IMG/VR virus record: IMGVR_UViG_3300007735_000779
Location: 1 to 64,000 of that record
Source of the DNA: a virus
Direction: 5' to 3' (one strand)
DNA: 64,000 bases
A program made the translations under genes and the position numbers. Below, in pieces: positions 1-64,000 of this stretch. How positions within the stretch are numbered: position 1 is the first letter of the stretch; every line of letters starts with the position of its first letter. The notes below the pieces were generated by a model that was not told the origin of the DNA, searched no databases, and saw only the letters and a list, made by a program, of their open reading frames with translations.

Positions 1-41
1 CACGCACCTGGCGTGCCCTGGAACCGGCTACCCTGGAACGC

Positions 42-83
42 ACCACAGCCCCGGCGTCCGTCGTAGGGGCCGGGGGCTGTGGT
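42..83. other. GC-rich inverted repeat (possible minus-strand terminator)
   Basis: Bases 42-55 (ACCACAGCCCCGGC) pair with 69-83 with one bulged G around a 13-nt loop. It lies just beyond the stop of the minus-strand gene ending at 101, where a terminator would be expected, but no U-run follows on that strand, so an intrinsic terminator is only possible. Confidence 0.4.
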
Positions 84-100
84 GGTCTGGAGGAGTCTAG

Positions 101-391
101 TTACCGGATGGTCAGTCTACCGGGCAGGCTTCCGCAGCGCTCCGCTATCTCTGCCATCGGCAGGTCGAGGAGGAGGATGCGGTGGGTTGGGAACGGGGAA
201 CGGCTATCGTAGCCGCCCTTCGCAGCGTACATGATCTGCAGGCAGTTGCCTTCCCGCAGCGAATGGTAGGCGCGGAGCAGGAAGATATGCTCCCACGACT
301 GTACGCTAGCCTCCACGCCGCGAGACTTGTGTCCGCAGCGCGTGACGGGATTCCGGCCGGGAGGGACGATGGTTGAGTAGAAGTGTGACAC
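101..391 (-). CDS. Hypothetical protein, GC-rich segment
   Basis: I do not recognise this 96-residue protein. The reading frame has strongly GC-biased third positions (CTG, ATC, GGC, GCC), as expected of real coding sequence in a GC-rich segment, and the competing frames translate to low-complexity Ser/Arg-rich text. I chose the GTG at 391 because AAAGG lies 7 nt before it; an in-frame GTG at 442 sits inside a strong hairpin and is less likely. It follows the minus-strand gene ending at 461 and may share its transcript. Base composition is unlike the AT-rich phage genes that fill the rest of the window. Confidence 0.5.
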   Translation of the reverse strand: MSHFYSTIVPPGRNPVTRCGHKSRGVEASVQSWEHIFLLRAYHSLREGNCLQIMYAAKGGYDSRSPFPTHRILLLDLPMAEIAERCGSLPGRLTIR

Positions 392-419
392 TTGATGCCT
401 TTCGTTGGAGGGTAGGGTA

Positions 420-445
420 GGGGTGGGGCGCTTCGGCCCCACCCC
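420..445. other. Strong GC hairpin between two minus-strand genes
   Basis: GGGGTGGGGC at 420-429 pairs perfectly with GCCCCACCCC at 436-445 around a 6-nt loop. It lies between the stop of the upstream minus-strand gene (461) and the proposed start of the next (391). No U-run is present, so it may be an mRNA-stabilising or attenuating hairpin rather than a terminator. Confidence 0.5.
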
Positions 446-460
446 CGTTCCCGTTCGGGT

Positions 461-772
461 TTACTCACCGGGCCGCAGGTGCTTGATGGTTCCGAGGTTC
501 AGATTACGCTGAACCTTATTCGATCCTCCCGCTGCGACATTCGCAGCGACCTCTTCCGGCGTCAGCCAGATCATCAGCATCGTGTGAACCACGCCGCGGA
601 AGTTGACCGGAGCCACCTGCGCCTTGCTGATGGCGTAGCCATCGCGCTGGCCCTCCAACCGCTCCTTTCCGCTCCCCGCGCTCTTACCCTTGCGCTGCCA
701 CGAAACGCGGCCGATGCCCGCCGCGTTCACCTGCACGCACGCCGCCTGAATCTGATCGATTGTCATCGTCAT
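461..772 (-). CDS. Hypothetical protein, GC-rich segment
   Basis: This is a 103-residue protein of unknown function, starting MTMTIDQIQAACVQV. ATG at 772 is chosen because GGAGAG lies about 8 nt upstream; the frame is open further up, but that part reads as low-complexity Ser/Cys-rich text. It has a basic middle (RKGKSAGSGKERLEG) and ends TIKHLRPGE. No domain is recognised. Codon use is GC-rich, unlike the phage core genes. Together with its downstream neighbour it defines a 0.95-kb composition island at the window edge. Confidence 0.6.
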   Translation of the reverse strand: MTMTIDQIQAACVQVNAAGIGRVSWQRKGKSAGSGKERLEGQRDGYAISKAQVAPVNFRGVVHTMLMIWLTPEEVAANVAAGGSNKVQRNLNLGTIKHLRPGE

Positions 773-987
773 AGCAAACTCTCCAGATCGGCCCCGTTCC
801 CCGTTTCCCTTGCTACCGGAGCCGCAACGCGCGGCATTAGGCGGGAGGGAAGTAGAACGGCAGGCCGATGCCCAAGTATACGCCCATGCCGATGGAATGC
901 AAGAGGGTAGCACGGATTCGGAGCGAATAAATTATTATCGGCCAGGGAGCCGGTGCTGAATACTTTCCAATTCTAGAAAGATTTCAC

Positions 988-1016
988 TTGACACAACCAG
1001 GTCCAAACAGTAAAAT
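988..1016 (+). promoter_or_regulatory. Sigma70-like promoter (TTGACA-17-TAAAAT)
   Basis: Consensus TTGACA at 988-993 and TAAAAT at 1011-1016 are separated by 17 bp. It sits exactly where composition changes from GC-rich to AT-rich and points into the GGGTCCCC repeat field. No start codon follows at short distance, so it may produce a long untranslated leader or a non-coding RNA that reaches the small genes at 1316 and 1603. Confidence 0.65.
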
Positions 1017-1280
1017 GGGTCCCCTTTCACCCCCGGCTAAAACGGGGCTTGCCCATACCCCCTCAAATTTTCTCAAATATTTTCAAATAACCCTCAAATA
1101 AATTTTGAGAAATCTGGGTCTCCTTTTCGCAACCCTCGGATTCCTGAAAATGGGCCCCCCCCCCGGAGCCCCCGCCCACCCCTTGGAAAAATGGGTCCCC
1201 TCTGGGTCCCAGAATGGGTCCCCTCTGGCTCCATGAAAATGGGTCCCCTCTGGGTCCCTTTTATGGGTCCCCTCTAAGGG

Positions 1281-1309
1281 TTGCAATTATTTGAGATTTC
1301 CTATATAAT
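1281..1309 (+). promoter_or_regulatory. Sigma70-like promoter (TTGCAA-17-TATAAT)
   Basis: TTGCAA at 1281-1286 and TATAAT at 1304-1309 are 17 bp apart. The expected transcription start, 7 nt past the -10 box, is 1316, the A of an ATG. The mRNA of the 43-residue membrane protein would therefore be leaderless. Confidence 0.65.
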
Positions 1310-1315
1310 ATTCCT

Positions 1316-1447
1316 ATGGAATTTATTAAGCAAAATTGGGTCCCCCTCTTGGGACTGTTCGCTCTGGCTCTTGCAGGTCTTGGAATGACCACATATGGAA
1401 TTTTGTGTATGATCCGAGACTCCGATTATTATAACAAACGATCCTAA
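1316..1447 (+). CDS. 43-residue single-pass membrane protein
   Basis: This small gene encodes MEFIKQNWVP followed by one hydrophobic segment (residues 10-31, rich in Leu, Ala and Gly) and a short charged tail. It has no Shine-Dalgarno sequence. Instead a good -10 box ends 6 nt before the ATG, so translation from a leaderless mRNA is predicted. The ATG is the only sensible start. It lies within the GGGTCCCC repeat field, and one repeat copy encodes residues 8-10. Function is unknown; short phage membrane proteins of this kind often act on the host envelope, but that is only a guess. Confidence 0.55.
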   Translation: MEFIKQNWVPLLGLFALALAGLGMTTYGILCMIRDSDYYNKRS

Positions 1448-1602
1448 GGCTCTCGGGGATTCGGGGGCTCTGATGGGTCCCCTTTATGGTTCCGGCTTCA
1501 CTGGGAGGATCTGTGTGGCTTTAAAAGGGTTTTAATGGGTCCCCTCTGGGTCCCTTTATGGGTCCCCTCAGGATGTATACATATATCTTTAAAGGAGATA
1601 CT

Positions 1603-1755
1603 ATGCTAGAGAAAATTAAGAATTTTGTGAAGTCTGTCTCATCCACCACTTGGATCTTGGTAGCCGTGGGCGTTGTTTGCGTTGTTTTCTTCACCTATGC
1701 TGCTGGACATACCCCAGCCCCGGTAGTTGGTCCTGAGAACGTTCCGGCCAAGTGA
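1603..1755 (+). CDS. 50-residue small membrane protein
   Basis: The protein starts MLEKIKNFVKSVSS, an amphipathic basic helix, followed by a transmembrane segment at residues 17-34 (WILVAVGVVCVVFFTYAA) and a Pro-rich tail (TPAPVVGPENVPAK). ATG 1603 is chosen over the in-frame ATG at 1558 because AAAGGAG at 1591-1597 is well placed and the upstream codons lie in a repeat copy. A perfect terminator follows directly. Function is unknown. The short N-terminal helix and single span would fit a holin-like or other envelope-active peptide, but no family is recognised. Confidence 0.65.
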   Translation: MLEKIKNFVKSVSSTTWILVAVGVVCVVFFTYAAGHTPAPVVGPENVPAK

Positions 1756-1781
1756 CTTAAAAAAAATTTCTAGGAATGAAA

Positions 1782-1820
1782 AAAGGGATCCAATTTCTTG
1801 GATCCCTTTCTTTGTTTTTT
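1782..1820. terminator. Bidirectional intrinsic terminator
   Basis: A perfect 12-bp stem (AAAGGGATCCAA at 1782-1793 with TTGGATCCCTTT at 1798-1809) closes a 4-nt loop. It is followed by a T-rich run on the plus strand and an A-rich run upstream (T-rich on the minus strand). It separates the plus-strand gene ending at 1755 from the minus-strand gene ending at 1844 and should work in both directions. Confidence 0.9.
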
Positions 1821-1843
1821 ATCAGTTTTAATTATTGCTATTG

Positions 1844-2311
1844 TTAGGTGTTAGTGTCTTGTATGCCGTATCCTTGCCAAGGTGGTAAAGGAGCCTCATA
1901 TGGGGATCCTACATCTGGATCTCTATTTACTCTACCATCTCCATGTCTGTTAATTCCGCGTTGGTTTCTCATCCATTGGTAATAATTGTCTTTAGCTCTT
2001 TCATATCCCTCTTGCCATTTTTTCATATCTTTTTGAAAATCTGGATCATCTGGTCCACCAGGATAATTGTTTGGATTTGGCTGGGGATTGCTGTTGCTCC
2101 ATCCTGGACTACTCTGGGGGGGTTGAGGGCTAGTAGGTTGATTTGGATTAAATTCTGGGGCAACCCAATTTGGTTGCATGTATGGATTTGATTCCTCAGC
2201 ACCACCCGCATCATCTCCTTCTGTAAGAAGTTTAACTCTGTAAGAAAGAAAATTAACTTTGAATTGAAGATCTTCCGATAAATTTTTGTAATATTTTGTT
2301 AAATAGTCCAT
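1844..2311 (-). CDS. Pro/Asn-rich late protein, possible internal capsid protein
   Basis: This is a 155-residue protein of unknown function. Its N-terminus (residues 1-31, ending VKLLTE then GDDAGG) is helical and amphipathic and ends in an L-x-E motif like those cleaved by the T4 prohead protease gp21. Residues 40-90 are low-complexity Pro/Asn/Gln/Ser, and the rest is charged and Tyr/Trp-rich. TATAAATA at 2317-2324 lies 5 nt before the ATG on the minus strand, predicting a leaderless late transcript. Capsid packaging is inferred from this pattern and its neighbours, not shown. Confidence 0.6.
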   Translation of the reverse strand: MDYLTKYYKNLSEDLQFKVNFLSYRVKLLTEGDDAGGAEESNPYMQPNWVAPEFNPNQPTSPQPPQSSPGWSNSNPQPNPNNYPGGPDDPDFQKDMKKWQEGYERAKDNYYQWMRNQRGINRHGDGRVNRDPDVGSPYEAPLPPWQGYGIQDTNT

Positions 2312-2316
2312 GATAT

Positions 2317-2324
2317 TATTTATA
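2317..2324 (-). promoter_or_regulatory. T4-type late promoter (TATAAATA)
   Basis: TATAAATA reads on the minus strand with 5 nt to the ATG at 2311. In T4 late promoters the start site lies 6 nt after this octamer, which here is the A of the ATG. Confidence 0.7.
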
Positions 2325-2327
2325 AAA

Positions 2328-2362
2328 TAAAAAAAAGAGCCCTATTGAGTAGGACTCTTATT
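2328..2362 (-). terminator. Intrinsic terminator of the 2842-2376 gene pair
   Basis: Read on the minus strand, AAGAGTCCTA and TAGGGCTCTT form a stem with one mismatch and a 5-nt loop, followed by a run of eight T. It lies just beyond the stop at 2376 and just before the late promoter of the next minus-strand gene. Confidence 0.75.
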
Positions 2363-2375
2363 TTTTAAATTTTTG

Positions 2376-2639
2376 TTATTGACCTAAAGCTTTTTTGATT
2401 GCTTCAAGTTTTGTTATGTTCTTTTCGTGTCCGCTGATGGCCAATGAAGGACCACCCATATCAAACCCAGCAAGACCGCCTTCCTCAAAGCCATACTTTT
2501 TCTCTGTGGCTTTTCTTTGGGCGTTTAGTTTATTGTAACGATCCTGCGCCCCGGCTTGTCTACGCTTTTGCGCTTCAAGAGCTTGAGCTATTTTAGCAGG
2601 ATTTTTAGATCGGACAGCTTTTAACTGCCCTTCAATCAT
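2376..2639 (-). CDS. Small basic hypothetical protein
   Basis: This 87-residue protein is Lys/Arg/Ala/Gln-rich in its first half (likely helical, around residues 8-45). A Gly-rich stretch (EEGGLAGFDMGG) and a short C-terminal helix (NITKLEAIKKAL) follow. Its ATG overlaps the TGA of the upstream gene (ATGA), indicating translational coupling. A terminator follows it. No family is recognised. Its basic helical character matches the neighbouring late small proteins that may be packaged in the head. Confidence 0.65.
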   Translation of the reverse strand: MIEGQLKAVRSKNPAKIAQALEAQKRRQAGAQDRYNKLNAQRKATEKKYGFEEGGLAGFDMGGPSLAISGHEKNITKLEAIKKALGQ

Positions 2640-2842
2640 AAAAAACGAGAGATCTCGCGAATCTTGGATTCAAGGAGATCTGCTTCCTGCTTGAGGTGCT
2701 CGGCTACAGTTCTGTAGTACTCGGAGCTTTCCTCACTCAGTTGGCCTGAATAAGTTACGTTGATCTTGTCTTCCGAAAAGTTTGTTTTTTTGGCGTCAAA
2801 TGCTTTTTGGGCTAGGTCTTGTCTGAATGTTTTAATGTCCAT
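2636..2842 (-). CDS. Small helical hypothetical protein
   Basis: This is a 68-residue protein beginning MDIKTFRQDLAQKAFD with a C-terminal predicted helix (EYYRTVAEHLKQEADLLESKI). It is first in a two-gene minus-strand operon. TATAAATA at 2848-2855 lies 5 nt before its ATG and no Shine-Dalgarno sequence is visible, so a leaderless late mRNA is predicted. Function is unknown. Confidence 0.65.
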   Translation of the reverse strand: MDIKTFRQDLAQKAFDAKKTNFSEDKINVTYSGQLSEESSEYYRTVAEHLKQEADLLESKIREISRFL

Positions 2843-2847
2843 AAAGG

Positions 2848-2859
2848 TATTTATAAATA
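2848..2859. promoter_or_regulatory. Divergent overlapping late promoters
   Basis: The palindromic stretch TATTTATAAATA carries TATAAATA on both strands: 2855-2848 for the minus-strand gene at 2842 (5 nt to its ATG) and 2852-2859 for the plus-strand gene at 2874 (14 nt to its ATG). Two late transcripts would start back to back from one 12-bp core. Confidence 0.7.
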
Positions 2860-2873
2860 TTTAAACAATTACC

Positions 2874-3161
2874 ATGAACCCCATAACCCACCTATACTAT
2901 CGCAACATGTCTCAAAAGCTTGAACTTCAATTGGAAAACCTTCAGGCTCTCCATGACCAAGCATTCAATAATCTTTTGGAAGCAGTAAAAAAAGCAAAAA
3001 AAGATTATGACAAAAATGGCAAACTAGAATCGCCCAAAAAAGAGTGGAAGGGTGCAAGAGACAATGCAATCAAGAAAAATATGGGGAAAAAATCAAAATT
3101 CCCAAAACACGATCCAAATGATCCAGAAATAAAAAGATTAAGATACGGTCCTGTTGACTGA
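2874..3161 (+). CDS. Lys-rich hypothetical late protein
   Basis: This 95-residue, very basic protein starts MNPITHLYYRNMSQKLELQL. It is helical for the first ~45 residues and includes FNNLLEAVKKAKK, with an L-L-E/A site of the prohead-protease type at residues 34-36. The second half is Lys/Asn/Pro-rich. Its end overlaps the 3' end of the convergent methyltransferase gene by 24 bp. Expression is likely from the divergent late promoter at 2852. Function is unknown; it could be a DNA-associated internal protein. Confidence 0.6.
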   Translation: MNPITHLYYRNMSQKLELQLENLQALHDQAFNNLLEAVKKAKKDYDKNGKLESPKKEWKGARDNAIKKNMGKKSKFPKHDPNDPEIKRLRYGPVD

Positions 3162-4103
3162 TCTTATTCTTTTGGCAATCCACTCGGCAACGCTGACTGT
3201 AACGGCGTTGCCGATTTGTTTATATCTCTGTGTGTCTGATTGTCCTTCCGTCCAATTGTCCGGAAATCCCTGCAATCTTTCACATTCAACTGGCGTTAGT
3301 CTACGAACCACATCCCCATGAACCAAAGGATGGTTGATCTCGGAGAACCCGGACCCACCCATGCTTGTCCGAAGAGTTCCAACGGTTCCATCCTCAACAA
3401 GACCATCTTTGCTGTTCTGCCAGCGATAGACAATCAGGTTGTAATGTTCGTCTCCGGCTGGTCCTCCGGTCCCTTTGTGCCATTTGCTACTGCACGTTCC
3501 AGAGATTCCTGCAGGGGTACAGGTAATTGCTTTCCCCGCTTTTGTGCCCTTCGGAGGATTCCCGCTGCTGCTGTTGGCGAGATCAAGTACTTCTGAGGCA
3601 CATTCTCCTCCAAGATCTGCGACAATGAAGATTCTACGGCGTCTTTGGGGGACTCCGAAGAACTGACTGTCCAGAACTCTCCACGCGATAGATTTAGCGC
3701 CCCACCTTTCGACCATTTCATTGAGGACGTGTGAGAAGTCGTTCCCTGAATTGCTTGAGAGCAATCCAAAGACATTTTCGACCACGACGAATCTGGGACT
3801 GGTTGCCCGAATAAATCTTTCGAACTCATAGAATAAAGAACTCCTTGCTCCTTGCAAACCTTCTCGTTTGCCTGCGATTGATATGTCCTGACACGGAAAG
3901 CCTCCAACAATTACATCTACGTTGCTTAACAGTGATGTATTGACTGAAGTTATATCTCCATGCAAACTTGCATGTGGGAAACGTTTCGTAAGGACCTTTT
4001 GGCAATACTGGTCTTGCTCAACGCACCATGAGATGTCAAACCCGGCGTTTTGAAACCCTAGGTCAAATCCACCAATGCCAGAGAATAGGCTTCCTACTTT
4101 CAT
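3138..4103 (-). CDS. dcm-like: DNA (cytosine-5) methyltransferase
   Basis: The enzyme transfers methyl from S-adenosylmethionine to C5 of cytosine in DNA, probably protecting phage DNA from host restriction. In 321 residues the canonical motifs are in order: I FSGIGGFDLGF (7-17), IV GGFPCQDIS with catalytic Cys71, VI VVENVFGL (108-115), VIII PQRRRRIFIV (152-161), a short target-recognition region (~165-245), IX RRLTPVECERLQGFP, and X YKQIGNAV near residue 300. All key residues are intact. An extended -10 (TGGTATAAT) ends 6 nt before the ATG, so early leaderless expression is predicted. No cognate endonuclease is seen beside it, so it looks like an orphan methylase. Confidence 0.93.
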   Translation of the reverse strand: MKVGSLFSGIGGFDLGFQNAGFDISWCVEQDQYCQKVLTKRFPHASLHGDITSVNTSLLSNVDVIVGGFPCQDISIAGKREGLQGARSSLFYEFERFIRATSPRFVVVENVFGLLSSNSGNDFSHVLNEMVERWGAKSIAWRVLDSQFFGVPQRRRRIFIVADLGGECASEVLDLANSSSGNPPKGTKAGKAITCTPAGISGTCSSKWHKGTGGPAGDEHYNLIVYRWQNSKDGLVEDGTVGTLRTSMGGSGFSEINHPLVHGDVVRRLTPVECERLQGFPDNWTEGQSDTQRYKQIGNAVTVSVAEWIAKRIRSVNRTVS

Positions 4104-4109
4104 TTCTAT

Positions 4110-4118
4110 ATTATACCA
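4110..4118 (-). promoter_or_regulatory. Extended -10 promoter for the methyltransferase
   Basis: TGGTATAAT reads on the minus strand (4118-4110) with no clear -35. Six nt (ATAGAA) separate it from the ATG at 4103, so transcription should start at the first base of the gene. Confidence 0.6.
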
Positions 4119-4143
4119 AAAAAGTTAAAAAAATCCTAAAGAA

Positions 4144-4151
4144 TATAAATA
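4144..4151 (+). promoter_or_regulatory. T4-type late promoter (TATAAATA)
   Basis: TATAAATA lies 6 nt before the ATG at 4158. No Shine-Dalgarno sequence lies between, and the predicted start is within 1 nt of the ATG. Confidence 0.7.
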
Positions 4152-4157
4152 ATTGGT

Positions 4158-4352
4158 ATGAAATACTCTCTCAAATATTTAATGGAATACTTGGATATTG
4201 GTGCCAGCGGTGCTAATATGGGAGATGCCATGAAAAAGGAAAATCGCAAATATGCCCGTAAATTGAAAAAACAGGCGTTAACCAAGCGAAGTCCTTATCT
4301 TATGAAAGAACTTCAAGTAATTTTTAAAAATTTAAAAAATTATGATATCTAA
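4158..4352 (+). CDS. Small late protein with capsid-targeting-like N-terminus
   Basis: This 64-residue basic protein begins MKYSLKYLME. That matches in length, charge pattern and final Glu the T4 internal-protein capsid-targeting peptide (MKTYQEFIAE), which gp21 removes after residue 10. The remainder (DAMKKENRKYARKLKKQAL...) is strongly basic, as expected of a DNA-packed internal protein. The late promoter is 6 nt upstream and no Shine-Dalgarno sequence is present. The packaging role is inferred from the similarity; the protein itself is unrecognised. Confidence 0.6.
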   Translation: MKYSLKYLMEYLDIGASGANMGDAMKKENRKYARKLKKQALTKRSPYLMKELQVIFKNLKNYDI

Positions 4353-4464
4353 AGGTTCTTTAAAGTAATCTTTAATATATTCTTTTGGTATTTCTTTAAA
4401 ATTTACTTTAGAGGTTTCTTTGAGTTAATTGTACAAGACCTTTAATTTTCTGTCAAGAGGAAAA

Positions 4465-4472
4465 TCTAAATA
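4465..4472 (+). promoter_or_regulatory. Late promoter variant (TCTAAATA)
   Basis: TCTAAATA is followed by 5 nt and then ATG 4478, the spacing that would put the transcript start on the A of the ATG. An AAGAGGA sequence lies upstream of the promoter and would not be transcribed. Confidence 0.6.
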
Positions 4473-4477
4473 TTTTC

Positions 4478-5032
4478 ATGGCAAACCTAAATCATAACAG
4501 AAACCTTTTTGAATCTGCCCTACGCCAGGTTCAACAGAACGAAAAGGCTATTACCAATAATATTGCTCATCGTCATGAGCTAGTCGAACAAAAACAAAAT
4601 TTGACTGAGATAGTTGGAACTCTGATTACTGCTGGTTTGCTTGCAGCCGCAGCTGCTCCTGTTGCTGGTGTTGCTGCGGACATTTATGCACATCGCAAAA
4701 AGAGAAAACAAGAAGCAGACGAAATAGCAAGAGAACAAGCAAATAAAGATAGAGAACACGGGTTCAACGTACAGAGACACCAAGAGAATATTGGAGAAAC
4801 TAGAGCAGATAGACAAGCTAGACAAAATGAAGCAGCAGCAGATAGAAAAGCAAGAGAAGATGCAGCAACTGCGGCTCATCAAAGAACCGTTGAACGCGAA
4901 AAAACTGCACACAAGCGAACAAAAAAGGGTGCTAAGAAACAACGACAGCACAATCTATTGTTACAGACCAAGAAAAATACAGCAGCACTTAGAGCAGCTC
5001 AAATTAGATATGGAAGCGGCGGAACTCCCTAA
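4478..5032 (+). CDS. Coiled-coil protein with one hydrophobic segment
   Basis: This 184-residue protein of unknown function has three parts. The N-terminal helix contains NLFESALRQ (an L-F-E/S protease-type site at residue 12). A hydrophobic Ala/Gly-rich segment follows at residues ~50-72 (LITAGLLAAAAAPVAGVAAD). Residues ~75-170 form a long, highly charged helix rich in Lys, Arg, Gln and Glu with heptad-like spacing. A membrane-active segment plus coiled coil would fit an ejected internal protein or a lysis-related factor, but no family is recognised. Its stop overlaps the next start (TAATG), so the two are translated together. Confidence 0.65.
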   Translation: MANLNHNRNLFESALRQVQQNEKAITNNIAHRHELVEQKQNLTEIVGTLITAGLLAAAAAPVAGVAADIYAHRKKRKQEADEIAREQANKDREHGFNVQRHQENIGETRADRQARQNEAAADRKAREDAATAAHQRTVEREKTAHKRTKKGAKKQRQHNLLLQTKKNTAALRAAQIRYGSGGTP

Positions 5033-6192
5033 TGAGTTTTTATTTCAATGATTCTTTAAATAAAGCTACTAAAATTGGCATAGGTAATTTTAAAAATTAT
5101 CTAATGGAAGGAAAGTTTAAAGAAAAACTTGCACAAGCCGAAGCAGCTCAAGAGGCTGAATTTCAAAAATTACAAACAGCTGTAAATGCTCATAGACAAG
5201 GTGCCATTGCAAGAGAAGAAGCAAAGACAGCAGCAGAAGAAAAAAGAAAAAGACAGGCTGATGCAATTAGAGGAATTGGTGTAAGATCAAAATCGCAAGC
5301 CGATCAGGCTCTTGCAAGAGAAAGAGAAGCCAAAGCAGCATTCTATAAAGCAAGACTTGCACAGATAACTCCAACAGCTCCTAGCCAAGATCCAGTTAAC
5401 AAAGATGAAACTGCAGCTTTGGGTGCAGCAGAAGCCACTGCTGCAGGAAGCGCAGTAAAAAGCATCATGAAAGGGTTGGCACAAAAATTACCAACAAGCG
5501 ATCAGATGCATAAAGGTTTGAGTTTAGCTTCAACTGTTCCAAGCATTTCTGCAAGAAGTCCAATTACAGTAAATGCTCCGACATATGGAAAGGGTGAATC
5601 TGAGTATAAACTAGAAGACGAAACAACTCCCACTCCTGTTGTTAATAGAGAAGAAAACAGAAAAAGAGTAGGAAAAGTTGCTCCGGGCAATTTATTCTCA
5701 AAGAAAGAAATGGAACCTTTAGTTGTTAAAGCAGCAAAAGAGGAACCAGTAAAAACAAAAGTTGCGTCTTCTGCCGATAAAGATACATCGCTTCCTTTGT
5801 TTAAGGGAATTTCTACTGACAGAGGTATTGTTAGTTCTTATACACCAGCAAAACCTACCCCCAAAAAGACAAAAGAAAAAGCAAAAGAAAAAGCAAAACC
5901 AAGAGCAAGAGCAAAAGCCCCATCTGTTAAGACGTCTGCTCCGGCCCCAGCTCCAGCTGCAGCACCTGTAACTCAACAAGAATCAATACCACCTGCTTCT
6001 CCGGCCCCTGTTGTTGCAAAAGCAACTAAATCCAGTAAGCCATTTCCAACCATGAGCACTGGACCTGTCAGTAAGCGCAAAAAGGGACAATGGAGAGATG
6101 GAAGTTTACATTACAATCCAAATGACCCACCTCCGGGTGTAGTTGAATCAATGAATGTTTATAGCAATTCATTGACTAAGCTTTTTGGTTGA
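5032..6192 (+). CDS. Ala/Lys/Pro-rich late protein, candidate internal protein
   Basis: This is a 386-residue low-complexity protein. Residues 18-28 (IGNFKNYLMEG) repeat the YLME core seen in the gene at 4158 and fit a prohead-protease site after Glu26. Residues 30-105 are a charged Ala/Gln/Glu/Arg helix. Residues ~280-325 are a Lys/Ala/Pro tract (KEKAKPRARAKAP, then APAPAPAAAP) reminiscent of histone H1 or TonB linkers. The C-terminus (WRDGSLHYNPNDPPPGVVES) is more ordered. It is coupled to the previous gene by TAATG. DNA binding inside the capsid is plausible from composition but unproven. Confidence 0.65.
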   Translation: MSFYFNDSLNKATKIGIGNFKNYLMEGKFKEKLAQAEAAQEAEFQKLQTAVNAHRQGAIAREEAKTAAEEKRKRQADAIRGIGVRSKSQADQALAREREAKAAFYKARLAQITPTAPSQDPVNKDETAALGAAEATAAGSAVKSIMKGLAQKLPTSDQMHKGLSLASTVPSISARSPITVNAPTYGKGESEYKLEDETTPTPVVNREENRKRVGKVAPGNLFSKKEMEPLVVKAAKEEPVKTKVASSADKDTSLPLFKGISTDRGIVSSYTPAKPTPKKTKEKAKEKAKPRARAKAPSVKTSAPAPAPAAAPVTQQESIPPASPAPVVAKATKSSKPFPTMSTGPVSKRKKGQWRDGSLHYNPNDPPPGVVESMNVYSNSLTKLFG

Positions 6193-6195
6193 TCG

Positions 6196-6203
6196 TATAA
6201 ATA
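6196..6203 (+). promoter_or_regulatory. T4-type late promoter (TATAAATA)
   Basis: TATAAATA is followed by 5 nt (TCTTT) and then GTG at 6209, which is in frame with the downstream gene and predicts a leaderless GTG start. Confidence 0.65.
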
Positions 6204-6208
6204 TCTTT

Positions 6209-6454
6209 GTGAAAGTTATTGAAAAAACTTCTTCTCATCAAACTTTTTATACATTGATTCCAAATAATAAACATTTGGATTTCAAAGAAGTTTTTGCCAA
6301 AATTAAAAAGAAAAAAACAGAAGCATTTCATAAAGTGTTTTTGACTATTCCTTTGGAGTTTGCACATGAGTGCACCAAAGCAGTCAAAGACAATGATCTG
6401 TCAATAAAGCACATGCAGGCAGATAAAAACTTTGTTGCCATGGAGATTGCTTGA
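6209..6454 (+). CDS. Small basic hypothetical protein, GTG start
   Basis: This is an 81-residue protein of unknown function. GTG 6209 is preferred because a late promoter octamer ends exactly 5 nt before it; the in-frame upstream codons would lie upstream of the transcript start. It is Lys-rich in the middle (FAKIKKKKTEAFHKV) and ends KNFVAMEIA. Its TGA overlaps the next ATG, so translation is coupled. Confidence 0.6.
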   Translation: MKVIEKTSSHQTFYTLIPNNKHLDFKEVFAKIKKKKTEAFHKVFLTIPLEFAHECTKAVKDNDLSIKHMQADKNFVAMEIA

Positions 6455-7125
6455 TGGCAGAAGATTATGAAATAGTAGAAAACAGTTCAGAAGAAGATTA
6501 CAGATCTTCTCCTATGCCTGTTCGTTCCAGCATTCGTGATGCATTGGCCAGTATAGATGCACAGCGTCAAGCAATGAAGTCGCAACAAGACTTTGGGTTT
6601 GATGAGGCTTCTTTTGGATATGACTCAAAAGAAGGAAAGGACGTTGAGACGTATGGCCTTCGGGAACAACGCGAAGAAAATCTAAACCGTGTAATAGAAG
6701 AAGACACGATATATTCTTCCTACTTTTCAAAACGGTATGGAAATCTTTCTGTTTACTTGAATCTTGATGAAATGTATTATCCAAAAGGATTCAATCCTTT
6801 ACAGGATACATATGTCAACGTAAAGATTGCAAAAGAGGGAAAGCTTTACATTGCTGACTTTGTTAATCCAAACCAAATAATTGAAGAACTTTTGGATGGT
6901 GTTGTTTCCTTTATGGTCATAAAGGTAAATGGACAAGTTGCAAAGATAATGGGCACGTTAAAAGAAGAATTGGTAAACGGGGCAGATCACGTAAGACAAG
7001 CAGCATTCAATCCACTACCAGATGGAAGAATACTTTTGTGGAATACAATCAAACAAAAGTGGAGTTCTTTTTATCCAAAAAATTTGCTTGAGATGGTACG
7101 TGATGACACTACCGATTTTGAATAA
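6454..7125 (+). CDS. Conserved-looking hypothetical protein
   Basis: The first ~75 residues of this 223-residue protein are acidic and Ser-rich (EIVENSSEEDYRSS). The following ~140 residues look like a compact alpha/beta domain, including VSFMVIKVNGQVAKIMGTL and ending KQKWSSFYPKNLLEMVRDDT. It is coupled to the preceding gene by TGATG. No family is recognised. The location in a late-promoter cluster suggests a virion or maturation role, but this is inference. Confidence 0.65.
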   Translation: MAEDYEIVENSSEEDYRSSPMPVRSSIRDALASIDAQRQAMKSQQDFGFDEASFGYDSKEGKDVETYGLREQREENLNRVIEEDTIYSSYFSKRYGNLSVYLNLDEMYYPKGFNPLQDTYVNVKIAKEGKLYIADFVNPNQIIEELLDGVVSFMVIKVNGQVAKIMGTLKEELVNGADHVRQAAFNPLPDGRILLWNTIKQKWSSFYPKNLLEMVRDDTTDFE

Positions 7126-7128
7126 ATA
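7121..7128 (+). promoter_or_regulatory. Late promoter (AATAAATA)
   Basis: AATAAATA overlaps the stop region of the upstream gene and ends 6 nt before ATG 7135; no Shine-Dalgarno sequence is present. Confidence 0.6.
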
Positions 7129-7134
7129 TTATTA

Positions 7135-7320
7135 ATGGATGATGAAGAAAAAGATTTTAAATCGGAAAAGCATTTAAACACTCTACTTTTAAGAGAAGCA
7201 AAGCTTGCCGTTAAAAATTACGAAGCATATCTATTGGATAAAATTTCCTCAAAGGAACTTGCTAATAGATTTACCAATTTATCTTTAATCATTCAACGTG
7301 TAGAAGATTGGCACAAGTGA
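7135..7320 (+). CDS. Small helical hypothetical protein
   Basis: This 61-residue acidic-to-basic helical protein (EKHLNTLLLREAKLAVKNYEAYLL, then NRFTNLSLIIQRVEDWHK) has no recognised family. The late octamer sits 6 nt before the ATG. It is followed directly by the promoter of the GMP reductase gene. Confidence 0.6.
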   Translation: MDDEEKDFKSEKHLNTLLLREAKLAVKNYEAYLLDKISSKELANRFTNLSLIIQRVEDWHK

Positions 7321-7348
7321 TTGACTTTTTGTTCTATTGTGGTAAAAT
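7321..7348 (+). promoter_or_regulatory. Sigma70-like promoter of the GMP reductase gene
   Basis: TTGACT at 7321-7326 and TAAAAT at 7343-7348 (16-bp spacer) have a TGG extension before the -10. The expected start, 7 nt past the box, is the A of ATG 7355. Confidence 0.75.
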
Positions 7349-7354
7349 ATGTGC

Positions 7355-8383
7355 ATGGACAATGACGTTAAATTGGATTTTTCGGATGTATTGATTGTTC
7401 CTAGAGTAAGTGACGTGAAGTCAAGAAAAGACGTAAGTCTTGAAGTAGGAACAAATTTTAACTGCGGATCTAGATGGGATGGCGTGCCAATCATGGCAGC
7501 TAACATGTCTACGGTCGGTACACACGAAATGGCTCTTGTGTTGTCAGAATACAAGATAGTCACCTGCCTTAAAAAAGGCGGAGAGTACTATATTAATTTT
7601 GCCACAAGTCATCCAGACAAAGAAAAATATGTTTCATTGACTCTTGGTTTGGATGCCGAGAGTAAATTGTTTGTTGATAGTTCTGAGATTTCCGATCCTA
7701 CGTTTGTTTGCATTGATGTTGCAAATGGATACATGACAGAATTTCATAATTTTATAAAGAAAGTGAGACAGAAATGGCCGAAGTCAATACTGATTGCCGG
7801 AAATGTTGTGACCCCAGAGGGGGTGTTGGCGCTGTACGGTGCTGGAGCAGACCTCGTAAAGGTGGGAATTGGGTCGGGATCGATGTGCCTGACACGACGA
7901 GTGGCCGGAGTGGGGTATCCTCAACTCTCGGCGGTTCTAGAGTGTGCGGAAACAGCCGCAGCGTTAGGTATTGGGATCGTATCTGATGGTGGAATTGTAT
8001 ATCCTGGTGATATTGCAAAATCTTTTGTGGCTGGAGCAGCTTTTGTCATGGCGGGAGGAATATTTGCGGGACACGATGAGTGTGGAGGAGAGATTCGGCC
8101 ATCTGCCTCGGGGGAACTACACATGCTTCACTACGGAATGTCTAGCAAAACCGCAAACGAAAAGTATAATGGTGGACTTTCCACCTATCGGGCTTCGGAG
8201 GGTCGAACTGTCGAGGTTCCATACCGAGGATCTGTTAGAAACACTGTTCAGGACATCCTTGGCGGATTGCGTTCTGCTTGCTCTTACGTGGGTGCTTTTA
8301 ACTTGCCTGATTTGTATACTTGTGGTAAAATGGTGAGAGTTAATCGCACCATAAACAAAGTCTTTGAAAGCCACGAAATATGA
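7355..8383 (+). CDS. guaC: GMP reductase
   Basis: The enzyme converts GMP to IMP with NADPH, releasing ammonia, and so feeds guanine nucleotides back toward adenine nucleotides. The 342-residue TIM-barrel protein has LDFSDVLIVP at the start, the nucleotide-binding and catalytic loop GIGSGSMCLTR with Cys178, the YGMSS motif at 260-264 and YRASEGRTVEVPY at 278-290. The last two distinguish GMP reductase from IMP dehydrogenase; no CBS domain is present. ATG 7355 is preferred to 7349 because the -10 box ends at 7348, implying a leaderless mRNA. It overlaps the next gene by 4 bp (ATGA). It may supply adenine precursors for an AT-rich genome. Confidence 0.92.
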   Translation: MDNDVKLDFSDVLIVPRVSDVKSRKDVSLEVGTNFNCGSRWDGVPIMAANMSTVGTHEMALVLSEYKIVTCLKKGGEYYINFATSHPDKEKYVSLTLGLDAESKLFVDSSEISDPTFVCIDVANGYMTEFHNFIKKVRQKWPKSILIAGNVVTPEGVLALYGAGADLVKVGIGSGSMCLTRRVAGVGYPQLSAVLECAETAAALGIGIVSDGGIVYPGDIAKSFVAGAAFVMAGGIFAGHDECGGEIRPSASGELHMLHYGMSSKTANEKYNGGLSTYRASEGRTVEVPYRGSVRNTVQDILGGLRSACSYVGAFNLPDLYTCGKMVRVNRTINKVFESHEI

Positions 8384-8940
8384 ACATTTTTGTTTTGGAT
8401 AATAGCCCTATTACTGCCGCTAGCATGATGTGTGACAAGCATGTTGTCAAGATGATTGTTGAATCTTGTCAACTTCTTTCTACTGCGCATCATGTTCTAG
8501 ATGGTAAAGAAGTTTTTGTCGATAGCGGCAAGCGTAAGTTTAAGACGTTTATCTGCAATAAACCCATTTGCAAAGCAACTATGATTAATCATCCTTGTAC
8601 CATATGGACCAGAGAGGCATCTGGAAACTATGATTGGCTTTGGAACCATGCATACACACTGTGCAATGAATACACTTTGCGTTATGGAAAGATCCATTCT
8701 ATGCAAAAGATGATTGAGGGTCCGCTTTATGATTGTCCTGATAATATCAATCAGGATATACTGACCAAATTTGCTCAGGCTATGCCAGATCAATACAAAA
8801 ATCAAAATGCAGTAATTGCATATCGTCAGTATTACATTGGCGAAAAAATTAAATTTGCAAAATGGAAACTTGGCAATGTGCCAACGTGGTTTGCAAGTCA
8901 GACTGGAAATACAACTAGCAGTGAATTGATTACTTCTTGA
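8380..8940 (+). CDS. Conserved phage protein with CDKHVVKM motif
   Basis: The 186-residue protein begins MNIFVLDNSPITAASMMCDKHVVKM and contains ESCQLLSTAHHVLDG and a Tyr/Trp-rich central part (WTREASGNYDWLWNHAY). This pattern occurs in uncharacterised proteins of many tailed phages; I know of no demonstrated activity. The conserved Cys, Asp, Lys and two His near the N-terminus would suit metal or nucleotide binding. It is translationally coupled to the GMP reductase gene, suggesting a link with nucleotide metabolism. Its 3' end overlaps the convergent gene by 11 bp. Confidence 0.75.
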   Translation: MNIFVLDNSPITAASMMCDKHVVKMIVESCQLLSTAHHVLDGKEVFVDSGKRKFKTFICNKPICKATMINHPCTIWTREASGNYDWLWNHAYTLCNEYTLRYGKIHSMQKMIEGPLYDCPDNINQDILTKFAQAMPDQYKNQNAVIAYRQYYIGEKIKFAKWKLGNVPTWFASQTGNTTSSELITS

Positions 8941-9673
8941 CTTTGTAATTTTCAGGATATTTTTCCGACCAATCGGTTGGACTTTGTGCATATCCTTTAG
9001 TTTTTATATAATCATCTTCCATGTTCATTCCAGAAGTCGAAGCCTGTTGTTTAGCTTCGGCTTCTTGGTTAAATGATGTTTGTTTTCCAATTTCACCATA
9101 TTTTTTATATGCCGATCTAAAGGTTTTATAATACTCTGGATCCGATGATTCTGGTTGTCCGCGCCATCGTTGAATGCCAGTAGTCAATTGCTCATCTGAA
9201 AGTGGTTTTGTTGGATCAATCTTTGCATCTTTGAGTTTGCCTTTCATTACAGCAAGGCCAGCTTCTTGATAAGGAACATGATAAGATTGAGAAGAAAGAT
9301 CACCTGCTCTTCCATAATCATATTTTTGATCTCCCTTACCAGCTTTTGCAAACTTATCTGCTTGAGATACAAACTGTTGGCCAAATTTTAATGCATCTGG
9401 ATTAAAAAATTGTTTATGTCTAGTTAAAGCATCTCTCATTGTGCTTCCGGTAATTTGAACGGGACCATATGCAGTTGAAAGATTTTTTGGATCTTTATGT
9501 CTTGCTTTAGTTCTTATGGCTAATCTAGGATCATACGTTGTAGGATCTTTTACTGTGCCTCTGTGTTCTGCTGATACTGCAGCATAATAAAACGGAGTCA
9601 AAGGATCTGTTGGATCTAGTTCTTGACGTTTAGTTCCTAAATTTTCATTTAAAAATTGTTTAAAACTTTTCAT
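8930..9673 (-). CDS. Transglycosylase/lysozyme-like protein with capsid-targeting-like N-terminus
   Basis: This is a 247-residue protein. ATG 9673 follows AAGGGA and starts MKSFKQFLNE, nearly the same pattern as the T4 internal-protein targeting peptide (MKTYQEFIAE, cut after Glu10). Residues 30-80 resemble the core of SLT-type peptidoglycan enzymes: a candidate catalytic Glu36 in SAEHRG, then AYGPVQITGSTM at 69-79, the G-x-x-Q-I/F motif that packs the active site. The C-terminal ~70 residues are Gln/Lys-rich and may be disordered. If processed by gp21 and packaged, it could be injected to open a hole in the murein. The enzyme assignment is moderate; the packaging is inferred. Confidence 0.6.
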   Translation of the reverse strand: MKSFKQFLNENLGTKRQELDPTDPLTPFYYAAVSAEHRGTVKDPTTYDPRLAIRTKARHKDPKNLSTAYGPVQITGSTMRDALTRHKQFFNPDALKFGQQFVSQADKFAKAGKGDQKYDYGRAGDLSSQSYHVPYQEAGLAVMKGKLKDAKIDPTKPLSDEQLTTGIQRWRGQPESSDPEYYKTFRSAYKKYGEIGKQTSFNQEAEAKQQASTSGMNMEDDYIKTKGYAQSPTDWSEKYPENYKVKK

Positions 9674-9681
9674 GATTCCCT

Positions 9682-9710
9682 TTGACTTGTTATTATGTCC
9701 ATGATATAAT
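9682..9710 (+). promoter_or_regulatory. Sigma70-like promoter (TTGACT-17-TATAAT)
   Basis: TTGACT at 9682-9687 and TATAAT at 9705-9710 are 17 bp apart. A normal leader with AAAAGGA follows before ATG 9729. It drives the plus-strand run 9729-11422. Confidence 0.8.
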
Positions 9711-9728
9711 ATGTAAAAGGATATAACA

Positions 9729-10040
9729 ATGAACGTAAAAGTATTTAGACTAAACTCCGGCGAAGAAATTCTTTCAAGATTTACCGAAAACGAGACCTCG
9801 TTTACCCTCAAGGATCCAGCAGTTCTCATTCCCATGCAGCAAGGCCAAATTGGTTTGATGCCGTGGATGATGTATACTGAAGCAGCAAAGGGCGTTACGA
9901 TCCCAAAGACGTTTATTGCCTTTACGGTTGATCCTGTTGAGGAACTTAAGGCTCAGTATGATGCGGCCCTTAACAAGGGAATTGTTGCTCCGTCCGGCTC
10001 GTTGAAGTCAAAGTCGGCGCTTAAGCTTACGGTGGATTAA
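9729..10040 (+). CDS. Sm-like (SGEE-motif) small protein, paralog 1
   Basis: The 103-residue protein MNVKVFRLNSGEEILSRFTENETSFTL has the beta-strand pattern of a small Sm-like barrel: V-x-x-F/K-L-x-S-G-E-E-I, then LKDPAVLIP, then a second hydrophobic block (IGLMPWMMYTEA). Two other genes in this window (20012 and 48465-49076 minus) share the SGEE start and the DPA/NPA-x-I motif. Related proteins are widespread in T4-like phages without a known role. It starts after a strong consensus promoter and an AAAAGGA site, so early expression is likely. Confidence 0.75.
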   Translation: MNVKVFRLNSGEEILSRFTENETSFTLKDPAVLIPMQQGQIGLMPWMMYTEAAKGVTIPKTFIAFTVDPVEELKAQYDAALNKGIVAPSGSLKSKSALKLTVD

Positions 10041-10041
10041 T

Positions 10042-10422
10042 TTGAACATTGATACGATAATTAAAACTTACGTTCCAATTGCACAGCCTCTTTCTATGGC
10101 TATGCAAAGACAGAAAAAGCACATTTCTTTGATACTGTACAAAAAGGAAATTGTGTCGATTGGTCAGAATGAGTACAAGACTCATCCACAAAGCGTAAAG
10201 TTGGGTTATCGATATCCCGAAATGCACTCAGAACTGGATGCATTCCGAAAGGTTCCAAGAAGTCTACGCGACAAGAAGCTTGTTCTTCTTAATTTTAGAT
10301 TTAATAGATTTGGTAATTACAGAAACGCAAAACCCTGTCCTGTTTGCAATAAATGGTGTTCTGATATTTTTCATGACATTTATTACACGACGGACAACGG
10401 TATTATCAGATTGGACGATTAA
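10042..10422 (+). CDS. Cytidine-deaminase-fold protein
   Basis: This 126-residue protein has the two zinc motifs of the deaminase fold: H-S-E at residues 62-64 (the H-A-E position, with the proton-shuttling Glu) and P-C-P-V-C at 98-102. It is shorter than dCMP deaminase and lacks its allosteric zinc region, so substrate could be a free base, nucleoside or nucleic acid. The start is probably TTG 10042, 8 nt after GGTGG; the next in-frame ATG would remove the first strand. It sits in an early operon with Sm-like, zinc-binding and RNA-methyltransferase genes. Confidence 0.7.
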   Translation: MNIDTIIKTYVPIAQPLSMAMQRQKKHISLILYKKEIVSIGQNEYKTHPQSVKLGYRYPEMHSELDAFRKVPRSLRDKKLVLLNFRFNRFGNYRNAKPCPVCNKWCSDIFHDIYYTTDNGIIRLDD

Positions 10423-10878
10423 ATGAACCCAAATGAAGTAAAAGAGTACGCAGATCCAATTGATAAACTCATTGAAGATTATCCTTCTGTGTTTAAAAAT
10501 ATGGACCCTAACGGATCATACTATATTCCCAGTGGTTGGTATCTGCTTGTAGACAAACTTTGTTCTGATCTTTCTGTTCTTCTTGATGAGGAAAACAAAA
10601 ACATCAAAGACAATCATGAAGAGCCTTTGTTTACTGTTATTCAAATAAAAGAGAAGTTTGCAGGTCTTCGATTCTACTACATGATGAATACGAAGAATGA
10701 CAAATTGTATGAAGAGATTCGCAAACTGATTGATATTGCTGAAGATACTTCATACAATACCTGTGAGATCACCGGAAAGCCCGGAAAGCTTTGCAGATCT
10801 GGAATGCATTACCATACCTTCTGTGAAGAACTTCGAATCAAGAATGGTTATGAGGTTGTGGAAAATGGAAACCCGTAA
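10423..10878 (+). CDS. Conserved phage zinc-binding-type protein
   Basis: The 151-residue protein contains SGWYLLVDKLCSDL, then IKEKFAGLRFYYM (a motif shared by many uncharacterised phage proteins), and a C-terminal CEITGKPGKLC...HYHTFC set of Cys and His that could bind one zinc. The ATG follows the previous stop directly, so translation is coupled. The 3' end overlaps the RNA-methyltransferase start by 14 nt. Function is unknown. Confidence 0.75.
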   Translation: MNPNEVKEYADPIDKLIEDYPSVFKNMDPNGSYYIPSGWYLLVDKLCSDLSVLLDEENKNIKDNHEEPLFTVIQIKEKFAGLRFYYMMNTKNDKLYEEIRKLIDIAEDTSYNTCEITGKPGKLCRSGMHYHTFCEELRIKNGYEVVENGNP

Positions 10879-11422
10879 TATTATTGATCATTACCATTAT
10901 TGGAACGACGATGCAATCAGGGCTGATCTTGATACTAAACGACATAACTTTAGTATTGTGTGTTGCAATATTGGGAATGACTTTAATATCGCCACGGTCA
11001 TTAGGAATGCTAATGCGTTTCTTGCGAAAGAAGTTGTAATATATGGGTATAAAAAATATGATCGTCGTGGTACTGTTGGTACTCACAATTATACCAATTT
11101 TAATCATGTACGAACTATTGATGATCTTGGATCTTATTTTGAATCCAAGCAAAAGTCAGGACCAATTCGACTCATTGGAATAGACAATATTCCTGAAGCA
11201 AAGGATGTGAATTCATTTGACTTTGATCCTGATATCCATTATATTATGATCTTTGGTCAGGAACAGATTGGCGTTCCAATGGATGTTCTAAGTATGTGCG
11301 ATGACATACTTTACATCCCACAGTATGGGTCAGTAAGAAGCATAAATGTTGGTTGCGCAAGTTCAATAATTATGAATAATTATTGCAGCAAAATTCATTC
11401 GACTCTGGGCCTCAGAGTATAA
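10865..11422 (+). CDS. SpoU/TrmH-family RNA 2'-O-methyltransferase
   Basis: This is a 185-residue SPOUT (trefoil-knot) enzyme expected to methylate a ribose 2'-OH in tRNA or rRNA using S-adenosylmethionine. Motif 1 is NIGNDFNIATVIRNAN (35-50, with the typical N and R), motif 2 is IFGQEQIGV (129-137) and motif 3 IPQYGSVRSINVGCA (151-165). ATG 10865 is chosen because it precedes motif 1 by the usual distance; the open frame upstream lies over the previous gene. The gene is immediately followed by tRNA-Gln, suggesting an RNA-modification role, though the target is not known. Confidence 0.88.
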   Translation: METRNIIDHYHYWNDDAIRADLDTKRHNFSIVCCNIGNDFNIATVIRNANAFLAKEVVIYGYKKYDRRGTVGTHNYTNFNHVRTIDDLGSYFESKQKSGPIRLIGIDNIPEAKDVNSFDFDPDIHYIMIFGQEQIGVPMDVLSMCDDILYIPQYGSVRSINVGCASSIIMNNYCSKIHSTLGLRV

Positions 11423-11440
11423 ACCCGAGGCTTTCTTTTC
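11409..11440 (+). terminator. Weak possible terminator
   Basis: GCCTC at 11409-11413 can pair with GAGGC at 11427-11431 across a 13-nt loop, followed by TTTCTTTT. It lies between the methyltransferase stop and the tRNA gene. The stem is short, so this is tentative. Confidence 0.3.
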
Positions 11441-11509
11441 CCCGGTAGTGTAACGGTAGCACAAAAGGTTTTGGTCCTTTTGGTCCAAGTTCGAATCTTG
11501 GCTGGGGAA
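11439..11509 (+). tRNA. tRNA-Gln (anticodon TTG)
   Basis: A full cloverleaf can be drawn. The acceptor arm is TCCCCGG with CTGGGGA (one G-U), the D arm has GTGTAACGGTAGCAC, the anticodon stem is AAAGG/CCTTT with loop TTTTGGT (anticodon TTG, reading CAA), and the T arm is CCAAG-TTCGAAT-CTTGG. The discriminator base is A. CCA is not encoded. It suits the AT-rich codon use of the phage. Confidence 0.93.
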
Positions 11510-11510
11510 T

Positions 11511-11518
11511 TATAAATA
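11511..11518 (+). promoter_or_regulatory. T4-type late promoter (TATAAATA)
   Basis: TATAAATA starts 2 nt after the tRNA and ends 6 nt before ATG 11525. Confidence 0.65.
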
Positions 11519-11524
11519 ATAGGT

Positions 11525-11884
11525 ATGCAGATCATAACCCCCCTATTAACGTTGCAAAATCAATTGCGCATCCAGCACTGGCAAACAAAGTCTTTTTCCG
11601 AGCATAAGGCTTTGGGGAAAGCGTATGAGGGTCTAGATGGTCTAATTGACAATTTTGTAGAAGTTTACTTTGGCAAATATGGCAATATTAACGCTAAAGA
11701 AAATTTTAAAATTACTTTAGAAAATTATTCTGAAAAAGATTGCCGGGAAACCATAGATGAGGGTATTTCCTATCTAGAAAATCTTTCAGAAAATATGCAG
11801 GAAAACGACACGGAGCTGCTAAATATTAGGGATGAGATGCTTGCTGTCTTACAGCAAACCAAGTATCTCCTTCGCCTAACATGA
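11525..11884 (+). CDS. Ferritin-like (DUF5856-type) phage protein
   Basis: The 119-residue all-helical protein starts MQIITPLLTLQNQLRIQHWQ and continues TKSFSEHKALGKAYEGLDGLIDNFVEVYFGKYG. This pattern (HWQTKS, HKALG, LDGLIDNFVE) is typical of the small ferritin/Dps-like proteins found in many T4-like phages. Metal ligands for a di-iron site are only partly evident, so it may be non-enzymatic. The late octamer lies 6 nt upstream. It overlaps the next gene by 4 bp. Confidence 0.75.
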   Translation: MQIITPLLTLQNQLRIQHWQTKSFSEHKALGKAYEGLDGLIDNFVEVYFGKYGNINAKENFKITLENYSEKDCRETIDEGISYLENLSENMQENDTELLNIRDEMLAVLQQTKYLLRLT

Positions 11885-12195
11885 AAATACCAGAACTAAC
11901 TTACGAAATCCGTTTGTTGGCCCGTAAAGAACAAGATCCTTCTCGTAAGGATCTTTTTTATCAAGTGGCAAGTGTGCTGGAATATACAGATGATCTTGTG
12001 AAACAGTGCGACTTGGCAGTTTGCGAGGGTCTAAAGTCAGGTACGGGTCCAATTGAAATGGACGGCGAGACCAAATACCCCATAAACAAAGAAGTCCTCG
12101 GAATGATGGACGATTTCCTTCTGGAGCTTGTCCAGCGAGGTTATCTGCCTAATGACGAGAGATGGGAAGAGATAAGAAAGTCAAACGCAGCGTAA
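11881..12195 (+). CDS. Hypothetical protein
   Basis: This is a 104-residue protein, mostly helical (IPELTYEIRLLARKEQDPSRK; FLLELVQRGYLPNDERWEEIRK). Its ATG overlaps the preceding stop (ATGA), so translation is coupled to the ferritin-like gene. Its 3' end overlaps that of the convergent metalloprotease gene by 15 bp. No family is recognised. Confidence 0.65.
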   Translation: MKIPELTYEIRLLARKEQDPSRKDLFYQVASVLEYTDDLVKQCDLAVCEGLKSGTGPIEMDGETKYPINKEVLGMMDDFLLELVQRGYLPNDERWEEIRKSNAA

Positions 12196-12783
12196 AAGCG
12201 CGTTGTAGACTTTCTTGGGGATTGTTTGGTGACTTAATGCCTTAAAATTACTAGGCATGGTTTTTTGCACAATTTTGCTCTTATACGGGTTCTTCTTAAA
12301 CATCCAAAATTTTCGCTTTTCTTCCATGAAATAATGGGTGTAGATGTAGCAATTTGCTTGTCGGATGTATTTTTTCTTGTCTATTGGAAGATCATACTTA
12401 TCAATCAATTTTACGGCGTATTGCTCGCATTCGCGTTCCATCTTACGAACCCAGTAAAATGCCTTTTTAATTTTCTGTGATGAATATTCTTTACCATCAA
12501 ACCAGTCTACTACAATAGAGCAGTGTTTATCTGCAATTTTATAAATTTTTGATTTATGGAGCCATTGAAGAAAATGGCAATATTCGTGTAAGAGGACATC
12601 TAGAAAATTTGGGGCCTTCGTTGCAACTCGTATACAAATTACATTATCGTCAAAGCACCCGGAACATCGGCTTCCTTCGACATTGACGGATTTGCCTTTT
12701 CCCAGTATCAATTTTCCATTATAAATTTTGAGGTGTTTCCGAACATGGTTTATAAACTGGCGATGTTTTGGGTCCAAGTTCAT
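12181..12783 (-). CDS. Zinc metalloprotease-like protein (HExxH)
   Basis: The 200-residue protein carries a classical zincin motif, LLHEYCHFLQW with HEYCH at 66-70, and a candidate third ligand in MERECEQYA further on. A CSGC pair at 40-43 may bind structural zinc. The order resembles SprT/ImmA-type peptidases, but no substrate can be named. ATG 12783 is used because GGAGG precedes it closely and a late-type octamer GATAAATA lies at 12798-12805 on the minus strand. The upstream in-frame codons belong to the promoter region. Confidence 0.7.
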   Translation of the reverse strand: MNLDPKHRQFINHVRKHLKIYNGKLILGKGKSVNVEGSRCSGCFDDNVICIRVATKAPNFLDVLLHEYCHFLQWLHKSKIYKIADKHCSIVVDWFDGKEYSSQKIKKAFYWVRKMERECEQYAVKLIDKYDLPIDKKKYIRQANCYIYTHYFMEEKRKFWMFKKNPYKSKIVQKTMPSNFKALSHQTIPKKVYNALLRCV

Positions 12784-12797
12784 ACCTCCAGTATAGG

Positions 12798-12805
12798 TAT
12801 TTATC
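12798..12805 (-). promoter_or_regulatory. Late-type promoter (GATAAATA)
   Basis: GATAAATA on the minus strand lies 14 nt before ATG 12783. The first base differs from the T4 consensus. Confidence 0.5.
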
Positions 12806-12849
12806 TTTAAAAAGTCTAAAAGCGCCAAAAATTATTTTTGTATAAATGC

Positions 12850-12877
12850 TTGACAAAAGACTTACTTATGGTACAAT
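12850..12877 (+). promoter_or_regulatory. Sigma70-like promoter (TTGACA-16-TACAAT)
   Basis: TTGACA at 12850-12855 and TGG-TACAAT (-10 at 12872-12877) drive the HTH gene. The leader contains AGAAAGG 13 nt before ATG 12904. Confidence 0.8.
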
Positions 12878-12903
12878 ATGCCTCAGAAAGGTTTTATAAA
12901 ACT

Positions 12904-13140
12904 ATGATTATTACTAATACTAAGCGTCCTACTAAGATTCAGCGTGTGTTCGATTATATGGCAGAGGGAAACACTCTGACCCCGGGCAAGGCCCGTTCGA
13001 TGTTCAAGGTCACCAACGTTCGTGCCACCATGCACGACCTGCGGGAAGCATTCGGTAGATTCAACTACCGCCTTGATGTGGTCCGTGAGACGAAGAATGG
13101 TCGCAGCCACTATCGTCTTCGCAACACCCGCCGTCGCTAA
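12904..13140 (+). CDS. Small HTH DNA-binding protein
   Basis: The 78-residue basic protein MIITNTKRPTKIQRVFDYMA contains a helix-turn-helix-like segment TPGKARSMFKVTNVRATMHDLRE (about 26-48), followed by a wing-like strand and Arg-rich end. This is the pattern of small winged-helix proteins of phages. ATG 12904 has a Shine-Dalgarno site (AGAAAGG), whereas upstream in-frame codons overlap the promoter. It is monocistronic, with a consensus promoter and a perfect terminator. A regulatory role is likely; the operator is not identified. Confidence 0.75.
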   Translation: MIITNTKRPTKIQRVFDYMAEGNTLTPGKARSMFKVTNVRATMHDLREAFGRFNYRLDVVRETKNGRSHYRLRNTRRR

Positions 13141-13162
13141 ACCTTCAAAAGTTTAGCCTTTC

Positions 13163-13195
13163 AAACCCACCCTAAATTTTAGGGTGGGTTTTTAA
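13163..13195 (+). terminator. Intrinsic terminator of the HTH gene
   Basis: A perfect 13-bp stem (AAACCCACCCTAA with TTAGGGTGGGTTT) closes a 3-nt loop and is followed by TTTAA. It ends the transcript from 12877. Confidence 0.9.
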
Positions 13196-13201
13196 TTTGC
13201 G

Positions 13202-13209
13202 TATAAATA
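13202..13209 (+). promoter_or_regulatory. T4-type late promoter (TATAAATA)
   Basis: TATAAATA lies 26 nt before ATG 13236, with AAGGG in the leader: a conventional leadered late gene. Confidence 0.75.
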
Positions 13210-13235
13210 TAAGTGCATCTTAATAAGGGTGATTT

Positions 13236-16200
13236 ATGATAACAAGAAAATGCTGTTGCACGAATGGTGGATGCTGTGAAGATTATTTGGTAGACCAGTT
13301 TGTCACTTTATTCGATAAAGAGATGGACAGTGCAGTTCCTGTATCACAGGATGATCTTATAACTTTAAAGATCAATAGACCCGGTGCTTTAAATAAATCT
13401 AAAGAATATGCATTTTCTACAAATGGAAATGGACATTTATCTTGTCCTCGATGCTGTAGTGCATGTACTATTCAGGGGTGTGAATGCGGACCTTTTGTCC
13501 CGGAGATCAGTACAAATTGGGATATAGGTTCGGAGTATTATGGAGCTAATAAATGTATACCTTGTTGTTGTGTTACTGATTCTAAAACTGCTTCTTGGGG
13601 ATGTGCAGATACTAATCCGGCTTGCCAAGATGGAACTCCTCTTAGAACCTTTGTTGGTAGTTCACTTCCTAATGTTCCTTCTATATTCAAAAAAATAACA
13701 AATAAAATAATAAAAGAACCCAAATCATTTTTTGACAAATATAAAGCAATTTCACTTTCTCAAATTGAAAAACAATCTAAATCTATATTACTAACTCAAG
13801 AGAAAAACGAAAAACAAACTAAAATTTTTGAAAAAAAGAATAGAAAAAACGAACAGTTTAAGACTTCTTTAGAATATACAAGTTTGTGTAAAAGTTGTTT
13901 AGAAAAAAATAAAATTGATATTAATTGCATATACAATAATAGTCCAGAGTGTGCTTCAGCTGCCACTCAAATGTGTGAGCAATGTGGAGAAGAGTGCAAT
14001 AGATATTGTGATCCTGTATACGGAGGAACAGAAACTCAAATAGACAACGTTAGTACTTTATTGAATAACGTTAATTATCAAAATAAATTGGTACCTTTAG
14101 CGGCAGAACAAGATACTGCTTCTGTTTATTTGGGCGAAACTAAAGTTGAATCTTTTGCGATGCCACCAGACGGCGGAAACGGCGGTAACCCTGGAGGCGG
14201 AGGAAACCTACCAGAACAAGAACTTTGTAAGGTTTGTCTTTTTACTTCTGGAACCGCTCCCGCTCCACCAATTTATTTTATCTATAGATATTCTTATTGT
14301 AATTTTGTTTGGTACCCACCAGAATGGATTTTTGACTATAATCCAGCTCCTTCACAGGGCGCAAGTTTTTTCAACAATGGTTTAGCCAAAAGTTGTGATT
14401 ATATGTATGGGCGTGTAAACAGTGATATAGGTGGTGGGGCAAACACACACGTCTCATGTCTTGTTAATAAATTTGATCAACCACAATTTTGCGGTAAAGA
14501 TGCTGGAGCTTATCCGTGTCAATGCAAATCATTTCCACATTTGAGTGGTGGACTTGTTGATACGGTAAGACGAAACTATAATTTTTCACAAAAAGAATTT
14601 TTTGGAGGGTTTATTCCTTCAAAAAACCCATTTTTGCCACAAATGAAAGTATCCGAAATTGGATGTTGTTTTTGCTTTACGTCTAGCTGGACAAGAGGTC
14701 CAAATGAATGTGACACTGCTGGTGGTTTTGATCAAATGCGAAGTCAATACACGGCATATCCTTATGCAAGTGGATATGGACGGGGCTATCAAATTTACGG
14801 AACAAATTGTGTAGTAAGCGGAGGTGGCAAAGAGTTTTATAATCCACAGTATAAACTCTATTGTTTTAACCGAGGAATGTCTCCATATTTAAGTAGAATA
14901 GCCCAACAAAGATACGTTCCGGCATTTGATATTATGTACTATGGTTCTGCTATTCCAGAATCACAAGAAACATTAGGAGCATATTACCAATCGGCTCAAA
15001 TTTTAGATAATGGGACAGAATGGACAAAATTAAGATTTACAAAATTATACAATAAAAAATCTTCTCTTTACCAAAAGCTTGTTGGAATTATTTCGCTTGA
15101 ACACCACTTTGAATCCTGGGCATATCACAGCAAAGCGGCATTTTCCACTTCTCCTCCGCTTTTGATGAATCATTGCAATGTGTTGCTTACTCCATATGAA
15201 AGACCATATGCAGGCACCGTGAATGAATGTTCTTTTCAATGGGATCCAAGAGCAGCAATGCGTTGGCAGATTCAAAGATCTCTTCCTCGAAATGTTATAT
15301 ATGGATCTTCGGGCGTTCCTATATTTTTCTCAGATTTATATGCATTTGAAGAATTGAGCAAAAGAAAAGGTATTTTGATTGCAGGTGAAGAATTTGACGG
15401 TGGAAAGTTTTTAGAAAAATTTTATTTGTATTTCTTTAATGGATTGGGCAATAAGGGAACTTCAGGCGAACCTTTAATTGAGCCCTCAACGGTAGATGAC
15501 TACAATTATGTTACGGATTGCATAAAGGCTATGATAAAAAATAATATTATCAGCATAAAAGATCATGCTGATGATATTAGAACAGAATTGATTGAAGCTT
15601 TAGATGAAATTTTCTTTGAACCGAGCGACACGGAAGAACAGTTTCCAATATTTGACACTCTTTTTGTTGAAACGCAAATTGGTGGAAGAAGTGGATATTT
15701 GTATTTAATAAAATTTATCAAAACTCTTGCTGGATTAGATCCTACTAAATTTTTGCCTTTATCTCAAATAAAAGAACTTATAACAGTAACATTAATTAAA
15801 AAATTAATAAACCCTAGATCTAATAAACGAGGAGTTCCCGCTCAGATGTTTTGGGGCCCTCGTCGTGTAAAACTTGTTCCTACTCCAGAATCTTCGGGTC
15901 TTACGGCATGGGGTTGTACTCAAAACGGATGTAGTTCCTCCAATCCTTCTCCGTTGAATGTACCAAATATCCCAAATGAACAATACATAAATGTTTTCTC
16001 TGGTGATAGAACAAGTTTTTCCATAACTACTACTGGTAAAGTTTTAATCACAGGAAACGAGGCAGATCTTCAGCCTTGGCCAAATAATCGTGGCACTGAT
16101 GCAGATAATAATAATTTTAACAGCTCTATAGCTGCCATACCAGACCATCTTGGAATTGTACAAGATTTAGAACCAATTCCCGCAGATAGAAAAGATGGAC

Positions 16201-19200
16201 GGGTTATTAAAGTATCTTCAAAATCAAATTTTGCTGTTGCTCTAGTTTCTTATGATAACGAAATTCCAATTGGAACACATTTAGGAAAAGACGGAAGCAA
16301 TGCTTCTGTTTCTGATTTGTTATTAGATTCAAATTCTGGAATACAAGACGAGACTTCGTTTGATCGTGTCTACCATGACTCATATTCTGGATTTAATACA
16401 ACAAATCCAAATCCAGATTATTTTGGCGAAGGAATATCGGGATATCGACTAAAAGCATGGGGCCCAGACGTAAATATTGGAATTTTTAGAAGTGATAATG
16501 AGTTAAGTTATTTTTACCCTACAAGTTTGTTTGATATTAGTTTTAACTTTCCTCTTAAAAATCGATATAAAATCTGGAAAGATGTTGCGGCAGGAGTAAA
16601 ACACTGTTCCGCAATAACAGCTGACGGATTTTTATTTGATAGTATTGCATCCGACGATAGTATTGCAAAATTTAAAGGACCCAGTTATTCAACATCTTCC
16701 GGTGATTCTCTTATAAATTATTATTACAAAAATCTTCCCAAACCAGATTATTTTTCTCAACAAGAGTGGAATGATTTAATTTCTTGGAGGGCTATACATT
16801 GTAATTGCCCAAATAGTACAATCAAGCCAGTTGTTGATATACGATGTCGTTTATTTAAAGTTGCAACAAATGATGAACAAAATCCATATCCATATTATAA
16901 TAATCTTGAACCAGATCGTCCTACTTTTACAGACGTAGGTGCTGGGCACTACCACACAATTGCAGTTTCTTCTGATCAAAATATTATTACTTATGGTAAA
17001 TATTATAAAGTTAAACCAGATGGATCTATTCTTGGACCAACAGAAACAGATCAAACAGGAAACACTGGAATAGAAGGTATTGGTGCCTTTACGCCATCCT
17101 CTATTTTGTCTCCTGATAGATGGACTATTGGAGGACTTACATATTGCGCCGGAATAACTTTATATACAACTGCAACAAAAACTAATGCAAGCGTTCAAGT
17201 ATTTGATGTTGATGGTGGTCCCGATTATAGTATGGCAATACTAGGAGGTCCAGGATCTCCAAGTACCGTAGCTGTATGGGGCCATAGTGAAATGGTATCT
17301 GCGCTAAATGGAAATGAATATGCAGGACTGACGGCTATAGCAACAAAGTCATATGATAGAATTGATCGTATTTCTGCTGGTGCAAATTCATTTGCCGTGC
17401 TTTATAGAAGAAATAATAGCTCGCGTAAATTAATGGATATTTTTGTTAGACCAAGCAAAAAAGAAGATTCTACTTACGACTGTGGTTTAACTGAATTTCC
17501 AATTAGTGCTTACCAAGATGTTGCAATGGGATATGGCCATGGTATAGGGATTGTTGAGCAGGGATATAAAGCAAATGTTTGGAATGGAAGGTCATTTAAC
17601 ACATACACCGGACACGATACGCTTCAATTTGCAGGATTTTCCGACCTTCCGTTATACTTTAGAAGTCAAGCATTTTTTAGATGTCTTCCCGGTCACTGGG
17701 ATATGTCTAAGTGGCTTTTTGGAAGAACATGTAATCAAGTAGGATCCGTAAACCCACAAAATGTTATTCTCCAACCAGATAAATGTAGTATATATTGGAG
17801 AAAAAATGAAAAGAATCTATGTTATACCGGGTTTCCACAATATTATTGGATGAAAACTGCTTGGAGGCGTTATTGTAAAGTTACACCACTCCACTCTAGA
17901 GATCCCGGTGGTGACGGATGTGGACTGTTGCGCGATGCGGATGGACTGGACCATTTAGACCCGGAGAATTGGAACGGAACCGGCCCAGCAGATGAGGGTA
18001 TAATAGATTATGGAAATCGTCAATTAAATACTTTAATAGGCGGTTGTTATTCTGGGGCTGGTGATATTTGTTGGATGGGCGATGGATCTCCCAGTTCTTT
18101 TGCGTATCAAACTGGCTATGTTGATGGTAGTGGTAAACGATGTATATGCCAAGATCCATGTGGATGTGAACCTCCTCTATCAATACAATCTGCTACTGCG
18201 TATGAATATAAATGTAGGGATGACATTCAATATGTTGCCCCAGATTGTTTTGGATATGTTATTGGAAGAGCAGGGTTTAGTTCAAACAAAGATTATTTTG
18301 TACAATCACATAAAACTTTTGGAAGCATAAATCAATTATGTTGCGGTGTAGTTAACACAAATATTACTTCTTTTTACTATGCCAAACGTTGTTATTATTA
18401 CAGATATAATAAAGATACTGATTTATATGAAGTCAACAATGCTCCTTTGAAATATAGAACGTACTATGCAGGAGATAAAAGAGATGAACCAAACCCCGGT
18501 GCAACTTCTGCGACTTTTATTAATTATACAATGACCCCAGAGGATGCCATTCCAAAAACTTATCAAGTAGACTGGGTTATGCCGTATCCTTTGGTATATT
18601 GTGGTGGAGATAAATTAAGAAAAATAAAAATAAACATAGCTTTGTCTACAGGGTTAAGAGATTGTAATTGTGCTTTTACTTGTACCGCTGAAGAAGCATG
18701 CAGAGGAACTTGCGCTTGCAACACGGGCGGAGGTGATGTTTGCCGGATTCCAAATCCTGGGGCTGTACTACTCGGACCTGGAGGTTGGCTGTATAACCCA
18801 TCTGCTACTTGTACTACGGATGGTGGACAAATTAAAACGGTAGGGTCTGATGGTCTTTTAGAGGACTCAATATACCATCAGGATGAAGTTTTATACCTTA
18901 AAGCAGGTTCTGCTGATGGTGGATTGGGACCTTTGGTAGAATTTGGTCCGTATACAGGAAGATTGCCTCCGGGGTTTAGCGCAGCTTGTTATACTGGACC
19001 AAATTGCCCTTGTCCTAATTACGATGCACACTGTAATGGATGTGATTTGCAATGTACAATGGAATCAGTATATGATATTGTAAGAGAATATACTTTAGAT
19101 GATTTGGATTTGTATGTTCCAGCAGATGCAAAACCTACATACGATGAAGATAGTAAAAATAAATTATATCGAGTATATGAAGAAATACCTTCTAGGTATA

Positions 19201-19388
19201 ATCTTCCTGGATTTAATGGAGCAACAGGAGATCCGTTGTGTTTTATTGGAGGAGTCACGGATGTTCCCAATGGAGGATGTGACCCCGATACCTCAAGTGC
19301 TGGAACGGATTTCTTTAGAGCGTATGTTTACCAAGGACAACCATATCTGGTTGCAGGAGATTTTAATTGTGGTTTGTTCACAGGATAA
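13236..19388 (+). CDS. Giant cysteine-rich, RCC1-like repeat virion protein
   Basis: The largest gene of the window (2050 residues) starts MITRKCCCTNGGCCEDY. Residues 1-280 have dense Cys clusters (CPRCCSACTIQGCECG; CIPCCC) broken by a Lys-rich helical stretch at ~165-215. A Gly-rich linker is near 310. Residues ~890-1450 hold at least seven degenerate RCC1/beta-propeller-type units, such as DVAAGVKHCSAITADG (~1116), DVGAGHYHTIAVSSD (~1233), RISAGANSFAVLYRR (~1378) and DVAMGYGHGIGIVEQG (~1428). The C-terminal third again has Cys-rich knots (CICQDPCGCEPP; CPCPNYDAHCNGCDLQC). A late promoter and AAGGG precede it. It is probably a virion surface or tail-fibre protein; the role is inferred. Confidence 0.8.
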   Translation: MITRKCCCTNGGCCEDYLVDQFVTLFDKEMDSAVPVSQDDLITLKINRPGALNKSKEYAFSTNGNGHLSCPRCCSACTIQGCECGPFVPEISTNWDIGSEYYGANKCIPCCCVTDSKTASWGCADTNPACQDGTPLRTFVGSSLPNVPSIFKKITNKIIKEPKSFFDKYKAISLSQIEKQSKSILLTQEKNEKQTKIFEKKNRKNEQFKTSLEYTSLCKSCLEKNKIDINCIYNNSPECASAATQMCEQCGEECNRYCDPVYGGTETQIDNVSTLLNNVNYQNKLVPLAAEQDTASVYLGETKVESFAMPPDGGNGGNPGGGGNLPEQELCKVCLFTSGTAPAPPIYFIYRYSYCNFVWYPPEWIFDYNPAPSQGASFFNNGLAKSCDYMYGRVNSDIGGGANTHVSCLVNKFDQPQFCGKDAGAYPCQCKSFPHLSGGLVDTVRRNYNFSQKEFFGGFIPSKNPFLPQMKVSEIGCCFCFTSSWTRGPNECDTAGGFDQMRSQYTAYPYASGYGRGYQIYGTNCVVSGGGKEFYNPQYKLYCFNRGMSPYLSRIAQQRYVPAFDIMYYGSAIPESQETLGAYYQSAQILDNGTEWTKLRFTKLYNKKSSLYQKLVGIISLEHHFESWAYHSKAAFSTSPPLLMNHCNVLLTPYERPYAGTVNECSFQWDPRAAMRWQIQRSLPRNVIYGSSGVPIFFSDLYAFEELSKRKGILIAGEEFDGGKFLEKFYLYFFNGLGNKGTSGEPLIEPSTVDDYNYVTDCIKAMIKNNIISIKDHADDIRTELIEALDEIFFEPSDTEEQFPIFDTLFVETQIGGRSGYLYLIKFIKTLAGLDPTKFLPLSQIKELITVTLIKKLINPRSNKRGVPAQMFWGPRRVKLVPTPESSGLTAWGCTQNGCSSSNPSPLNVPNIPNEQYINVFSGDRTSFSITTTGKVLITGNEADLQPWPNNRGTDADNNNFNSSIAAIPDHLGIVQDLEPIPADRKDGRVIKVSSKSNFAVALVSYDNEIPIGTHLGKDGSNASVSDLLLDSNSGIQDETSFDRVYHDSYSGFNTTNPNPDYFGEGISGYRLKAWGPDVNIGIFRSDNELSYFYPTSLFDISFNFPLKNRYKIWKDVAAGVKHCSAITADGFLFDSIASDDSIAKFKGPSYSTSSGDSLINYYYKNLPKPDYFSQQEWNDLISWRAIHCNCPNSTIKPVVDIRCRLFKVATNDEQNPYPYYNNLEPDRPTFTDVGAGHYHTIAVSSDQNIITYGKYYKVKPDGSILGPTETDQTGNTGIEGIGAFTPSSILSPDRWTIGGLTYCAGITLYTTATKTNASVQVFDVDGGPDYSMAILGGPGSPSTVAVWGHSEMVSALNGNEYAGLTAIATKSYDRIDRISAGANSFAVLYRRNNSSRKLMDIFVRPSKKEDSTYDCGLTEFPISAYQDVAMGYGHGIGIVEQGYKANVWNGRSFNTYTGHDTLQFAGFSDLPLYFRSQAFFRCLPGHWDMSKWLFGRTCNQVGSVNPQNVILQPDKCSIYWRKNEKNLCYTGFPQYYWMKTAWRRYCKVTPLHSRDPGGDGCGLLRDADGLDHLDPENWNGTGPADEGIIDYGNRQLNTLIGGCYSGAGDICWMGDGSPSSFAYQTGYVDGSGKRCICQDPCGCEPPLSIQSATAYEYKCRDDIQYVAPDCFGYVIGRAGFSSNKDYFVQSHKTFGSINQLCCGVVNTNITSFYYAKRCYYYRYNKDTDLYEVNNAPLKYRTYYAGDKRDEPNPGATSATFINYTMTPEDAIPKTYQVDWVMPYPLVYCGGDKLRKIKINIALSTGLRDCNCAFTCTAEEACRGTCACNTGGGDVCRIPNPGAVLLGPGGWLYNPSATCTTDGGQIKTVGSDGLLEDSIYHQDEVLYLKAGSADGGLGPLVEFGPYTGRLPPGFSAACYTGPNCPCPNYDAHCNGCDLQCTMESVYDIVREYTLDDLDLYVPADAKPTYDEDSKNKLYRVYEEIPSRYNLPGFNGATGDPLCFIGGVTDVPNGGCDPDTSSAGTDFFRAYVYQGQPYLVAGDFNCGLFTG

Positions 19389-19406
19389 TAAAAGGTAAAA
19401 AATTCT

Positions 19407-19967
19407 ATGTCATACTTAAATAATGCTTTTGTTTCAAGAACATCGTATTCAAGTGATGGGGCTAACAATTTCTCTCATCCAACTCAAGATAAGGTAAATG
19501 GAATAAATCTTAGTGAATTTTCCAAAGTTGATCCAGAGGAAAAAGATATATTATATAAAAAACATATAAACATAAATTTTTCTTTTAAGAAAAGTTTTAT
19601 TGTTAAAAAAGAATATATTGGTTCTGGCGATATAATAGATTTTATTACAAGTATAACTGGTATTAAAAAATTTATTATATGGTGGACAAATGGAAACTGC
19701 GGATGCGAGGCCAGACGTAAAAAATTTAATTCTGTATTGACTTTTGTTTATTTTAAACTTTCTTTAAAGGATACTTCATATCGGGATGAAATCGTTGAAA
19801 ACTTTAAACTTACAAGAAAGAAACAAATTGAAAAAGAATTGTCAGGTAATAATTTGCAATTAGAAGAAAAATATGCAAAAGCATATGCAGAGAGAGTAAA
19901 TGTCAAACCACCAAGCGCAGTAAGAAGTCCATCTAAAGGATGTGGCTGTTCCGCTAAAAGAACTTGA
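19407..19967 (+). CDS. Phage protein with C-terminal Cys motif (ITGIKK..CGCEARR)
   Basis: The second half of this 186-residue protein has SGDIIDFITSITGIKKFIIWW followed by GNCGCEARRKKFN. This helix-plus-CGC-x-x-R pattern occurs in uncharacterised phage proteins. The C-terminus ends KGCGCSAKRT. The first 45 residues are Ser/Asn-rich. It directly follows the giant Cys-rich gene with an AAAGG site between, so it is likely co-transcribed and may be its partner. A bound metal through CGC/GCGC is possible. Confidence 0.65.
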   Translation: MSYLNNAFVSRTSYSSDGANNFSHPTQDKVNGINLSEFSKVDPEEKDILYKKHININFSFKKSFIVKKEYIGSGDIIDFITSITGIKKFIIWWTNGNCGCEARRKKFNSVLTFVYFKLSLKDTSYRDEIVENFKLTRKKQIEKELSGNNLQLEEKYAKAYAERVNVKPPSAVRSPSKGCGCSAKRT

Positions 19968-19991
19968 CAAATTAAAATTTATTGATATAAT
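19964..19991 (+). promoter_or_regulatory. Sigma70-like promoter (TTGACA-16-TATAAT)
   Basis: Consensus boxes at 19964-19969 and 19986-19991, followed by an AAAGG site before ATG 20012. It overlaps the stop codon of the upstream gene. Confidence 0.8.
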
Positions 19992-20011
19992 ATAAACAAC
20001 AAAGGTAAAAC

Positions 20012-20311
20012 ATGGAAATAAAATATTTTAAACTGTTTTCGGGTGAAGAGATCATTACAAGAGCCAAAAAGGTTGAATCTGGCTGGTATGTTGAAGACCC
20101 AGCAATGATTGTTCACTTGAAAGATTATAAGCTAGGTTTGGCGAATTGGTTGCCCTATACTAGAATTAAAGATGGTGCTGTTGTTCCCGATTCCGCTATT
20201 CTGATGTACACGGACGTTGCAGATGATATGGTGCAGTATTATGGAACTTGGGCCGACCCAAACATGGTCGTTGACTCTGAAAATGTAAAGACAGAGACTG
20301 AATCAGTTTAA
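20012..20311 (+). CDS. Sm-like (SGEE-motif) small protein, paralog 2
   Basis: The 99-residue protein MEIKYFKLFSGEEIITRAKK then WYVEDPAMIVHL and LGLANWLPYTRI closely parallels the gene at 9729 (SGEEI, DPA-x-I, a Gly-Leu-x-x-W block). An Sm-like small beta barrel is inferred from strand pattern. The consensus sigma70-like promoter directly upstream suggests early expression, unlike the neighbouring structural genes. Function is unknown. Confidence 0.75.
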   Translation: MEIKYFKLFSGEEIITRAKKVESGWYVEDPAMIVHLKDYKLGLANWLPYTRIKDGAVVPDSAILMYTDVADDMVQYYGTWADPNMVVDSENVKTETESV

Positions 20312-20317
20312 TAAATA
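20310..20317 (+). promoter_or_regulatory. Late promoter (AATAAATA)
   Basis: AATAAATA overlaps the stop of the Sm-like gene. Five nt (TTTGC) separate it from GTG 20323, so a leaderless GTG start is predicted. Confidence 0.65.
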
Positions 20318-20322
20318 TTTGC

Positions 20323-20604
20323 GTGTTTAAAGGCAAATATAAAAAACTATTAGCAGACGGTTCTTTGGCTGTATATGTTGCGGGAGATGTAGTGATCTTC
20401 CATGGCAAATTATATACAGCCAAAGAACCTGTTACTTTATCGCCTGTAGAACAGTCGCCATCGTGGTTGTTTTCTGGAAACACAGAAATATATAATTCTT
20501 CAAATCCTCCTCTTGATCCACAAGTCGGTCAAATCTGGAGCAAAGACGGAAGATTTTATTCTTATTATTATGACGGATCCAACTATAGTTGGGTGGAAAT
20601 TTAA
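20323..20604 (+). CDS. Small carbohydrate-binding-like (CBM5/12-type) protein
   Basis: This is a 93-residue protein. Residues 12-50 (LAVYVAGDVVIFHGKLYTAKEP ... SPSWLFSGN) follow the small chitin-binding CBM5/12 pattern: Y-x-x-G-D-V-V-x-x-x-G-K-x-Y-x-A, then a Trp. Residues 62-93 (PQVGQIWSKDGRFYSYY and W-V-E-I) resemble the short aromatic modules at the ends of phage fibre proteins. GTG 20323 is chosen from the 5-nt distance to the late octamer. A minor fibre or surface-binding role is inferred. Confidence 0.6.
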   Translation: MFKGKYKKLLADGSLAVYVAGDVVIFHGKLYTAKEPVTLSPVEQSPSWLFSGNTEIYNSSNPPLDPQVGQIWSKDGRFYSYYYDGSNYSWVEI

Positions 20605-21929
20605 CCGGTTTGAATTATAATTTCTAAAACTGAAGTAGTTTCTTTTTCAAGTTTTAGATATATATTTGTGTTTAGCGCCAAAAGAGAGCCAGCGTAAATA
20701 AATGCGGCTCCTTCTACACCCGGAGTTCCATTTAAATAGTATTTTGAAGTAAGAGGAATGGAGCATGCACTATCAGCAAATACTGATACCTTTGTTCCAA
20801 AATTTCTTGCATCAGAAAGATCTATTTTAAAATTTAAACTTTCATATACGGTTGAATATGGTATTAGTAATGTTCCAGTTGTAACCGTATCAACTATAAT
20901 TTCATTAAAGGTTGTGGTTGTTTGCAATTCTGGAACTTGAAATTCCGCACTTACAACAAAATCTGTAATAGTTGTTGTTTTGTACACAAGGTGATATATT
21001 CTAAGCAACTGCAAAGAAACTGTTCCGCTTACAGGAGTAATTGTTGTAATGTTTAGATTCTTTAAACTTGTATTTGGATACCAAAAATAGTTTAAGGTAT
21101 ATTCTGAATTTAAAAGAGTACGAAGAGTAAATTGCTTTATATTTTGATTTTCTATAAATTTAGAAAATACTCCAGGATAATCTGCAACAATTTTAATTAC
21201 ACCATTTATGGTCTCATCATAGTTAATAACATTGGTGTTTGGGATACCACGCATGTATGTGTAGACCAAACTATTTTGAAAGTATAAATTTTCGTTTGTT
21301 ATTGATTCTGTTGGATCTAGATATACAGCCTCAGTTCCGTCATTCAAGTTAATGTAATTTTTAACTTTAATTCTTTTTACGTTTAAAGTGCTTTTTTCAA
21401 CTTCAATATATTCTTCAAAGTTAAAATCTGATCCATATAAACCAAGATATTCTAGATTAAGCGGAGCATCATCTGGAAGCTTAGACAAAAGAATATTGGC
21501 AGTAGCACCTTTTATTGCAGTAAACTGAAGTGGCGAAGTAAAGAGATTTTTGTCGTATATACCCGAAGTTATTGATGCGGTGCCACTTAACCCGGAAAAA
21601 TACAAAAATTCGTTGTATGCTCCTGTTTTTCCTTGAAGTGTAAACTGCCCACTCCAAGTTGTCTGGGCACCTGTGTCAATATTTGAATAGACTCCACCAG
21701 AAAAAGCCAGAGTGTTTCCAGTTGACAAATTGTCAAAAAACAGTTTTAAAAACTTTAAATCCGAAGAATTCTTGCTATGTGAATAGTTGAAGAAAAAACT
21801 ATTTCCGCTGCAAAGAACATGCGGAGAAGAGTTTAAAATTCCTTTGGTCAAGCATGGGTCTGCAGTAGAACCAACAAATTCTAAAGTAAAAGATTGTGTT
21901 GATTTTACTATACTTAATGCATCAGCCAT
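20601..21929 (-). CDS. Beta-rich structural/adhesin-like protein
   Basis: The 442-residue protein is rich in Ser, Thr, Asn, Phe and Leu with alternating hydrophobic strands throughout and almost no charged helices. That is typical of fibre or decoration proteins. Its N-terminus (MADALSIVKSTQSFTLEFVGS) looks like an attachment strand; no enzymatic motif is present. It lies 3 bp after another structural gene on the minus strand and converges tail-to-tail with the CBM-like gene (4-bp overlap). It is probably a virion component. Confidence 0.6.
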   Translation of the reverse strand: MADALSIVKSTQSFTLEFVGSTADPCLTKGILNSSPHVLCSGNSFFFNYSHSKNSSDLKFLKLFFDNLSTGNTLAFSGGVYSNIDTGAQTTWSGQFTLQGKTGAYNEFLYFSGLSGTASITSGIYDKNLFTSPLQFTAIKGATANILLSKLPDDAPLNLEYLGLYGSDFNFEEYIEVEKSTLNVKRIKVKNYINLNDGTEAVYLDPTESITNENLYFQNSLVYTYMRGIPNTNVINYDETINGVIKIVADYPGVFSKFIENQNIKQFTLRTLLNSEYTLNYFWYPNTSLKNLNITTITPVSGTVSLQLLRIYHLVYKTTTITDFVVSAEFQVPELQTTTTFNEIIVDTVTTGTLLIPYSTVYESLNFKIDLSDARNFGTKVSVFADSACSIPLTSKYYLNGTPGVEGAAFIYAGSLLALNTNIYLKLEKETTSVLEIIIQTG

Positions 21930-21931
21930 GT

Positions 21932-22867
21932 TTAGCTAGCCATGTATGATATTGCTTGTGAGGAAGTTCTAGCACGAATATAAATTTTATTAAGATTTGT
22001 TATATCCAAGAATACGCTTTCTCCGGGATCAAGCTCATACCCAAGGCTGGCTACTCCGTCCGAATTGATGTAGATCAAGTCGGTATTCAAAGCAGATGCC
22101 TTCATCTGGATTCCGTTTCCTGTGGTGTATCCTGAGGGATATAAAGAAGTAACTCCAGTTGTTGCGGTCGTTCGTCCTGCAACGAAAGCGGTCGGTCTTC
22201 CAACTCCATATGCAATGAAGTTATTGTTCAAAGTTACCAATTGGCCATAGATTCCCGTTAGGCCATTGGTAATATTTGTGTCGTAAATATTTACTGTACC
22301 GGAAACTCCAGCAACTACCGGATATCCACCGCTGTTACCTTCAATACGAATGGCAGAAGTTGATCCATAGTTCTGTACGTAGATAACTGGGTTAATGCTG
22401 GCGGTTACGGTAATGTCTTGTACGGAAACGCGTATTGCGCTTCCTGACATTCCTACGGCTACACCAGCTGAACTTACGAGAGTTGTAGGAACAAAGGTAT
22501 TTCCATTATAACCATAAATTTTGATGCTATCTGTATTGTAGTTTAGTGGAATTCCTCCAGTGATCGCCAGTGGAGCTCCAGTTGTTCCCAAAATACTTAC
22601 CGTTCCCTGTATTCTTACGGGATCTCCTGCGCTGTTACCGACGACGATTACCGGGTTGGTAAAGTTTACGATGTTCGCAGTGACGCCTGCTGATAAGATT
22701 ACAGGGAATGGATTTGTCGAGCTTACGATGCTGGCCGAACCAGTATCGCCGTATGCCATCTTGTATACCTGGTAGTGAGCTCCACCTACAACGTTTGTTG
22801 CTATAGAAGCGGTATAACCAGTTGCGGCATTAATAGGAATGTTTGGTGTATTTGCAGGTGTAGCCAT
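21932..22867 (-). CDS. Virion structural protein, Gly/Thr/Ser-rich
   Basis: The 311-residue beta-rich protein contains YQVYKMAYGDTGSASIVSST and many short Val/Ile-Gly-Asn strands. The C-terminal ~70 residues (from NGIQMKASALN to IYIRART) look like a distinct beta sandwich. The pattern matches surface or fibre-associated proteins of T4-like environmental phages. A minus-strand TATAAATA at 22888-22895 gives a 20-nt leader. It forms an operon with the downstream 442-residue protein. Confidence 0.65.
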   Translation of the reverse strand: MATPANTPNIPINAATGYTASIATNVVGGAHYQVYKMAYGDTGSASIVSSTNPFPVILSAGVTANIVNFTNPVIVVGNSAGDPVRIQGTVSILGTTGAPLAITGGIPLNYNTDSIKIYGYNGNTFVPTTLVSSAGVAVGMSGSAIRVSVQDITVTASINPVIYVQNYGSTSAIRIEGNSGGYPVVAGVSGTVNIYDTNITNGLTGIYGQLVTLNNNFIAYGVGRPTAFVAGRTTATTGVTSLYPSGYTTGNGIQMKASALNTDLIYINSDGVASLGYELDPGESVFLDITNLNKIYIRARTSSQAISYMAS

Positions 22868-22887
22868 AGTTTATCCAAATTCAAAGA

Positions 22888-22895
22888 TATTTATA
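22888..22895 (-). promoter_or_regulatory. T4-type late promoter (TATAAATA)
   Basis: TATAAATA on the minus strand, 20 nt before ATG 22867, drives the two structural genes ending at 20601. Confidence 0.75.
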
Positions 22896-22907
22896 CTAGT
22901 TTAAGGG

Positions 22908-22936
22908 TTGATAATTTTTTTAAAACATGATAAAAT
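22908..22936 (+). promoter_or_regulatory. Sigma70-like promoter of gene 33
   Basis: TTGATA at 22908-22913 and TAAAAT at 22931-22936 (17-bp spacer). The -10 box ends 6 nt before ATG 22943, so the transcript would begin at the start codon. Confidence 0.7.
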
Positions 22937-22942
22937 ATGCAT

Positions 22943-23179
22943 ATGTATTTAGATGAAAAAGCAAAATTAACATTCTCTTCCAAAATTATGGAGAGAGTTC
23001 AACGAACAAAATTGACATATATGGACTGTGTTATAGAACTTGCAGAAGAAATGGGCATAGAACCAAATACGGCTGGCAAACTTTTGACCAAACCAATTAT
23101 TGAAAAAATTCAAGAAGAAGCAAAAGACAAACATTTTTTGAAGGGAGCCAAAGTTAAAAAGCTCCCGATTGACGGTTGA
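22943..23179 (+). CDS. 33: Late-promoter transcription accessory protein gp33
   Basis: The 78-residue protein matches the short gp33 of cyanophage-type T4 relatives. In T4, gp33 links RNA polymerase to the gp45 clamp for late transcription. Features are a helical segment TYMDCVIELAEEMGIEPNTAG, then KLLTKPIIEKIQEEA, and a C-terminal KKLPIDG tail where gp33 carries its clamp-binding end. It stands directly before gene 32, as in T4-like genomes. ATG 22943 rather than 22937 is preferred because the -10 box ends at 22936 (leaderless). It works with the gp55 encoded at 60652. Confidence 0.75.
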   Translation: MYLDEKAKLTFSSKIMERVQRTKLTYMDCVIELAEEMGIEPNTAGKLLTKPIIEKIQEEAKDKHFLKGAKVKKLPIDG

Positions 23180-23203
23180 CTCAGTCAATAAATATGGTAG
23201 AAT
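23176..23203 (+). promoter_or_regulatory. Sigma70-like promoter of gene 32
   Basis: TTGACT at 23176-23181 and TGG-TAGAAT (-10 at 23198-23203), 16-bp spacer. The expected start is at about 23210, exactly where the first leader hairpin begins. Confidence 0.75.
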
Positions 23204-23209
23204 ATATCT

Positions 23210-23266
23210 GTCAGGGATAGTCTCTGACAATCATTTAGGTCCGGGTAGTTCCCGGAGAAAGAAAGG
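23210..23266 (+). promoter_or_regulatory. Structured gene 32 leader (two hairpins + RBS)
   Basis: GTCAGGGA at 23210-23217 pairs with TCTCTGAC at 23221-23228 (one G-U, 3-nt loop). TCCGGG at 23240-23245 pairs with CCCGGA at 23251-23256 (5-nt loop). AAAGAAAGG at 23258-23266 is the ribosome-binding site. In T4 the gene 32 mRNA has a 5' pseudoknot that nucleates gp32 binding and autogenous repression. This leader could serve the same purpose. Confidence 0.55.
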
Positions 23267-23271
23267 TTATT

Positions 23272-24132
23272 ATGAGTTTTTCAGATTTTAAGAAGCGTAG
23301 TAAGAATTCCATCGAAGATCTCAGCAAGAAGCTTGAGAGCCTCAATAGCAAGGAAAGCTACAAGGACGAGCGGTTCTGGAAGCCCGGGATCGATTCCGCC
23401 AAGAATGGTTATGCAGTGATCCGTTTCCTGCCTCCTACGGAAGGCGAAGACGTTCCGTTCATTAAGTTGTACTCCCACGCATTTCAGGGTAAGGGTGGCT
23501 GGCTGATTGAAAACTGCCGCACTAGCCTTGGAGAGAAGTGCCCCATCTGTGAGACCAACACGGAACTGTGGAACAGCGGTCTTGAGGAAGACAAGGACAT
23601 TGCTCGTAAGCGCAAGCGTAAGCTCAATTACGTCAGCAACATTCTTGTAATCAATGATCCAAACAACTCCGACAACGAGGGCAAGGTGTTCTTGTTCAAG
23701 TACGGAACCAAGATCTTTGAGAAGGTTCAGGCTCTGATGAGCCCCGAGTTCAAGGATGAGGCAGCAACCGATCCGTTTAACTTCTGGGAAGGAGCAGACT
23801 TTAAGCTGAAGATTCGTAATGTTGGCGGGTACGTCAACTATGATCGCAGCGAATTTGCTGGTCCGTCTCCCCTGATGGGCGGAGATGACAAGAAGCTTGA
23901 GGCGCTGTGGAAGAAGCAGTACAAGCTTCAGGAGTTCATGAGTCCTTCAAACTTTAAGTCTTATGACGAGTTGAAGGATCGCTTCAAGAAGACTGTTGGT
24001 GAGGATATCCGTGAGCAGTTTGACACGGCATCCGAAAAGACGATTGAGGATGATTCTAGCGTTGAACAGGTGCCGTCAGAGGACACTGATACGTTGGATT
24101 ACTTCAAGTCTCTTAAGAACAAGAACGACTGA
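23272..24132 (+). CDS. 32: Single-stranded DNA-binding protein gp32
   Basis: This protein coats ssDNA in replication, recombination and repair. In 286 residues there is a basic N-terminal cooperativity region (FSDFKKRSKNSIEDL). The zinc subdomain follows, with ligands at His69, Cys82, Cys90 and Cys93 (T4: His64, Cys77, Cys87, Cys90), and the OB-fold core lies around it. The acidic C-terminal tail (DDSSVEQVPSEDTDTLDYF) recruits partners. Codon use is more GC-rich than its neighbours, consistent with high expression. Promoter, structured leader and terminator make it an independent unit after gene 33. Confidence 0.95.
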   Translation: MSFSDFKKRSKNSIEDLSKKLESLNSKESYKDERFWKPGIDSAKNGYAVIRFLPPTEGEDVPFIKLYSHAFQGKGGWLIENCRTSLGEKCPICETNTELWNSGLEEDKDIARKRKRKLNYVSNILVINDPNNSDNEGKVFLFKYGTKIFEKVQALMSPEFKDEAATDPFNFWEGADFKLKIRNVGGYVNYDRSEFAGPSPLMGGDDKKLEALWKKQYKLQEFMSPSNFKSYDELKDRFKKTVGEDIREQFDTASEKTIEDDSSVEQVPSEDTDTLDYFKSLKNKND

Positions 24133-24136
24133 AGGG

Positions 24137-24158
24137 GCCCCCGAAAGGGGGCTTTTTT
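24137..24158 (+). terminator. Intrinsic terminator of gene 32
   Basis: GCCCCC-GAAA-GGGGGC with a stable GNRA tetraloop is followed directly by TTTTTT. Confidence 0.93.
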
Positions 24159-24159
24159 A

Positions 24160-24768
24160 TTAACCTCTCCAGAATGGCATACCGCTAATCTGGTTTGCAG
24201 TCAAAGAAAATAGAGATTGGGTGGCTGGCACTGTATAGTGTTGGTCATCAAAATCTCTTTTTTCATTTATCTTTGCAACAAAGTTTATTGATTTTTGAAC
24301 ACTCTCAAATGCTGGTACAAGTTTTTTCAAAGTATCCATTGATACTTTTTCTTTGCTGTATTTTTCCGCTTGCTGTTGAAGTTTTTTCAGACCTTCTTCA
24401 GACTGTTCTATCTTTGGTGCTTGCGGTGCAACTGGAGTTGTAACAGGATTGGCGACAGAAAGAGTTGGTTGAGCAATGACCTGTTTACTTGGTATTTGCG
24501 GATTGTTTAAACTTTTTTGAAACGTTTCTAATACTTTTTCAGATAGTTTTTTTCCTGTTGCTCTCTCTGCTTGTTTTTGTAATTCTTCGACACTAAATTG
24601 TTTTGGAGGAGCAGGAGCACGTACTGCGGTTGTCCCTTTTTGTAAAGTGACAGAATCCTTTGGGCTCGCAGGAGCAGGGGTTTGGGGTTTATTTTGACCT
24701 ACAGCAGAGACCTTTGGTGTGCCGGATTTGGTTTTGTTGTCGCCTACAATGGAATCTTTGTTGTTCAT
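24160..24768 (-). CDS. Baseplate-operon protein of unknown function, repeated helix-turn units
   Basis: This 202-residue protein has a low-complexity Lys/Pro/Ala/Thr N-terminal half. Two copies of a similar unit follow: FSVEELQKQAERATGKKLSEKVLETFQ and EGLKKLQQQAEKYSKEKVSMDTLKKL. Its C-terminus is FSLTANQISGMPFWRG. It is last in the minus-strand operon with genes 4, tube-like, 26 and 51-like, so a tail or baseplate-hub role (for example gp28-like or assembly factor) is plausible. I do not recognise it. Confidence 0.6.
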   Translation of the reverse strand: MNNKDSIVGDNKTKSGTPKVSAVGQNKPQTPAPASPKDSVTLQKGTTAVRAPAPPKQFSVEELQKQAERATGKKLSEKVLETFQKSLNNPQIPSKQVIAQPTLSVANPVTTPVAPQAPKIEQSEEGLKKLQQQAEKYSKEKVSMDTLKKLVPAFESVQKSINFVAKINEKRDFDDQHYTVPATQSLFSLTANQISGMPFWRG

Positions 24769-24769
24769 T

Positions 24770-24961
24770 TTAAGACATCATGCTCCTGTTAAGTTCTTCT
24801 TGTTTTTCTCTCGCTTCCATCTCCATCTGGTCGTTTAACATTATGATGTAAATGTCGTATTCCCAAGGGTACATGTTTTCAATCTCTGTAACACTCAAAC
24901 GTTTGCTATTTGTCAACAAAAAAACTACTTTGTAATAATCAATTAAATTAAAATAATTCAC
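24770..24961 (-). CDS. 51-like: Small baseplate-hub assembly protein (gp51-like)
   Basis: The 63-residue protein contains LSVTEIENMYPWEYDIYIIMLND followed by an acidic helix (QMEMEAREKQEELNRSMMS). The MYPWEYDIYIIML segment and its place right after gene 26 match the short chaperone-like partner of the hub protein in T4-like phages (gp51) and the second part of G/GT-type tail chaperones. It has 2 bp to the upstream gene. The assignment rests mainly on position and the short motif. Confidence 0.55.
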   Translation of the reverse strand: MNYFNLIDYYKVVFLLTNSKRLSVTEIENMYPWEYDIYIIMLNDQMEMEAREKQEELNRSMMS

Positions 24962-24963
24962 AC

Positions 24964-25635
24964 TTAAGTAAAAAAACGCAAAAAGCCCTCAATCAATACC
25001 GGATCATTTTCTGTTTCTATCGTATATGTCAGTCGTGGAGAATTTTTAATAAATTCTGTAAGTTTTGAAGAATCCTTTAATACGATTTCATCAATTATCT
25101 TTTGTATATCATCTGATTTTAATATTTGCAAATCGTATCTAATTTTATCAATCGAGATGCCCTTTATTGTTTTTATTAATAATTGGGATTCATCAAGTTC
25201 TTCTAAATCAAAGTAATCTGCGACAACAGGCTGTTTTAGCTCAACCTGAACATTGTTGTTTACCAATATTTTTTTGTTCAATTCACCTGGTTGATATTTT
25301 ATATCTCCAACGTTTAGGTTAAAGAGAATAGGAGGATCCCCTTCAATCTGCAATTTAATGTTTTCCTCTACGCTCTTTGACCGTATTTGCAAAAACAAAA
25401 ATTCCAAATCGGCAATGTATAAAGATTCTGGCTTCTCAACATTTGAACAACTTTTGATTATATTACAGATGTTCTGTAAAATAACTCCAATCTTGGATTG
25501 TTCTGCAATAAGAGAAATAATTTTTTGGTCTCTCATTTTATATGGAGAGTATATTATTTCTTTTCCTGACACGGGAAGTTTTGTTTTATATTCAGGCTGG
25601 CTTTGTTTTAATTTATTTAAAATTTCATCAATCAT
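24964..25635 (-). CDS. 26: Baseplate hub protein gp26
   Basis: The 223-residue protein fits the T4 gp26 family. It starts MIDEILNKLKQSQPEYKTKLPVSGKEIIYSPYKMRDQKIISL, where the SGKEIIYSPYKMRDQ-type segment is typical, and then becomes helical. gp26 is needed for assembly of the central baseplate hub in T4. It is in the minus-strand operon 4 - tube-like - 26 - 51-like, and the next gene has only 2 bp spacing. Confidence 0.7.
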   Translation of the reverse strand: MIDEILNKLKQSQPEYKTKLPVSGKEIIYSPYKMRDQKIISLIAEQSKIGVILQNICNIIKSCSNVEKPESLYIADLEFLFLQIRSKSVEENIKLQIEGDPPILFNLNVGDIKYQPGELNKKILVNNNVQVELKQPVVADYFDLEELDESQLLIKTIKGISIDKIRYDLQILKSDDIQKIIDEIVLKDSSKLTEFIKNSPRLTYTIETENDPVLIEGFLRFFT

Positions 25636-25653
25636 AAAAAGTACTCATCAATC

Positions 25654-26238
25654 TTATGTGGTTAAATCTTCAAAGGTGTAATTTCTAAATGCAAATCTTA
25701 CAGTTAGCTTTAGATATTCGTTATTAGACATTGTCGATAGCTGCATGGGGGCTAGTTCTACAGGAAAGGTTTCGGTAAAAACGTATCTACCAGACTGAGT
25801 TCCGTTTAAGTCCAAAAGATCAACAGTAATGCTTGAACCTAATACCGAACTGTCATAGTAGTCCGTAACCCAAGTTTGACCAGATAATGCATATCCGCCT
25901 GCTCTAATTGCATAAAAACTCTTAATCCATTTATTCATAACATTTAAAAAGTTTAAATTTCCGAATATTGGAAAGGTTATCATAAGACCATCTGTATATG
26001 AAAGTCCTCTTGGCGACGTTCTTCCTAATCCCGGTCCTGCCAAACCATCGGCTTGTGTTGTAACCGCTATATCTGGAAACAAAACTGTTTCTGCCATATA
26101 TTGGTTACTTGCGTTGTTTCCTAGCTCACTAATAAATTTTTGATTGTTTATTGTTACCAAAAATCTATTTGTTCTCTGTAGCCCACCTGCCTCGGCTACT
26201 TTGTCTTTTAATCCCTTAATTGAAATGTCAATTGCCAT
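25654..26238 (-). CDS. Tail-tube-fold baseplate protein (gp54-like)
   Basis: The 194-residue protein resembles tail-tube proteins. It has NRFLVTINNQ near the start and Y-x-A-E-T-V-L-F-P-D-I. Strands follow containing GLMITFPIFGNLNFLNVMNKWIKSF, then FTETFPVELAPMQLSTMSNNEYLKLTVRFAFRNYTFE, the usual end of the fold. Because the true tubes are at 40656 and 41245 and this gene sits beside 4, 26 and 48, it is probably the tube initiator (gp54 position). It overlaps gene 4 by 11 bp. Confidence 0.65.
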   Translation of the reverse strand: MAIDISIKGLKDKVAEAGGLQRTNRFLVTINNQKFISELGNNASNQYMAETVLFPDIAVTTQADGLAGPGLGRTSPRGLSYTDGLMITFPIFGNLNFLNVMNKWIKSFYAIRAGGYALSGQTWVTDYYDSSVLGSSITVDLLDLNGTQSGRYVFTETFPVELAPMQLSTMSNNEYLKLTVRFAFRNYTFEDLTT

Positions 26239-26647
26239 TGAAGAGCTCCTCTTCTGTTAAAATTTTAAATTCAATATTATGTTTATTACAAAAATTTGAA
26301 GCAGCTTGCCATTTGGCCTTGTTTATTTCAAATAAAACTCTTTCATTTTTTGATGCTGATTCCCTGAGCTTGACTTGCTTTTTTGGTTTGACTTCTATTA
26401 ACATGCTTTTTTTCTGATTGTTGTTTTCTACTTGCACCAAAAAGTCAGGTATATATCGGTGAACCTTTTTGTCGATTGGGCTAACGTATGGGATTTCAAC
26501 TTCTTCAAATGACCATTTTTTGACGTTTTTGTTTTCGTCCAAAAATTTACAAACTCTGCGTTCCCACAGAGATCGACATGTAAGCTCTTTCTTTTCGCCT
26601 ACATATTTGTTTATATTTTTGGGTGTAAATCGGGTTTTATATGCCAT
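26228..26647 (-). CDS. 4: Head completion protein gp4 (gp50/4)
   Basis: The 139-residue protein has a TnsA/PD-(D/E)XK nuclease-like pattern: MAYKTRFTPKNINKYVG, CRSLWERRVCKFLDEN, WSFEEVEIPYVSPIDKK, then VHRYIPDFLV with MLIEVKPKKQ. The Glu near SLWE, the D of PDF and the E-x-K of IEVK are the nuclease residues. In T4, gp4 completes the head before tail joining, possibly trimming the DNA end. ATG 26647 is preferred to the upstream TTG. CCTAAATA at 26657-26664 lies 9 nt upstream on the minus strand. Confidence 0.9.
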   Translation of the reverse strand: MAYKTRFTPKNINKYVGEKKELTCRSLWERRVCKFLDENKNVKKWSFEEVEIPYVSPIDKKVHRYIPDFLVQVENNNQKKSMLIEVKPKKQVKLRESASKNERVLFEINKAKWQAASNFCNKHNIEFKILTEEELFNGN

Positions 26648-26656
26648 TTTCAAAAA

Positions 26657-26664
26657 TATTTAGG
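26657..26664 (-). promoter_or_regulatory. Late promoter variant (CCTAAATA), leftward
   Basis: CCTAAATA on the minus strand, 9 nt before ATG 26647, drives the leftward operon 4 to 24160. It mirrors an identical octamer for the rightward genes 13 bp away. Confidence 0.7.
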
Positions 26665-26676
26665 TATATTCCTGTG

Positions 26677-26684
26677 CCTAAATA
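26677..26684 (+). promoter_or_regulatory. Late promoter variant (CCTAAATA), rightward
   Basis: CCTAAATA on the plus strand, 9 nt before ATG 26694. It has the same octamer and the same spacing as its divergent partner. Confidence 0.7.
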
Positions 26685-26693
26685 ATTTTATAT

Positions 26694-27488
26694 ATGGCAT
26701 ATACAACATACCAGTACCCACTAGGAGCATATGCACAAGAACAGCCGTTTTGGTGTGTATTTGCGTGTGCTGAGTATTCTGTACTTAATACCAAAAGAAC
26801 CAGAGAATATATACGAAGTAATTCTCTAGTGGACATTTATCTTCCATTTACAAGTGAACCCAAAATGGTGATGGAACATAAATTTGTAGAAGGAACCAAT
26901 CCAGTTGGTCCCGTTCTGAGTTTGGCCTCTTTAAAGAATACTAGTGGAGGAGATGATACGTTTTTAGAACGTCTTGCTGCTCCTACAGCCGCATTTTATG
27001 AAAATACATTTACAACCGATACTTTTAGAAGATTTAGTAATGTAACTGAAGCTTCTTTGACAAGCGAAGCAAGAAGAACATTTACTTTTAAGTATTTGTT
27101 TGTTCCTAAAAACGATGCCGAAGCAAAACAAGTTGATGCTATTATTACGACTTTTAGAAATCTATCTTATCCAAAAGTTGTTCCTGGTTTACCGGAAAGA
27201 ACGTTTCCTCAAAATTTATGGACAATAACAGCTCTTGCAAATGGAGCAGACGGTCAGTCTGGCTTCCTGACCAATAGCTGGCTGGGCGATCCTCTTGTTT
27301 GTGTTCTTCAGGCAATGGAAGTAGATCGCGGAGATCCAAACGATCCAGTATTAAAGATTTTGCCAAATGGAAGACCGCTAACTAGCTTAATGACGGTTAC
27401 GTTTGTGGAATTTGAAACAGGTACATATGCACCTAGTCGTGGTCTATTGAGCAAATCTGAAGTCTCTGCCCTTGGAAGGTTTATATAA
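26694..27488 (+). CDS. 48: Baseplate tail-tube cap protein gp48-like
   Basis: The second half of this 264-residue protein matches the gp48 pattern: a statement of the order F-P-Q-N-L-W-T-I-T-A-L, then NSWLGDPLVCVLQAMEVDRG, PNGRPLTSLMTVTFVEFETGT. In the T4 baseplate gp48 sits between hub and tube and begins tube polymerisation. The first half (TTYQYPLGAYAQEQPFW) is less typical. It begins the long rightward late operon reaching gene 17, and its stop overlaps the next ATG (TAATG). Confidence 0.65.
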   Translation: MAYTTYQYPLGAYAQEQPFWCVFACAEYSVLNTKRTREYIRSNSLVDIYLPFTSEPKMVMEHKFVEGTNPVGPVLSLASLKNTSGGDDTFLERLAAPTAAFYENTFTTDTFRRFSNVTEASLTSEARRTFTFKYLFVPKNDAEAKQVDAIITTFRNLSYPKVVPGLPERTFPQNLWTITALANGADGQSGFLTNSWLGDPLVCVLQAMEVDRGDPNDPVLKILPNGRPLTSLMTVTFVEFETGTYAPSRGLLSKSEVSALGRFI

Positions 27489-28408
27489 TGGAATACTTTA
27501 GTTCATTTCCTACCGTCACAGAATCTGTAAACGGAAATAATGTCACACGCGTTGATATATCATATGCGACTTTAGATGACTCTGAAGATTATCAATCATT
27601 TTCTTATAACTCAAATGGGAAAAAAGAAATTGGCGCAGCTTCATTGGGCGTATATAAAGATGCAAATGACTTCTGGGCTTTGATGTTTGCAAATGATGCC
27701 ACGAATCCTTGGACTATAATCCCGGTCGATCCATATCAAAATTCTTTAGATAACAGTCAATATTCTGCTATATTTGGAAAATACAGCGGAGCCACTAAAT
27801 TAGATCCTAACGCATACGTTACATTTAAAGATGGAGATATTTTAGTTGTCGGGCAGTACCCACCAGGAGCAACAGCAGCAAAAGATGTTTTTGCTTTTTA
27901 CGAAACCGAAGGTTTTTATATGTGGTTTGTGCAAAAAGCATTTGCAGACACAAAAAAAGCCAAGGTTACACCAAATATAAATTTAAACACAATAGAAGTC
28001 ATGGAAGACATAGCCGATCCCGATATTGTCCCGGCAACAATAAATTATATTACTCTTCGCAAAGGAAATGATGGGTATGCTATATTGCCAAGTCTTGGAG
28101 GAGCGTCTGGTGGAAGTTCATATGTTTCAAACCTAAAAGCTTATTCATACGAAGATTCTCCTGCGTACTTCACCCCAAAGGACACAAATGATTTTGTTTC
28201 CCCAGAAACAGCAATAGAAGGTACCAGTGATAGCATCATTACAGTAATTGCAAACGATTCTGCTGGTGCAACTGCAGTTCAAACCTATTCAGAGACCTAT
28301 AAACAAATTTCTACAAAAGAAGTGTATAAGAGCAATTACCAAGCTTCTTCGTTTCTTAAATATATCACACAAGGTAATTTTAGTACTATTTTAGGTAAGT
28401 TGGTTTAA
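27488..28408 (+). CDS. 53: Baseplate wedge protein gp53-like
   Basis: The 306-residue protein opens EYFSSFPTVTESVNGNNVTRVDISY, and at about residues 45-75 has EIGAASLGVYKDANDFWALMFAND. This is the gp53 signature, where a LysM-like unit reads ...VA..LYGD..YHW.I...N. T4 gp53 links the hub and the wedges. Here the C-terminal ~150 residues extend beyond the usual gp53 core and are unassigned. Overlap with gp48 indicates coupled expression. Confidence 0.7.
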   Translation: MEYFSSFPTVTESVNGNNVTRVDISYATLDDSEDYQSFSYNSNGKKEIGAASLGVYKDANDFWALMFANDATNPWTIIPVDPYQNSLDNSQYSAIFGKYSGATKLDPNAYVTFKDGDILVVGQYPPGATAAKDVFAFYETEGFYMWFVQKAFADTKKAKVTPNINLNTIEVMEDIADPDIVPATINYITLRKGNDGYAILPSLGGASGGSSYVSNLKAYSYEDSPAYFTPKDTNDFVSPETAIEGTSDSIITVIANDSAGATAVQTYSETYKQISTKEVYKSNYQASSFLKYITQGNFSTILGKLV

Positions 28409-28411
28409 TTT

Positions 28412-30907
28412 ATGACAGACTATAATCCTATCTCTTCTCCGATTGTTTCTATTGTTTTACATTCAGAGCTAACCAAACAAAACTCTTCTACATTCCGAAG
28501 TTCTTCAGAATCTTCAAATTCTGGTTCTGGTGAAGCAAGCGGAGACTCCGCCAGCTCTGAAGGTATTGACTTTGATGTAATGGTCAAAAACCAATTTTGT
28601 CAGTTTGAAAGATTGGAAATGGAAGAGAGTGTTCTTAATACATTTCCTACGGGCGTATTGATTGTAAGAGATATAACAGACGTTATGTCTTACATAGCCA
28701 GAAAAGAAATAAAAAGTATAATTGTAACATTTGATTCTGGAGAAATCTTTAAGTGGTACATAACATCTGTTTCTTATATTAACAATGCTGCATCCGAAAT
28801 GGATCAAGCATTTATTGCAATTTATTTTACAAATAGTATATTTAAAGAGTCTCAAACAAAATCTTTTTACGAAGAAAAAAAATTGGTGTTCAACCAAGAG
28901 ACGGGAAAGTACGAAGCACAAGGAACACAAGATCTTTGGCTTATGGACTATCCGTTTGTCACAACACATAAACATATTATACAGACATATGGAATACATC
29001 CTGTATTTGAAAAACCTCTCTATCCGGTAAAAGATGCCGAGGGAAATGAAGTTACATTAAATGGCTGTGGCGTAAATCTTTATATAAAAAATATAGAAGA
29101 ACCTGTAAATTATGTCTTGTTCCGCCCTAGAGTATCAGATCCTCAAAGAAGAGAACAGCTGCAGAGTAATATTATAACTTATTTGAATTATATATTCACA
29201 TATGCTGTAAATTCAAAAAAACAACCATACTATTTGTTTTGGACCGATTTTTCAAATTCTTTAAATTATAAATGTTTTAATCTTAGAAATGATTTAGAGT
29301 CTGGTCAATTTAGTTTTGCCAAACCAAATACCGATCCGGGTCGTATTGAAATATATGGAGTATATAATTCACCAGACCAATCCCGAGAACTTGATGTGAT
29401 GGGTGAGTTGCTCCCATGTAAAAAAATATATGTTGCAGTCACAAACCCTGCATACACTATTAACCAAAAAAATTACTACTACTTAAGAAACAATCCAGTT
29501 TATCTAGAAGAACCATTTTACAAAATATCTGGATCTACTGCCGATCCGTTGCACCTTATGTCTTCGTTTATGTCCGAGAGCGCAAACACGCTTCTTACGA
29601 CTGTAACACAATGGTCTGCTACCGATTCAAGCGGATTGACATACGATCAAAAAATTCAATATTCTGCGGCATGGGACAGCAATTTGGTAAATCTTCCAGA
29701 TAAGGGATATTGGGGATTTGCCGGTGACTTTAACCAATATAACAATAAAATTAATACTGTAGATGCCATCAGTTCATATGAAAATTTTGCAAACCATGTG
29801 GATTCTACTCCAATAGGTCTGCGGGATACGGTAAATAAAAACGGAACTCTTAAAAAGACTCCTCTATATCCGTTCAATGACAATCGTTACATCTGGCAAT
29901 ACCAATACGATTTAACACGAACCCATCCTAATATTGTTATGGGTAGCAGAACGGAAATTGATAAAGAATCACAAGAAGAAGTAACATATTCCGAAATTCA
30001 AGAATTGGATTTTTACGAAGAAATAAATGCTTTATTAAATGAGCAACAATCAGCAGATGCTGACAATTCCAGCGGAATAGACATAGAAATTGTTTCTAAA
30101 TTAATGGATGTAAACTTTAATAAAGTTATGGACTGTAAGTACAGACCCATGGGTGCAATTGGCGGGACCTATGATAATTTTAGACGGAAACAATTAGAAA
30201 AAACAGAAAAAGAAAACTTTGTTGCACACGTTTTGTGTTGCATGGGCAAACCAATATACAGCGAAGAATCTTTCTTTGCCAAGATTACAGGATTTGTTAG
30301 AGATCTTCGTTATGTTGAAACTGAGGCTGTTGGAGTTGGAGGAGATGTATACGGAGCTCTATCGGATGGTTGGTTGTACTCTTGGAAAAAATTGGAAGTA
30401 GGCGAATACATTGGTGGGGCAACAGGATCAACTGGGCCCTCAATAGAGGCTGTAGCAAGCAAGTATCAGTTAATGCAGTCTTGGACGGATAGCCAGTGCG
30501 TTGGTTCTACTGGAAGCCCAACTGGTGCAGTCGAAGGAACAGATGGATTTACGGGCATTGCTACGTGGGCAATAAATATCAATGAACGTTTGAATTTAAA
30601 GTACGTTCCTAAATTCTCCGGACAAGAAGCATCACCAGAAATTGACAATTATTTGGGTCCAGGATATTACAGACCAAATATAACCGATAATGGAAACTTT
30701 GCATATAGACCAATTGGTTATACGGGTTCAAATTTCAACACATCAGCAAATCCTGTTGGTGGAGCAAATCATATTGTAAAAATGTATAAACTACCAATAA
30801 ATGATATTAGAGATATGGGTTGTCTTGCCCCATTAGAAAACCTAGAAGGACAGTATCTTTATTATTTCGCAGCAGAAAATATCGTAGACGGATCTTGCAA
30901 TGGCTAA
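28412..30907 (+). CDS. Large baseplate/tail protein, hub-like N-terminus
   Basis: This is an 831-residue protein in the baseplate operon. Residues 52-155 (MVKNQFCQFERLEMEESVLNT ... GVLIVRDITDVMSYI ... IKSIIVTFDSGEIFKWYITSV) follow the beta-rich first domain of tail-hub proteins of the gp27/gpD type. A Ser/Gly-rich linker is at 28-50. The central part has many Tyr/Asn-rich strands, and the C-terminal third has collagen-like GSTGSPTGA/GPS spots. It overlaps the following gene by 8 bp. No lysozyme domain is present. A hub or wedge-linker role is inferred; it is not recognised confidently. Confidence 0.6.
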   Translation: MTDYNPISSPIVSIVLHSELTKQNSSTFRSSSESSNSGSGEASGDSASSEGIDFDVMVKNQFCQFERLEMEESVLNTFPTGVLIVRDITDVMSYIARKEIKSIIVTFDSGEIFKWYITSVSYINNAASEMDQAFIAIYFTNSIFKESQTKSFYEEKKLVFNQETGKYEAQGTQDLWLMDYPFVTTHKHIIQTYGIHPVFEKPLYPVKDAEGNEVTLNGCGVNLYIKNIEEPVNYVLFRPRVSDPQRREQLQSNIITYLNYIFTYAVNSKKQPYYLFWTDFSNSLNYKCFNLRNDLESGQFSFAKPNTDPGRIEIYGVYNSPDQSRELDVMGELLPCKKIYVAVTNPAYTINQKNYYYLRNNPVYLEEPFYKISGSTADPLHLMSSFMSESANTLLTTVTQWSATDSSGLTYDQKIQYSAAWDSNLVNLPDKGYWGFAGDFNQYNNKINTVDAISSYENFANHVDSTPIGLRDTVNKNGTLKKTPLYPFNDNRYIWQYQYDLTRTHPNIVMGSRTEIDKESQEEVTYSEIQELDFYEEINALLNEQQSADADNSSGIDIEIVSKLMDVNFNKVMDCKYRPMGAIGGTYDNFRRKQLEKTEKENFVAHVLCCMGKPIYSEESFFAKITGFVRDLRYVETEAVGVGGDVYGALSDGWLYSWKKLEVGEYIGGATGSTGPSIEAVASKYQLMQSWTDSQCVGSTGSPTGAVEGTDGFTGIATWAININERLNLKYVPKFSGQEASPEIDNYLGPGYYRPNITDNGNFAYRPIGYTGSNFNTSANPVGGANHIVKMYKLPINDIRDMGCLAPLENLEGQYLYYFAAENIVDGSCNG

Positions 30908-31718
30908 AAGTATTAAAATAATAGGTTCGAACATTGTTAAACTACAGAACAAAAATTCTGTAGCAAACCGAGATGAGTATGTGTGTGCAAATTCCGATAT
31001 AACCAACGGAATAAAGCCAGCTCCATCTGATTTGGTCGAGTGCTATGCATCTTGGCCAGAGATAAAAGAAATTGCCGACAAACTTCTGGTGGGCACCACG
31101 TTCTCTCTTCTTATGGGGTTTGGTGGTTTAAGTGGTAGCACCGGATGTGCATGTGGAAATTCTGGAGAAAGTGGATTTACTGATTTAACTGGTAGTGGCG
31201 GAATGAGTCTGATATTCAATGAACCAGACAAAGAATGCGCAAGAATTGCAACACTTCTTGGCACGGCATGGATGGGATGTTTCTGGCCAGATCCAATGGC
31301 TTCATTTAGCTGCAATTGCCCTTTGTATGGCGATATGTATGAAAATTATTTGAAGTATCGTCTTGGGTCTGCCACGTTCTGGAACACTCCAATTGATGCT
31401 CCGGTGCAACGTCAATACTTCAACGAGTCCGTAAAAGACGTAGTCGAAATTACAGTTGCTGGAGATTTCTCGCAACGACCGGGTGATATTGTGTATGTCA
31501 AGATGGATAACTTGACTGGATTGGCAACAAATACATCAGATGTACCTCCTTCAAATATCAAAACTGGGTACTACTACGTCATTAGAGCAAAAAATACCAT
31601 CAAAAATGATGGTGGCCACACAACAATTCTTTCTTTGACTAAATTCACTGGAGACCGATTCTATCCTCCCTATAGTGCTACAGTACCAAATGAATCTTGG
31701 ATGGATGCTGTACTCTAA
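30900..31718 (+). CDS. Baseplate-operon structural protein with Cys-rich loop
   Basis: The 272-residue protein has SIKIIGSNIVKLQNKNSV at the N-terminus, a Gly/Cys-rich loop (GSTGCACGNSGESG, ~82-95) and CNCPLYGDMYENYLKY. A beta-rich end includes FSQRPGDIVYVKMDNLTG, typical of baseplate spike-side proteins. It lies between a hub-like protein and gp25. The function is unknown. The CACG and CNC motifs recall other Cys motifs encoded in this phage. Confidence 0.6.
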   Translation: MAKSIKIIGSNIVKLQNKNSVANRDEYVCANSDITNGIKPAPSDLVECYASWPEIKEIADKLLVGTTFSLLMGFGGLSGSTGCACGNSGESGFTDLTGSGGMSLIFNEPDKECARIATLLGTAWMGCFWPDPMASFSCNCPLYGDMYENYLKYRLGSATFWNTPIDAPVQRQYFNESVKDVVEITVAGDFSQRPGDIVYVKMDNLTGLATNTSDVPPSNIKTGYYYVIRAKNTIKNDGGHTTILSLTKFTGDRFYPPYSATVPNESWMDAVL

Positions 31719-31721
31719 ATA
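31714..31721 (+). promoter_or_regulatory. Late promoter variant (TCTAAATA)
   Basis: TCTAAATA overlaps the preceding stop and is followed by TAGGGTAA before ATG 31730. Confidence 0.65.
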
Positions 31722-31729
31722 TAGGGTAA

Positions 31730-32110
31730 ATGGATAAATTAGATTTTGATATACTTTTGACGCCAATTTACTCTGTCAATGAGAGCCAAGACGTAGCATT
31801 GGTAAGCGGTCTGGCGAGCGCAACCCAGCAGATTAAAAATATTGTCTATTTGAATTATGGGGATAGACCATTTAATGCTGGTGTTGGGGCAGATCTTCAG
31901 AGCGTTTTTTCTTCAAATTTTGGAAGCATAGTTGCCATCAACAGAATTGTAAGTACAATTTCATATTCTGTGCCAAATATATCTGATGTATCCGCAAGTG
32001 TCTATATGACTGGGAATATTCCCAACGTAAAAATCTTTTTTACTTATAAAACACTTACATCATATAGCCAAAACAATCAAATTATAGTACAACTGGATTC
32101 TATCATATGA
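31730..32110 (+). CDS. 25: Baseplate wedge protein gp25
   Basis: This is a 126-residue member of the gpW/gp25 family, which forms the wedge core and initiates the sheath. It shows the standard order: a leading acidic-aromatic strand, a helix with ASATQQIKNIVYLNYGDRPFNAGVGADLQ (the loop N-Y-G-D-R-P-F-x-x-x-x-G), then FSSNFGSIVAINRIVSTI and a final strand. It overlaps gene 6 by 4 bp. Confidence 0.9.
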   Translation: MDKLDFDILLTPIYSVNESQDVALVSGLASATQQIKNIVYLNYGDRPFNAGVGADLQSVFSSNFGSIVAINRIVSTISYSVPNISDVSASVYMTGNIPNVKIFFTYKTLTSYSQNNQIIVQLDSII

Positions 32111-33222
32111 GCTACGATTATAACAAACTTTCTGTAGGCAAACTAGATTATTCTTCAATAAGAAATAATTTAGTAAACTTTTTAAAGCAATATCCTCAGT
32201 TTACGAGTTATGATTTTGATAATAAGGCTTCTGCAATTAGCCTCTTTATAGACATCCTATCAACAAACACTGCATACAATGGGTATTATCTGCACTCGGT
32301 TCTTACAAATGCATTTCCAAGAACGGCTACGACCAAACGAGGTTTGCTGCTAAATGCAGGAGTGCAAGGGGCATTCATAGCAGAAAGTATCTGTTCGCGT
32401 TGTATTGCAACTGTTACAAACCGCGAAGCTACAGCAATACCCAGATTCAGTGTGTTTACTGCCACCAGACCAAACGGTTCTCCTTGCTTCTTCTATAACC
32501 TTGAAGAAATTCCTGTCACAGAAATAGGTAGCACCACAACAGTTACAATGCTTGGTGGTAAAAACGTAGCATCGTTGAGTACTTTTGATCCAGATAAACT
32601 TGTACTTGAGCTCCCTTCAATTTACGATCCAACAGCCTTGATATTCAGTGATAGAGAAGCTAATGAAATATCAGGAGGATATGAAGACGTTTATTGGTCT
32701 CAGATAAGTAAATTCTCAAATTCTGCAATAGAAGGTACTTCTGGTAGAGTATTCACAGTCTTAAACGGACCAAATGCCTATTACGTCACTACAAACATCC
32801 CAGGAGCCCGAACTCCGACTAATTCTGTTACAGTTCAGGCCATAGAGTCTGCTGGAGCTCTGACCAATTCTGCAATAATTACAGCTGCCAGAGATTATAC
32901 TAATGTAACAGTTGTGTCGCATACTGTTCCTTCTGGTGGAAGATCTTCGATCTCTAAAGATTACATCAGATCATATTCTGATTATGCAGGAAACACAAAA
33001 GATCGGTTAGTTACCGAGGACGATTACTTAAATGCAGTTTATACGTTTTTACTTGCCAATAGTTTTACAGTAACAAAAACTGATATAACTATTTCAAGCC
33101 CAAGCGTAGGCGAAGTAAAAATTTACGTACCAAACTTAACTTATGCGTTGCAACAATCGCTCATGGTAGATTATCTGGCTACAAGAAAGATGGCCGGTAT
33201 AGTGCTTTCATACGGACAATAA
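32107..33222 (+). CDS. 6: Baseplate wedge protein gp6 (J-like), short form
   Basis: This 371-residue protein follows gp25. It begins YDYNKLSVGKLDYSSIRNNL, continues LKQYPQFTSYDF and has SLFIDILSTNTAYNGYYLHSVLTNAFP, the conserved N-terminal helix block of gp6/gpJ baseplate proteins. Later YSDYAGNTKDRLVTEDDYLNAV is also typical. T4 gp6 has about 660 residues, so this one is close to the P2 gpJ/Mu gp47 size. It dimerises to form the inner baseplate ring in relatives. The order 25-6-next matches W-J-I of simpler myophages. Confidence 0.85.
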   Translation: MSYDYNKLSVGKLDYSSIRNNLVNFLKQYPQFTSYDFDNKASAISLFIDILSTNTAYNGYYLHSVLTNAFPRTATTKRGLLLNAGVQGAFIAESICSRCIATVTNREATAIPRFSVFTATRPNGSPCFFYNLEEIPVTEIGSTTTVTMLGGKNVASLSTFDPDKLVLELPSIYDPTALIFSDREANEISGGYEDVYWSQISKFSNSAIEGTSGRVFTVLNGPNAYYVTTNIPGARTPTNSVTVQAIESAGALTNSAIITAARDYTNVTVVSHTVPSGGRSSISKDYIRSYSDYAGNTKDRLVTEDDYLNAVYTFLLANSFTVTKTDITISSPSVGEVKIYVPNLTYALQQSLMVDYLATRKMAGIVLSYGQ

Positions 33223-33223
33223 C

Positions 33224-33829
33224 ATGCTTTTCTTCTTTAACAATGTTCCCGATTCCATAGAAACTGGAATAGACAGAATACAAAAACTCGTAAAATCTTT
33301 TTTACGTGAAAGCAATATTCCCGAAAAAGCATGGGATGGCGATAAAATTAATGTTAAGCAGCAATTTCCAGATTGGATTTTAGACGCATATAATACTTCA
33401 AATTCCGATGCGCCTGTTGTTGATTTCTTTATTTTTTATTATCGTTGGCTTTTTGATTTAGAAGATGGTTATGGTCTTGGATTTTATCTTGAAAGTCTAA
33501 GAGATCCCGTAAAGGTTCCAAATGATTTTTTGCAGGGATATGCAGATTATATTTTCTACGATCAACTAGACTTTGAAGAGTACCCAGAACTTCTTGATAA
33601 TTTTAGAGGATTTTTGTTCAATTATCAAAAATATTATGTTCCAATCAGAGGTACACCAGATGGTTTGGCATACGTACTCAAAGGACTCTTTGGTGTAACT
33701 TCGTTGGATGTAATAACAACATCAGGTGGGCGCATCACGATACAGTCCGACTTGGACTCTACATATCAAGAACTGTTTAAAAAGATTGCGTGTCCTTATT
33801 CGTTTGAAATAACATTTATTGCTGCATGA
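33224..33829 (+). CDS. Baseplate wedge protein, gpI/gp7-C-terminal-like
   Basis: The 201-residue protein has LESLRDPVKVPNDFLQGYADYIFYDQLDF, then FRGFLFNYQKYYVPIRGTPDGLAYVLKGLFGV, a pattern like tail protein I of P2-type phages: helices followed by RGTxxGLxxxLxxLFG. It follows gp25 and gp6 without a gap, just as gpI follows gpW and gpJ. In T4 the equivalent is part of gp7. The next gene overlaps by 4 bp. The fold inference is fairly strong; the name is by analogy. Confidence 0.65.
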   Translation: MLFFFNNVPDSIETGIDRIQKLVKSFLRESNIPEKAWDGDKINVKQQFPDWILDAYNTSNSDAPVVDFFIFYYRWLFDLEDGYGLGFYLESLRDPVKVPNDFLQGYADYIFYDQLDFEEYPELLDNFRGFLFNYQKYYVPIRGTPDGLAYVLKGLFGVTSLDVITTSGGRITIQSDLDSTYQELFKKIACPYSFEITFIAA

Positions 33830-34281
33830 TGAATTTTTTAGAAAAATGTGTAAGCCTTGCAATGTCAATTGCATCAAAAGGTATAACAAATAAAAAAGTA
33901 TTTCCAGAAGAAAAAAAATTAAGAGTCTTATCTTGTTTTGGAAATTCTGAAATACCACAATGTGAGCATCTACAAAAAAGCAAAGAACATGGTGGTCACT
34001 ACTGTGGAGGTTGTGGTTGCGGAGACAAGAAGTACACACAACTTTTAATTAATGGAACTCAGTATTCCAAACTTGACTATCCGTATTTAAAGTGCCCCAT
34101 GAAGATGCCAGGGTTTTCAAATTATCAGCCTGCTAGCCCCAAAGAGGTAGCAGAAAATTCAAGAAAAGCACAAATAGAAGTTTTGGATATTTTAAAACTA
34201 GAAAATATTAAAATATCCAATCCAGATCCTTCTCCTGAAGAATATATGCTTTTTCACGAATTATCCAAAATTAAGGAATAA
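33826..34281 (+). CDS. Small zinc-binding-type protein (CGGCGCG)
   Basis: The 151-residue protein has a Cys/His cluster: CFGNSEIPQCEHLQKSKEHGG and then HYCGGCGCGDKKYT. One or two zinc ions could be bound by these residues. The remainder includes KLDYPYLKCPMKMPGFSNY and an acidic C-terminal helix. Similar small proteins with FCGGCGCG occur in marine T4-like phages beside neck and baseplate genes. The role is unknown; structural or assembly use is likely from position. Confidence 0.65.
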   Translation: MMNFLEKCVSLAMSIASKGITNKKVFPEEKKLRVLSCFGNSEIPQCEHLQKSKEHGGHYCGGCGCGDKKYTQLLINGTQYSKLDYPYLKCPMKMPGFSNYQPASPKEVAENSRKAQIEVLDILKLENIKISNPDPSPEEYMLFHELSKIKE

Positions 34282-34289
34282 TAACTACT

Positions 34290-34297
34290 CCTAAATA
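34290..34297 (+). promoter_or_regulatory. Late promoter variant (CCTAAATA)
   Basis: CCTAAATA ends 8 nt before ATG 34306. No Shine-Dalgarno sequence lies between. Confidence 0.65.
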
Positions 34298-34305
34298 TTT
34301 TGGAT

Positions 34306-35109
34306 ATGGCAGAACCCACAAATAGAGAAGACTTTATCGATTATTGCAAACGCGCCCTAGGTGAGCCCGTTGTCACGGTGAACGTAGGAGCGACACAGGC
34401 GGATGATCGCTTGAACGATTGTTTGGGCTATTTGATGGAAAAGCACTTTGACTTTGTCCATAGAGCTCTTTTCAATCACAAGTTGACTCAAGCGGAGATC
34501 ACTGCTGGGTTCATTGACACCGATTCTTTGGGCAGTGCATTGGGTGCAACTGGTGGATGGCCAGACGGTACTAATATTTTAACAATTAGCAAAGTATATC
34601 CCATAACTTCTACGGTAGGCGATTATATCTTTGACCTGCGATATCAACTGTCCATGCAGGACTTCTTTGGTATTTTCTTTAATCAAGGCGTTGCTCCGTA
34701 TGGTGCTCTGGCCAACTATGAGATGGCACGCAGCTACATGTCCACAATTGAGCATACTTTTGCGTATCCGTGCTCCTTCACTTTTTCCAAAGCAACATCT
34801 AGACTGTTCTTGGAAATAGGAAAGGATAGACTCAAGGCAGGAAATTATGTTTTGTTTGAAGCCTATGTTGCAATTGATATGGATAAGTATCCAAAAATTT
34901 GGAAAGACCGTATGTTCAAACGATATTATACGGCTATGCTAAAGAAACAGTGGGCGCAGAACTTGATGAAGTTTGCAAATGTTCCTTTGCCGGGTGGCGC
35001 TTCATTGAATGCTCCTGCCATGATGTCAGAAGCATTAAAAGAAATAGAAGAGATAGAAGACAAGATAACAAAGATGTACGAACCACCTCCAGACATGCAG
35101 ATAGGTTAA
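34306..35109 (+). CDS. 13: Neck protein gp13
   Basis: This 267-residue protein (MAEPTNREDFIDYCKRALGEPV, then DDRLNDCLGYLMEKHFDFVHRA) is the gp13 neck protein that, with gp14, closes the filled head and docks the tail. The N-terminal REDFIDYCKRALGEP and the C-terminal helix EALKEIEEIEDKITKMYEPP are typical. ATG 34306 replaces an upstream TTG because of the promoter spacing. It heads the run 13-14-15-16-17 in T4 order. Confidence 0.9.
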   Translation: MAEPTNREDFIDYCKRALGEPVVTVNVGATQADDRLNDCLGYLMEKHFDFVHRALFNHKLTQAEITAGFIDTDSLGSALGATGGWPDGTNILTISKVYPITSTVGDYIFDLRYQLSMQDFFGIFFNQGVAPYGALANYEMARSYMSTIEHTFAYPCSFTFSKATSRLFLEIGKDRLKAGNYVLFEAYVAIDMDKYPKIWKDRMFKRYYTAMLKKQWAQNLMKFANVPLPGGASLNAPAMMSEALKEIEEIEDKITKMYEPPPDMQIG

Positions 35110-35110
35110 C

Positions 35111-36010
35111 ATGGCAATTAATCCCTACTTAGGCGACGATACCGGAGCACAGGATCTAGTTGAGTCAGTAACCATTGAAATAATCAAAGGAACTGGCCGG
35201 GATGTCGTCTACGTACCAAGACAATACGCAAACCTTGATAGAATCTTTGGTGAAGACATAGGTTCATATTTTACAAACTCTTATACAATTGAAGCCTATG
35301 TAAACACATACAAGGGCTTTAATGGCAAAGATATTGTAAACCAATTTGGCATTGAGGTAAAAGACCAGATTGAACTGACGATTTCTAAAAAGAGATTTGA
35401 AGAGGAAGTAACAGCAAATGATGCTGTAATGACTCGTCCACGCGAAGGCGATCTTATTTATTTCCCACTCTCAAAAAGTCTGTTTGAAATCAATTTCGTA
35501 GAACACGAAAATCCATTTTACGCATTGGGCAAGAGATATACTTACTACTTGACCTGTGAAATGTTTACATACAGCATGGAAAAGATTGCAACAGGAAATA
35601 CCGCAATCAACCAAATTTACGATACTTCATACAGAACATTCTACGACTTTGGAATATCCAGCTACAGTGGTGGAACATTCCATCAAGGACAATATGTCCG
35701 TCAAACTGGGGGTTCTGGTGGATTTGGTCAGATTATTTTCTGGGATTCCGAACAGAATATTCTCACAATCGATATCACTGGCGGAACCTTCAGCGCAGCA
35801 TATCCCATATATTCTCTTGGAGACACTGCTGGGGTATACAGCGGTGCCACAGGAAACGTCAGCAACATTGTTGCCAACAGCGCCAGATACATGTCATACG
35901 ACCCAGCCAAAACACTCAAAGGAAACAACGAAGTCTTCGAACAAGAAAGATTCGCAAACAATGTTGTTCCGTTTGATGGCAAAGATCCATTCTCGGAGGG
36001 CAACTACTAA
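35111..36010 (+). CDS. 14: Neck protein gp14
   Basis: This 299-residue protein has the gp14 N-terminal signature: VYVPRQYANLDRIFGEDIGSYF and IEAYVNTYKGFNGKDIVNQFG. EVKDQIELTISKKRFEEE, GDLIYFPLSKSLFEINFVEHE and FYALGKRYTYYLTCEMFTYS follow. It forms the neck disc under gp13. The stop overlaps gene 15 (TAATG). Confidence 0.93.
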   Translation: MAINPYLGDDTGAQDLVESVTIEIIKGTGRDVVYVPRQYANLDRIFGEDIGSYFTNSYTIEAYVNTYKGFNGKDIVNQFGIEVKDQIELTISKKRFEEEVTANDAVMTRPREGDLIYFPLSKSLFEINFVEHENPFYALGKRYTYYLTCEMFTYSMEKIATGNTAINQIYDTSYRTFYDFGISSYSGGTFHQGQYVRQTGGSGGFGQIIFWDSEQNILTIDITGGTFSAAYPIYSLGDTAGVYSGATGNVSNIVANSARYMSYDPAKTLKGNNEVFEQERFANNVVPFDGKDPFSEGNY

Positions 36011-36660
36011 TGTTTCACCAATATTATGGAGGCTATCTCCGAAAGGTGGTTGTTGCATTCGGAACGCTATTCAACAATGTTTATGTTACGCACCCAGAAA
36101 ACGGCGTAGACAAGAGCATTCGCGTTCCGCTTACATATGCTCCAAAGGAAAAGTTTGTAAGAAGATGGTTGGAAGAATCTTCTATTAGCGATAATACCAA
36201 GGTTGGAATCCGTTTACCGCAACTTAGCTTTGTTATTTCACAGATTGCAGTAGACCCCTCCCGTAGAAGAAACAAAGTCAATAGCGATGTATATGATGTT
36301 CAGGACGGCGTTGGTAAAAAGATGTTTGTTGAAGTTCCAATAAACATAAATTTTAATCTTTACATATACACTCGCCATATTAACGATACCTTACAAATAG
36401 CCGAACAAATTATTCCATACTTTAATCCCGAATTTAATTTAAAGATAAATTTTGGTGCAAATCGTGATGATATCACTGTTCCGCTTGTACTGATGAATAG
36501 TTTAAATTTAAATGAAAGATATGATGGCGACTTTAGTTCAAGACGGTTAAATATGTCTAGTCTTGGGTTTGTTGCCAAAGGTTACATGTTTGGTCCGGAG
36601 ATTTCTGGCCTTGACATGATTGAAACCTTTAATCTTGATCTTGAAAGTATAGATGAATGA
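36010..36660 (+). CDS. 15: Tail sheath terminator gp15
   Basis: This 216-residue protein begins MFHQYYGGYLRKVVVAFGTLF and continues RVPLTYAPKEKFVRRWLEESS, IRLPQLSFVISQIAVDPSRRRNK and INFNLYIYTRHINDTLQIAEQI, all conserved in gp15. It forms the hexamer that ends the sheath and joins the head. It overlaps gene 16 by 4 bp. Confidence 0.93.
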   Translation: MFHQYYGGYLRKVVVAFGTLFNNVYVTHPENGVDKSIRVPLTYAPKEKFVRRWLEESSISDNTKVGIRLPQLSFVISQIAVDPSRRRNKVNSDVYDVQDGVGKKMFVEVPININFNLYIYTRHINDTLQIAEQIIPYFNPEFNLKINFGANRDDITVPLVLMNSLNLNERYDGDFSSRRLNMSSLGFVAKGYMFGPEISGLDMIETFNLDLESIDE

Positions 36661-37103
36661 AAGATGTAAATTCAAATTTAGAAACCTTTTTTGACATAAC
36701 ACCAAAAGAAACCACGGAAGTAAAAACCGAAACAAAAAAAGGCATAACTGCTGCAGCAGGAGAAGATTATGTCTTTGCTAGGCAGAATCTTCGATCACTG
36801 ATACAAACAGGATCAGAAGGCCTTGAAGGAATCTTGAAGGTTGCAATGGAATCAGACAGTCCACGCGCTTATGAAGTTCTTGCAACAACAATCAAGACGC
36901 TAGCAGAAATAAACGTAAACTTGATGGATGTTTCTACCAAGTTTGCAGATACAAACAAAGTAACTGTCAAAAATAACACAAATAATTCTATTTTTGTCGG
37001 AACAACTAAAGATCTACAAGCGTTGTTGAAAAAACAACAACCAGAGTATGTTGAAGGTGAAGTACTAAATGAACAGACAAACAACAGGTTACCGGGCCAA
37101 TAA
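36657..37103 (+). CDS. 16: Small terminase subunit gp16
   Basis: The 148-residue protein contains the gp16 core EDYVFARQNLRSLIQTGSEGL, then LKVAMESDSPRAYEVLATTIKTLAEINVNLMDVSTK, two long helices that form the oligomerisation coiled coil. It regulates the large terminase and recognises DNA during packaging. Its 3' end overlaps gene 17 by 35 bp, as is usual for these genes. Confidence 0.88.
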   Translation: MKDVNSNLETFFDITPKETTEVKTETKKGITAAAGEDYVFARQNLRSLIQTGSEGLEGILKVAMESDSPRAYEVLATTIKTLAEINVNLMDVSTKFADTNKVTVKNNTNNSIFVGTTKDLQALLKKQQPEYVEGEVLNEQTNNRLPGQ

Positions 37104-38727
37104 CAGATTAAAGGCTCCCGGTGTAAATTTAAGTTACACCGAAGAAGAATTTAAAGATTATGTTGAATGTGCTAAAAATCCCATTCACTTCATACAAAAA
37201 CACATAAAAATCGTTACCCTAGACAAAGGGTTGATGCCATTTTCTCCTTATGATTACCAGAAGCGGTTTATTAATGAAATTCATAACAATCGATTTGTAA
37301 TTTCTAAATTTCCTCGCCAAAGTGGAAAGTCAAGCTGCGTTCTGGGATATATCAATCATTACATAAACTTTAACCCAGATGTACGCGTTGCTATTCTCGC
37401 CAACAAGCAAAAAACAGCAACAGAATTGTTTTCTCGTCTTCAGCTGTCATATGAAAATCTTCCAATTTATCTGCAACAGGGCGTAGTGGAATGGAATAAG
37501 ACATCGTTTAAATTAGAAAACGGTTCTAGCGTAATGTGTGCGGCTACTTCTGCATCTGCAATCCGTGGTGGTTCTTATAACTTTCTCCTATTGGACGAGT
37601 TCGCATACTTGCCCCAAAACATTGCAGAAGAGTTCTACGCTTCAACCTACCCTACCATTTCATCTGGTACTACATCCAAGATCGTAATCGTATCCACTCC
37701 AAACGGACTGAACCACTATTACAACCTATGGGTGAACGCTTCTCGTCCCAAGGGACACCACCTTAAGAACAATTTCGTACCTGTTGAAATTAGCTGGCGC
37801 GAAGTTCCGTTGTATCCGGGTGGACCAAAACGTGGGGAAAAATGGAAAGAAGAGACAATTGCAAACACCAGCGAAGAGCAATTCAACCAAGAATTTGAAT
37901 GTTCTTTCATTGGATCTTCCAATACGCTTATTTCTTCCTCTAAGCTCAATATTTTGGCTCCAAACGACCCTTTGGAAAAAGCCTCAGATGGATTAAAGAT
38001 CTTTGAACAACCTACGGAAAGCGGAATTTATTTCCTATTAGCCGACGTTTCGCGCGGACAGGGAGCAGACCATTCGGCTTTTATAGTTGTCGAGGGAAGC
38101 CAATCTCCGTACAAAATTGTTGCTTCTTATCAAAATAACACCATTAGCCCATTTGCTTTTCCTACTACTATTAAGGCGGCTGCGGAAAAATATAGCAATG
38201 CTTATGTAATGGTAGAGGTGAATGACATAGGAGGACAGGTTGCTTCTATTCTTTATAATGACTTGGGCTATGAAAATATTCTTATGACACAGACCAAGGG
38301 CGTAAAGGGGCAAGTTTTATCCCAAGGATTTGCCAGAGGAAAGTCTGAATTTGGTATTAGAACTACGGCCCAGACCAAAAAAATTGGCTGTGCCGTTCTT
38401 AAACGACTAGTAGAAGAAGACAAAATATTCCTGAACGACGAACGTATTATAAGAGAATTGATGTCCTTTGTGTCAAAGGCAAATACCTTTAGGGCTGAGG
38501 ATAACCAGACCGACGATTTGGTAATGTGTTTGGTATTCTTCTCTTGGCTAACACGACAGGAATATTATGCCGACTTGATTGAGACGGCAAAAGACAAATA
38601 TTCTCAAAACGATACCAATCCAGAAGATGACAATACGCTGTTTATGATGGGAAACAAAGACCGAGGAGCAGAAGAAATACCAAAAGAAGGATGGTCTGAC
38701 GGTTCTGTAGTGTGGTACCCTTCATAA
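37069..38727 (+). CDS. 17: Large terminase subunit gp17
   Basis: This 552-residue packaging motor and nuclease has Walker A FPRQSGKSS (81-89), Walker B LLLDEF (173-178) with catalytic Glu, and the coupling motif VSTPNG (208-213). The RNase-H-like nuclease begins at LLADVSRGQGADHSAF, with the metal-binding Asp326 and a second Asp at 334; a further Asp lies in NQTDDLVM. No intein or intron interrupts it. It translocates DNA into the prohead through the portal (gp20). Confidence 0.96.
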   Translation: MNRQTTGYRANNRLKAPGVNLSYTEEEFKDYVECAKNPIHFIQKHIKIVTLDKGLMPFSPYDYQKRFINEIHNNRFVISKFPRQSGKSSCVLGYINHYINFNPDVRVAILANKQKTATELFSRLQLSYENLPIYLQQGVVEWNKTSFKLENGSSVMCAATSASAIRGGSYNFLLLDEFAYLPQNIAEEFYASTYPTISSGTTSKIVIVSTPNGLNHYYNLWVNASRPKGHHLKNNFVPVEISWREVPLYPGGPKRGEKWKEETIANTSEEQFNQEFECSFIGSSNTLISSSKLNILAPNDPLEKASDGLKIFEQPTESGIYFLLADVSRGQGADHSAFIVVEGSQSPYKIVASYQNNTISPFAFPTTIKAAAEKYSNAYVMVEVNDIGGQVASILYNDLGYENILMTQTKGVKGQVLSQGFARGKSEFGIRTTAQTKKIGCAVLKRLVEEDKIFLNDERIIRELMSFVSKANTFRAEDNQTDDLVMCLVFFSWLTRQEYYADLIETAKDKYSQNDTNPEDDNTLFMMGNKDRGAEEIPKEGWSDGSVVWYPS

Positions 38728-38736
38728 AAAATAGCT

Positions 38737-38744
38737 TATAAATA
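38737..38744 (+). promoter_or_regulatory. T4-type late promoter (TATAAATA)
   Basis: TATAAATA lies 18 nt before ATG 38763, with CGAGGA as ribosome-binding site; a conventional leadered late gene. Confidence 0.8.
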
Positions 38745-38762
38745 CTAACGAGGAATACAAGT

Positions 38763-40652
38763 ATGGCTCTACCCACATCTAGCAGCTTTTTACCATCAGT
38801 CAATTCAAATCCGTTTTCAGATTTTATCAATCCAAACGTAAACACCGCTACTGGTGGACCAAGTGTTTTAAATTTTGAAAAACTCGCCCCATCTGCAGAC
38901 ATTACTCAGAGATTGCTTTGTGGGTTTCAGTTTGGCGCATATACTGCACCAACCCCCGTCGCAGGACCAACAGGATGCGGATTGGGAGCAATTTTAGAAT
39001 TTATAGATTTTGTTAATAGCGATACTTATCTATCTGGTGTTGTTACTCCAATTTCGTATAATGATGACTTTTTTAAATATACTACATTTTTTGTTAGAAC
39101 GCCTGATGCATTGGTAGCAGCATTAAATACGCTTCATAATAACATAAATGAATATTTGTGGTATTTAGATCCTGCTAATACAGCGAGCACTGGTAGACCA
39201 GTTAGCACAAGAAATACAAATATATTTAATTTTTACAGTAAATACCTTTTTCCCGGCTCCTACAATTCTGCAAATTATTCTACTAACGATGACAAAATTG
39301 GTGGCGGAATAGTAAATGCATTTATAATTTCAGACTCAGGTAGTTATCCAAATTGGACTTTGAGCAGAGCCGGTTACGAGTTTTATACACTATTAAATTA
39401 TCTTTCTTATGGTGGAATGGCAGCAGTAAGTACCAATGGTTGGCAGACATTGACTACTATAACTGATTTCAAAGGCAGTTCTGTACCTTTAACAAATGTA
39501 ATTGTACCTACTGATGTGTATATACGGTTAGATGCACTTGCTACTCTTGAGATGACTTCTTATCTTGATGGCCAAGGAATCACTGCGGCGGCTACAAATA
39601 ACCAAGCAGTGTATGCTGGTGCAACATATTCATATGCCTCTGGAAATACATTTAATATTACCCAAGGCGTAACAGCATCTATTTTAAACAATACCTACGC
39701 AAATACTGTTGGAAGAAACAATCTTTTAAATGCGTTTTTAGATGTAGATGCCCCAAGGTACGGTCGAACTAGTAATGCCATCATCATACATGCAGGACTG
39801 TCCGGTGCAAACTTTAGCGTAGCACAGACTACTACAAGTGGAGACTTTACAGATGTTTATCGCTATCCGGGATTTGATGGGCGCTCATCATTCTATCAAA
39901 ATATACAAAATATTTCTGGATTGACTGCATATGTTCTTACAGCAGATCCATATCTGAATAGAACATTCTGCATAATGGGCAAAAAGCAAAAGACAATTTA
40001 TTCTGAAAACTTTGGTGATCCAAATAACAATTACTTTTTAACCATTGATCTTCCTCTGGTTAGTGATGTTGCCGGACTTTTGAACGTAGCAAAACAAAAT
40101 GGCGCATTCTATGGTCCAATAACAGGCGGATCTGGAAAGTTCTTAAATTGTGATTCTGTTACACCAAATATAACTGCAAACTCAGCCCAAGCAACAACTC
40201 TAAAACAAAAAAGAATTAATTTTGCATCCAGTACACCTTCTGGAATATGTTTGGGATCTGATCTTGTTGGAGTTACTGGATCCTATACAATAAACAATAG
40301 GTACGGAATAAGTTCGTTAAATCGTATAATAAAGACAAGAGCCGAGGGAATACTACAAACTCTTATTGATGCCCAAAGCACATCTTATAATAACGCATTT
40401 ACAAGACAGACAGCAGTTTCTCGACTTACAGATATGGTATCGGAATATGCTTCAACTTATTTTAGAATGAATGATCCAGCACTACCATCCGCACCGGGTG
40501 GATATACAGTAGTATGCGACTCCACAAATGGAAACGTAGATGGCGGAGCAATTTTATATGCAACTATTACATACTATCCAAAAGCTCCTGCATCTGGTGG
40601 TGTAAACTTAAGCGGAATTTCAGTAACAGTATCAGCAGTGGGAGATGTTTAA
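38763..40652 (+). CDS. 18: Tail sheath protein gp18
   Basis: This 629-residue protein is the contractile sheath subunit. Evidence is the size, its position between 17 and 19, the central domain with YVLTADPYLNRTFCIMGKKQ, and the C-terminal conserved part with NNRYGISSLNRIIKTRAEGILQTLID and YTVVCDSTNGNVDGGAILYATITYYPKAP, the usual sheath core. It has its own late promoter and a strong RBS. Confidence 0.85.
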   Translation: MALPTSSSFLPSVNSNPFSDFINPNVNTATGGPSVLNFEKLAPSADITQRLLCGFQFGAYTAPTPVAGPTGCGLGAILEFIDFVNSDTYLSGVVTPISYNDDFFKYTTFFVRTPDALVAALNTLHNNINEYLWYLDPANTASTGRPVSTRNTNIFNFYSKYLFPGSYNSANYSTNDDKIGGGIVNAFIISDSGSYPNWTLSRAGYEFYTLLNYLSYGGMAAVSTNGWQTLTTITDFKGSSVPLTNVIVPTDVYIRLDALATLEMTSYLDGQGITAAATNNQAVYAGATYSYASGNTFNITQGVTASILNNTYANTVGRNNLLNAFLDVDAPRYGRTSNAIIIHAGLSGANFSVAQTTTSGDFTDVYRYPGFDGRSSFYQNIQNISGLTAYVLTADPYLNRTFCIMGKKQKTIYSENFGDPNNNYFLTIDLPLVSDVAGLLNVAKQNGAFYGPITGGSGKFLNCDSVTPNITANSAQATTLKQKRINFASSTPSGICLGSDLVGVTGSYTINNRYGISSLNRIIKTRAEGILQTLIDAQSTSYNNAFTRQTAVSRLTDMVSEYASTYFRMNDPALPSAPGGYTVVCDSTNGNVDGGAILYATITYYPKAPASGGVNLSGISVTVSAVGDV

Positions 40653-40655
40653 TAA

Positions 40656-41228
40656 ATGGCAATGGATATTTCTACATTTAAAGCAGGATTTAATGGGGGA
40701 ACTAGGGCCAATCGGTTTAATGTTGAAATACCAAACTGGCCAGCTGATATAGATTATGCTCCCACCGAACTATCGTATCATGCGGTTGCAGCTAAATTGC
40801 CCGAAAATGAATTAGGTAGCATACCTGTTCCTTGGATGGGCCGTGTAGCACACTTTGCAGGAGATAGAGATTATAAACCATGGACTGTGACTTTTATTGA
40901 TGATTTGAGTTCTGGTGGTGGAAATAAACATCTTTGGCACGCATTTCATAGCTGGATGAATCTAATTAACTCCCACAAACAGAATACAACAGGCGATCAG
41001 ACTTTTTCTAATGGAACTTTGTTAAAGAATATTGTATTTAATCAACTTCACGATCCAAGCGGTGGTACTACTACTACAGACCATAAGATAATAAGAACAA
41101 TAACATTGAAACATGCGTGGCCTTCTGAAGTAAGCCAAATTAGCTTTGACATGGGAGAAGGCGGAAGTCTTATAAATTTTAGTGTAACATTTACATTTGA
41201 TTACTATACAATAGACACAAACACATAA
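40656..41228 (+). CDS. 19: Tail tube protein gp19, copy 1
   Basis: This 190-residue tube protein starts MAMDISTFKAGFNGGTRANRF. It has the standard features: N-terminal NRFNVEIPNWP, VPWMGRVAHFAGDRDYKPWTVTFIDD, a loop WHAFHSWMNLINSH, and strands TITLKHAWPSEVSQISFDMGE and FSVTFTFDYYTID. It lies 3 bp after the sheath gene. A second related tube gene follows. Confidence 0.92.
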   Translation: MAMDISTFKAGFNGGTRANRFNVEIPNWPADIDYAPTELSYHAVAAKLPENELGSIPVPWMGRVAHFAGDRDYKPWTVTFIDDLSSGGGNKHLWHAFHSWMNLINSHKQNTTGDQTFSNGTLLKNIVFNQLHDPSGGTTTTDHKIIRTITLKHAWPSEVSQISFDMGEGGSLINFSVTFTFDYYTIDTNT

Positions 41229-41244
41229 ATTAATAGGACAATAA

Positions 41245-41826
41245 ATGAACATTAGTAATTTTAAAAATGGATTTAATGGAGGCACTCGCGCTAACAGATT
41301 TCAGGTTAGTGGTGGAATCGGACAAACAAGTACTGCTAGCTCAACAAACGACCAAAATTATTATAAATTTCACGTAAGATCTACATTTATTCCTCCTGTT
41401 ACCAATATTACATTAGAGATGCATGGATATGGAAGAAAACTTCATATTCCTGGGGATAGGCAATATGCGCCATGGCAAATGACCATTTATGACGATAGAT
41501 CTGCAGGAACGGGAAGTGGCACAAATAGTGTAGAAACTATTCCAAATTTATGGAAAAAATTTGTAGCTTGGCAACAAACCATAAACCAACACGACAATAA
41601 TACTACTGCAACTACAGCTCCAGGATTTTTAAACTATAAAAATACTTGGGTATTAGAACATTTGGATTTAAACGGGAACCCAATTAAAACGATTACTTTG
41701 TACGGATGTTGGCCAAAAAGCGTCACGGATATCGATTTTAACATGACCCGAAGAAACTTTTTAAATACTTTTTCTGTTATTATGTTGTACGACTCTATGG
41801 AGATTGATGAAATCGTGGAGCCGTAA
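41245..41826 (+). CDS. 19-like: Tail tube protein gp19, copy 2 (paralog)
   Basis: This 193-residue paralog has FKNGFNGGTRANRFQV at the same place as copy 1, then GYGRKLHIPGDRQYAPWQMTIYDD (copy 1: GDRDYKPWTVTFIDD), W-K-K-F-V-A-W-Q-Q-T-I-N, and the end YGCWPKSVTDIDFNMTRRNF. The two genes are tandem duplicates that have diverged strongly. One may build the tube body and the other a cap or minor part. It is followed by a late promoter for the portal gene. Confidence 0.88.
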   Translation: MNISNFKNGFNGGTRANRFQVSGGIGQTSTASSTNDQNYYKFHVRSTFIPPVTNITLEMHGYGRKLHIPGDRQYAPWQMTIYDDRSAGTGSGTNSVETIPNLWKKFVAWQQTINQHDNNTTATTAPGFLNYKNTWVLEHLDLNGNPIKTITLYGCWPKSVTDIDFNMTRRNFLNTFSVIMLYDSMEIDEIVEP

Positions 41827-41843
41827 TATCTGTTTATTTTGAC

Positions 41844-41851
41844 TCTAAATA
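41844..41851 (+). promoter_or_regulatory. Late promoter variant (TCTAAATA)
   Basis: TCTAAATA lies 15 nt before ATG 41867, with GAAAG in the leader. Confidence 0.7.
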
Positions 41852-41866
41852 TTGTGAAAGATCATT

Positions 41867-43453
41867 ATGAGCATAGAATTATTTGGATTTGAAATTGGCA
41901 AAAAGCGCTCGTCGGATGCACCAGAGTATTCTAATGATATTCTGAAAGGCCCGAAGCGTCTCCTTGCACAAGAGGATTTTGATGGAACCGTAGCTGTAGA
42001 AGCCGGTGGTGTATTCGGTACATACATCGATTATTCCACAAGTTTCAAAGACGAAAATGCAAACATCATTCAATACAGAAACATGTCCCTCTACCCAGAG
42101 GTTGACGCTGCGATTGATGAGATCGTAAACGCTTCTATTGTTTGGGGAACCGATAGAAAGCCAGTTAAGATTGACTTGACCGAAGTTCCTCTTTCCGACC
42201 AAGTAAAAAGAAAAGTACACCTTTCATACGACAGAATTCTTCGTATGATCGATTTCAACTCAAAGGCATATGAGATATATCGCCGTTGGTACGTTGATAG
42301 TAAGCTTTTCTTTTACATCGCTATTGACGAAAAGAATCCAAGAGATGGCATCAAGGAACTGATTCCTCTTGATCCGCTTAAGACCAAAAAGATAAAGCAC
42401 ATCGAGAAGCAGGCTGCAAATATGGAATCCGGTATGATTAGTTTGATTAAGAACATTGAAGAGTTCTATATGTATTCAAACACTGACAAAGAATCATACC
42501 TTACCACAGCATCTCAAGGCATTCGAATTTCAAAGGACGCAATTGCGTATGTTCACTCTGGCATCGTAGATTTAAACACCAAGAGAGTAATTGGTTATCT
42601 GCATAAGGCAATTCGTCCAGTAAACATGTTGCGGCAACTTGAAGATGCGCTCATGGTGTATCGCGTTGCCCGTGCCCCCGAAAGAAGAGCATTTTACGTT
42701 GACGTTGGTCAGTTGCCCAAACAAAAAGCCGAACAGTATCTAAGAGACATGATGTCTCGTTTCAGAAACAAAATTGTATATAACCAAGGAACAGGCGAAA
42801 TTAAAGATGATAAAAATCATTTATCGATTCTTGAAGATTATTGGATTCCCCGTAGAGAAGGTGGCAAAGGAACAGAAATTTCAGTGCTGCCGGGGGGCCA
42901 AGCAATGTCCCAGATCGAAGACGTTGAGTACTTCAAAAAGAAGTTGTACACCGCACTGAATGTACCCTCAAGCCGATTGGATAGCAATAGCGGCTTCAAC
43001 ATGGGACGTGCATCTGATATTACTCGCGAAGAATTAAAGTTTTATAAATTCATTGAACGTCTTCGTCACCAGTTTAGCCAAGTCTTTATGAATCTTCTTA
43101 AAGTAGAGTTGCTATTGACTGGAACTTTGACAGAGGAAGACTGGAATTCAATAAAGTATTACATTAATTTCAAGTTCAACACGGACAACTACTTCTGGGA
43201 TCTCAAGGAAGGCGAAATCCTTACAGAGCGCCTAAAGATGGTATCAAATGCAGAAAGCTTTGTTGGAAAGTATTTCTCTCAGAAATATATCCAAAGAAAT
43301 ATCATGCGCTTTACCGACGAAGAATTGAAGACGATGGAGAGCGAGATGCAGGAAGATGCAATGAAACTTCAAGCCCAACAGGCAGCACAAGCTGCGCAAC
43401 AACAGCAAGCAGGGGCAGGACAGCAGCCAGAAGAAGAGGCACAGCAGCAATGA
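41867..43453 (+). CDS. 20: Portal vertex protein gp20
   Basis: This 528-residue portal starts MSIELFGFEIGKKRSS and has the conserved stretches RNMSLYPEVDAAIDEIVNASI, YRRWYVDSKLFFYIAID, GYLHKAIRPVNMLRQLEDALM, VYRVARAPERRAFYVDVGQLP and ALNVPSSRLDSNSGFNMGRAS. The last 35 residues are Gln/Ala-rich. It forms the dodecameric DNA gate and nucleates prohead assembly. Its TGA overlaps the next ATG. Confidence 0.96.
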   Translation: MSIELFGFEIGKKRSSDAPEYSNDILKGPKRLLAQEDFDGTVAVEAGGVFGTYIDYSTSFKDENANIIQYRNMSLYPEVDAAIDEIVNASIVWGTDRKPVKIDLTEVPLSDQVKRKVHLSYDRILRMIDFNSKAYEIYRRWYVDSKLFFYIAIDEKNPRDGIKELIPLDPLKTKKIKHIEKQAANMESGMISLIKNIEEFYMYSNTDKESYLTTASQGIRISKDAIAYVHSGIVDLNTKRVIGYLHKAIRPVNMLRQLEDALMVYRVARAPERRAFYVDVGQLPKQKAEQYLRDMMSRFRNKIVYNQGTGEIKDDKNHLSILEDYWIPRREGGKGTEISVLPGGQAMSQIEDVEYFKKKLYTALNVPSSRLDSNSGFNMGRASDITREELKFYKFIERLRHQFSQVFMNLLKVELLLTGTLTEEDWNSIKYYINFKFNTDNYFWDLKEGEILTERLKMVSNAESFVGKYFSQKYIQRNIMRFTDEELKTMESEMQEDAMKLQAQQAAQAAQQQQAGAGQQPEEEAQQQ

Positions 43454-43875
43454 TGAGTTCTCTGCGAGTTCACAGACTAGTAGAAAACCTCTTTGAAGGC
43501 TATGAAGATCTATTCACTGAAGGTCTACTCCAAGAGCTGGATCTAAGAAAACAGGAACTTTGCAAAAATTTATCTGTTAAAATTTTTGAAAATATGGGCA
43601 CCCCAGAAACCCACCAAAAAATTGATGTAAACGAAGACATTAAAAAGCTGTTAGTTACTTTGAATGAAATTGATGCAAAAAAGAACGCAAAAATTGAATT
43701 TAAAAATGCATCAATTATAAATATTTCAGAACAAGAGATTAAGCCCCTAAAGCTTCTTTTTGATCAGTTGAACGAAAGCAATCAAAAGCTTTTGGCTAAG
43801 AACATGTTTGAGTCACCGAAATACTTTAAGCAAACATTAGAATTTGCAAAAAAACTACAAGGATTAATTAAATGA
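43450..43875 (+). CDS. Prohead-associated protein between portal and core genes
   Basis: This 141-residue helical protein starts SSLRVHRLVENLFEGYEDLF and has three closely spaced L-x-E-type sites (LVE/N, LFE/G, FTE/G) within the first 25 residues that the prohead protease could cut. The rest is charged helix. Genes here in relatives encode small prohead core proteins cleaved during maturation, so a core role is likely. It is coupled at both ends (4-bp overlaps). Confidence 0.6.
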   Translation: MMSSLRVHRLVENLFEGYEDLFTEGLLQELDLRKQELCKNLSVKIFENMGTPETHQKIDVNEDIKKLLVTLNEIDAKKNAKIEFKNASIINISEQEIKPLKLLFDQLNESNQKLLAKNMFESPKYFKQTLEFAKKLQGLIK

Positions 43876-44153
43876 GCGACAAATTCACCCTAATCGAATC
43901 AATCGTCAACGAGAACGCAGTTGACTTCCGCCAGATCGTAAACAAGGTCTTGCTTGAAAAGCTCGCAGTCCGTCTGGATGGCGAGTATAAGAACGTTGCC
44001 AAGGACATGTTCACCATCTCTGAAGCCGAAGAGAACGAAGAAGAGTTGGAAGGCGAAGAGGAAGAGACCGAGGAAACCGAAGAAGGCGAAGAGATTCCAC
44101 AACAACAAATTGGCGGACAAGATCGCATTCGCCATAGCTACGGAGCATACTAA
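43872..44153 (+). CDS. 67-like: Acidic prohead core protein (gp67-like)
   Basis: The 93-residue protein has an N-terminal helix (MSDKFTLIESIVNENAVDFR) and a very acidic second half with runs of Glu (residues ~58-78). This composition and the place between portal and protease match the small core protein gp67. gp67 is needed for the prohead scaffold and is degraded at maturation. L-I-E/S and V-N-E/N are possible gp21 sites. It is 3 bp upstream of gene 21. Confidence 0.7.
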   Translation: MSDKFTLIESIVNENAVDFRQIVNKVLLEKLAVRLDGEYKNVAKDMFTISEAEENEEELEGEEEETEETEEGEEIPQQQIGGQDRIRHSYGAY

Positions 44154-44156
44154 TCC

Positions 44157-44801
44157 ATGAAACTTATCACCGAACTAGTCGAAGACGTAAAATACATCCA
44201 AGAAGACGCTGCTAACGGTGGTAAGGATTATTACATCGAAGGCGTATTCCTGCAAAGCGGCGTAAAGAACAGAAACGGACGCGTATACCCCGCTCCTACT
44301 CTGGTCAATGAGTGCCGCAGATACATTCGTGAATACGTTGACAAGGGCCGCGCTCTTGGCGAACTCAACCACCCAACTGGTCCAACAGTAAATCTTGACC
44401 GTGTATCACACATGGTCAAGACCCTCAAGGAGTCCAACAACGATGTTGTTGGTCGTGCAAAAGTTCTTAGCACTCCAATGGGAAACATTGTCAAGAACCT
44501 CATTAACGAGGGAGCAAAGCTTGGAGTTTCTAGCCGTGGTATGGGTTCTCTGAAGCCCAGAAATGGATATCAAGAAGTCCAAGAAGATTTCATGCTTGCA
44601 GCAATTGACATCGTTGCTGACCCATCTGCCCCAAATGCTTTCGTAAACGGAATCATGGAAGGAAAAGAATGGGTATGGGACAATGGTTTGCTACGCGCTG
44701 AAGTCATTGAAAATTATCAAAATACCATTAAAAAGAGCTCAAGCAGAAATCTTGAAAGAAACATGATTACTGTCTTTAAGCACTTCCTAAAGAGCATATG
44801 A
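44157..44801 (+). CDS. 21: Prohead core protease gp21
   Basis: The 214-residue serine protease cleaves scaffold, capsid and internal proteins after L/I-x-E. It has the U9/S78-type pattern: GVFLQSGVKNRNGRVYP, GELNHPTGPTVNLDRVSHMV with the catalytic His of LNHP (residue ~64), and NEGAKLGVSSRGMGSL with the catalytic Ser of SSRG (~123-125). DIVADPSAPNAFV near the C-terminus carries the Asp. Its N-terminus has candidate self-cleavage sites (IQE/D). It overlaps the next gene by 4 bp. Confidence 0.95.
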   Translation: MKLITELVEDVKYIQEDAANGGKDYYIEGVFLQSGVKNRNGRVYPAPTLVNECRRYIREYVDKGRALGELNHPTGPTVNLDRVSHMVKTLKESNNDVVGRAKVLSTPMGNIVKNLINEGAKLGVSSRGMGSLKPRNGYQEVQEDFMLAAIDIVADPSAPNAFVNGIMEGKEWVWDNGLLRAEVIENYQNTIKKSSSRNLERNMITVFKHFLKSI

Positions 44802-45346
44802 GATATTCTGCATTAAAGCTTCTATACTACATTAACGAAGCTACCGAAGCCAAGAAGGAAGAGAGAGATCCAAAAGATTTTGATAAATCACTTCCTACCG
44901 GAGTAAAAGACGCTGTAGACAAAGATGCAGCAAATTCTCCTTTCCCGACTCCAAAACCTCAAACTGGAGAGAAAAAGGAAAAACCCCTTGTCGATCCAGC
45001 TGTTCTCGGAGACATCCCAGAAGATGAAAAGTTAGCCGCAGAAACTGGAGGACAGCTGGCCAGCGGTCTTTATGGTGCTGCCAAATATGCTCCCGGTAAA
45101 GCAAAGGCTTTAATTGGAAAAGGCGTATTGGATGTAGGACTTGATCTTGGGATGAATGCCTATTCTCGTTTAGACCAAGAAATGAAGGCACACCAAGAGG
45201 CAGTTCGTGGCATGTCAAATGTCAGCAATTTTTACAAAAATCTAGGAACTGATACAATTCCTCTCCGTAAAAAGGATGATAAGGGAGTTCTTGGATTCCT
45301 TGGTTCTCTGGCACAAAAATTGGATTTATTGCCCGGAAAAAAATAA
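44798..45346 (+). CDS. Possible internal head protein with gp21-type cleavage site
   Basis: This 182-residue protein starts MRYSALKLLYYINEATEAKK: a short basic/aromatic helix ending in I-N-E/A, like a capsid-targeting peptide. The rest is Lys/Asp/Pro-rich (residues 20-75) and then Gly/Ala/Leu-rich (GGQLASGLYGAAKYAPGKAKAL), possibly membrane-associating. It is coupled to the protease gene. Function is unknown; co-packaging with the scaffold is inferred. Confidence 0.6.
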   Translation: MRYSALKLLYYINEATEAKKEERDPKDFDKSLPTGVKDAVDKDAANSPFPTPKPQTGEKKEKPLVDPAVLGDIPEDEKLAAETGGQLASGLYGAAKYAPGKAKALIGKGVLDVGLDLGMNAYSRLDQEMKAHQEAVRGMSNVSNFYKNLGTDTIPLRKKDDKGVLGFLGSLAQKLDLLPGKK

Positions 45347-45399
45347 AAGATATGATGTGGGTAATATAAAATTTTAACAAAATATTAAGATATAAATTA

Positions 45400-45407
45400 A
45401 CTAAATA
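45400..45407 (+). promoter_or_regulatory. Late promoter variant (ACTAAATA)
   Basis: ACTAAATA precedes an AAAGGA ribosome-binding site and ATG 45429. It starts the scaffold transcript. Confidence 0.75.
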
Positions 45408-45428
45408 CTAAAGCATAAAGGATCTCTA

Positions 45429-46406
45429 ATGAGCAACAACCTCACAAACGACTATTTAATGAACATTATTAAGGAAAACATCGAGCCATACAATCAAGAT
45501 GGACTCGGAAAGACTTCCCATTCCAGCAATGGCAAGCTGTCCAGCATTCCCCAGCCAACTGCTGCTCCTAATGCTGCTGCTATGAATCAAGCCAGCCTCC
45601 GTCCAGGTGGCGCTGCTGCCGCTGCTCCAGTAGCAGGCGGGTATGACCAAGGAGAAGAAGAGGAAGAGGAGATGCAAGAGGCAGTAGAGTTCGAAGACAG
45701 CCTTCGTTCTCTCCTTGCTGACGTAAACCTCTCCGAAGAGTTCTTTGTACAAGTAAGAACCCTCTTTGAGGCAGCTGTTGATCAAAAGCTCAAGGCAATC
45801 GCAGACGAGATCGCCCCAGCCCTTCAGGAACAATTTGAAGGTAAGCTTGGTCAGATCACCGTTAACCTAACCGAGAAGATTGACGATTACCTTGACTACG
45901 TTGTTGAGGAGTGGATGCAAGACAACAAACTCGCTGTTGAGACTGGCATCAAGTCCACTCTCTCCGAGAACTTCATCGTTGGCCTCAAGAAACTCTTTGA
46001 GATGCACTATGTTGACGTTCCTGCCGAGAAGTACAACGTCCTTGACGGCCTGTACGAGCAGACCTCAAATCTTCAAACCGACCTAAATTCCGTCATCCGT
46101 GAAAACATGGATCTCAAGAAGCAAGTCCTCATCGCTGAGTGCGCTGGAATCTTTATCAACGAGACTAAAGATCTTGCCGACACCCAAGTTGAGAAACTCG
46201 CTTCCTTGATCGAAAACATTGATTTCAACTCAATTGACGAGTACAAGACTAAACTCTCGACACTCAAGGAACACTACCTTGGTTCAAGAGTCGCAATTCC
46301 GGAGATGCCAGCTCCAGAAATGACCTTTAGCAAGGCCCCAAGCGTACCAACAACTTTGGTTGAGAATTACGCCATGACCTTGAATAGACTGGCCAAGAAA
46401 ATTTAA
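45429..46406 (+). CDS. 22: Prohead scaffold (core) protein gp22
   Basis: The 325-residue protein has a low-complexity Pro/Ala/Gly/Gln-rich region (30-78) and an acidic stretch. The long helical core follows, with ALQEQFEGKLGQITVNLTEKIDDYLDYVVEEWM, the typical gp22 block, and then ENFIVGLKKLFEMHYVDVP. It ends VPTTLVENYAMTLNRLAKK. It forms the inner scaffold and is degraded by gp21. It sits directly before the capsid gene, as in T4. Confidence 0.93.
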   Translation: MSNNLTNDYLMNIIKENIEPYNQDGLGKTSHSSNGKLSSIPQPTAAPNAAAMNQASLRPGGAAAAAPVAGGYDQGEEEEEEMQEAVEFEDSLRSLLADVNLSEEFFVQVRTLFEAAVDQKLKAIADEIAPALQEQFEGKLGQITVNLTEKIDDYLDYVVEEWMQDNKLAVETGIKSTLSENFIVGLKKLFEMHYVDVPAEKYNVLDGLYEQTSNLQTDLNSVIRENMDLKKQVLIAECAGIFINETKDLADTQVEKLASLIENIDFNSIDEYKTKLSTLKEHYLGSRVAIPEMPAPEMTFSKAPSVPTTLVENYAMTLNRLAKKI

Positions 46407-46410
46407 CTTT

Positions 46411-46418
46411 ACTAAATA
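46411..46418 (+). promoter_or_regulatory. Late promoter variant (ACTAAATA)
   Basis: ACTAAATA with a consensus AGGAG at 46431-46435 precedes the capsid gene: a strong leadered late unit. Confidence 0.8.
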
Positions 46419-46446
46419 ATTTTAATCCACAGGAGATATTACTAAA

Positions 46447-47904
46447 ATGAGCTTTAGAGACGAAACCCCATACGACATTCTCACAGAAAAGTGGGACCCT
46501 GTCCTCAGACACGATTCACTCCCCGCCATTGGCGACGAGTGGAAATCAAAATGCACCGCTGTTCTTCTTGAGAACCAAGAACAAGCACAGCGCGATCAGT
46601 ACCTCGCAGAAAACATGGGTGTCGGAAACGACATCGGTGGCGTTGTTGCTTCAACCGCACAAGGTGGCATCCGCGGATACGACCCAATCCTCATCAGCTT
46701 GGTTCGTCGCGCTATGCCCAACCTAATGGCATACGACATTTGCGGCGTTCAGCCAATGACCGCCCCAACTGGTCTTATCTTCGCCATGCGCGCTAAGTAC
46801 GGCGACGGTTCACCAACTGGCGTCAGCAACGAAGCCATGTTCCAAGAGCCAGATCCTCGCTTCTCTGGTCTAAGCGGCGCTTCCTTCGGCTTCACCGCTG
46901 CAGGTGGTACTTCACCCAGCCAGATCGGCGTAAACCCATCATCTTCTTTGTCTACCCCCGCTTATCCAAGCGCAGGAAACTTCGGTCCTGCTAAGCGTCA
47001 GGGTAACTTCGACAGCATGAGAGCTCAATTGACCTCATCTGGTGAAGCTTTGGGCTTTGATAACAGCGCTACTAGCAACGCAAACTCTATCCTCAACAAG
47101 ATGTCGTTCACAATCGACCGCGTCTCTGTTGCTGCAGGTACCCGTGCTCTGTCAGCCGGTTACACCGTCGAATTGGCACAAGACCTCAAGGCTGTTCACG
47201 GTCTTGACGCTGAAGCCGAACTCGCTAATCTTCTCAGCACCGAAATTCTTGCTGAAATCAACCGCGAGATCGTCCGCAGCATCTACTGGGTTGCCCGTGC
47301 AGGAACTCAGCAAAGCGACGTTACTGCCGCAGGAACCTACAACCTCGACCTCGACTCCGATGGCCGTTGGTCTGCAGAACGTTTCCGTGGTCTGGTCTTC
47401 CAGATTGAGCGCGAGTGCAATGCAATCGCTAAGGAAACCCGCCGTGGTAAGGGCAACTTCGTCATCGTCTCAAGCGATGTCGCCAGCGCCCTCGCTATGT
47501 CCGGCTTCTTGAACCTCTCTCCCGCCATCAATACCCAACTCGCAGTTGACGATACAGGCAGCACCTTCGCTGGTCTCCTGAACGGCAAACTGAAGGTCTA
47601 CATCGATCCATATTCACAACTCGGTGTAAACTTCTTCTGCGCTGGTTATAAGGGCGAGTCTCCGTATGATGCAGGCGTATTCTACTGCCCATACGTTCCT
47701 CTCCAGATGATGAGAGCTATTGACCCCAACACCTTCCAGCCCCGTATCGCGTTCAAGACCCGTTACGGCATGGTTGCCAACCCCTACGTTCTGAAGTCAG
47801 ACGGCACCCCCTACGGTTCCGACTTCACCAATCAGAGCGGCGCTAACCAGTACTACCGCCTAACCAGCGTCACTGGTCTGCACGGCAACACCTACGGATC
47901 CTAA
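46447..47904 (+). CDS. 23: Major capsid protein gp23
   Basis: This 485-residue HK97-fold protein starts MSFRDETPYDILTEKW. The region DQYLAENMGVGNDIGG lines up with the T4 cleavage zone, so gp21 probably cuts after Glu55 (LAE/N). Downstream are PILISLVRRAMPNLMAYDICGVQPM, typical of gp23, and near the end GYKGESPYDAGVFYCPYVPLQMMRA with FKTRYGMVANPYV. Codon use is markedly GC-richer than most of the window, as expected for the most abundant protein. A consensus RBS and a strong terminator frame it. Confidence 0.97.
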   Translation: MSFRDETPYDILTEKWDPVLRHDSLPAIGDEWKSKCTAVLLENQEQAQRDQYLAENMGVGNDIGGVVASTAQGGIRGYDPILISLVRRAMPNLMAYDICGVQPMTAPTGLIFAMRAKYGDGSPTGVSNEAMFQEPDPRFSGLSGASFGFTAAGGTSPSQIGVNPSSSLSTPAYPSAGNFGPAKRQGNFDSMRAQLTSSGEALGFDNSATSNANSILNKMSFTIDRVSVAAGTRALSAGYTVELAQDLKAVHGLDAEAELANLLSTEILAEINREIVRSIYWVARAGTQQSDVTAAGTYNLDLDSDGRWSAERFRGLVFQIERECNAIAKETRRGKGNFVIVSSDVASALAMSGFLNLSPAINTQLAVDDTGSTFAGLLNGKLKVYIDPYSQLGVNFFCAGYKGESPYDAGVFYCPYVPLQMMRAIDPNTFQPRIAFKTRYGMVANPYVLKSDGTPYGSDFTNQSGANQYYRLTSVTGLHGNTYGS

Positions 47905-47930
47905 TCCGTAGTCTAGCTGCGTAAAACAAA

Positions 47931-47963
47931 AAACCTCGGGCCTAAAAGCCCGAGGTTTTTTTA
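47931..47963 (+). terminator. Intrinsic terminator of the capsid gene
   Basis: An 11-bp perfect stem (AAACCTCGGGC with GCCCGAGGTTT) closes a 6-nt loop and is followed by seven T. On the minus strand an A/T-rich flank could also let it end the leftward operon. Confidence 0.93.
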
Positions 47964-47985
47964 TTTCTTTATGTTTTTTTAAAAA

Positions 47986-48468
47986 TTAAACAAATTCGTA
48001 ATAAGAATATTCAAAAGATACGCGTGCCTTAATTGGTGCGCTATCACTTGCATCTGATTTAAAGTTTATTCCAGAAAGAGTAACAGGTATTGCATAATAA
48101 AATCTAATTGTTTTTCCATTTAATGGAAGATAATTTGATCCAAGAATATCTAAATCTGCCGAAGTATCCCATGTATGATATCTTGTGTTATCTACATCAT
48201 TTGATATATTGCCAATACTCTTCATCCAATCATAGATGCTTTTCCAGTTTTCCAAGTTTTCGTCTACTATGAATTCCAAATTAAGTGGATCAAAATTAAA
48301 TGTATTTACAGCAACAGGAATCTGAATACCTAAAGTTGTTGGTTGTGGTTGTGCGTTTAATTTGAGTCCTGGTATTCCTACGCCCTGACCAAATAAGGTT
48401 AGTTTATCATCTCCTCTACCAATGGAGAATCGATATGTATTTGTTAATAAAGGATTGATGTTTGTCAT
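47986..48468 (-). CDS. Tail-tube-fold protein next to the capsid gene (gp3-position)
   Basis: This 160-residue protein contains TNTYRFSIGRGDDKLTLFGQG, GIPGLKLNAQPQPTT, then FNFDPLNLEFIVDENLENWKSIYDWMKSIGN and PIKARVSFEYSYYEF at the end: the layout of tube-type proteins. In cyanophage-like T4 relatives the gene after 23 is gene 3 (tail tube terminator); the position supports that, the sequence alone does not prove it. ATG 48468 overlaps the upstream stop (ATGA). Confidence 0.65.
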   Translation of the reverse strand: MTNINPLLTNTYRFSIGRGDDKLTLFGQGVGIPGLKLNAQPQPTTLGIQIPVAVNTFNFDPLNLEFIVDENLENWKSIYDWMKSIGNISNDVDNTRYHTWDTSADLDILGSNYLPLNGKTIRFYYAIPVTLSGINFKSDASDSAPIKARVSFEYSYYEFV

Positions 48469-49076
48469 TTCAAGTAATCTTCTGGATTGTCCGACCAACT
48501 TTCAGGATCTGAAATCTTGGCATCTGGATTGTATGGTAATTTAAATTCTTCTTTTTTGTGCTTGTTCTTGTTTACTGTCTTTTCCCACTCTTTATCTAAC
48601 TCATCAAAATCTTCTTCTATCTCTTCATCTATGCTTTCAATTTCTTGCAAATGTTCTTCGTATATGTCCTGCATGAAATCCACGAACTGAGGATCGGAAA
48701 ACAGATTCCACATTGATTCCATGGGATCTGTGTTTGGTCCTACTGCAGCAGCAAGTGTTTCATCTGTTGCACCGGACATGAAGGAAACATACGCCTCATA
48801 CATTTTTAATATGTCTTCGGAAGGAATGGAAGTATAAATTATGTGTTTGTTTGCTATTTCGATTGATTCCAGATTTGTGTTAGCCAAATATGAAACAAGA
48901 CGAATGCATTCTATGACATGTCCTTCGGGAGTTGAAGATGAATATGTAATAATTTTTGCCGGGTTCAACAAAGTTATTTCATTTTCGCCTTCAACAACAT
49001 TAGCGACAACTTCTTCACCTGATGTAAATTTAACAACTTTTACCGACGACGAAGCTTGGGTATCGATTTCTGCCAT
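48465..49076 (-). CDS. Sm-like (SGEE-motif) protein with acidic C-terminal tail, paralog 3
   Basis: Residues 12-75 of this 203-residue protein (VKVVKFTSGEEVVANVVEGENE, LLNPAKIITY) match the SGEE proteins at 9729 and 20012. After them come a helical region and a long acidic stretch (IESIDEEIEEDFDELDKEWEK). It starts after GGAGGA at a good distance and behind GATAAATA at 49093-49100. Similar proteins lie next to gene 3 in environmental T4-like phages; its role is unknown. Confidence 0.75.
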   Translation of the reverse strand: MAEIDTQASSSVKVVKFTSGEEVVANVVEGENEITLLNPAKIITYSSSTPEGHVIECIRLVSYLANTNLESIEIANKHIIYTSIPSEDILKMYEAYVSFMSGATDETLAAAVGPNTDPMESMWNLFSDPQFVDFMQDIYEEHLQEIESIDEEIEEDFDELDKEWEKTVNKNKHKKEEFKLPYNPDAKISDPESWSDNPEDYLK

Positions 49077-49092
49077 GCTTCCTCCTCAGTAA

Positions 49093-49100
49093 TATTTATC
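49093..49100 (-). promoter_or_regulatory. Late-type promoter (GATAAATA)
   Basis: GATAAATA on the minus strand with 16 nt to ATG 49076 and a GGAGGA ribosome-binding site between. Confidence 0.55.
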
Positions 49101-49111
49101 CCCCAGCGTTT

Positions 49112-50608
49112 TTATAATTTGATCTTGAACGCTTTGTAGTCAAACTTTTCTTTTTGATATATCTTCACTCTTTGTTCAAAGTGTTTTAGTACATGGTTTT
49201 TGTGGCTCTTCCAAGAAAGATCATCAACAATGTCAAATACTTTCAATGTTGTTTTCTTCGTTGAAGTTCGGAGTCCTCTTCCAATGCTCTGTAGAAGTCG
49301 TATAACAGACTTTGTAGGGGAAGCAAAGATGATGTTGTCCAGATGGACGATGTTGATTCCTGTACTTGTAGTACCGAAGGAAGCGACAAGGATAGCGTTT
49401 GTCTCTTTGTCGATGATTCTTCTGATTGCTTCGCGATTTTCTGCGTCAGTTTTCCCCGAAATGAAATAAACTTTCTTATTTGGGTATTTGGATTTGATTG
49501 CTTCATATAAAGGCTTTCCGTGCTTATCCACATAATTGAACAGGACCAAGGTATTTCCCTCGGTTTCTCCACAAAGTTTGACAATAAAATCGTTTCTTGG
49601 CAAATTTTCTACTAAGTACCCCATCTCCTCGGAATACTTCAATTTTTTGACCCGGTTCCTAGATTCATCGTCATAATCCAGAACAATACAGTCTATGGCA
49701 AGTTTGGCCAGAACTCCTTTGCCTATCAGCCCCTTCGTTGTTATAAACTGTATAGAGGGCCCTAGCGTGCCCTCTATTGAGAGTTTATGGGCCAAGGTAT
49801 GGTCAAGCGTCCCCGTAGTTCCGACGCGTATAAAGGCATTCTCCAGCTTTTTGCCAATGTTTACCAATGAGTCCGCCTTTACCAGATGGCACTCGTCAAA
49901 AATTACAGCATCGAACTGTTGGAACCAATCTTTTGGTAATTTATAGACGGATTGCCATGTTGATATGACTATTGGCTTATTTGTTAATTTTTCCTTGCCA
50001 GCCGTAATTTTATGTACAAATTTTGTAGTAGACCAGGATTTGTCATTCTTGGAATAGTCAAAGAAGTCAGATTCCATCTGCTGAACCAGACCAACGGTGG
50101 GAACCAAAAGAAGGATTTTCTTGGGTGACTGTAAAAGGTACTTCAAAATGTACCGAATAATGACATAAATTATTAATGATTTACCGCTGCCCGTGGGAGA
50201 CACAATAACAGACCTACAGTTTTTGAGTGCGTGTATCACTGCTTTTTTCTGGTGGTCGTGTGCTTGTGCTGGCTTTCCCTTTACGGTCACGTTTAGCGTT
50301 TTAAAAAATTGGTCAAAGATACCATCATCCATGTCAATGTGTTTAACATCTTTTTCGTCAAATACAATGTAGTACCCTCTTTCTTCGCAAAATTTTTGAA
50401 GATATGATTTCAATCCCCTAGGGAGTGTAGAACTGTTTATTTCGTACAGTTTTATTTTGCCATCCCATATCCTGGATTTGTACAATGGCATATATTCAGC
50501 TCCGGGAACTTTAAATGAAAAGTAAGACCGAAGTTCTCTTTTTACAGATTCTTCACAATCAATTTTATATTTCGTTTGATCCTCTGCGGATGCTATAATT
50601 GTATACAC
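49112..50608 (-). CDS. uvsW: Helicase UvsW
   Basis: The 498-residue superfamily 2 helicase unwinds R-loops and branched DNA; in T4 it switches origin-dependent to recombination-dependent replication late in infection. The N-terminus (KIDCEESVKRELRSYFSF ... SRIWDGKIKLY) is UvsW-specific. Walker A SPTGSGKS is near residue 137, DECH near 237 and motif VI QSIGRGLR near the end. No ATG exists at the start; an in-frame stop lies just upstream, leaving TTG 50611 or GTG 50608. GTG is favoured because CATAAATA ends 6 nt before it. Late timing agrees with T4. Confidence 0.93.
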   Translation of the reverse strand: MYTIIASAEDQTKYKIDCEESVKRELRSYFSFKVPGAEYMPLYKSRIWDGKIKLYEINSSTLPRGLKSYLQKFCEERGYYIVFDEKDVKHIDMDDGIFDQFFKTLNVTVKGKPAQAHDHQKKAVIHALKNCRSVIVSPTGSGKSLIIYVIIRYILKYLLQSPKKILLLVPTVGLVQQMESDFFDYSKNDKSWSTTKFVHKITAGKEKLTNKPIVISTWQSVYKLPKDWFQQFDAVIFDECHLVKADSLVNIGKKLENAFIRVGTTGTLDHTLAHKLSIEGTLGPSIQFITTKGLIGKGVLAKLAIDCIVLDYDDESRNRVKKLKYSEEMGYLVENLPRNDFIVKLCGETEGNTLVLFNYVDKHGKPLYEAIKSKYPNKKVYFISGKTDAENREAIRRIIDKETNAILVASFGTTSTGINIVHLDNIIFASPTKSVIRLLQSIGRGLRTSTKKTTLKVFDIVDDLSWKSHKNHVLKHFEQRVKIYQKEKFDYKAFKIKL

Positions 50609-50614
50609 CAATAA

Positions 50615-50622
50615 TATTTATG
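50615..50622 (-). promoter_or_regulatory. Late promoter (CATAAATA) of uvsW
   Basis: CATAAATA on the minus strand ends 6 nt before GTG 50608 and 3 nt before TTG 50611. No ribosome-binding site is visible. Confidence 0.6.
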
Positions 50623-50627
50623 GTGCA

Positions 50628-51065
50628 TCAAGAAATGCCATTTACAAGTTTGTTCCAATCAATAGCAGACTTAATGGCAAAGTTTCTGTTTGAAAGAACT
50701 TTAAGAAAGTCCTCTACCATCTTTACCTTAGTCTCTGCTATGTTAAGATCCGTCTTGATCTTCAACAATGTTGGATCAGAATCAACAAACTTGTCAACCA
50801 TGGTTTTCATGATGTTCAGTCCAAATGGTTCCTCTCCCCATTCGTCAAGTTCTTCTTTGCTGGCTTTACCTGTGTACAACTTCCACTTTCTCAACTCCAT
50901 GATTGCCAATGCGTTTTTTAACTTTTGGAGTTCGATCTTAAGATCTGCATGTATTGAGAGATACTTACCATGTATTGAAGGAGTCCTTAAGGCTTCTTTA
51001 GCTAACTCTGTAGAGTCTATTAAGGAGTCTTTTTTAATTTCTTCTTTAAGGGTATCTAAAGTCAT
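50628..51065 (-). CDS. uvsY: Recombination mediator UvsY
   Basis: The 145-residue protein loads UvsX recombinase onto gp32-covered ssDNA. Its pattern fits UvsY well: LDTLKEEIKKDSLID, LAKEALRTPSIHGKYLSIHADLK, ELRKWKLYTGKAS, EPFGLNIMKTMVDKFVDSD and LSNRNFAIKSAIDWNKLVNG. It lies just upstream of uvsW on the same strand. The region before its ATG is AT-rich with TATAGT/TATACT boxes but has no Shine-Dalgarno site. UvsX is not in this window. Confidence 0.92.
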   Translation of the reverse strand: MTLDTLKEEIKKDSLIDSTELAKEALRTPSIHGKYLSIHADLKIELQKLKNALAIMELRKWKLYTGKASKEELDEWGEEPFGLNIMKTMVDKFVDSDPTLLKIKTDLNIAETKVKMVEDFLKVLSNRNFAIKSAIDWNKLVNGIS

Positions 51066-51110
51066 TATAAGTATACTATAGAGTATCTAAAGATGGTTGT
51101 CAAGAATTAC

Positions 51111-51138
51111 TTGACAATTATTTTAAAATGTGTACAAT
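51111..51138 (+). promoter_or_regulatory. Sigma70-like promoter of the glycan island
   Basis: TTGACA at 51111-51116 and TACAAT at 51133-51138, 16-bp spacer. A 26-nt leader with AAGAG leads to ATG 51165. It can drive the whole rightward island, since no terminator is seen before 60604. Confidence 0.75.
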
Positions 51139-51164
51139 ATAGCAAATCTACTTAAGAGTGAAAA

Positions 51165-51842
51165 ATGGTTATAGATCTACGTGAAATACCTACCGTTTGG
51201 ATTAATTTAGACCGGGCAACAAAAAATGCAGCAATGATGGATGCAAGATTCCGTCATCATAGGTTTAAAAATACCCATAGAAAATCAGCAAGAGAAATTG
51301 CGCCACCTGATGACACACCAGACACAATAAAACATTATGTTGGATGCGCACAATCTCATATTGATATTTTAGATGATGTAAACTATTCACATCCTTTATT
51401 AATTTTAGAAGATGATGCCGAATTTACTCCAGACTTTCATCCTATGATTGAAGTCCCAGATGACACAGACGCAGTTTATCTTGGCACATCTGCTGGAAAC
51501 CCTCACTATCTCACAAAACGAGTAAACAAATATTACATGAGAATTGGCAAAATTCTAGCAACTCATGCTATTCTGTATTTAAATCCAGAATACAAAAAAG
51601 CAGTTTCTGACATTGCAAAGATATTTGCATATAGACTGAAGGTTCCATTTGATAATGGATGTGCACTTGTACAGGAACGCTTTAATGTTTTGACTCCAAA
51701 TAAACCTTTTTTTGTTCAAGCAAATGAAAGAGAAAGCGCAAACCAATGGGAAGTTATCACCTCACGCCCCTTGGTAGATAAAAATAGTGACTTTCCTGTT
51801 CGTGAAAAGAATGTGCAATTAGCAATACAGGTGCCAGCATGA
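51165..51842 (+). CDS. GT25-like glycosyltransferase, paralog A
   Basis: This 225-residue protein has the GT25 pattern: IPTVWINLDRATKN at the N-terminus, GCAQSHIDILDD, then PLLILEDDAEFT (the acidic EDD that binds metal and nucleotide sugar) and IEVPDDTDAVYLGTS. ILATHAILYLNPEYKKAVSDI and a Pro/Phe-rich C-terminus follow. GT25 enzymes transfer galactose or glucose to LPS or protein. It is first in the glycan island; two other copies follow at 52624/52665 and 53982. It overlaps the next gene by 4 bp. Confidence 0.8.
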   Translation: MVIDLREIPTVWINLDRATKNAAMMDARFRHHRFKNTHRKSAREIAPPDDTPDTIKHYVGCAQSHIDILDDVNYSHPLLILEDDAEFTPDFHPMIEVPDDTDAVYLGTSAGNPHYLTKRVNKYYMRIGKILATHAILYLNPEYKKAVSDIAKIFAYRLKVPFDNGCALVQERFNVLTPNKPFFVQANERESANQWEVITSRPLVDKNSDFPVREKNVQLAIQVPA

Positions 51843-52627
51843 TATCATGTCAAAGTTTGGGATCAATGGGAAGACTTGGAAATCAGATGTTTCAGTATGC
51901 AACTTTGTATGCTACTGGAAAAACGTTAGGATATGAAATAGGTGTTCCATATCACATACGCAGCAAAAACGATAAGTTAGATTTTTGCCTTTCCGATGCC
52001 TTTAATCTTTCTGCAAAAGATTCTTCTGGAAAGTATTTTGGTTCTCTTTATATGGAACCGCAGTTTAATTACGATTCTAATATTTTAAATATACCAGATG
52101 GGTGTGATATTAAAGGGTATTTTCAAAGTGAAAAATATTTTAAACAGTATAGATATGATTTACAAGATACTGAATTTAAATTTAAAGACATTATCAACAA
52201 ACAAGTCGAACAGCTGTTTGCTGGCAATGATTCTGAATTAATATCTGTTCATATCAGACTTGGAGATTATTTACAGCTGCAAGATTGCCATCCCGTCTGC
52301 TCTGTAGATTATTATAAGAATGCTTTGGACTTGCTTCCAAAAGATTGTCAAATTGTTTTGTTTAGTGATGATTATCCCCAAGCTTTGCAACTGTTCAAAT
52401 CATTTGGTTTGAATGTAATGCTTACGGGCGGAAATGATAAATTTGTTGATATGTGTATGATGACTAAATGCAATTATCATGTAATCGCAAACAGTTCTTT
52501 TAGTTGGTGGGGAGCTTGGCTGTCTAAAAGTAAAAAAACAATTGCTCCCAAGACCTGGTTTGGCAATTCTCCTAATGTTGCAAAAAATTGGGATGATATC
52601 TACTGCGATGAATGGGAAGTGATATGA
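51839..52627 (+). CDS. GT11 alpha-1,2-fucosyl(colitosyl)transferase
   Basis: This 262-residue enzyme transfers L-fucose, or L-colitose, from the GDP-sugar to a galactose 2-OH. All GT11 hallmarks are intact: GRLGNQMFQYA (11-21), the HIRLGDY site for GDP (138-144) and NSSFSWWGAWL (218-228). FSDDYPQALQLF is also typical. The GDP-donor can be made by the products encoded at 57478-60604. It is followed by GT25-like and GT6 genes. Its TGA overlaps an ATG (52624) of the next, frame-interrupted gene. Confidence 0.93.
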   Translation: MISCQSLGSMGRLGNQMFQYATLYATGKTLGYEIGVPYHIRSKNDKLDFCLSDAFNLSAKDSSGKYFGSLYMEPQFNYDSNILNIPDGCDIKGYFQSEKYFKQYRYDLQDTEFKFKDIINKQVEQLFAGNDSELISVHIRLGDYLQLQDCHPVCSVDYYKNALDLLPKDCQIVLFSDDYPQALQLFKSFGLNVMLTGGNDKFVDMCMMTKCNYHVIANSSFSWWGAWLSKSKKTIAPKTWFGNSPNVAKNWDDIYCDEWEVI

Positions 52628-53294
52628 TAATTGATATACCATCAGTAAAAACGTTTATGTAAACATGGACAATAAAGTTGAACGAAAAGATCAAACAGAA
52701 AAACTGTTATCTAGTTTAAAGTTTACTGATTACCAACGTTATTCCGCAAAAACTGGACAAAATGCTATAGAAGGTTGTGCATTATCTCATATAGACATTT
52801 TAAGATCAAATAAAAATAATACTCCATTTCTAATATTAGAAGATGACGTAACAACTGGAGAATTTTATAAAAAAATAATTGAAGTTCCAGATGATGCAGA
52901 TGCAATTTATTTGGGATATTCTATGTGGGGGTTTGACAAAGAACGAGCTAAAAAATTTTCTAGAATGGATAATCCAACTTCATTTAAAAAAATTACAAAT
53001 AACATATACAAAATATCAAATATGTTATCTACACATGCAATTATGTATTGCAGTGAACGATATTCAACAGCTGTAGCTGATATTATGGAAACTATTTGGA
53101 ACCAAGAACAGTGGCACTGCGATTATGCATGTGCTTTAATACAGGAAGAGTTTAACGTTTACGCGCCTTCTAATCCATATTTTTTCCAATATGATTATTG
53201 GACAATGCCTTGGACCTGCGTTTCTTTTGATAATTTTTATACAACAAATTGTGAATACAAAAAGGCAATAAATGACCCAAGACTTAATCCCTAA
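52624..53294 (+). CDS. GT25-like glycosyltransferase, paralog B, apparently frameshifted near the start
   Basis: From ATG 52665 the readable protein has 209 residues and shows GCALSHIDIL, FLILEDDVTTG, IEVPDDADAIYLGYS and LSTHAIMYCSERYSTAVADI, as in paralog A. Its N-terminal strand is missing from that frame. ATG 52624, coupled to the preceding stop, reads MIIDIPSVK, and a -1 shift at the A5 run 52647-52651 continues NVYVNMDNKVERKDQ, which restores the GT25 start I-x-x-V-x-V-x-x-x-x. The gene therefore carries a one-base indel (true or sequencing) or a slippery site. Starting at 52665 would lose a core strand. Confidence 0.7.
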
Positions 53295-53976
53295 TGTAGG
53301 TTTATTGATTGTAGCTACAAATAAATATATTTCTTTTGTTCAAAACTTGGTAGATAGTGCTGATAAATGGTTTTTACCAGAATGTAATGTTACTTATTGT
53401 GTTTTTACCAATACTCCAAAACAATTAAATACGTCTAATTCTTTCAATATGATGCATATTGAGCATGAGCCTTGGCCTGCACCAACACTTAAAAGATATG
53501 ATTATTTTGATCAATATGCAGATTATTTAAAAAATTTTGATTATTTGTATTATTGTGATGCCGACATGCGCTTTGTTAATTCAGTTGGAAGTGAAATTTT
53601 AGAAGAATTGGTTTCTACTTCACATCCGGGATTTTGGGATAAATTAAATTTACAGTTTTCTTATGAAAGGCGTCCAAATTGTAAAGCATATATTCCATTT
53701 GGAAAAGGAAATGGATATTATGCTGGTGGTTTTAACGGTGGAAGCTCAAATGAGTTTTTAAAAATGGCTAAAACAATTGTGTATTGGCGAAAAGAAGATG
53801 AAAGAAACAATATAATTCCAATTTGGCATGATGAAAGTTATATGAATAAATACCTATACCTGAATTTGCCTACAAAAGTACTAAACCCAAGTTATTGTTA
53901 TCCTGAAGCTTGGAACTTACCTTTTGAAAAAAAATTGTTGGCATTAGATAAAAATCACAGTGAAATGAGAAATTAA
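53272..53976 (+). CDS. GT6 (ABO blood-group family) glycosyltransferase
   Basis: The 234-residue protein has the family 6 pattern in order: RYDYFDQY, YYCDADM with the metal-binding D96-A-D98, YERRP (131-135), GYYAGGFNGGSSNEF (148-162) and WHDESYMNKY (185-194). GT6 enzymes add alpha-1,3 Gal or GalNAc, and ABO-type ones use Fuc-alpha-1,2-Gal as acceptor. The A-G-G tripeptide lies where human A and B enzymes differ; Gly in the third place resembles the GalNAc (A) type. No membrane anchor is present, as in bacterial and phage relatives. It overlaps the previous gene by 23 bp. Confidence 0.9.
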   Translation: MTQDLIPNVGLLIVATNKYISFVQNLVDSADKWFLPECNVTYCVFTNTPKQLNTSNSFNMMHIEHEPWPAPTLKRYDYFDQYADYLKNFDYLYYCDADMRFVNSVGSEILEELVSTSHPGFWDKLNLQFSYERRPNCKAYIPFGKGNGYYAGGFNGGSSNEFLKMAKTIVYWRKEDERNNIIPIWHDESYMNKYLYLNLPTKVLNPSYCYPEAWNLPFEKKLLALDKNHSEMRN

Positions 53977-53981
53977 TTTTT

Positions 53982-54626
53982 ATGAAAATAAATTTAAATG
54001 AAATTTTAACTCTATGGTATGGTGGAATAAAACCACATCGTCTTGAATTGATTCAAAATACCATAAGTGAGTTGAATTTAAAGGCAAAACACGTACCCAC
54101 AACTGTTTCCGATGCTGCTGTTGGATTTGTTAGAATTGGCTGTTCAAGTAGCCATAAAAATGCATTAGAAGAAAGCATGAAACATTCTGGTCCTGTTTTA
54201 ATTTTAGAAGACGACGCTAGCCCAAGCAAATGGTTTACAAATACAATTGAAATACCCGATGATGCAGATGCTTTTTATGCAGGAACTTGTTTAAATGCAA
54301 TCCATCCTTATTGGGAAAAAATGGGTCCTGATGAAGGATGTTGTGGTGAACTGGAAGTATTAGGATCATATGATAATTTTTATAAAATTTCTAAAATGCT
54401 AACCACACATGCAATTATATACATTTCAGACAAATATAAAAAAGATTGTTATGATTTATTGCATGAAAATAATGGAAAAAGGTATTTGGATGTTTTATTT
54501 GCTAGCAGAATGCACAAATATAATGTATATGCACCAAAATATCCTTTATTTTATCAAAATTGCGAAAAAGAAAACTATGATGCATACATAAAAACCATAA
54601 CACCACTTGTAAGTATATTAAATTAA
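53982..54626 (+). CDS. GT25-like glycosyltransferase, paralog C
   Basis: The 214-residue protein is the third copy: GCSSSHKNALEES, PVLILEDDASPSKWF, IEIPDDADAFYAGT and MLTTHAIIYISDKYKKDCYDL. It shares the EDD core but is otherwise diverged from A and B, so it may have another acceptor or donor. It lies 5 bp after the GT6 gene. Confidence 0.75.
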   Translation: MKINLNEILTLWYGGIKPHRLELIQNTISELNLKAKHVPTTVSDAAVGFVRIGCSSSHKNALEESMKHSGPVLILEDDASPSKWFTNTIEIPDDADAFYAGTCLNAIHPYWEKMGPDEGCCGELEVLGSYDNFYKISKMLTTHAIIYISDKYKKDCYDLLHENNGKRYLDVLFASRMHKYNVYAPKYPLFYQNCEKENYDAYIKTITPLVSILN

Positions 54627-54636
54627 TATACTAATT

Positions 54637-54644
54637 CATAAATA
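54637..54644 (+). promoter_or_regulatory. Possible late promoter (CATAAATA) inside the glycan island
   Basis: CATAAATA ends 9 nt before ATG 54654, the first gene after a 27-bp gap. It would allow late expression of the downstream genes. Confidence 0.45.
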
Positions 54645-54653
54645 TTTTTAACT

Positions 54654-55280
54654 ATGCAAGAAGTATTTTATAATAGTATTAAGTGGGAAAATTCTGATTT
54701 ATCTAATTGGCATGTTGAAAATACAAAATATAATTTTTTATATAATTATAAATTTGATACAAACTCTACAGTTGTTGATATTGGATCTTATAATGGCACT
54801 TGGTTAAAAACCATTACTAGCATGTATGGCTGTTATGGGTTGGGTTTGGAACCCGTGAATAAATTTTATTTAGAAAGTTTAAATCATATTAACGATAAAC
54901 TCCAGTTTATAAATGCTGGTATAACTATAAAAAATGAGCATAAAGTAAAAATAAATTTAAACGTAGACAGCACTAACATTATGTCTACTGGAGGTGACTG
55001 TGAAGTTACTTTAATAAATGTTATAGATTTTTTAAATAATCTTTGTTTTAAACAAATAGATTTACTTCAAATTAATATTGAAGGATACGAATATGAGTTA
55101 TTGCCATATATGATTGAAAATAATTTATTTAATAATATTAATAATTTACAAATACAATTTCACTCAATATCCAATTTAAGTGAAAACAAATATATGGATA
55201 TAAAAAAGAAATTAAATGAAATAGGATTTAAAGATACTTTTGATTTTAAACTTGTCTGGTATGGAGCAACAAAAATATGA
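54654..55280 (+). CDS. FkbM-type SAM-dependent methyltransferase
   Basis: The 208-residue protein has the AdoMet site VVDIGSYNGTW (about 41-51), an acidic residue after the second strand (LGLEPVN) and the FkbM hallmark DLLQINIEGYEYELL near residues 137-151. FkbM-family enzymes in glycan clusters O-methylate sugar residues. It overlaps the epimerase gene by 4 bp. The sugar methylated here is unknown; a terminal O-methyl cap on the glycan is a reasonable guess. Confidence 0.82.
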   Translation: MQEVFYNSIKWENSDLSNWHVENTKYNFLYNYKFDTNSTVVDIGSYNGTWLKTITSMYGCYGLGLEPVNKFYLESLNHINDKLQFINAGITIKNEHKVKINLNVDSTNIMSTGGDCEVTLINVIDFLNNLCFKQIDLLQINIEGYEYELLPYMIENNLFNNINNLQIQFHSISNLSENKYMDIKKKLNEIGFKDTFDFKLVWYGATKI

Positions 55281-56179
55281 AATATTTGGTTACTGGCGGA
55301 TCGGGATTTATTGGATCTAATATAGTAGATTTTCTTGTTTCAACGGAAAATGAAGTTATTGTTATAGACAACGAATCTTCTGATGCTCATGATAAATTTT
55401 ATTACAACTTAAAGGCAACTTATTATAAACACTCTGTAGTGGATTATGATATGTGCTCTGAAGTTTTTAAACTCCATAAACCTGATTATGTATTACATTT
55501 GGCAGCAGAAGCAAGAATTCAAAATTGCATTGAAAATCCTACTAAAGCATATGAAACTAATTTAATGGGCACTTTGAATATTTTGGCACTTTGCAAAGAA
55601 TATAAAGTTAAACGATTAGTTCTTTCAACCACATCTGCAATTTATGGTTTAAAAAACACAGGAGCTTTACATGAAGAAATGCCCGCTGACTGTTTAAATT
55701 CATATTCTTTAAGCAAATGGAACGCGGAACATGCATGTAAAATATACAGTTCAATGTATGGGGTGGATACTGTATGTTTAAGATATTTTAATGTATATGG
55801 TCCTCACCAGCCAATAAAAGGTCCATATGCACCAGTTATTGGAATTTTTTCAAAACAACTTTTATCTAATGGACCATTAACGGTGGTTGGGGATGGCGAA
55901 CAAACTAGAGATTATATTCATGTCTTTGATGTTGTACGAGCCAATGTTATGGCCACTAAATACCAAGGACAACTTAACGGAGAAGTATTTAATGTTGGGA
56001 CAAATAAAGCTTATTCTGTAAATGAAATAGCCAAAAAGCTTTCAACTAATATTAAATATTTACCACCAAGAAATGGAGAAGCTAGAGCTTCTCTTGCTAA
56101 TATAGAAAAAATTCAAAATTATTTTGGTTGGAAACCAACAATTGAATTGATGAAATGGATTGATTTAAATTTTAAATAA
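55277..56179 (+). CDS. NAD-dependent sugar-nucleotide epimerase (GalE-like)
   Basis: The 300-residue extended SDR enzyme has the Rossmann motif GGSGFIGS (7-14), LAAEARIQNC, TTSAIYG (118-124) and catalytic Tyr143/Lys147 in YSLSK. RYFNVYGP, VVGDGEQTRDYIHVFDV and a substrate-binding C-terminal region follow. These fit UDP-hexose 4-epimerases (UDP-Glc/UDP-GlcNAc type). It could make UDP-Gal or UDP-GalNAc, the donor for the GT6 enzyme two genes upstream. The exact substrate is not determined by sequence reading. Confidence 0.87.
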   Translation: MKYLVTGGSGFIGSNIVDFLVSTENEVIVIDNESSDAHDKFYYNLKATYYKHSVVDYDMCSEVFKLHKPDYVLHLAAEARIQNCIENPTKAYETNLMGTLNILALCKEYKVKRLVLSTTSAIYGLKNTGALHEEMPADCLNSYSLSKWNAEHACKIYSSMYGVDTVCLRYFNVYGPHQPIKGPYAPVIGIFSKQLLSNGPLTVVGDGEQTRDYIHVFDVVRANVMATKYQGQLNGEVFNVGTNKAYSVNEIAKKLSTNIKYLPPRNGEARASLANIEKIQNYFGWKPTIELMKWIDLNFK

Positions 56180-56191
56180 GAAATGTTATAA

Positions 56192-57112
56192 ATGAGTAAT
56201 TTAATGTTTTGTTTTTATAATCCGGGTCATAATGGTGATATACACTATTCTAGAGAATTTGTTAAAGATATTTGCAAAAAGTTAAATACGACTGCAGAAT
56301 ATGCAATGACATGTTCTACAAATTTGACAAAAGATATAAATTGTTTAACAAATTTTCCTGCTGCAGATATTAATGCACCCAACAATAGCCGTATTATAAA
56401 AAATTTGCATATTTCATTAGAAGATGAAACTTTTTTTGACCAAACCAGTAATACGTTATTCATCAATACGTGGGTCGGCTCATCTCATGTAAAATATTTA
56501 AATCAAGGTGGTGGCTGTTGCCTTGAAAGTTGTTATCTTAAATTTAAACATATATTCAATGATCTAGATATTCCTTTAAATGAAAAAGAATTTTATGTTC
56601 CAGAAATAGATTGGTCTTATTATAATGTTTTAAATATTGATAATTTTATCAATACAAGCAGCTATTCAAAATTTTATCTTTTTTGTAATGGGCCAGTTCT
56701 TTCATGCCAAGCACATAATATTGATTTAAATCCAATAATTTTTCAATTGGCATTAAATAACCCCAACGCAGCTTTTATACTTACAGATAATAGTGTAAAA
56801 ATTGAACTTCCAAATGTTTTTTATACTTCTGATATTACAAAAATCAAAGGTTGCGATTTAAATGAAATAGGATATTTAGCAACTAAATGTAATTTTATTT
56901 TTGGTAGAGCAAGTGGACCATATTGTTTTTCTCACACAAAACAAGTATTAAAAGACAAAACAAAAACACTAATGGCTTTGTGTAATAATAGAAATGATGG
57001 TCTTTGGGCTCCTCCTGAAACATTTAACCAAGAAGAAAAAGCAAAACAACTGTGGACACATCAATATGATGCATCTATGTTGTTCAACGAAATTCAACAT
57101 AATTTAAATTAA
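56192..57112 (+). CDS. Possible glycosyltransferase-like protein of unknown family
   Basis: This 306-residue alpha/beta protein begins SNLMFCFYNPGHNGDIHYSREF, with an N-G-D like the first loop of GT-B enzymes. Its second half has DLNEIGYLATKCNFIFGRASGPYCFSHTKQV, similar in position to donor-site loops of heptosyltransferase-like proteins. No definite family is recognised. It sits 12 bp after the epimerase gene within the glycan island, supporting a sugar role. Confidence 0.6.
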   Translation: MSNLMFCFYNPGHNGDIHYSREFVKDICKKLNTTAEYAMTCSTNLTKDINCLTNFPAADINAPNNSRIIKNLHISLEDETFFDQTSNTLFINTWVGSSHVKYLNQGGGCCLESCYLKFKHIFNDLDIPLNEKEFYVPEIDWSYYNVLNIDNFINTSSYSKFYLFCNGPVLSCQAHNIDLNPIIFQLALNNPNAAFILTDNSVKIELPNVFYTSDITKIKGCDLNEIGYLATKCNFIFGRASGPYCFSHTKQVLKDKTKTLMALCNNRNDGLWAPPETFNQEEKAKQLWTHQYDASMLFNEIQHNLN

Positions 57113-57121
57113 GGTTTATAC

Positions 57122-57475
57122 ATGTCTAATATAGCAGCAGCAATTGAAAATACTATTAAAGAACAAGTTAATTTTATTTTAAACAATAAAGTAAAAAATG
57201 TACCAGATTTGCCAGTAGATATTATTGTTACTGATAATTTGGCAGAAATTATTGAAAAATTAGTAATTCTTCATATTCGAACTTGGTTTTTAGAAGATAT
57301 GGCAGGTGTAGCTAAAAACGATGAAGAACTTGCAAATATAAAAAGAAAAGTAGACATTTGTTTTAAACAAAAAAGACCAATGTATATTCAAGCTATAAAT
57401 AAAATTATAGATGATGCTATTGTTAACAATAAATCTCTTATAGAAAATTCTGTTAAAATTTATAAAAATCATTAA
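57122..57475 (+). CDS. Small helical protein (DUF4254-like)
   Basis: This is a 117-residue helical protein. Its segment LAEIIEKLVILHIRTWFLEDMAG, followed by DEELANIKRKVDICFKQKRPMYIQAINKIIDDAI, resembles the pattern of DUF4254 proteins that accompany LPS-sugar genes. Its biochemical role is unknown. It is 2 bp upstream of the dehydratase/aminotransferase-fold gene. Confidence 0.6.
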   Translation: MSNIAAAIENTIKEQVNFILNNKVKNVPDLPVDIIVTDNLAEIIEKLVILHIRTWFLEDMAGVAKNDEELANIKRKVDICFKQKRPMYIQAINKIIDDAIVNNKSLIENSVKIYKNH

Positions 57476-57477
57476 AT

Positions 57478-58629
57478 ATGGAAACAATTAAATTAGTAAA
57501 AGATACAATTTCTCATGGAGAAATCGATCTTCTATGTGAATGGCTTAAAACGTATCCACAATTAACTAAAGGTCCACTTACAGAAGAATTTGAAAATTTG
57601 TGGGCAAATTGGCTAGGGACAAAGTATGCAGTTTTTGTAAATTCAGGATCGTCTGCTAATTTAGCTATGCTTTATGCTTTGAAGATATCCAATAGACTTA
57701 AAAATAATAAAATTGTCTTACCATGTGTTTCGTGGGTTACTACAGTTAGTCCCGCAATGCAATTTGGAATGGAACCTATTTTATGCGAAACAGACAAAGA
57801 AACACTTGGACTTGATGTTGCTGCATTTGAAAAAATCTGTAAAGAAGAAAATCCATCGTGTGTGTGTATAGTACACGTTTTAGGAATTCCAAATAAATTA
57901 AAAGAAATTCAAAATATTTGTACAAAGTATGATGTCATACTATTGGAAGATTCGTGTGAGAGTGTAGGATCTTTATATGAAGACAAACAAACTGGTACGT
58001 TTGGATTGATGTCTTCTTTTTCTACTTACTTTGGTCATCATTTTTCAACAATTGAAGGTGGATTTGTATGTACAGATGATTTTGAATTGTATGAAATTTT
58101 AAAATCAATACGGTCCCATGGATGGAGTAGAGATCTATCAGAAAAAACAAAAAAACAGCTTCAATTTGAAAATAAAATAGATGATTTTAAAAATTTTTAT
58201 ACTTTTTATTATCCAGGATTTAATCTAAGAGCAACAGATGTTCAAGCATTCTTGGGTATCAGTCAACTTAAAACTTTAAAAGACAAAAATTTAAAAAGAT
58301 ATAATAATTTAAAATTATATGATTCTCTTATACATAACACTTATTGGAAATTAAAATTTAATAGTTTTATTAGTAATTTTGCGTATCCAATAATACATCC
58401 ATTAAAAAATAAAATTGCTGAAGCATTACAGCAATCAAAAATTGAATGCAGACCTCTTATTTGTGGTAGTATGTCCAGACAACCATTTTTTTATAAACAA
58501 TATGGCTTGAAAGAATATAATTTTGCAGACATTATTCACGAATACGGATTGTATATTCCAAATAATCCAGAAATGTCTGTAGAAGAAATTACACACATTT
58601 CAAATGTTGTGAATTCAATTATTGTGTAA
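57478..58629 (+). CDS. colD-like: PLP-dependent ColD-like sugar 3-dehydratase
   Basis: The 383-residue protein has the DegT/aminotransferase fold: NSGSSANLAMLYAL near 55-69, the PLP-stacking ILLEDSCESVGSLY (154-167) and YFGHHFSTIEGG (184-195). In aminotransferases of this family the last segment carries a Lys that binds PLP; here it is His187-His188. The same Lys-to-His change defines GDP-4-keto-6-deoxymannose 3-dehydratase (ColD) and related 3-dehydratases. It would turn the Gmd product into a 3,6-dideoxy sugar, leading to GDP-colitose with the reductase next door. A rival, ordinary aminotransferase activity is unlikely without Lys. Confidence 0.82.
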   Translation: METIKLVKDTISHGEIDLLCEWLKTYPQLTKGPLTEEFENLWANWLGTKYAVFVNSGSSANLAMLYALKISNRLKNNKIVLPCVSWVTTVSPAMQFGMEPILCETDKETLGLDVAAFEKICKEENPSCVCIVHVLGIPNKLKEIQNICTKYDVILLEDSCESVGSLYEDKQTGTFGLMSSFSTYFGHHFSTIEGGFVCTDDFELYEILKSIRSHGWSRDLSEKTKKQLQFENKIDDFKNFYTFYYPGFNLRATDVQAFLGISQLKTLKDKNLKRYNNLKLYDSLIHNTYWKLKFNSFISNFAYPIIHPLKNKIAEALQQSKIECRPLICGSMSRQPFFYKQYGLKEYNFADIIHEYGLYIPNNPEMSVEEITHISNVVNSIIV

Positions 58630-58642
58630 TTTAGGAATTTTT

Positions 58643-59587
58643 ATGAATAAAAATGATAAAATATTTGTAGCTGGCCACAGAGGATTGGTTGGTTCTGCTT
58701 TAATAAGAAAGCTTAAAGAAAATGGTTTTACGAATTTAATTACTAAAACTAAAGATGATTTGGATTTAAGAAATCAAATAGATGTAAAATATTTTTTTGA
58801 TAAAGAACAACCAGAGTATGTATTTTTAAGTGCGGCAAAAGTGGGTGGTATTGGATGGAATAAAAATTGTCCAGCAGAATTTATTTACGACAATTTGCAA
58901 ATACAAAATAATATTATACATAGTTCACATTTAAACAAAGTTAAAAAATTATTATTTTTAGGATCAGCATGCATATATCCTAAGATAACACCACAGCCAA
59001 TTAAAGAAGAATATTTAATGACCGACCAGTTAGAACCAACAAATGAAGGCTACGCTTTGTCAAAAATTGTTGGTTTAAAGATGTGTCAATATTATAAAAA
59101 ACAATATGGATTTGATGCTATATCTCTTATGCCTGCAAATTTATACGGAATTAATGATAATTTTAACATAGAAAAATGTCATGTTATACCCGCATTGATA
59201 CGTAAATTCATTGATGCAAAGGAAAATAATGACACATCTATAGTATGTTTTGGTGATGGTACTCCTACAAGAGAATTTTTATTTGCAGACGATCTTGCAG
59301 ATGCCTGTTTGTTTTTAATGCAAAATTATCATTCATCGGAAATAATTAATGTTGGATCTGGTATAGATGTTACAATTAAAGAATTAGCAGAAACAATAAA
59401 AAATAAAATAGGATTTTCTGGACAAATAATTTGGGACACAACAAAACCAAATGGTACTCCTCTTAGAAAAATTTGCAATAAAAAAATAAACTCAATGGGT
59501 TGGTTTGCTAGTACAAAATTAGAAGACGGAATATCTAAAACAATAGACTGGTACTTAGAAAATAGAAAAAATTATTATAGAAATTAA
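58643..59587 (+). CDS. fcl: GDP-L-fucose synthase-like reductase (Fcl/ColC)
   Basis: This 314-residue SDR enzyme 3,5-epimerises and reduces GDP-4-keto-6-deoxymannose to GDP-L-fucose; the homologous ColC acts on the 3-deoxy compound to give GDP-L-colitose. Motifs are VAGHRGLVGSA (9-19), AAKVGGI, FLGSACIYPK with Ser108 and Cys110, Tyr137/Lys141 in YALSK, MPANLYGINDNF and His180 in KCHVIPA. The usual GSSC is GSAC here. ATG 58643 is preferred because AGGA precedes it. Confidence 0.9.
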   Translation: MNKNDKIFVAGHRGLVGSALIRKLKENGFTNLITKTKDDLDLRNQIDVKYFFDKEQPEYVFLSAAKVGGIGWNKNCPAEFIYDNLQIQNNIIHSSHLNKVKKLLFLGSACIYPKITPQPIKEEYLMTDQLEPTNEGYALSKIVGLKMCQYYKKQYGFDAISLMPANLYGINDNFNIEKCHVIPALIRKFIDAKENNDTSIVCFGDGTPTREFLFADDLADACLFLMQNYHSSEIINVGSGIDVTIKELAETIKNKIGFSGQIIWDTTKPNGTPLRKICNKKINSMGWFASTKLEDGISKTIDWYLENRKNYYRN

Positions 59588-59614
59588 TTTACTTTTAACA
59601 AATAAAGATATAAT
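59588..59614 (+). promoter_or_regulatory. Weak sigma70-like promoter before gmd
   Basis: TATAAT at 59609-59614 lies exactly 6 nt before ATG 59621. The best -35 is TTTACT at 59588 with a 15-bp spacer. The transcript would be leaderless. Confidence 0.5.
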
Positions 59615-59620
59615 AAAAAC

Positions 59621-60604
59621 ATGAATAAAACTGCTTTAATTATTGGTGCTAATGGTCAAGATGCTTCTTATGCTGCAGAATTTTTAATAGAAAAGGGCTA
59701 CCAAGTGCATGGTACAATTCGTAGAAATTCAGTACCAGAATCTCAAACTACCAGAATAGAACATCTTCATGAAAAAAATTTAATAACTTTACATTATGCA
59801 GATCTAACAGATGCAATTAGTATTGAAACGGTAATACAAAAAACACAACCACATGAAATTTATCATCTAGGCGCACAGTCGCATGTTCAAATTTCATTTG
59901 ATCTTCCACAGTATACATTAGATGTAAATGGCGGAGGAACTTTAGCGGTTCTTGAAGCCGTTAGAAGATTTTCTCCACATTCAAAGGTGTATCATGCGGC
60001 AACATCCGAGATGTTTGGTAATTCATGTGATAGTGACGGGTACCAAAGAGAAACAACTCCTATGGTGCCAGTTAGTCCATATGGATGTGCTAAATTATAT
60101 GCACACACTTTATGCAGAAATTATTCTCAATCTTACGGAATGTTTGTTTGTTCTGGAATTTTATTTAATCACGAATCTCCTAGAAGAGGGATTAACTTTG
60201 TAACTAATAAAGTTGCTCTTCAAGCCGCAAAAATTAAATTGGGAATGGACGATAAACTTATTCTTGGAAATCTTTATGCTAAAAGAGACTGGGGACACGC
60301 AAAAGACTATGTAGAAGCTATGTGGCTTATGTTACAACAAAACTCTCCAGACACTTTTGTCATATCAACTGGCGAAACTCGCACAGTAAAAGACATGGTT
60401 GAATATGTTTTTAACAAAGTAGATTTAGATGTAAATAAATATGTTCAAACTGCGGATAAATATTGTAGACCAGAAGAACTTCATTATCTTCGTGGCGATT
60501 CTACAAAAGCTAAAACAATTTTGAATTGGTCTCCAAAAATTACATTTACATCAATGATGGATGAAATGGTTGATTATTGGATGAATAAACTACAAAAAAT
60601 TTAA
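59621..60604 (+). CDS. gmd: GDP-mannose 4,6-dehydratase
   Basis: The 327-residue SDR enzyme converts GDP-D-mannose to GDP-4-keto-6-deoxy-D-mannose, the common precursor of GDP-fucose and GDP-colitose. Motifs are IIGANGQDASY (7-17), GTIRRNS with TRIEHL, AATSEMFG (126-133) with the catalytic Thr/Glu, Tyr154/Lys158 in YGCAK, and NHESPRRGINFVT. The host must supply GDP-mannose since no manB/manC is seen here. It has its own -10 box immediately before the ATG and no Shine-Dalgarno site. Confidence 0.96.
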   Translation: MNKTALIIGANGQDASYAAEFLIEKGYQVHGTIRRNSVPESQTTRIEHLHEKNLITLHYADLTDAISIETVIQKTQPHEIYHLGAQSHVQISFDLPQYTLDVNGGGTLAVLEAVRRFSPHSKVYHAATSEMFGNSCDSDGYQRETTPMVPVSPYGCAKLYAHTLCRNYSQSYGMFVCSGILFNHESPRRGINFVTNKVALQAAKIKLGMDDKLILGNLYAKRDWGHAKDYVEAMWLMLQQNSPDTFVISTGETRTVKDMVEYVFNKVDLDVNKYVQTADKYCRPEELHYLRGDSTKAKTILNWSPKITFTSMMDEMVDYWMNKLQKI

Positions 60605-60617
60605 AGCTACTAGAAGC

Positions 60618-60645
60618 TTGACATTTACGCTATTTGTGGTATAAT
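60618..60645 (+). promoter_or_regulatory. Sigma70-like promoter of gene 55
   Basis: TTGACA at 60618-60623 and TGG-TATAAT (-10 at 60640-60645), 16-bp spacer. The -10 ends 6 nt before ATG 60652, predicting a leaderless mRNA. Confidence 0.82.
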
Positions 60646-60651
60646 TAACAC

Positions 60652-61221
60652 ATGGCAAAGGGCAAAGTAAAGAAAAAGAAAAAAGATAGTGATGACTACG
60701 TAGATAACTCACGATTATATCAAGAACTGGTTGACTTCAAGAAGAAGAGAGAAGCGGCCGAAAGCGCAGGAAAGAAACAACCAAAGTTACCTGATTACGT
60801 AGGCGAATCAATATTAAAGATAGCAACTAGATTATCTTTTCGGCCCAACTTTGCCAACTATAGCTACCGCGAGGAGATGGTCTCCGACGCGGTTTTAAAT
60901 TGCATTACATACATTAATAACTTTGACCCGGATATCTCAAAGTCTCCGTTTGGTTATCTCACACAGATTTGCTGGTTCTCCTTTGTTCGTATCATCAACA
61001 AGGAAAAGAAGGAAAAGTACATCCAGTTCAAGTTGGCTCATTCAAAGAATGACCCAGAGTTTCACAAGTGGTTCAATGAAAAGTTCTCTGGTGTGGAGAA
61101 CGGTTTCAAGGACGCATTTGGCATTGGAGAGGCCGAGGTAGAAAAGATGGACAAGCTTCTTGAAGGAAAGCGCAAAGGAAGAAAGAAGAAGAATACAGAT
61201 GGAGGTTCATTGAATGTGTAA
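60652..61221 (+). CDS. 55: Late sigma factor gp55
   Basis: This 189-residue protein directs RNA polymerase to the TATAAATA late promoters. Residues ~62-122 correspond to sigma region 2: SFRPNFANYSYREEMVSDAVLN, NNFDPDISKSPFGYLTQICWFSFVRIINKEKKEKY. The N-terminal ~50 residues and the C-terminal part before SLNV are basic. The C-terminus is where T4 gp55 binds the sliding clamp. It works with gp33 (22943). The early promoter with no leader agrees with a need for synthesis before late transcription. It overlaps gene 47 by 8 bp. Confidence 0.92.
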   Translation: MAKGKVKKKKKDSDDYVDNSRLYQELVDFKKKREAAESAGKKQPKLPDYVGESILKIATRLSFRPNFANYSYREEMVSDAVLNCITYINNFDPDISKSPFGYLTQICWFSFVRIINKEKKEKYIQFKLAHSKNDPEFHKWFNEKFSGVENGFKDAFGIGEAEVEKMDKLLEGKRKGRKKKNTDGGSLNV

Positions 61222-62272
61222 GGCAGTCGTTCTGAATGATACTCATTTTGGTTTCAAGGGCGATTCTACCATAGTCAATGAATACTTTATAAAGTTCTTT
61301 GAGGAACAGTTGTTTCCTTATATTGAAGAGAACAAGATTCAATATGTATTTCACCTTGGTGATTTCTTTGACCGCCGAAAATACATCAACTTTCGTACAC
61401 TAAACCAGGTTCGCGAAAGAATTTTAAATGTATTTGATAAGTTAGGAACGGAAAATCATATCATTTGCGGAAACCATGATACCTTTTTTCGAAACAACAA
61501 TTCTTTAAATTCGCTTAACGAACTTCTTGGGAAGCACAACAACTGGAACATATATTCCGAGCCATCGGTTTTGAACTTTGGCCCCAATAAAGAATATTGC
61601 GTTGCACTTCTTCCTTGGATAAACTCCGAGAACGAAGAGCAAGCCGCAGAGTTCATTAGGGATGTTCCTTGTTCTGTTCTGCTCGGTCACCTTGAATTGG
61701 CCGGATTCCAGAGCATCAGAGGCGTCTTTATAGACGCAGGGTATGATCCCAATCAGTTTGCAAAGTTTGAATACGTCCTTACTGGACATTATCACGTTTC
61801 CTCCAAGCGAGACAACATTCATTATCTGGGCACCCAATACCAAATGGCATTCTCCGATGTGTGGGAGAAAAAGGGATTCCATGTATTTGACTTTGCCACA
61901 AGAGAACTTCAATTCATAGAGAATCCAAGGAAGTTGTTCTTCACTTTGGACTATAACGAAGATCAAGATCTTAAGATCAATCCAGAAGAATACAAAGATA
62001 CATTTGTGAAGATCTTCATAAAGAAGAAGACCAAACCCGCAAAGTTTGAAAAATTCATAGATCAGTTCTACAATGCAGGTGTTGCTGAATTGGCAATAGC
62101 AGAAGAGCCAATCCAAGAAAAGACGGATTTGGATATTGACATTGAAAAGGACACTCTGCAGTTGCTATATGAAGAGGCAAATGCCCTTACAGAAAACCTT
62201 GACAAAAACTTTTTACACGATATAATTACTACCACATACCAAAATGCTTTGGCTGGTGATTTAGATGATTGA
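61214..62272 (+). CDS. 47: Recombination nuclease subunit gp47 (Mre11/SbcD-like)
   Basis: The 352-residue protein is the calcineurin-like nuclease that, with gp46, resects DNA ends for recombination-dependent replication. The metal motifs are in order: NDTHFG (8-13), HLGDFFDRR, ICGNHDTF, LLGHLE and TGHYH. The C-terminal region has ETDLDIDIEKD-type acidic residues and binds gp46. It overlaps 55 and 46. Confidence 0.95.
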   Translation: MCKAVVLNDTHFGFKGDSTIVNEYFIKFFEEQLFPYIEENKIQYVFHLGDFFDRRKYINFRTLNQVRERILNVFDKLGTENHIICGNHDTFFRNNNSLNSLNELLGKHNNWNIYSEPSVLNFGPNKEYCVALLPWINSENEEQAAEFIRDVPCSVLLGHLELAGFQSIRGVFIDAGYDPNQFAKFEYVLTGHYHVSSKRDNIHYLGTQYQMAFSDVWEKKGFHVFDFATRELQFIENPRKLFFTLDYNEDQDLKINPEEYKDTFVKIFIKKKTKPAKFEKFIDQFYNAGVAELAIAEEPIQEKTDLDIDIEKDTLQLLYEEANALTENLDKNFLHDIITTTYQNALAGDLDD

Positions 62273-63986
62273 ATTTAAAAAAGTAAGATTAAAGAACTTT
62301 GGTTCGTTTGGCAATAACTTCAGCGAGATTGATCTGGACACAAAGAAACTTACCTTGGTCACGGGAGTGAATGGCCACGGAAAGTCTTTTGCATTTCTGG
62401 ATTCGCTGACATTTGTTCTATTTGGCAAACCGTTCAGGCCGATTAACATCCCCCAACTTGTCAATAGCGTCAATTCAAAGAACTGTGTCGTAGAGATTGA
62501 GTTCAACAAGGGAAAGAATTCCTACTTGGTTCGCCGTGGCTTGGGTCCAAAGATATTTGAGATCTTTAAAGACGGCAAACTGATTGACCAGAATGCGAAG
62601 TCCAAGGACTACCAAGAGATGCTTGAGCAGAGCATTCTTGGCTTCAGTTATGCTGCATTCAAACAAGTTGTAATTCTGGGCAAAAGTTCATTTATACCAT
62701 TCATGCAACTTACGCCAGCAGAAAGAAGAAAGATCATTGAAGGTCTTTTGGATCTTGACATAATTGCGGCTATGGGATCCGTGGTCAAGTGCAAGCTTTC
62801 TGATCTAAAGACCGAACTTCATACAAATGAAAGTTTACTCAAGATTGCTAAGGAAAAGCTCAAGTCACAGAATGAGATCCTAAAGGAAGTCAAGCAAAAT
62901 TATATTGATCTTGTTGATAAAAACAATAAGAAAAAAGAAGAACTTATTGGCAAGGAAAAGGAAATTGCAGATCAATATAAAGAAAAAACTGATGCTGTTC
63001 AATCGGTAAAAACTAAAATTTTATCAATTGAAAAGGAAATTCAAAAATTAAAAAATATTGTTGCCATTGAAAACAAAATGCGTGTACAATATGAAACTCT
63101 TTCCGAAGAAATTGCAAATACGGAAGCACAACAGTCCTGTACATGCTGTGGCCAGGATTTGTCTGAATCCGCTAAATGTAAGATCCTCGGGGATAAATAT
63201 ACTAAGCGTGATGAATTTTTAACAGCGTTGGACGAGATCGCTATAAAGGTAAAGGACCTTACGGAGATAGAATCCAAGCGAGACGAACTGCAGTCAGCGC
63301 TGAAACGGGAAACCGTTGATCAAAGTGTTCTTCAAAAAGAAAAACAAATCCTCCAGAATCGAATTGAAGAGATAACAGAGGAAGTGGAAGAATTGGAGAA
63401 GAAGCACTTGGATAATAATGAAATCTATGATAGAATTAAAATCACAGAGCAAGATATCCGAGATAAGACGGAGATTTTTGAAAAAGCAGTCAAGGAGCAG
63501 ATTCATTATGATGTTGTTTATGATCTCCTGCGTGATAGTGGCCTAAAGAGCAAGATCATCAAGCACTATGTGCCCATCATCAATAACTACGTCAACAAGT
63601 ATCTGGAAAAGTTGAATCTCTATGTTGATTTCAATTTAAATGAAGAATTCAAGGAAACAATCAAATCTCGCTATAGAGATGAGTTCTCTTATTCTTCCTT
63701 CTCAGAAGGCGAGAAGCAAAGAATTGATTTGGCCATTCTTCTCACATGGAGAGAGATTGCCAAGATGAAGAACAGCCTAAACTGCAATCTGCTCATCTTT
63801 GACGAGATCCTAGACTCCTCATTGGATGGAACAGGAACAGAGACATTCCTCAAGATGCTTTCAAAGATGAAATCTAAATGTTCGGTTTTTATTATATCAC
63901 ACAAAAGTGATCAATTGATTGATAAATTTGACCAAGGAATTCAAGTAGAAAAGAAAAACAACTTTTCAAAGATTAAAAATGTTTAA
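62265..63986 (+). CDS. 46: Recombination ATPase subunit gp46 (Rad50/SbcC-like)
   Basis: The 573-residue ABC-type ATPase has Walker A GVNGHGKS (34-41), a Q-loop, a long coiled coil (~175-460) with the zinc hook CTCC at 292-295, signature SEGEKQRIDLA near 480 and Walker B LLIFDEILD near 508-516. It partners gp47. It overlaps gene 47 by 8 bp (the ATG of 46 lies before the stop of 47). The gene is complete, ending 14 bp before the window edge. Confidence 0.95.
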   Translation: MIEFKKVRLKNFGSFGNNFSEIDLDTKKLTLVTGVNGHGKSFAFLDSLTFVLFGKPFRPINIPQLVNSVNSKNCVVEIEFNKGKNSYLVRRGLGPKIFEIFKDGKLIDQNAKSKDYQEMLEQSILGFSYAAFKQVVILGKSSFIPFMQLTPAERRKIIEGLLDLDIIAAMGSVVKCKLSDLKTELHTNESLLKIAKEKLKSQNEILKEVKQNYIDLVDKNNKKKEELIGKEKEIADQYKEKTDAVQSVKTKILSIEKEIQKLKNIVAIENKMRVQYETLSEEIANTEAQQSCTCCGQDLSESAKCKILGDKYTKRDEFLTALDEIAIKVKDLTEIESKRDELQSALKRETVDQSVLQKEKQILQNRIEEITEEVEELEKKHLDNNEIYDRIKITEQDIRDKTEIFEKAVKEQIHYDVVYDLLRDSGLKSKIIKHYVPIINNYVNKYLEKLNLYVDFNLNEEFKETIKSRYRDEFSYSSFSEGEKQRIDLAILLTWREIAKMKNSLNCNLLIFDEILDSSLDGTGTETFLKMLSKMKSKCSVFIISHKSDQLIDKFDQGIQVEKKNNFSKIKNV

Positions 63987-64000
63987 CGGTATGAGACTAT

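Follow-up and report, generated by a model that had tools for sequence, protein, structure and literature searches.

The appendages of phages are generally expected to contain few cysteines, given that their folding takes place in the reducing cytoplasm, and the distal adhesins of the gp38 type of T-even phages are glycine-rich proteins encoded in a variable adhesin locus. The propellers of the RCC1 superfamily (RCC1, RPGR, UVR8, HERC1/2; PF13540, PF25390) have seven blades and consist of RCC1-type repeats. In phages, RCC1-type proteins have been detected by mass spectrometry in the particles of W70 (Vequintavirinae; phrog_4219) (PMC11370258) and in the Rak2-like phage GAP32 (gp1) (PMC5259590), and phAPEC6 encodes eleven RCC1-like proteins (PMC7247149). 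Propellers also occur in receptor-binding or baseplate proteins at the phage periphery, namely the receptor-binding protein of phi11, P2 of PRD1 and gp131C of phiKZ (4GBF) (PMC4901313). A preliminary description of the locus analyzed here regarded RCC1-like propellers as rare in phage fibres; they are indeed uncommon in phages, but the cases of W70 and GAP32 show that their presence in virions was already known.

The locus belongs to a stretch of 64,000 nucleotides (hereinafter the window) taken from a virus record of 67,333 bases. The virus is T4-like, as judged by its capsid, portal, terminase, sheath-stabiliser, baseplate and gp32 genes, and the nearest named relatives of these genes are found in cyanophages. 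The gene psbA, a potential clue to the host, is absent from 18 contigs from this lineage and related ones, all of which are fragments. The window also contains an IMP dehydrogenase/GMP reductase-like gene (7349-8383, plus strand), a tRNA-Gln (TTG) gene (11438-11510) about 1.7 kb before the gene of interest and, between the helicase and SbcC-like genes, a low-GC (28-30%) sugar cassette (51165-59587, plus strand) that encodes glycosyltransferases of families 25-like, 11 and 6, an FkbM methyltransferase, GDP-mannose dehydratase/epimerases and a DegT aminotransferase.

The gene at 13236-19388 (plus strand) encodes a protein of 2050 amino acids with 85 cysteines (4.1%), compared to about 25 expected from the other 50 genes of the window, which average 1.2% cysteine (binomial P about 3e-21), so that the open reading frame and its cysteine-rich character are as originally reported. 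A scan of viral contigs with this single protein yielded no match, and its relatives surfaced via the neighbors of gp32: this route led to 62 loci, several of which encode a cysteine-rich protein at the same place, and the subsequent alignment scan delineated 35 loci that correspond to 19 distinct proteins, that is, the window protein and 18 other nonredundant relatives. All 19 come from contigs of uncultured viruses and share about 27% identity; the full-length proteins span 1802-2372 amino acids with 3.0-4.4% cysteine. Nothing significant was found in tblastn searches of 50,697 phage records with the whole protein or the propeller, or with the glycine-rich, collagen-like, propeller-less, 442-aa and 311-aa proteins described below, and a pattern-based scan of bacterial genomes detected no relatives. 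In PHROGs, the window protein matches none of phrog_4219, phrog_16766 and phrog_7220, and none of its relatives matches phrog_4219; weak matches link two relatives to phrog_16766 (0.013) and one to phrog_7220 (0.0027).

That the middle of the protein (residues 888-1465; 15897-17630, plus strand) forms an RCC1-like seven-bladed propeller is well supported by sequence profiles and structural modeling. The Pfam family RCC1_2 matches the window protein above its cut-off (23.3 bits vs 22), as it does three relatives (L089, L091 and L099), whereas the WD40_RLD matches (E-value 2.8e-8 for the window protein, and between 3e-10 and 6e-6 over this protein and its relatives) remain under the 150-bit cut-off of that family; in the window protein and in each of five relatives examined, one or the other family is detected, in some cases with scores under the curated cut-offs. 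Comparison of the family profile with PDB chains reaches HERC, UVR8 and RCC1 (E-value down to 1.7e-8, for HERC). In the AlphaFold2 model, there are seven strand groups between residues 917 and 1445, many with pLDDT above 70, and the Foldseek matches with E-values of 1e-6 or better are to propellers of RCC1, RCC2, RPGR, UVR8 or HERC wherever the description tells; gp131C of phiKZ (4GBF) also appears among the Foldseek matches (E-value 0.011). In BFVD, a fold search detected no match with an E-value below 0.001, the sole plausible RCC1 match having a probability of 0.96.

The preliminary description proposed at least seven RCC1-like units between residues ~890 and 1450, and exactly seven can be placed within residues 888-1450, with no fold other than the RCC1 propeller emerging from the Pfam, PDB profile and Foldseek searches. 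On the plus strand, the units are located at 15984-16061 (unit 1, residues 917-942), 16194-16271 (unit 2, 987-1012, completed by the strand 1070-1076), 16575-16652 (unit 3, 1114-1139), 16926-17003 (unit 4, 1231-1256, the site of the RCC1_2 match), 17199-17288 (unit 5, 1322-1351), 17355-17432 (unit 6, 1374-1399) and 17508-17585 (unit 7, 1425-1450), each of them being represented by strands in the AlphaFold2 model. The family profiles of units 1, 3, 4, 5 and 7 match one another, with probabilities of up to 97% for the best pairs, against a 99th percentile of 9% in a column-shuffled control; unit 2 matches weakly (26-29%; to unit 7), and unit 6, for which the profile comparison is not significant, was assigned by position and pattern only.

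This propeller differs from the rest of the RCC1 superfamily in its long loops (about 570 amino acids instead of about 400) and in its insertion in a cysteine-rich viral protein, with no sign of a Ran-exchange or chromatin context. With the RCC1-type proteins of W70 and the Rak2-like phages, which were seen in particles, there is no detectable relation by PHROGs or tblastn, and the window propeller, unlike theirs, is part of a cysteine-rich protein of 1.8-2.4 thousand amino acids. The peripheral proteins of phi11, PRD1 and phiKZ contain propellers of other types or sizes, do not share the leader described next and are not reported as cysteine-rich (PMC4901313).

The start codon is preceded by a terminator-like hairpin followed by a T run, read directly from the sequence (13163-13193, plus strand), and, shortly upstream of the ATG, by an exact match to the T4-type late promoter element TATAAATA (13202-13209, plus strand). 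By itself, TATAAATA is no rarity (11 occurrences in the window vs 6 expected); what many relatives retain is a comparable hairpin, the spacing of the promoter and the order hairpin, promoter, gene. The proposal that a late promoter precedes the gene thus holds, and the conservation of TATAAATA and the terminator among the relatives points, on in silico grounds, to late expression together with the structural genes. The protein itself begins with a leader module (residues 1-90, MITRKCCC...CC...FVTLF...VSQDDLI.LKINRP; 13236-13505, plus strand), the pattern of which occurs once in the window and in none of 100 shuffles. Nine relatives encode the CCC leader as a small gene of its own (77-134 aa) that follows the same promoter region; this gene ends in a stop, after which a new ATG starts the large protein. 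Frameshifting or read-through of the split N-terminal gene need not be invoked because a new ATG follows the stop and the frame differs in some of these relatives.

Searching for TATAAATA with M-x-x-K/R-x-CCC behind it retrieved 47 viral loci, 5 of which are very short chance open reading frames (L145, L156, L161, L167 and L180); the reversed pattern had no match in 30 records. Most of the remaining loci head long cysteine-rich proteins, and a few are separate small CCC genes. The proteins fall into the RCC1 type with a propeller-less variant (R'), a glycine-rich type, a collagen-like type and two single proteins. In L032, for example, an MPKKACCC start behind the same promoter opens an 850-aa glycine-rich protein that has 38 cysteines and is encoded between the same flanking genes. 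The slot occupied in the window is held by the RCC1 and propeller-less versions and by one glycine-rich and one collagen-like version; the other versions are encoded nearby, behind a different small gene, and many of the glycine-rich and collagen-like ones occupy a second position a few kb away. Further CCC-leader proteins, unrelated to the other types and with 6-7% cysteine, are encoded in L139 (448 aa) and L154 (truncated, 324 aa). A capsid protein 65-86% identical to that of the window was found in 18 contigs; the ten contigs without a match may simply lack the region. All contigs that yielded a capsid gene are members of a single T4-like lineage.

The two propeller-less proteins (L147 and L152) are collinear with the window protein in the leader (1-32), the middle (534-815) and the post-propeller region (1469-1624), with about 110 residues where the window protein has about 650 including the propeller. 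The propeller therefore is not the defining part of the protein: given that the richness in cysteine and the CCC start are common to several slot proteins, it appears to be an optional inserted domain within a constant cysteine-rich design, which the preliminary description overlooked. The glycine-rich (type D) body matches PF12810 just below the cut-off (E-value 4.6e-5) and resembles the T-even gp38 type in both the glycine-rich body and the variable adhesin locus, whereas the slot proteins differ from gp38 in being cysteine-rich, in carrying the CCC leader and in having no sequence match in phage records.

The gene does not vary on its own. In trees of 15 contigs, the backbone (gp32 and hub) forms two clades, whereas the cysteine-rich protein and the 442-aa protein encoded at 20601-21929 (minus strand), for which no family was found, both form the same three other groups with high support, except that in the 442-aa tree, where types A and B are supported at 100/100, type C reaches only 72/62. 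In approximately unbiased (AU) tests, the backbone data reject the module types (p 9e-79 and 3e-11) and the module genes reject the backbone clades (p 1.5e-82 and 6e-8, the latter for the 442-aa gene), these values being indicative because the groups were named after viewing identity tables and cysteine patterns. The module history is followed by the genes for a 186-aa protein with an invariant CGCE.RR...FN and a C-terminal C.C (19407-19967, plus strand) and for a 99-aa, phrog_527-like protein (20012-20311, plus strand); between the module genes, a 93-aa protein (20323-20604, plus strand) with a weak match to CBM_5_12 shows higher identity within the module type than within the backbone clade. 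A 198-aa protein with 12 cysteines (6%), encoded behind the glycine-rich type in L134 (7013-7609) and L135 (8971-9567), is possibly the counterpart of the 186-aa protein.

The backbone history is followed by the 215-aa gene at 12181 upstream, the tube gene downstream and the genes that flank the slot on both sides. The constant left flank is a 100-aa gene (12838-13140, plus strand; clade 1 support 100/99.9), for which a grouping by module type is rejected in the AU test (p 8e-5 for A and 3e-4 for B), and the constant right flank is a 311-aa gene (21932-22867, minus strand) with TATAAATA upstream at 22888-22895 (minus strand). The module therefore extends approximately from the promoter to about 21929. 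The boundary of exchange falls between the 442-aa and 311-aa genes (20601-22867, minus strand), both of which are conserved in the lineage; profile searches with these two proteins and the 186-aa protein gave no match. Thus, the genes at 13236, 19407, 20012 and 20601 are inherited jointly as a single module, with a history incompatible with that of the flanks, and some relatives have gp32 proteins that are 88% identical yet share only 27% of the cysteine-rich protein. A tree constrained to unite the clade-1 members of type A is not quite rejected (p 0.051 and 0.064), so that long-kept alleles may have contributed beside exchange, and the three types might go back to ancient alleles, some of them since lost, rather than to recent exchange.

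Swappable host-attachment parts usually behave in this way, with quite different proteins in one gene slot behind a common start sequence. Given the placement behind a late promoter, the exchange of the module and the swappable bodies, the best reading of the gene appears to be that it encodes a phage surface protein. Specifically, we propose, with a probability of roughly 0.66, that it forms the core of an exchangeable adhesin module for host attachment, expressed late and contributing to a surface appendage of the virion in a T4-like lineage. Under this proposal, in a lineage related to cyanophages, the gene would be expressed late and most likely build the appendage; the M-x-x-K/R-x-CCC leader that heads the different versions would probably dock or mature the protein; the body behind it would be exchanged between versions, the one in the window carrying the RCC1-like propeller as an insert; and the products of 19407, 20012 and 20601, which move with the gene, would probably act as attachment or assembly factors. 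A virion adhesin is favored because it accounts for late expression, linked exchange, fast divergence and replacement of the body, and has precedents among phage propellers; location in the virion, receptor binding, cysteine chemistry and the roles of the partners are what we infer from this pattern.

Cysteine is the most conserved residue type in the alignment of the 19 proteins: 51% of the cysteine columns of the window protein are kept in at least 80% of the relatives, compared to 48% for tryptophan and 27% for glycine, and 14 cysteines are invariant. The clusters that had been named at the two ends of the protein (CCCTNGGCC, CPRCCSACTIQGCECG and CNGCDLQC) are all present, but the best-conserved cysteines lie elsewhere, at least ten invariant or near-invariant ones in residues 331-543 and others at positions 1189, 1499, 1604, 1636, 1702, 1828 and 2045, so that a restriction of the clusters to the ends is rejected. 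The C-terminal, post-propeller cysteine-rich region (residues 1469-2050; 17640-19385, plus strand) has the part 1469-1624 in common with the R' proteins, and residues 1761-2050 are among the more variable parts when close relatives are compared. Some cysteines are lost or gained jointly (894 with 899; 1638 with 1671 and 1703), a pattern that fits disulfides as well as metal sites without choosing between the two; in the proposed appendage, the most likely role of the cysteines would be to stiffen a large protein outside the cell through disulfides or, in part, through metal sites. The numerous CxxC, CxC and CCC motifs, the separate small CCC proteins of the nine relatives and the CGC motifs of the co-travelling 186-aa protein are also what would be expected if the protein were made late, stayed out of the virion and bound metal or redox partners in the host, as a metal store or takeover factor, but the very large size, the glycine-rich and collagen-like relatives and the module exchange, all of which are typical of appendages, make such a role improbable, and Pfam reports no known metal-binding family.

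The propeller itself evokes an internal virion protein that binds or organizes DNA, as suggested for the RCC1-like proteins of phAPEC6 (PMC7247149). This possibility, which we consider less probable still, draws on the detection of RCC1-like proteins in W70 particles (PMC11370258) and on the fold of a 'DNA condensation protein' from Erwinia phage pEa_SNUABM_47, which is matched weakly; however, the DNA role in phAPEC6 was deduced from the name of the domain, the propeller is missing in R' and other bodies occupy the same slot, and an exposed protein would better account for the linked exchange and the fast divergence.

Outside the propeller, the confidence of the AlphaFold2 model is low (means of 47.8 and 49.9). 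A trimeric fibre fold or attachment domain was sought in residues 1-900, for which there is no family or fold match and the Foldseek matches are at chance level (best E-value 1.2). The middle domain (residues about 330-880; 14223-15875, plus strand), delineated by alignment, contains most of the invariant cysteines and the motifs HHFE and KDH..D, with no match in Pfam or among PDB sequences and folds. The invariance of H623, H624, E626, K775, D776, H777 and D780, in a domain that is otherwise about 30% identical across the relatives, could suggest a tail-borne enzyme that degrades surface polysaccharide and is positioned by the propeller, but this is about as doubtful as the internal DNA protein given the absence of an enzyme family or fold match and the alteration of both motifs in the R' protein of L147 (HYFH, RDHRE).

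Returning to the adhesin module, the slot proteins may constitute a class of phage surface proteins, each with the CCC leader and a cysteine-rich body. The leader and the late promoter would stay constant, and bodies without homology to one another (the middle domain with or without the propeller, glycine-rich or collagen-like) would be exchanged behind them; we regard the chances for and against this generalization as evenly balanced. If it is correct, the richness in cysteine across unrelated bodies would serve one purpose, for example oxidative cross-linking or metal hardening after release. It appears that one T4-like lineage has made cysteine-richness the constant of a likely adhesin slot, with the fold behind a short leader changing. 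If so, this lineage would offer a natural set of cysteine-stabilized, swappable surface proteins, a simple search tag for more of them in the combination of the late promoter with M-x-x-K/R-x-CCC, and a testable system for the formation of disulfides or metal sites in phage virion proteins.

Follow-up and report, generated by a model that had tools for sequence, protein, structure and literature searches.

ABO-family glycosyltransferases are usually presented as genes of vertebrates that have relatives here and there in bacteria. What does a T4-like phage build with such a gene, and on what does it build it? This question is raised by a window of 64,000 nucleotides (positions 1 to 64,000 of IMG/VR virus record IMGVR_UViG_3300007735_000779), in which a 9.4-kb glycan island runs in one direction (+) from 51165 to 60604. 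A sequence-only reading had placed GT11, GT6, GalE-like, gmd, fcl-type, ColD-like and FkbM genes in one island at 51839-60604. Profile and structure matches found all of them, and all named glycan genes are intact ORFs on the + strand. That interval holds the named genes, but a first GT25-like gene (51165-51842) lies just outside its start. Chance or mis-annotation of the island was ruled out by strong profile scores, purifying selection and recurrence in independent phages.

The edges of the island are constant. On the left are a UvsW-like helicase (49112-50611, -), which is 83-85% identical across relatives with differing islands, and a conserved 145-aa protein (50628-51065, -) that adjoins uvsW in relatives. 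On the right are a conserved 189-aa protein (60652-61221, +; 84-90% in relatives), a gp47-like recombination nuclease (61214-62272, +; 79-81% across eight relatives that carry different islands) and a gp46-like recombination nuclease (62265-63986, +), the neighbor of gp47 in relatives. Comparison of related phages showed module exchange between the uvsW and gp47/46 edges. Such exchange of gene content among related phages, as in an O-antigen locus, suggests that the product is a surface antigen subject to pressure to diversify. A second phage retains all twelve island genes, and relative to it dN/dS was ~0.07-0.23 for 11 of the 12 genes and 0.32 for gmd, which is a different allele. An Rfam search found tRNA alone.

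The GT6 gene (53272-53976, +) matched PF03414 over the catalytic domain with 165.8 bits (cut-off, 25 bits) and NCBIfam Gltr_6 with 214 bits, under the cut-off of 250. Its best solved relatives are Bacteroides BoGT6a (183 bits) and the human ABO transferase (150 bits), and it shares family membership over the full catalytic domain and the catalytic residues with BoGT6a, H. mustelae BgtA and human GTA/GTB. D96, D98, W185, D187, E188 and K227 are invariant across 95 phage GT6 sequences; D96xD98 is the metal-binding DxD and E188 is at the nucleophile position. The donor pocket reads YYAGG and resembles that of BoGT6a, which has the same Ala-Gly-Gly. By established ABO rules this pocket points to GalNAc (A type); GT6 is genuine, but the earlier expectation that it would use Gal or GalNAc alike was narrowed. 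BoGT6a is a GalNAc transferase whose acceptor is fucosyl-lactose (PMC3961637). The DxD is kept in 95 of 95 phage GT6. In bacterial GT6 it is replaced by NxN in nearly all cases, and the one bacterial enzyme that has been studied is metal-independent (PMC3961637). Unlike the compared bacterial and human ABO-type GT6, the phage GT6 have no membrane anchor.

The predicted GT11-type alpha-1,2-fucosyl/colitosyl transferase (51839-52627, +) matched PF01531 with 86.7 bits (cut-off, 23.9 bits). The conserved residues H138, R140, D143, N218 and S219 and the NSSFSWW motif are present. Catalytic residues checked in GT6 and GT11, on which the sequence-only reading depended, are intact, except that the second Arg of the GT11 motif HxRRGD is Leu141. 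Arg occupies this place in 86 of 108 phage GT11, and variation there does not track with ColD. A structure model with pLDDT 93.6, predicted from alignment rows of viral contigs only, has a GT-B fold. The modeled protein folds like the GDP-fucose-dependent transferases POFUT1, NodZ, FUT8 and AtFUT1, which fill the top 50 matches (E 6e-8 to 1e-5).

GT11 and GT6 recur together. GT11 was found within 8 kb of GT6 in 63 of the 80 viral loci found through GT6, and GalE in 53 of 80; neither was found in 69 background loci of T4-like phages. GT6 loci were also richer than other phage sugar islands in GT11 (51/65 vs 19/59, p=2e-7) and in GalE (41/65 vs 4/59, p=1e-11). The recurrent same-strand order is Gmd-Fcl-GT11-GT6-GT25-GalE, and five loci (L409, L418, L437, L440 and L464) have ColD between Fcl and GT11. 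Versions of the cassette are present in dozens of other phages, and the combination recurs in independent phages. The 80 loci were read out of at least 588 confirmed viral stretches in the viral collection that encode GT6 relatives. Since GT6 and GT11 travel with GalE and GDP-sugar genes far above background, there is good reason to infer a joint H/A-type pathway. Phage-encoded GT6 was known earlier (PMC3961637); the colitose variant and the recurring cassette appear to be new.

This association supports the earlier reading of a blood-group-like pathway. The identity of the deoxysugar donor, however, is most likely different. Colitose is 3-deoxyfucose, a rare sugar. The ColD-type GDP-4-keto-6-deoxymannose 3-dehydratase (57478-58629, +) scored 216 bits against E. 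coli ColD (2gms), and the next enzyme type among solved structures, E1, scored 140 bits. Its GHHFSTIEGG aligned with SHHIATMEGG of ColD, so that H187-H188 puts His in the place of the aminotransferase Lys. H187 and H188 are present in 59 of 59 phage ColD sequences, a count that is partly by construction because the set was picked by a His-containing motif; L339 and L340 (HHLTSIEGG), passed over by the automatic motif, were noted by hand. The score against NCBIfam RfbH was 198 bits, far under the 423 cut-off. Given this catalytic His and the difference in scores, readings as an ordinary aminotransferase or as E1/RfbH were rejected. Judged by the catalytic histidine, the protein is a true 3-dehydratase.

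Gmd, the GDP-mannose 4,6-dehydratase (59621-60604, +), scored 328 bits against human GMD and 385 bits against TIGR01472, under the cut-off of 415. The Fcl-type epimerase/reductase (58646-59587, +) scored 327 bits against E. coli GDP-fucose synthase (GFS). With these two enzymes the pathway could be one of plain fucose, as in the sequence-only reading: Gmd and Fcl would make GDP-L-fucose, GT11 would build an H-type structure, GT6 would turn it into one of A or B type, and ColD would have a minor part or feed a side branch. The residues of E. coli GFS (S107, C109, Y136, K140 and H179) are all kept in the reductase, and the ColD-less set Gmd-Fcl-GT11-GT6-GT25-GalE is commoner (14 of 65 non-redundant GT6 loci) than loci with Gmd, GT11 and ColD (10 of 65). 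We nevertheless consider this explanation unlikely. ColD is intact in the window, with its His conserved, and is under purifying selection (dN/dS 0.14). In a reductase tree built without a characterised ColC sequence, the window reductase sits in a ColC-like clade of 61 rows that is linked to ColD (52 rows are ColD-positive) and lies apart from E. coli K-12 Fcl. Its close kin are nearly all in ColD-holding loci, except L319. The tree has 11 ColD label changes vs 30.4 in shuffles, none of 500 being as low. It is no clean test, because some ColD-positive loci have fucose-clade reductases. When only bacterial sequences were used, Fcl and ColC did not come apart in the phylogeny; with more phage sequences the clustering was clear, though the split was imperfect. 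Bacterial ColD also adjoins Fcl and Gmd. Since ColD is genuine and the reductase clade is linked to ColD, the phage-made donor would most likely be GDP-L-colitose rather than simply GDP-fucose.

Which transferase uses this donor? Sequences of GT11 labelled by ColD status clustered in a tree, yet with many label changes, so the tree does not prove donor specificity. L006, a complete island without ColD and without Fcl, has a GT11 that is 76% identical to that of the window, so dependence of GT11 on colitose is not required. The GT11 enzymes WbgN and FUT2 accept both GDP-colitose and GDP-fucose as donors (PMC11987014, PMC12723683). A second candidate user of the dideoxy sugar is a 306-aa GT-B-fold (GT9-like) protein (56192-57112, +), since it is confined to ColD-positive loci (32 of 57 vs 0 of 67 ColD-negative loci), a stricter tracking with ColD than that of GT11. 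It has no Pfam match, and its model, of low confidence (pLDDT 65), matches GT9 3tov and WaaC weakly. This protein, a putative dideoxyhexosyl transferase, might transfer colitose, and GT11 and GT6 would then draw on GDP-fucose, either made by the host or formed as a by-product, to put an H/A motif at another place on the glycan. Among ColD-positive loci, GT11 is absent in 26 of 32 with the GT-B protein and present in 19 of 23 without it, and both are present in the window and L389. Part of this exclusion, however, is artificial and comes from limiting the flanks to 8 kb, as L022-type islands hold GT11 ~9.5 kb from Fcl. Within the island no second reductase for GDP-fucose was seen, and together with the weak model this makes two separate deoxysugars doubtful. 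The GT-B protein is accompanied by a DUF4254-like small helical protein (57122-57475, +; Pfam E=0.0032, weak and below cut-off); the two occur together in 30 of 34 loci with either. Both had been omitted from the sequence-only reading.

The GalE-type UDP-sugar 4-epimerase (55277-56179, +; 199 bits to T. maritima GalE 4zrm) has Y143 and K147, and in an alignment with K-12 GalE its S272 is at the place of E. coli Y299. This gatekeeper is S, T or N in 57 phage sequences, and the small S272 is compatible with UDP-GlcNAc/GalNAc 4-epimerase (GalE/Gne) activity. Three ORFs expected to be GT25-like are present, but the label is weak. Against PF01755 (cut-off, 24 bits) protein a (51165-51842, +) scored 19.5 bits, below the cut-off, and protein b (52665-53294, +) 24.1 bits, at the cut-off; protein c (53982-54626, +) had no Pfam match. 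Protein a matched phrog_24091 (E=7.6e-37), and the L389 ortholog of protein c matched protein a with 57 bits. The FkbM-type methyltransferase (54654-55280, +) matched PF05050 with 28.5 bits (cut-off, 22.7).

From these predicted functions, we think it somewhat probable that a phage-encoded cytosolic cassette assembles a branch like that of blood group H/A, probably as a 3-deoxy version, with virion proteins as the likeliest target. Gmd would convert host GDP-mannose to GDP-4-keto-6-deoxymannose, ColD would remove its C3 oxygen, and the Fcl/ColC-type reductase would epimerise and reduce the product to GDP-L-colitose, possibly with some GDP-L-fucose. GT11 would add colitose or fucose alpha-1,2 to galactose. 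The GalE-type epimerase would supply UDP-GalNAc (or UDP-Gal), and GT6 would add GalNAc alpha-1,3 to the galactose already modified by GT11. The GT25-like, GT-B and FkbM proteins may add or cap other residues.

With any donor, the target may instead be a lipid-linked surface glycan of the host, modified at the level of cytosolic precursors for receptor masking or superinfection exclusion; we regard this as a possibility of some weight, though not a probable one. The characterised GT11 colitosyl transferase WbgN modifies glycolipids (PMC11987014), and cytosolic enzymes could work on lipid-linked intermediates of the host with no need of membrane proteins from the phage. On the other hand, no island protein has a transmembrane-like stretch, and no carrier-lipid initiating transferase, flippase, polymerase or ligase was found among Pfam/PHROG matches of the scanned proteins, many window proteins having no family match; both features differ from a Wzx/Wzy O-antigen locus. 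Two hydrophobic stretches only were flagged, among the other checked window ORFs. T4-like phages glycosylate hydroxymethylcytosine, so the cassette might serve to hypermodify DNA bases and not to glycosylate proteins or lipids. This is very improbable: GT6, GT11 and GalE belong to families with sugar acceptors, the scanned window proteins included no recognisable hydroxymethylase, and the genes are ordered as in oligosaccharide loci.

Similar gene sets are found elsewhere. Sugar clusters of cyanophages (P-SSM2, S-CAM9, Bellamy, ACG-2014f and others) likewise have GT6 and GT11 as adjacent or close neighbors, in many cases accompanied by nucleotide-sugar epimerases, and that of ACG-2014f also has gmd, fcl and ColD. 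They differ in genome place, near photosynthesis/hli genes or tRNAs, most are without ColD, and their GT6 are only 26-45% identical to that of the window. Neither the window record nor nine related records yielded photosystem genes. The GDP-L-colitose pathway of E. coli O55/O111-type O antigens has Gmd, ColD and the reductase in common with the window, as well as a GT11 transferase (WbgN). The window set, by contrast, is phage-borne and adds GT6, and its predicted product is A-like, not O55/O111-like. Bacteria are known to mimic blood groups, for example through E. coli O86 WbnI and H. mustelae BgtA. These loci place an alpha-1,2-deoxyhexose on galactose and then an alpha-1,3 Gal/GalNAc (PMC12723683), and the same is predicted for the window, which differs in being virus-borne and in its likely 3-deoxy donor.

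A more specific and rather unlikely proposal is that the phage decorates its own virion with GalNAc-alpha-1,3-(L-colitose-alpha-1,2)-Gal and that related phages toggle between fucose and colitose by gain or loss of ColD in one cassette. If true, this switching would yield phage particles with swappable serotypes. The O-antigen-like module exchange at one locus provides a testable case for variable sugar coats, phage-worn or host-imposed, and the cassette offers ready enzymes for synthesis of A/H and colitose-bearing glycans. Because GT6 relatives are so numerous in the viral collection, and most of the loci read lie near GT11 and GalE, many ordered with GDP-deoxysugar genes, phages are a large, little-studied reservoir of blood-group-type glycan pathways.

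The glycan island occupies positions 51165-60604 on the plus strand, between a uvsW-like gene on the minus strand (49112-50611) and a plus-strand block encoding a 189-aa protein, gp47 and gp46 (60652-63986). Its twelve genes have a G+C content of 29.9%, against 39.1% in the remainder. The window covers most of the 67,333-base virus record, whose major capsid protein shares 53-54% identity with its counterparts in Synechococcus T4-like phages. The sequence-only reading had proposed a pathway for a blood-group-like glycan here. Each gene that it named was borne out, although matches for the GT25 labels are weak, and its start at 51839 had to be moved upstream to the first GT25-like gene. Two further genes belong to the island: one encodes a 306-aa protein whose low-confidence structure model resembles GT-B/GT9 enzymes, and the product of the other, 117 aa long, matches DUF4254 weakly.

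GDP-L-colitose, the donor of 3-deoxyfucose, is made from GDP-mannose in three steps by Gmd, ColD and an Fcl-type reductase (PMC8987622). Phage-made GDP-fucose had been assumed; the Gmd and reductase genes are indeed present, but plain fucose is made the less likely reading by a true ColD, which has the His pair, and by a reductase that carries S107, C109, Y136, K140 and H179 and falls in a ColD-linked clade. When 98 reductases were placed in a tree, the window enzyme fell inside a clade of 61 rows (SH-aLRT 95), of which 52 were ColD-positive and 7 apparently ColD-negative, two of the latter having ColD on inspection. Most ColD-free reductase copies lie outside this clade, as does E. coli K-12 Fcl. 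The ColD label changes 11 times on the tree versus 30.4 times in shuffles, and none of 500 shuffles was as low. The split is imperfect: ColD also occurs in some cassettes with fucose-clade reductases, and the viral loci L437 (ColD-positive) and L463 (ColD-negative) carry sister reductases. In bacteria retrieved by a ColD search, ColD often adjoins Fcl and Gmd. Since GT11 enzymes use both GDP-L-colitose and GDP-L-fucose in vitro (PMC11987014, PMC12723683), which product forms may depend on the donor that is made.

The window GT11 keeps H138, R140, D143 and the NSSFSWW stretch, and its modelled fold is that of GDP-fucose-dependent transferases. Its position 141 is Leu, although Arg occupies this site in 86 of 108 phage GT11; apart from this, alignment found the catalytic residues checked in both GT11 and GT6 to be in place, and it was their lack that the sequence-only reading had named as a refutation. 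The 306-aa GT-B gene was found in 32 of 57 ColD-positive loci and in none of 67 ColD-negative loci. Among the ColD-positive loci it and GT11 tend toward mutual exclusion, partly because flanks were examined only to 8 kb. L409, L418 and L440 have ColD and a single GT11 with no GT-B gene detected, which makes GT11 the obvious candidate for the colitosyl transferase there. Because the window holds both genes, either product could have this role.

The window GT6 (53272-53976) has D96xD98, H118, WHDES at 185-189 with E188 at the nucleophile position, and K227. The tested catalytic columns are invariant across 95 distinct phage GT6 sequences, this one included. DxD is present in 95/95, unlike bacterial GT6, almost all of which carry NxN; the phage enzymes may form a lineage apart from the bacterial one described. 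The link of DxD/NxN with metal need was borne out by two studied enzymes (PMC3961637). For the window GT6, DxD predicts a dependence on metal. The Bacteroides enzyme BoGT6a transfers GalNAc onto 2'-fucosyl-lactose (PMC3961637). On alignment, both it and the window GT6 have Gly, Ala and Gly at the equivalents of human ABO determinants 235, 266 and 268, and from this shared pocket GalNAc is the predicted donor, so that Gal no longer stands as an equal option. This call presumes the general ABO rules for these determinants. The GalE-type epimerase has a small gatekeeper residue, S272, compatible with action on N-acetyl sugars. GT6 copies of two very large uncultured phages, L003 (LR756502, 642 kb) and L033 (LR745206, 635 kb), are 46-48% identical to the window's and slightly closer to it than cyanophage copies. 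ColD and Fcl are likewise encoded in L003.

A profile-guided GT6 scan of viral sequences gave at least 588 stretches. Within 8 kb of GT6 in the best 80 of these, GT11 was found at 63 loci, GalE at 53, Gmd at 40, Fcl at 31 and ColD at 12; all five were at zero in 69 T4-like background loci. With near-duplicates removed, GT6 loci exceeded Fcl-seeded sugar islands in GT11 (51/65 vs 19/59) and GalE (41/65 vs 4/59); as seeds pick loci near the query, such counts describe linkage, not overall frequency. The recurrent order on one strand is Gmd-Fcl-GT11-GT6-GT25-GalE, with ColD inserted between Fcl and GT11 in L409, L418, L437, L440 and L464. GT6 was reported in two cyanophages by 2014 (PMC3961637), and GT6 and GT11 are annotated next to each other in cyanophage genomes. 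Phage GT6 is thus already known; for the phage colitose pathway or the GT6/GT11/GDP-sugar cassette we found no paper in the open-access collection searched.

Transmembrane-like stretches are absent from all island proteins, and the proteins scanned included no recognisable carrier-lipid enzyme. Virion proteins are our leading guess for the glycan target; lipid-linked host precursors in the cytosol are a possible alternative. A 2050-aa protein (13236-19388) with weak RCC1-like repeats, a cysteine-rich start and no PHROG match is a possible acceptor. In the sugar cluster of P-SSM2, a 2OG-Fe(II) oxygenase is annotated (L004:5360-5971), and hydroxylation preceding glycosylation is conceivable there. 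The window also encodes an IMP dehydrogenase/GMP reductase-type protein (7349-8383; PF00478, 225 bits), which might affect the guanine nucleotide pool feeding GDP-sugars, and a DNA methyltransferase (3138-4103; phrog_116, 308 bits). No photosystem genes were found in this record or nine related ones.

One other contig (L122/L389) has all twelve island genes at 67-85% amino-acid identity to the window, with gmd at 49%; dN/dS is about 0.07-0.23 (gmd 0.32), rough values because dS is near saturation. In L006 the edges are 81-90% and GT6 78% identical to the window, and UDP-galactopyranose mutase stands in place of ColD, Fcl and GT-B genes, none of which is present in its island. L307 has edges only 57-68% identical, yet its reductase (91%), Gmd (80%) and ColD (77%) are more alike, indicating that the donor module has probably passed from one lineage to another. 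L022-type islands have two GT10 genes, a FUT8/NodZ-like gene and a split transketolase adjoining ColD. In the related phages L022 (7377-11158), L027, L125 and L127, the neighbours of ColD are the pair of split transketolase genes and another SDR; this gene set suggests a branched, caryophyllose/yersiniose-like 3,6-dideoxy sugar. In three Fcl-seeded loci (L339, L363, L373), E1/RfbH-type dehydratases with the motif YPAHHITMGEGG lie no more than about 7 kb from Gmd and Fcl, a hint of additional dideoxy sugars. Judged from the L122/L389, L006, L307 and L022-type islands, the locus is one that exchanges cassettes at fixed edges in the manner of an O-antigen locus.
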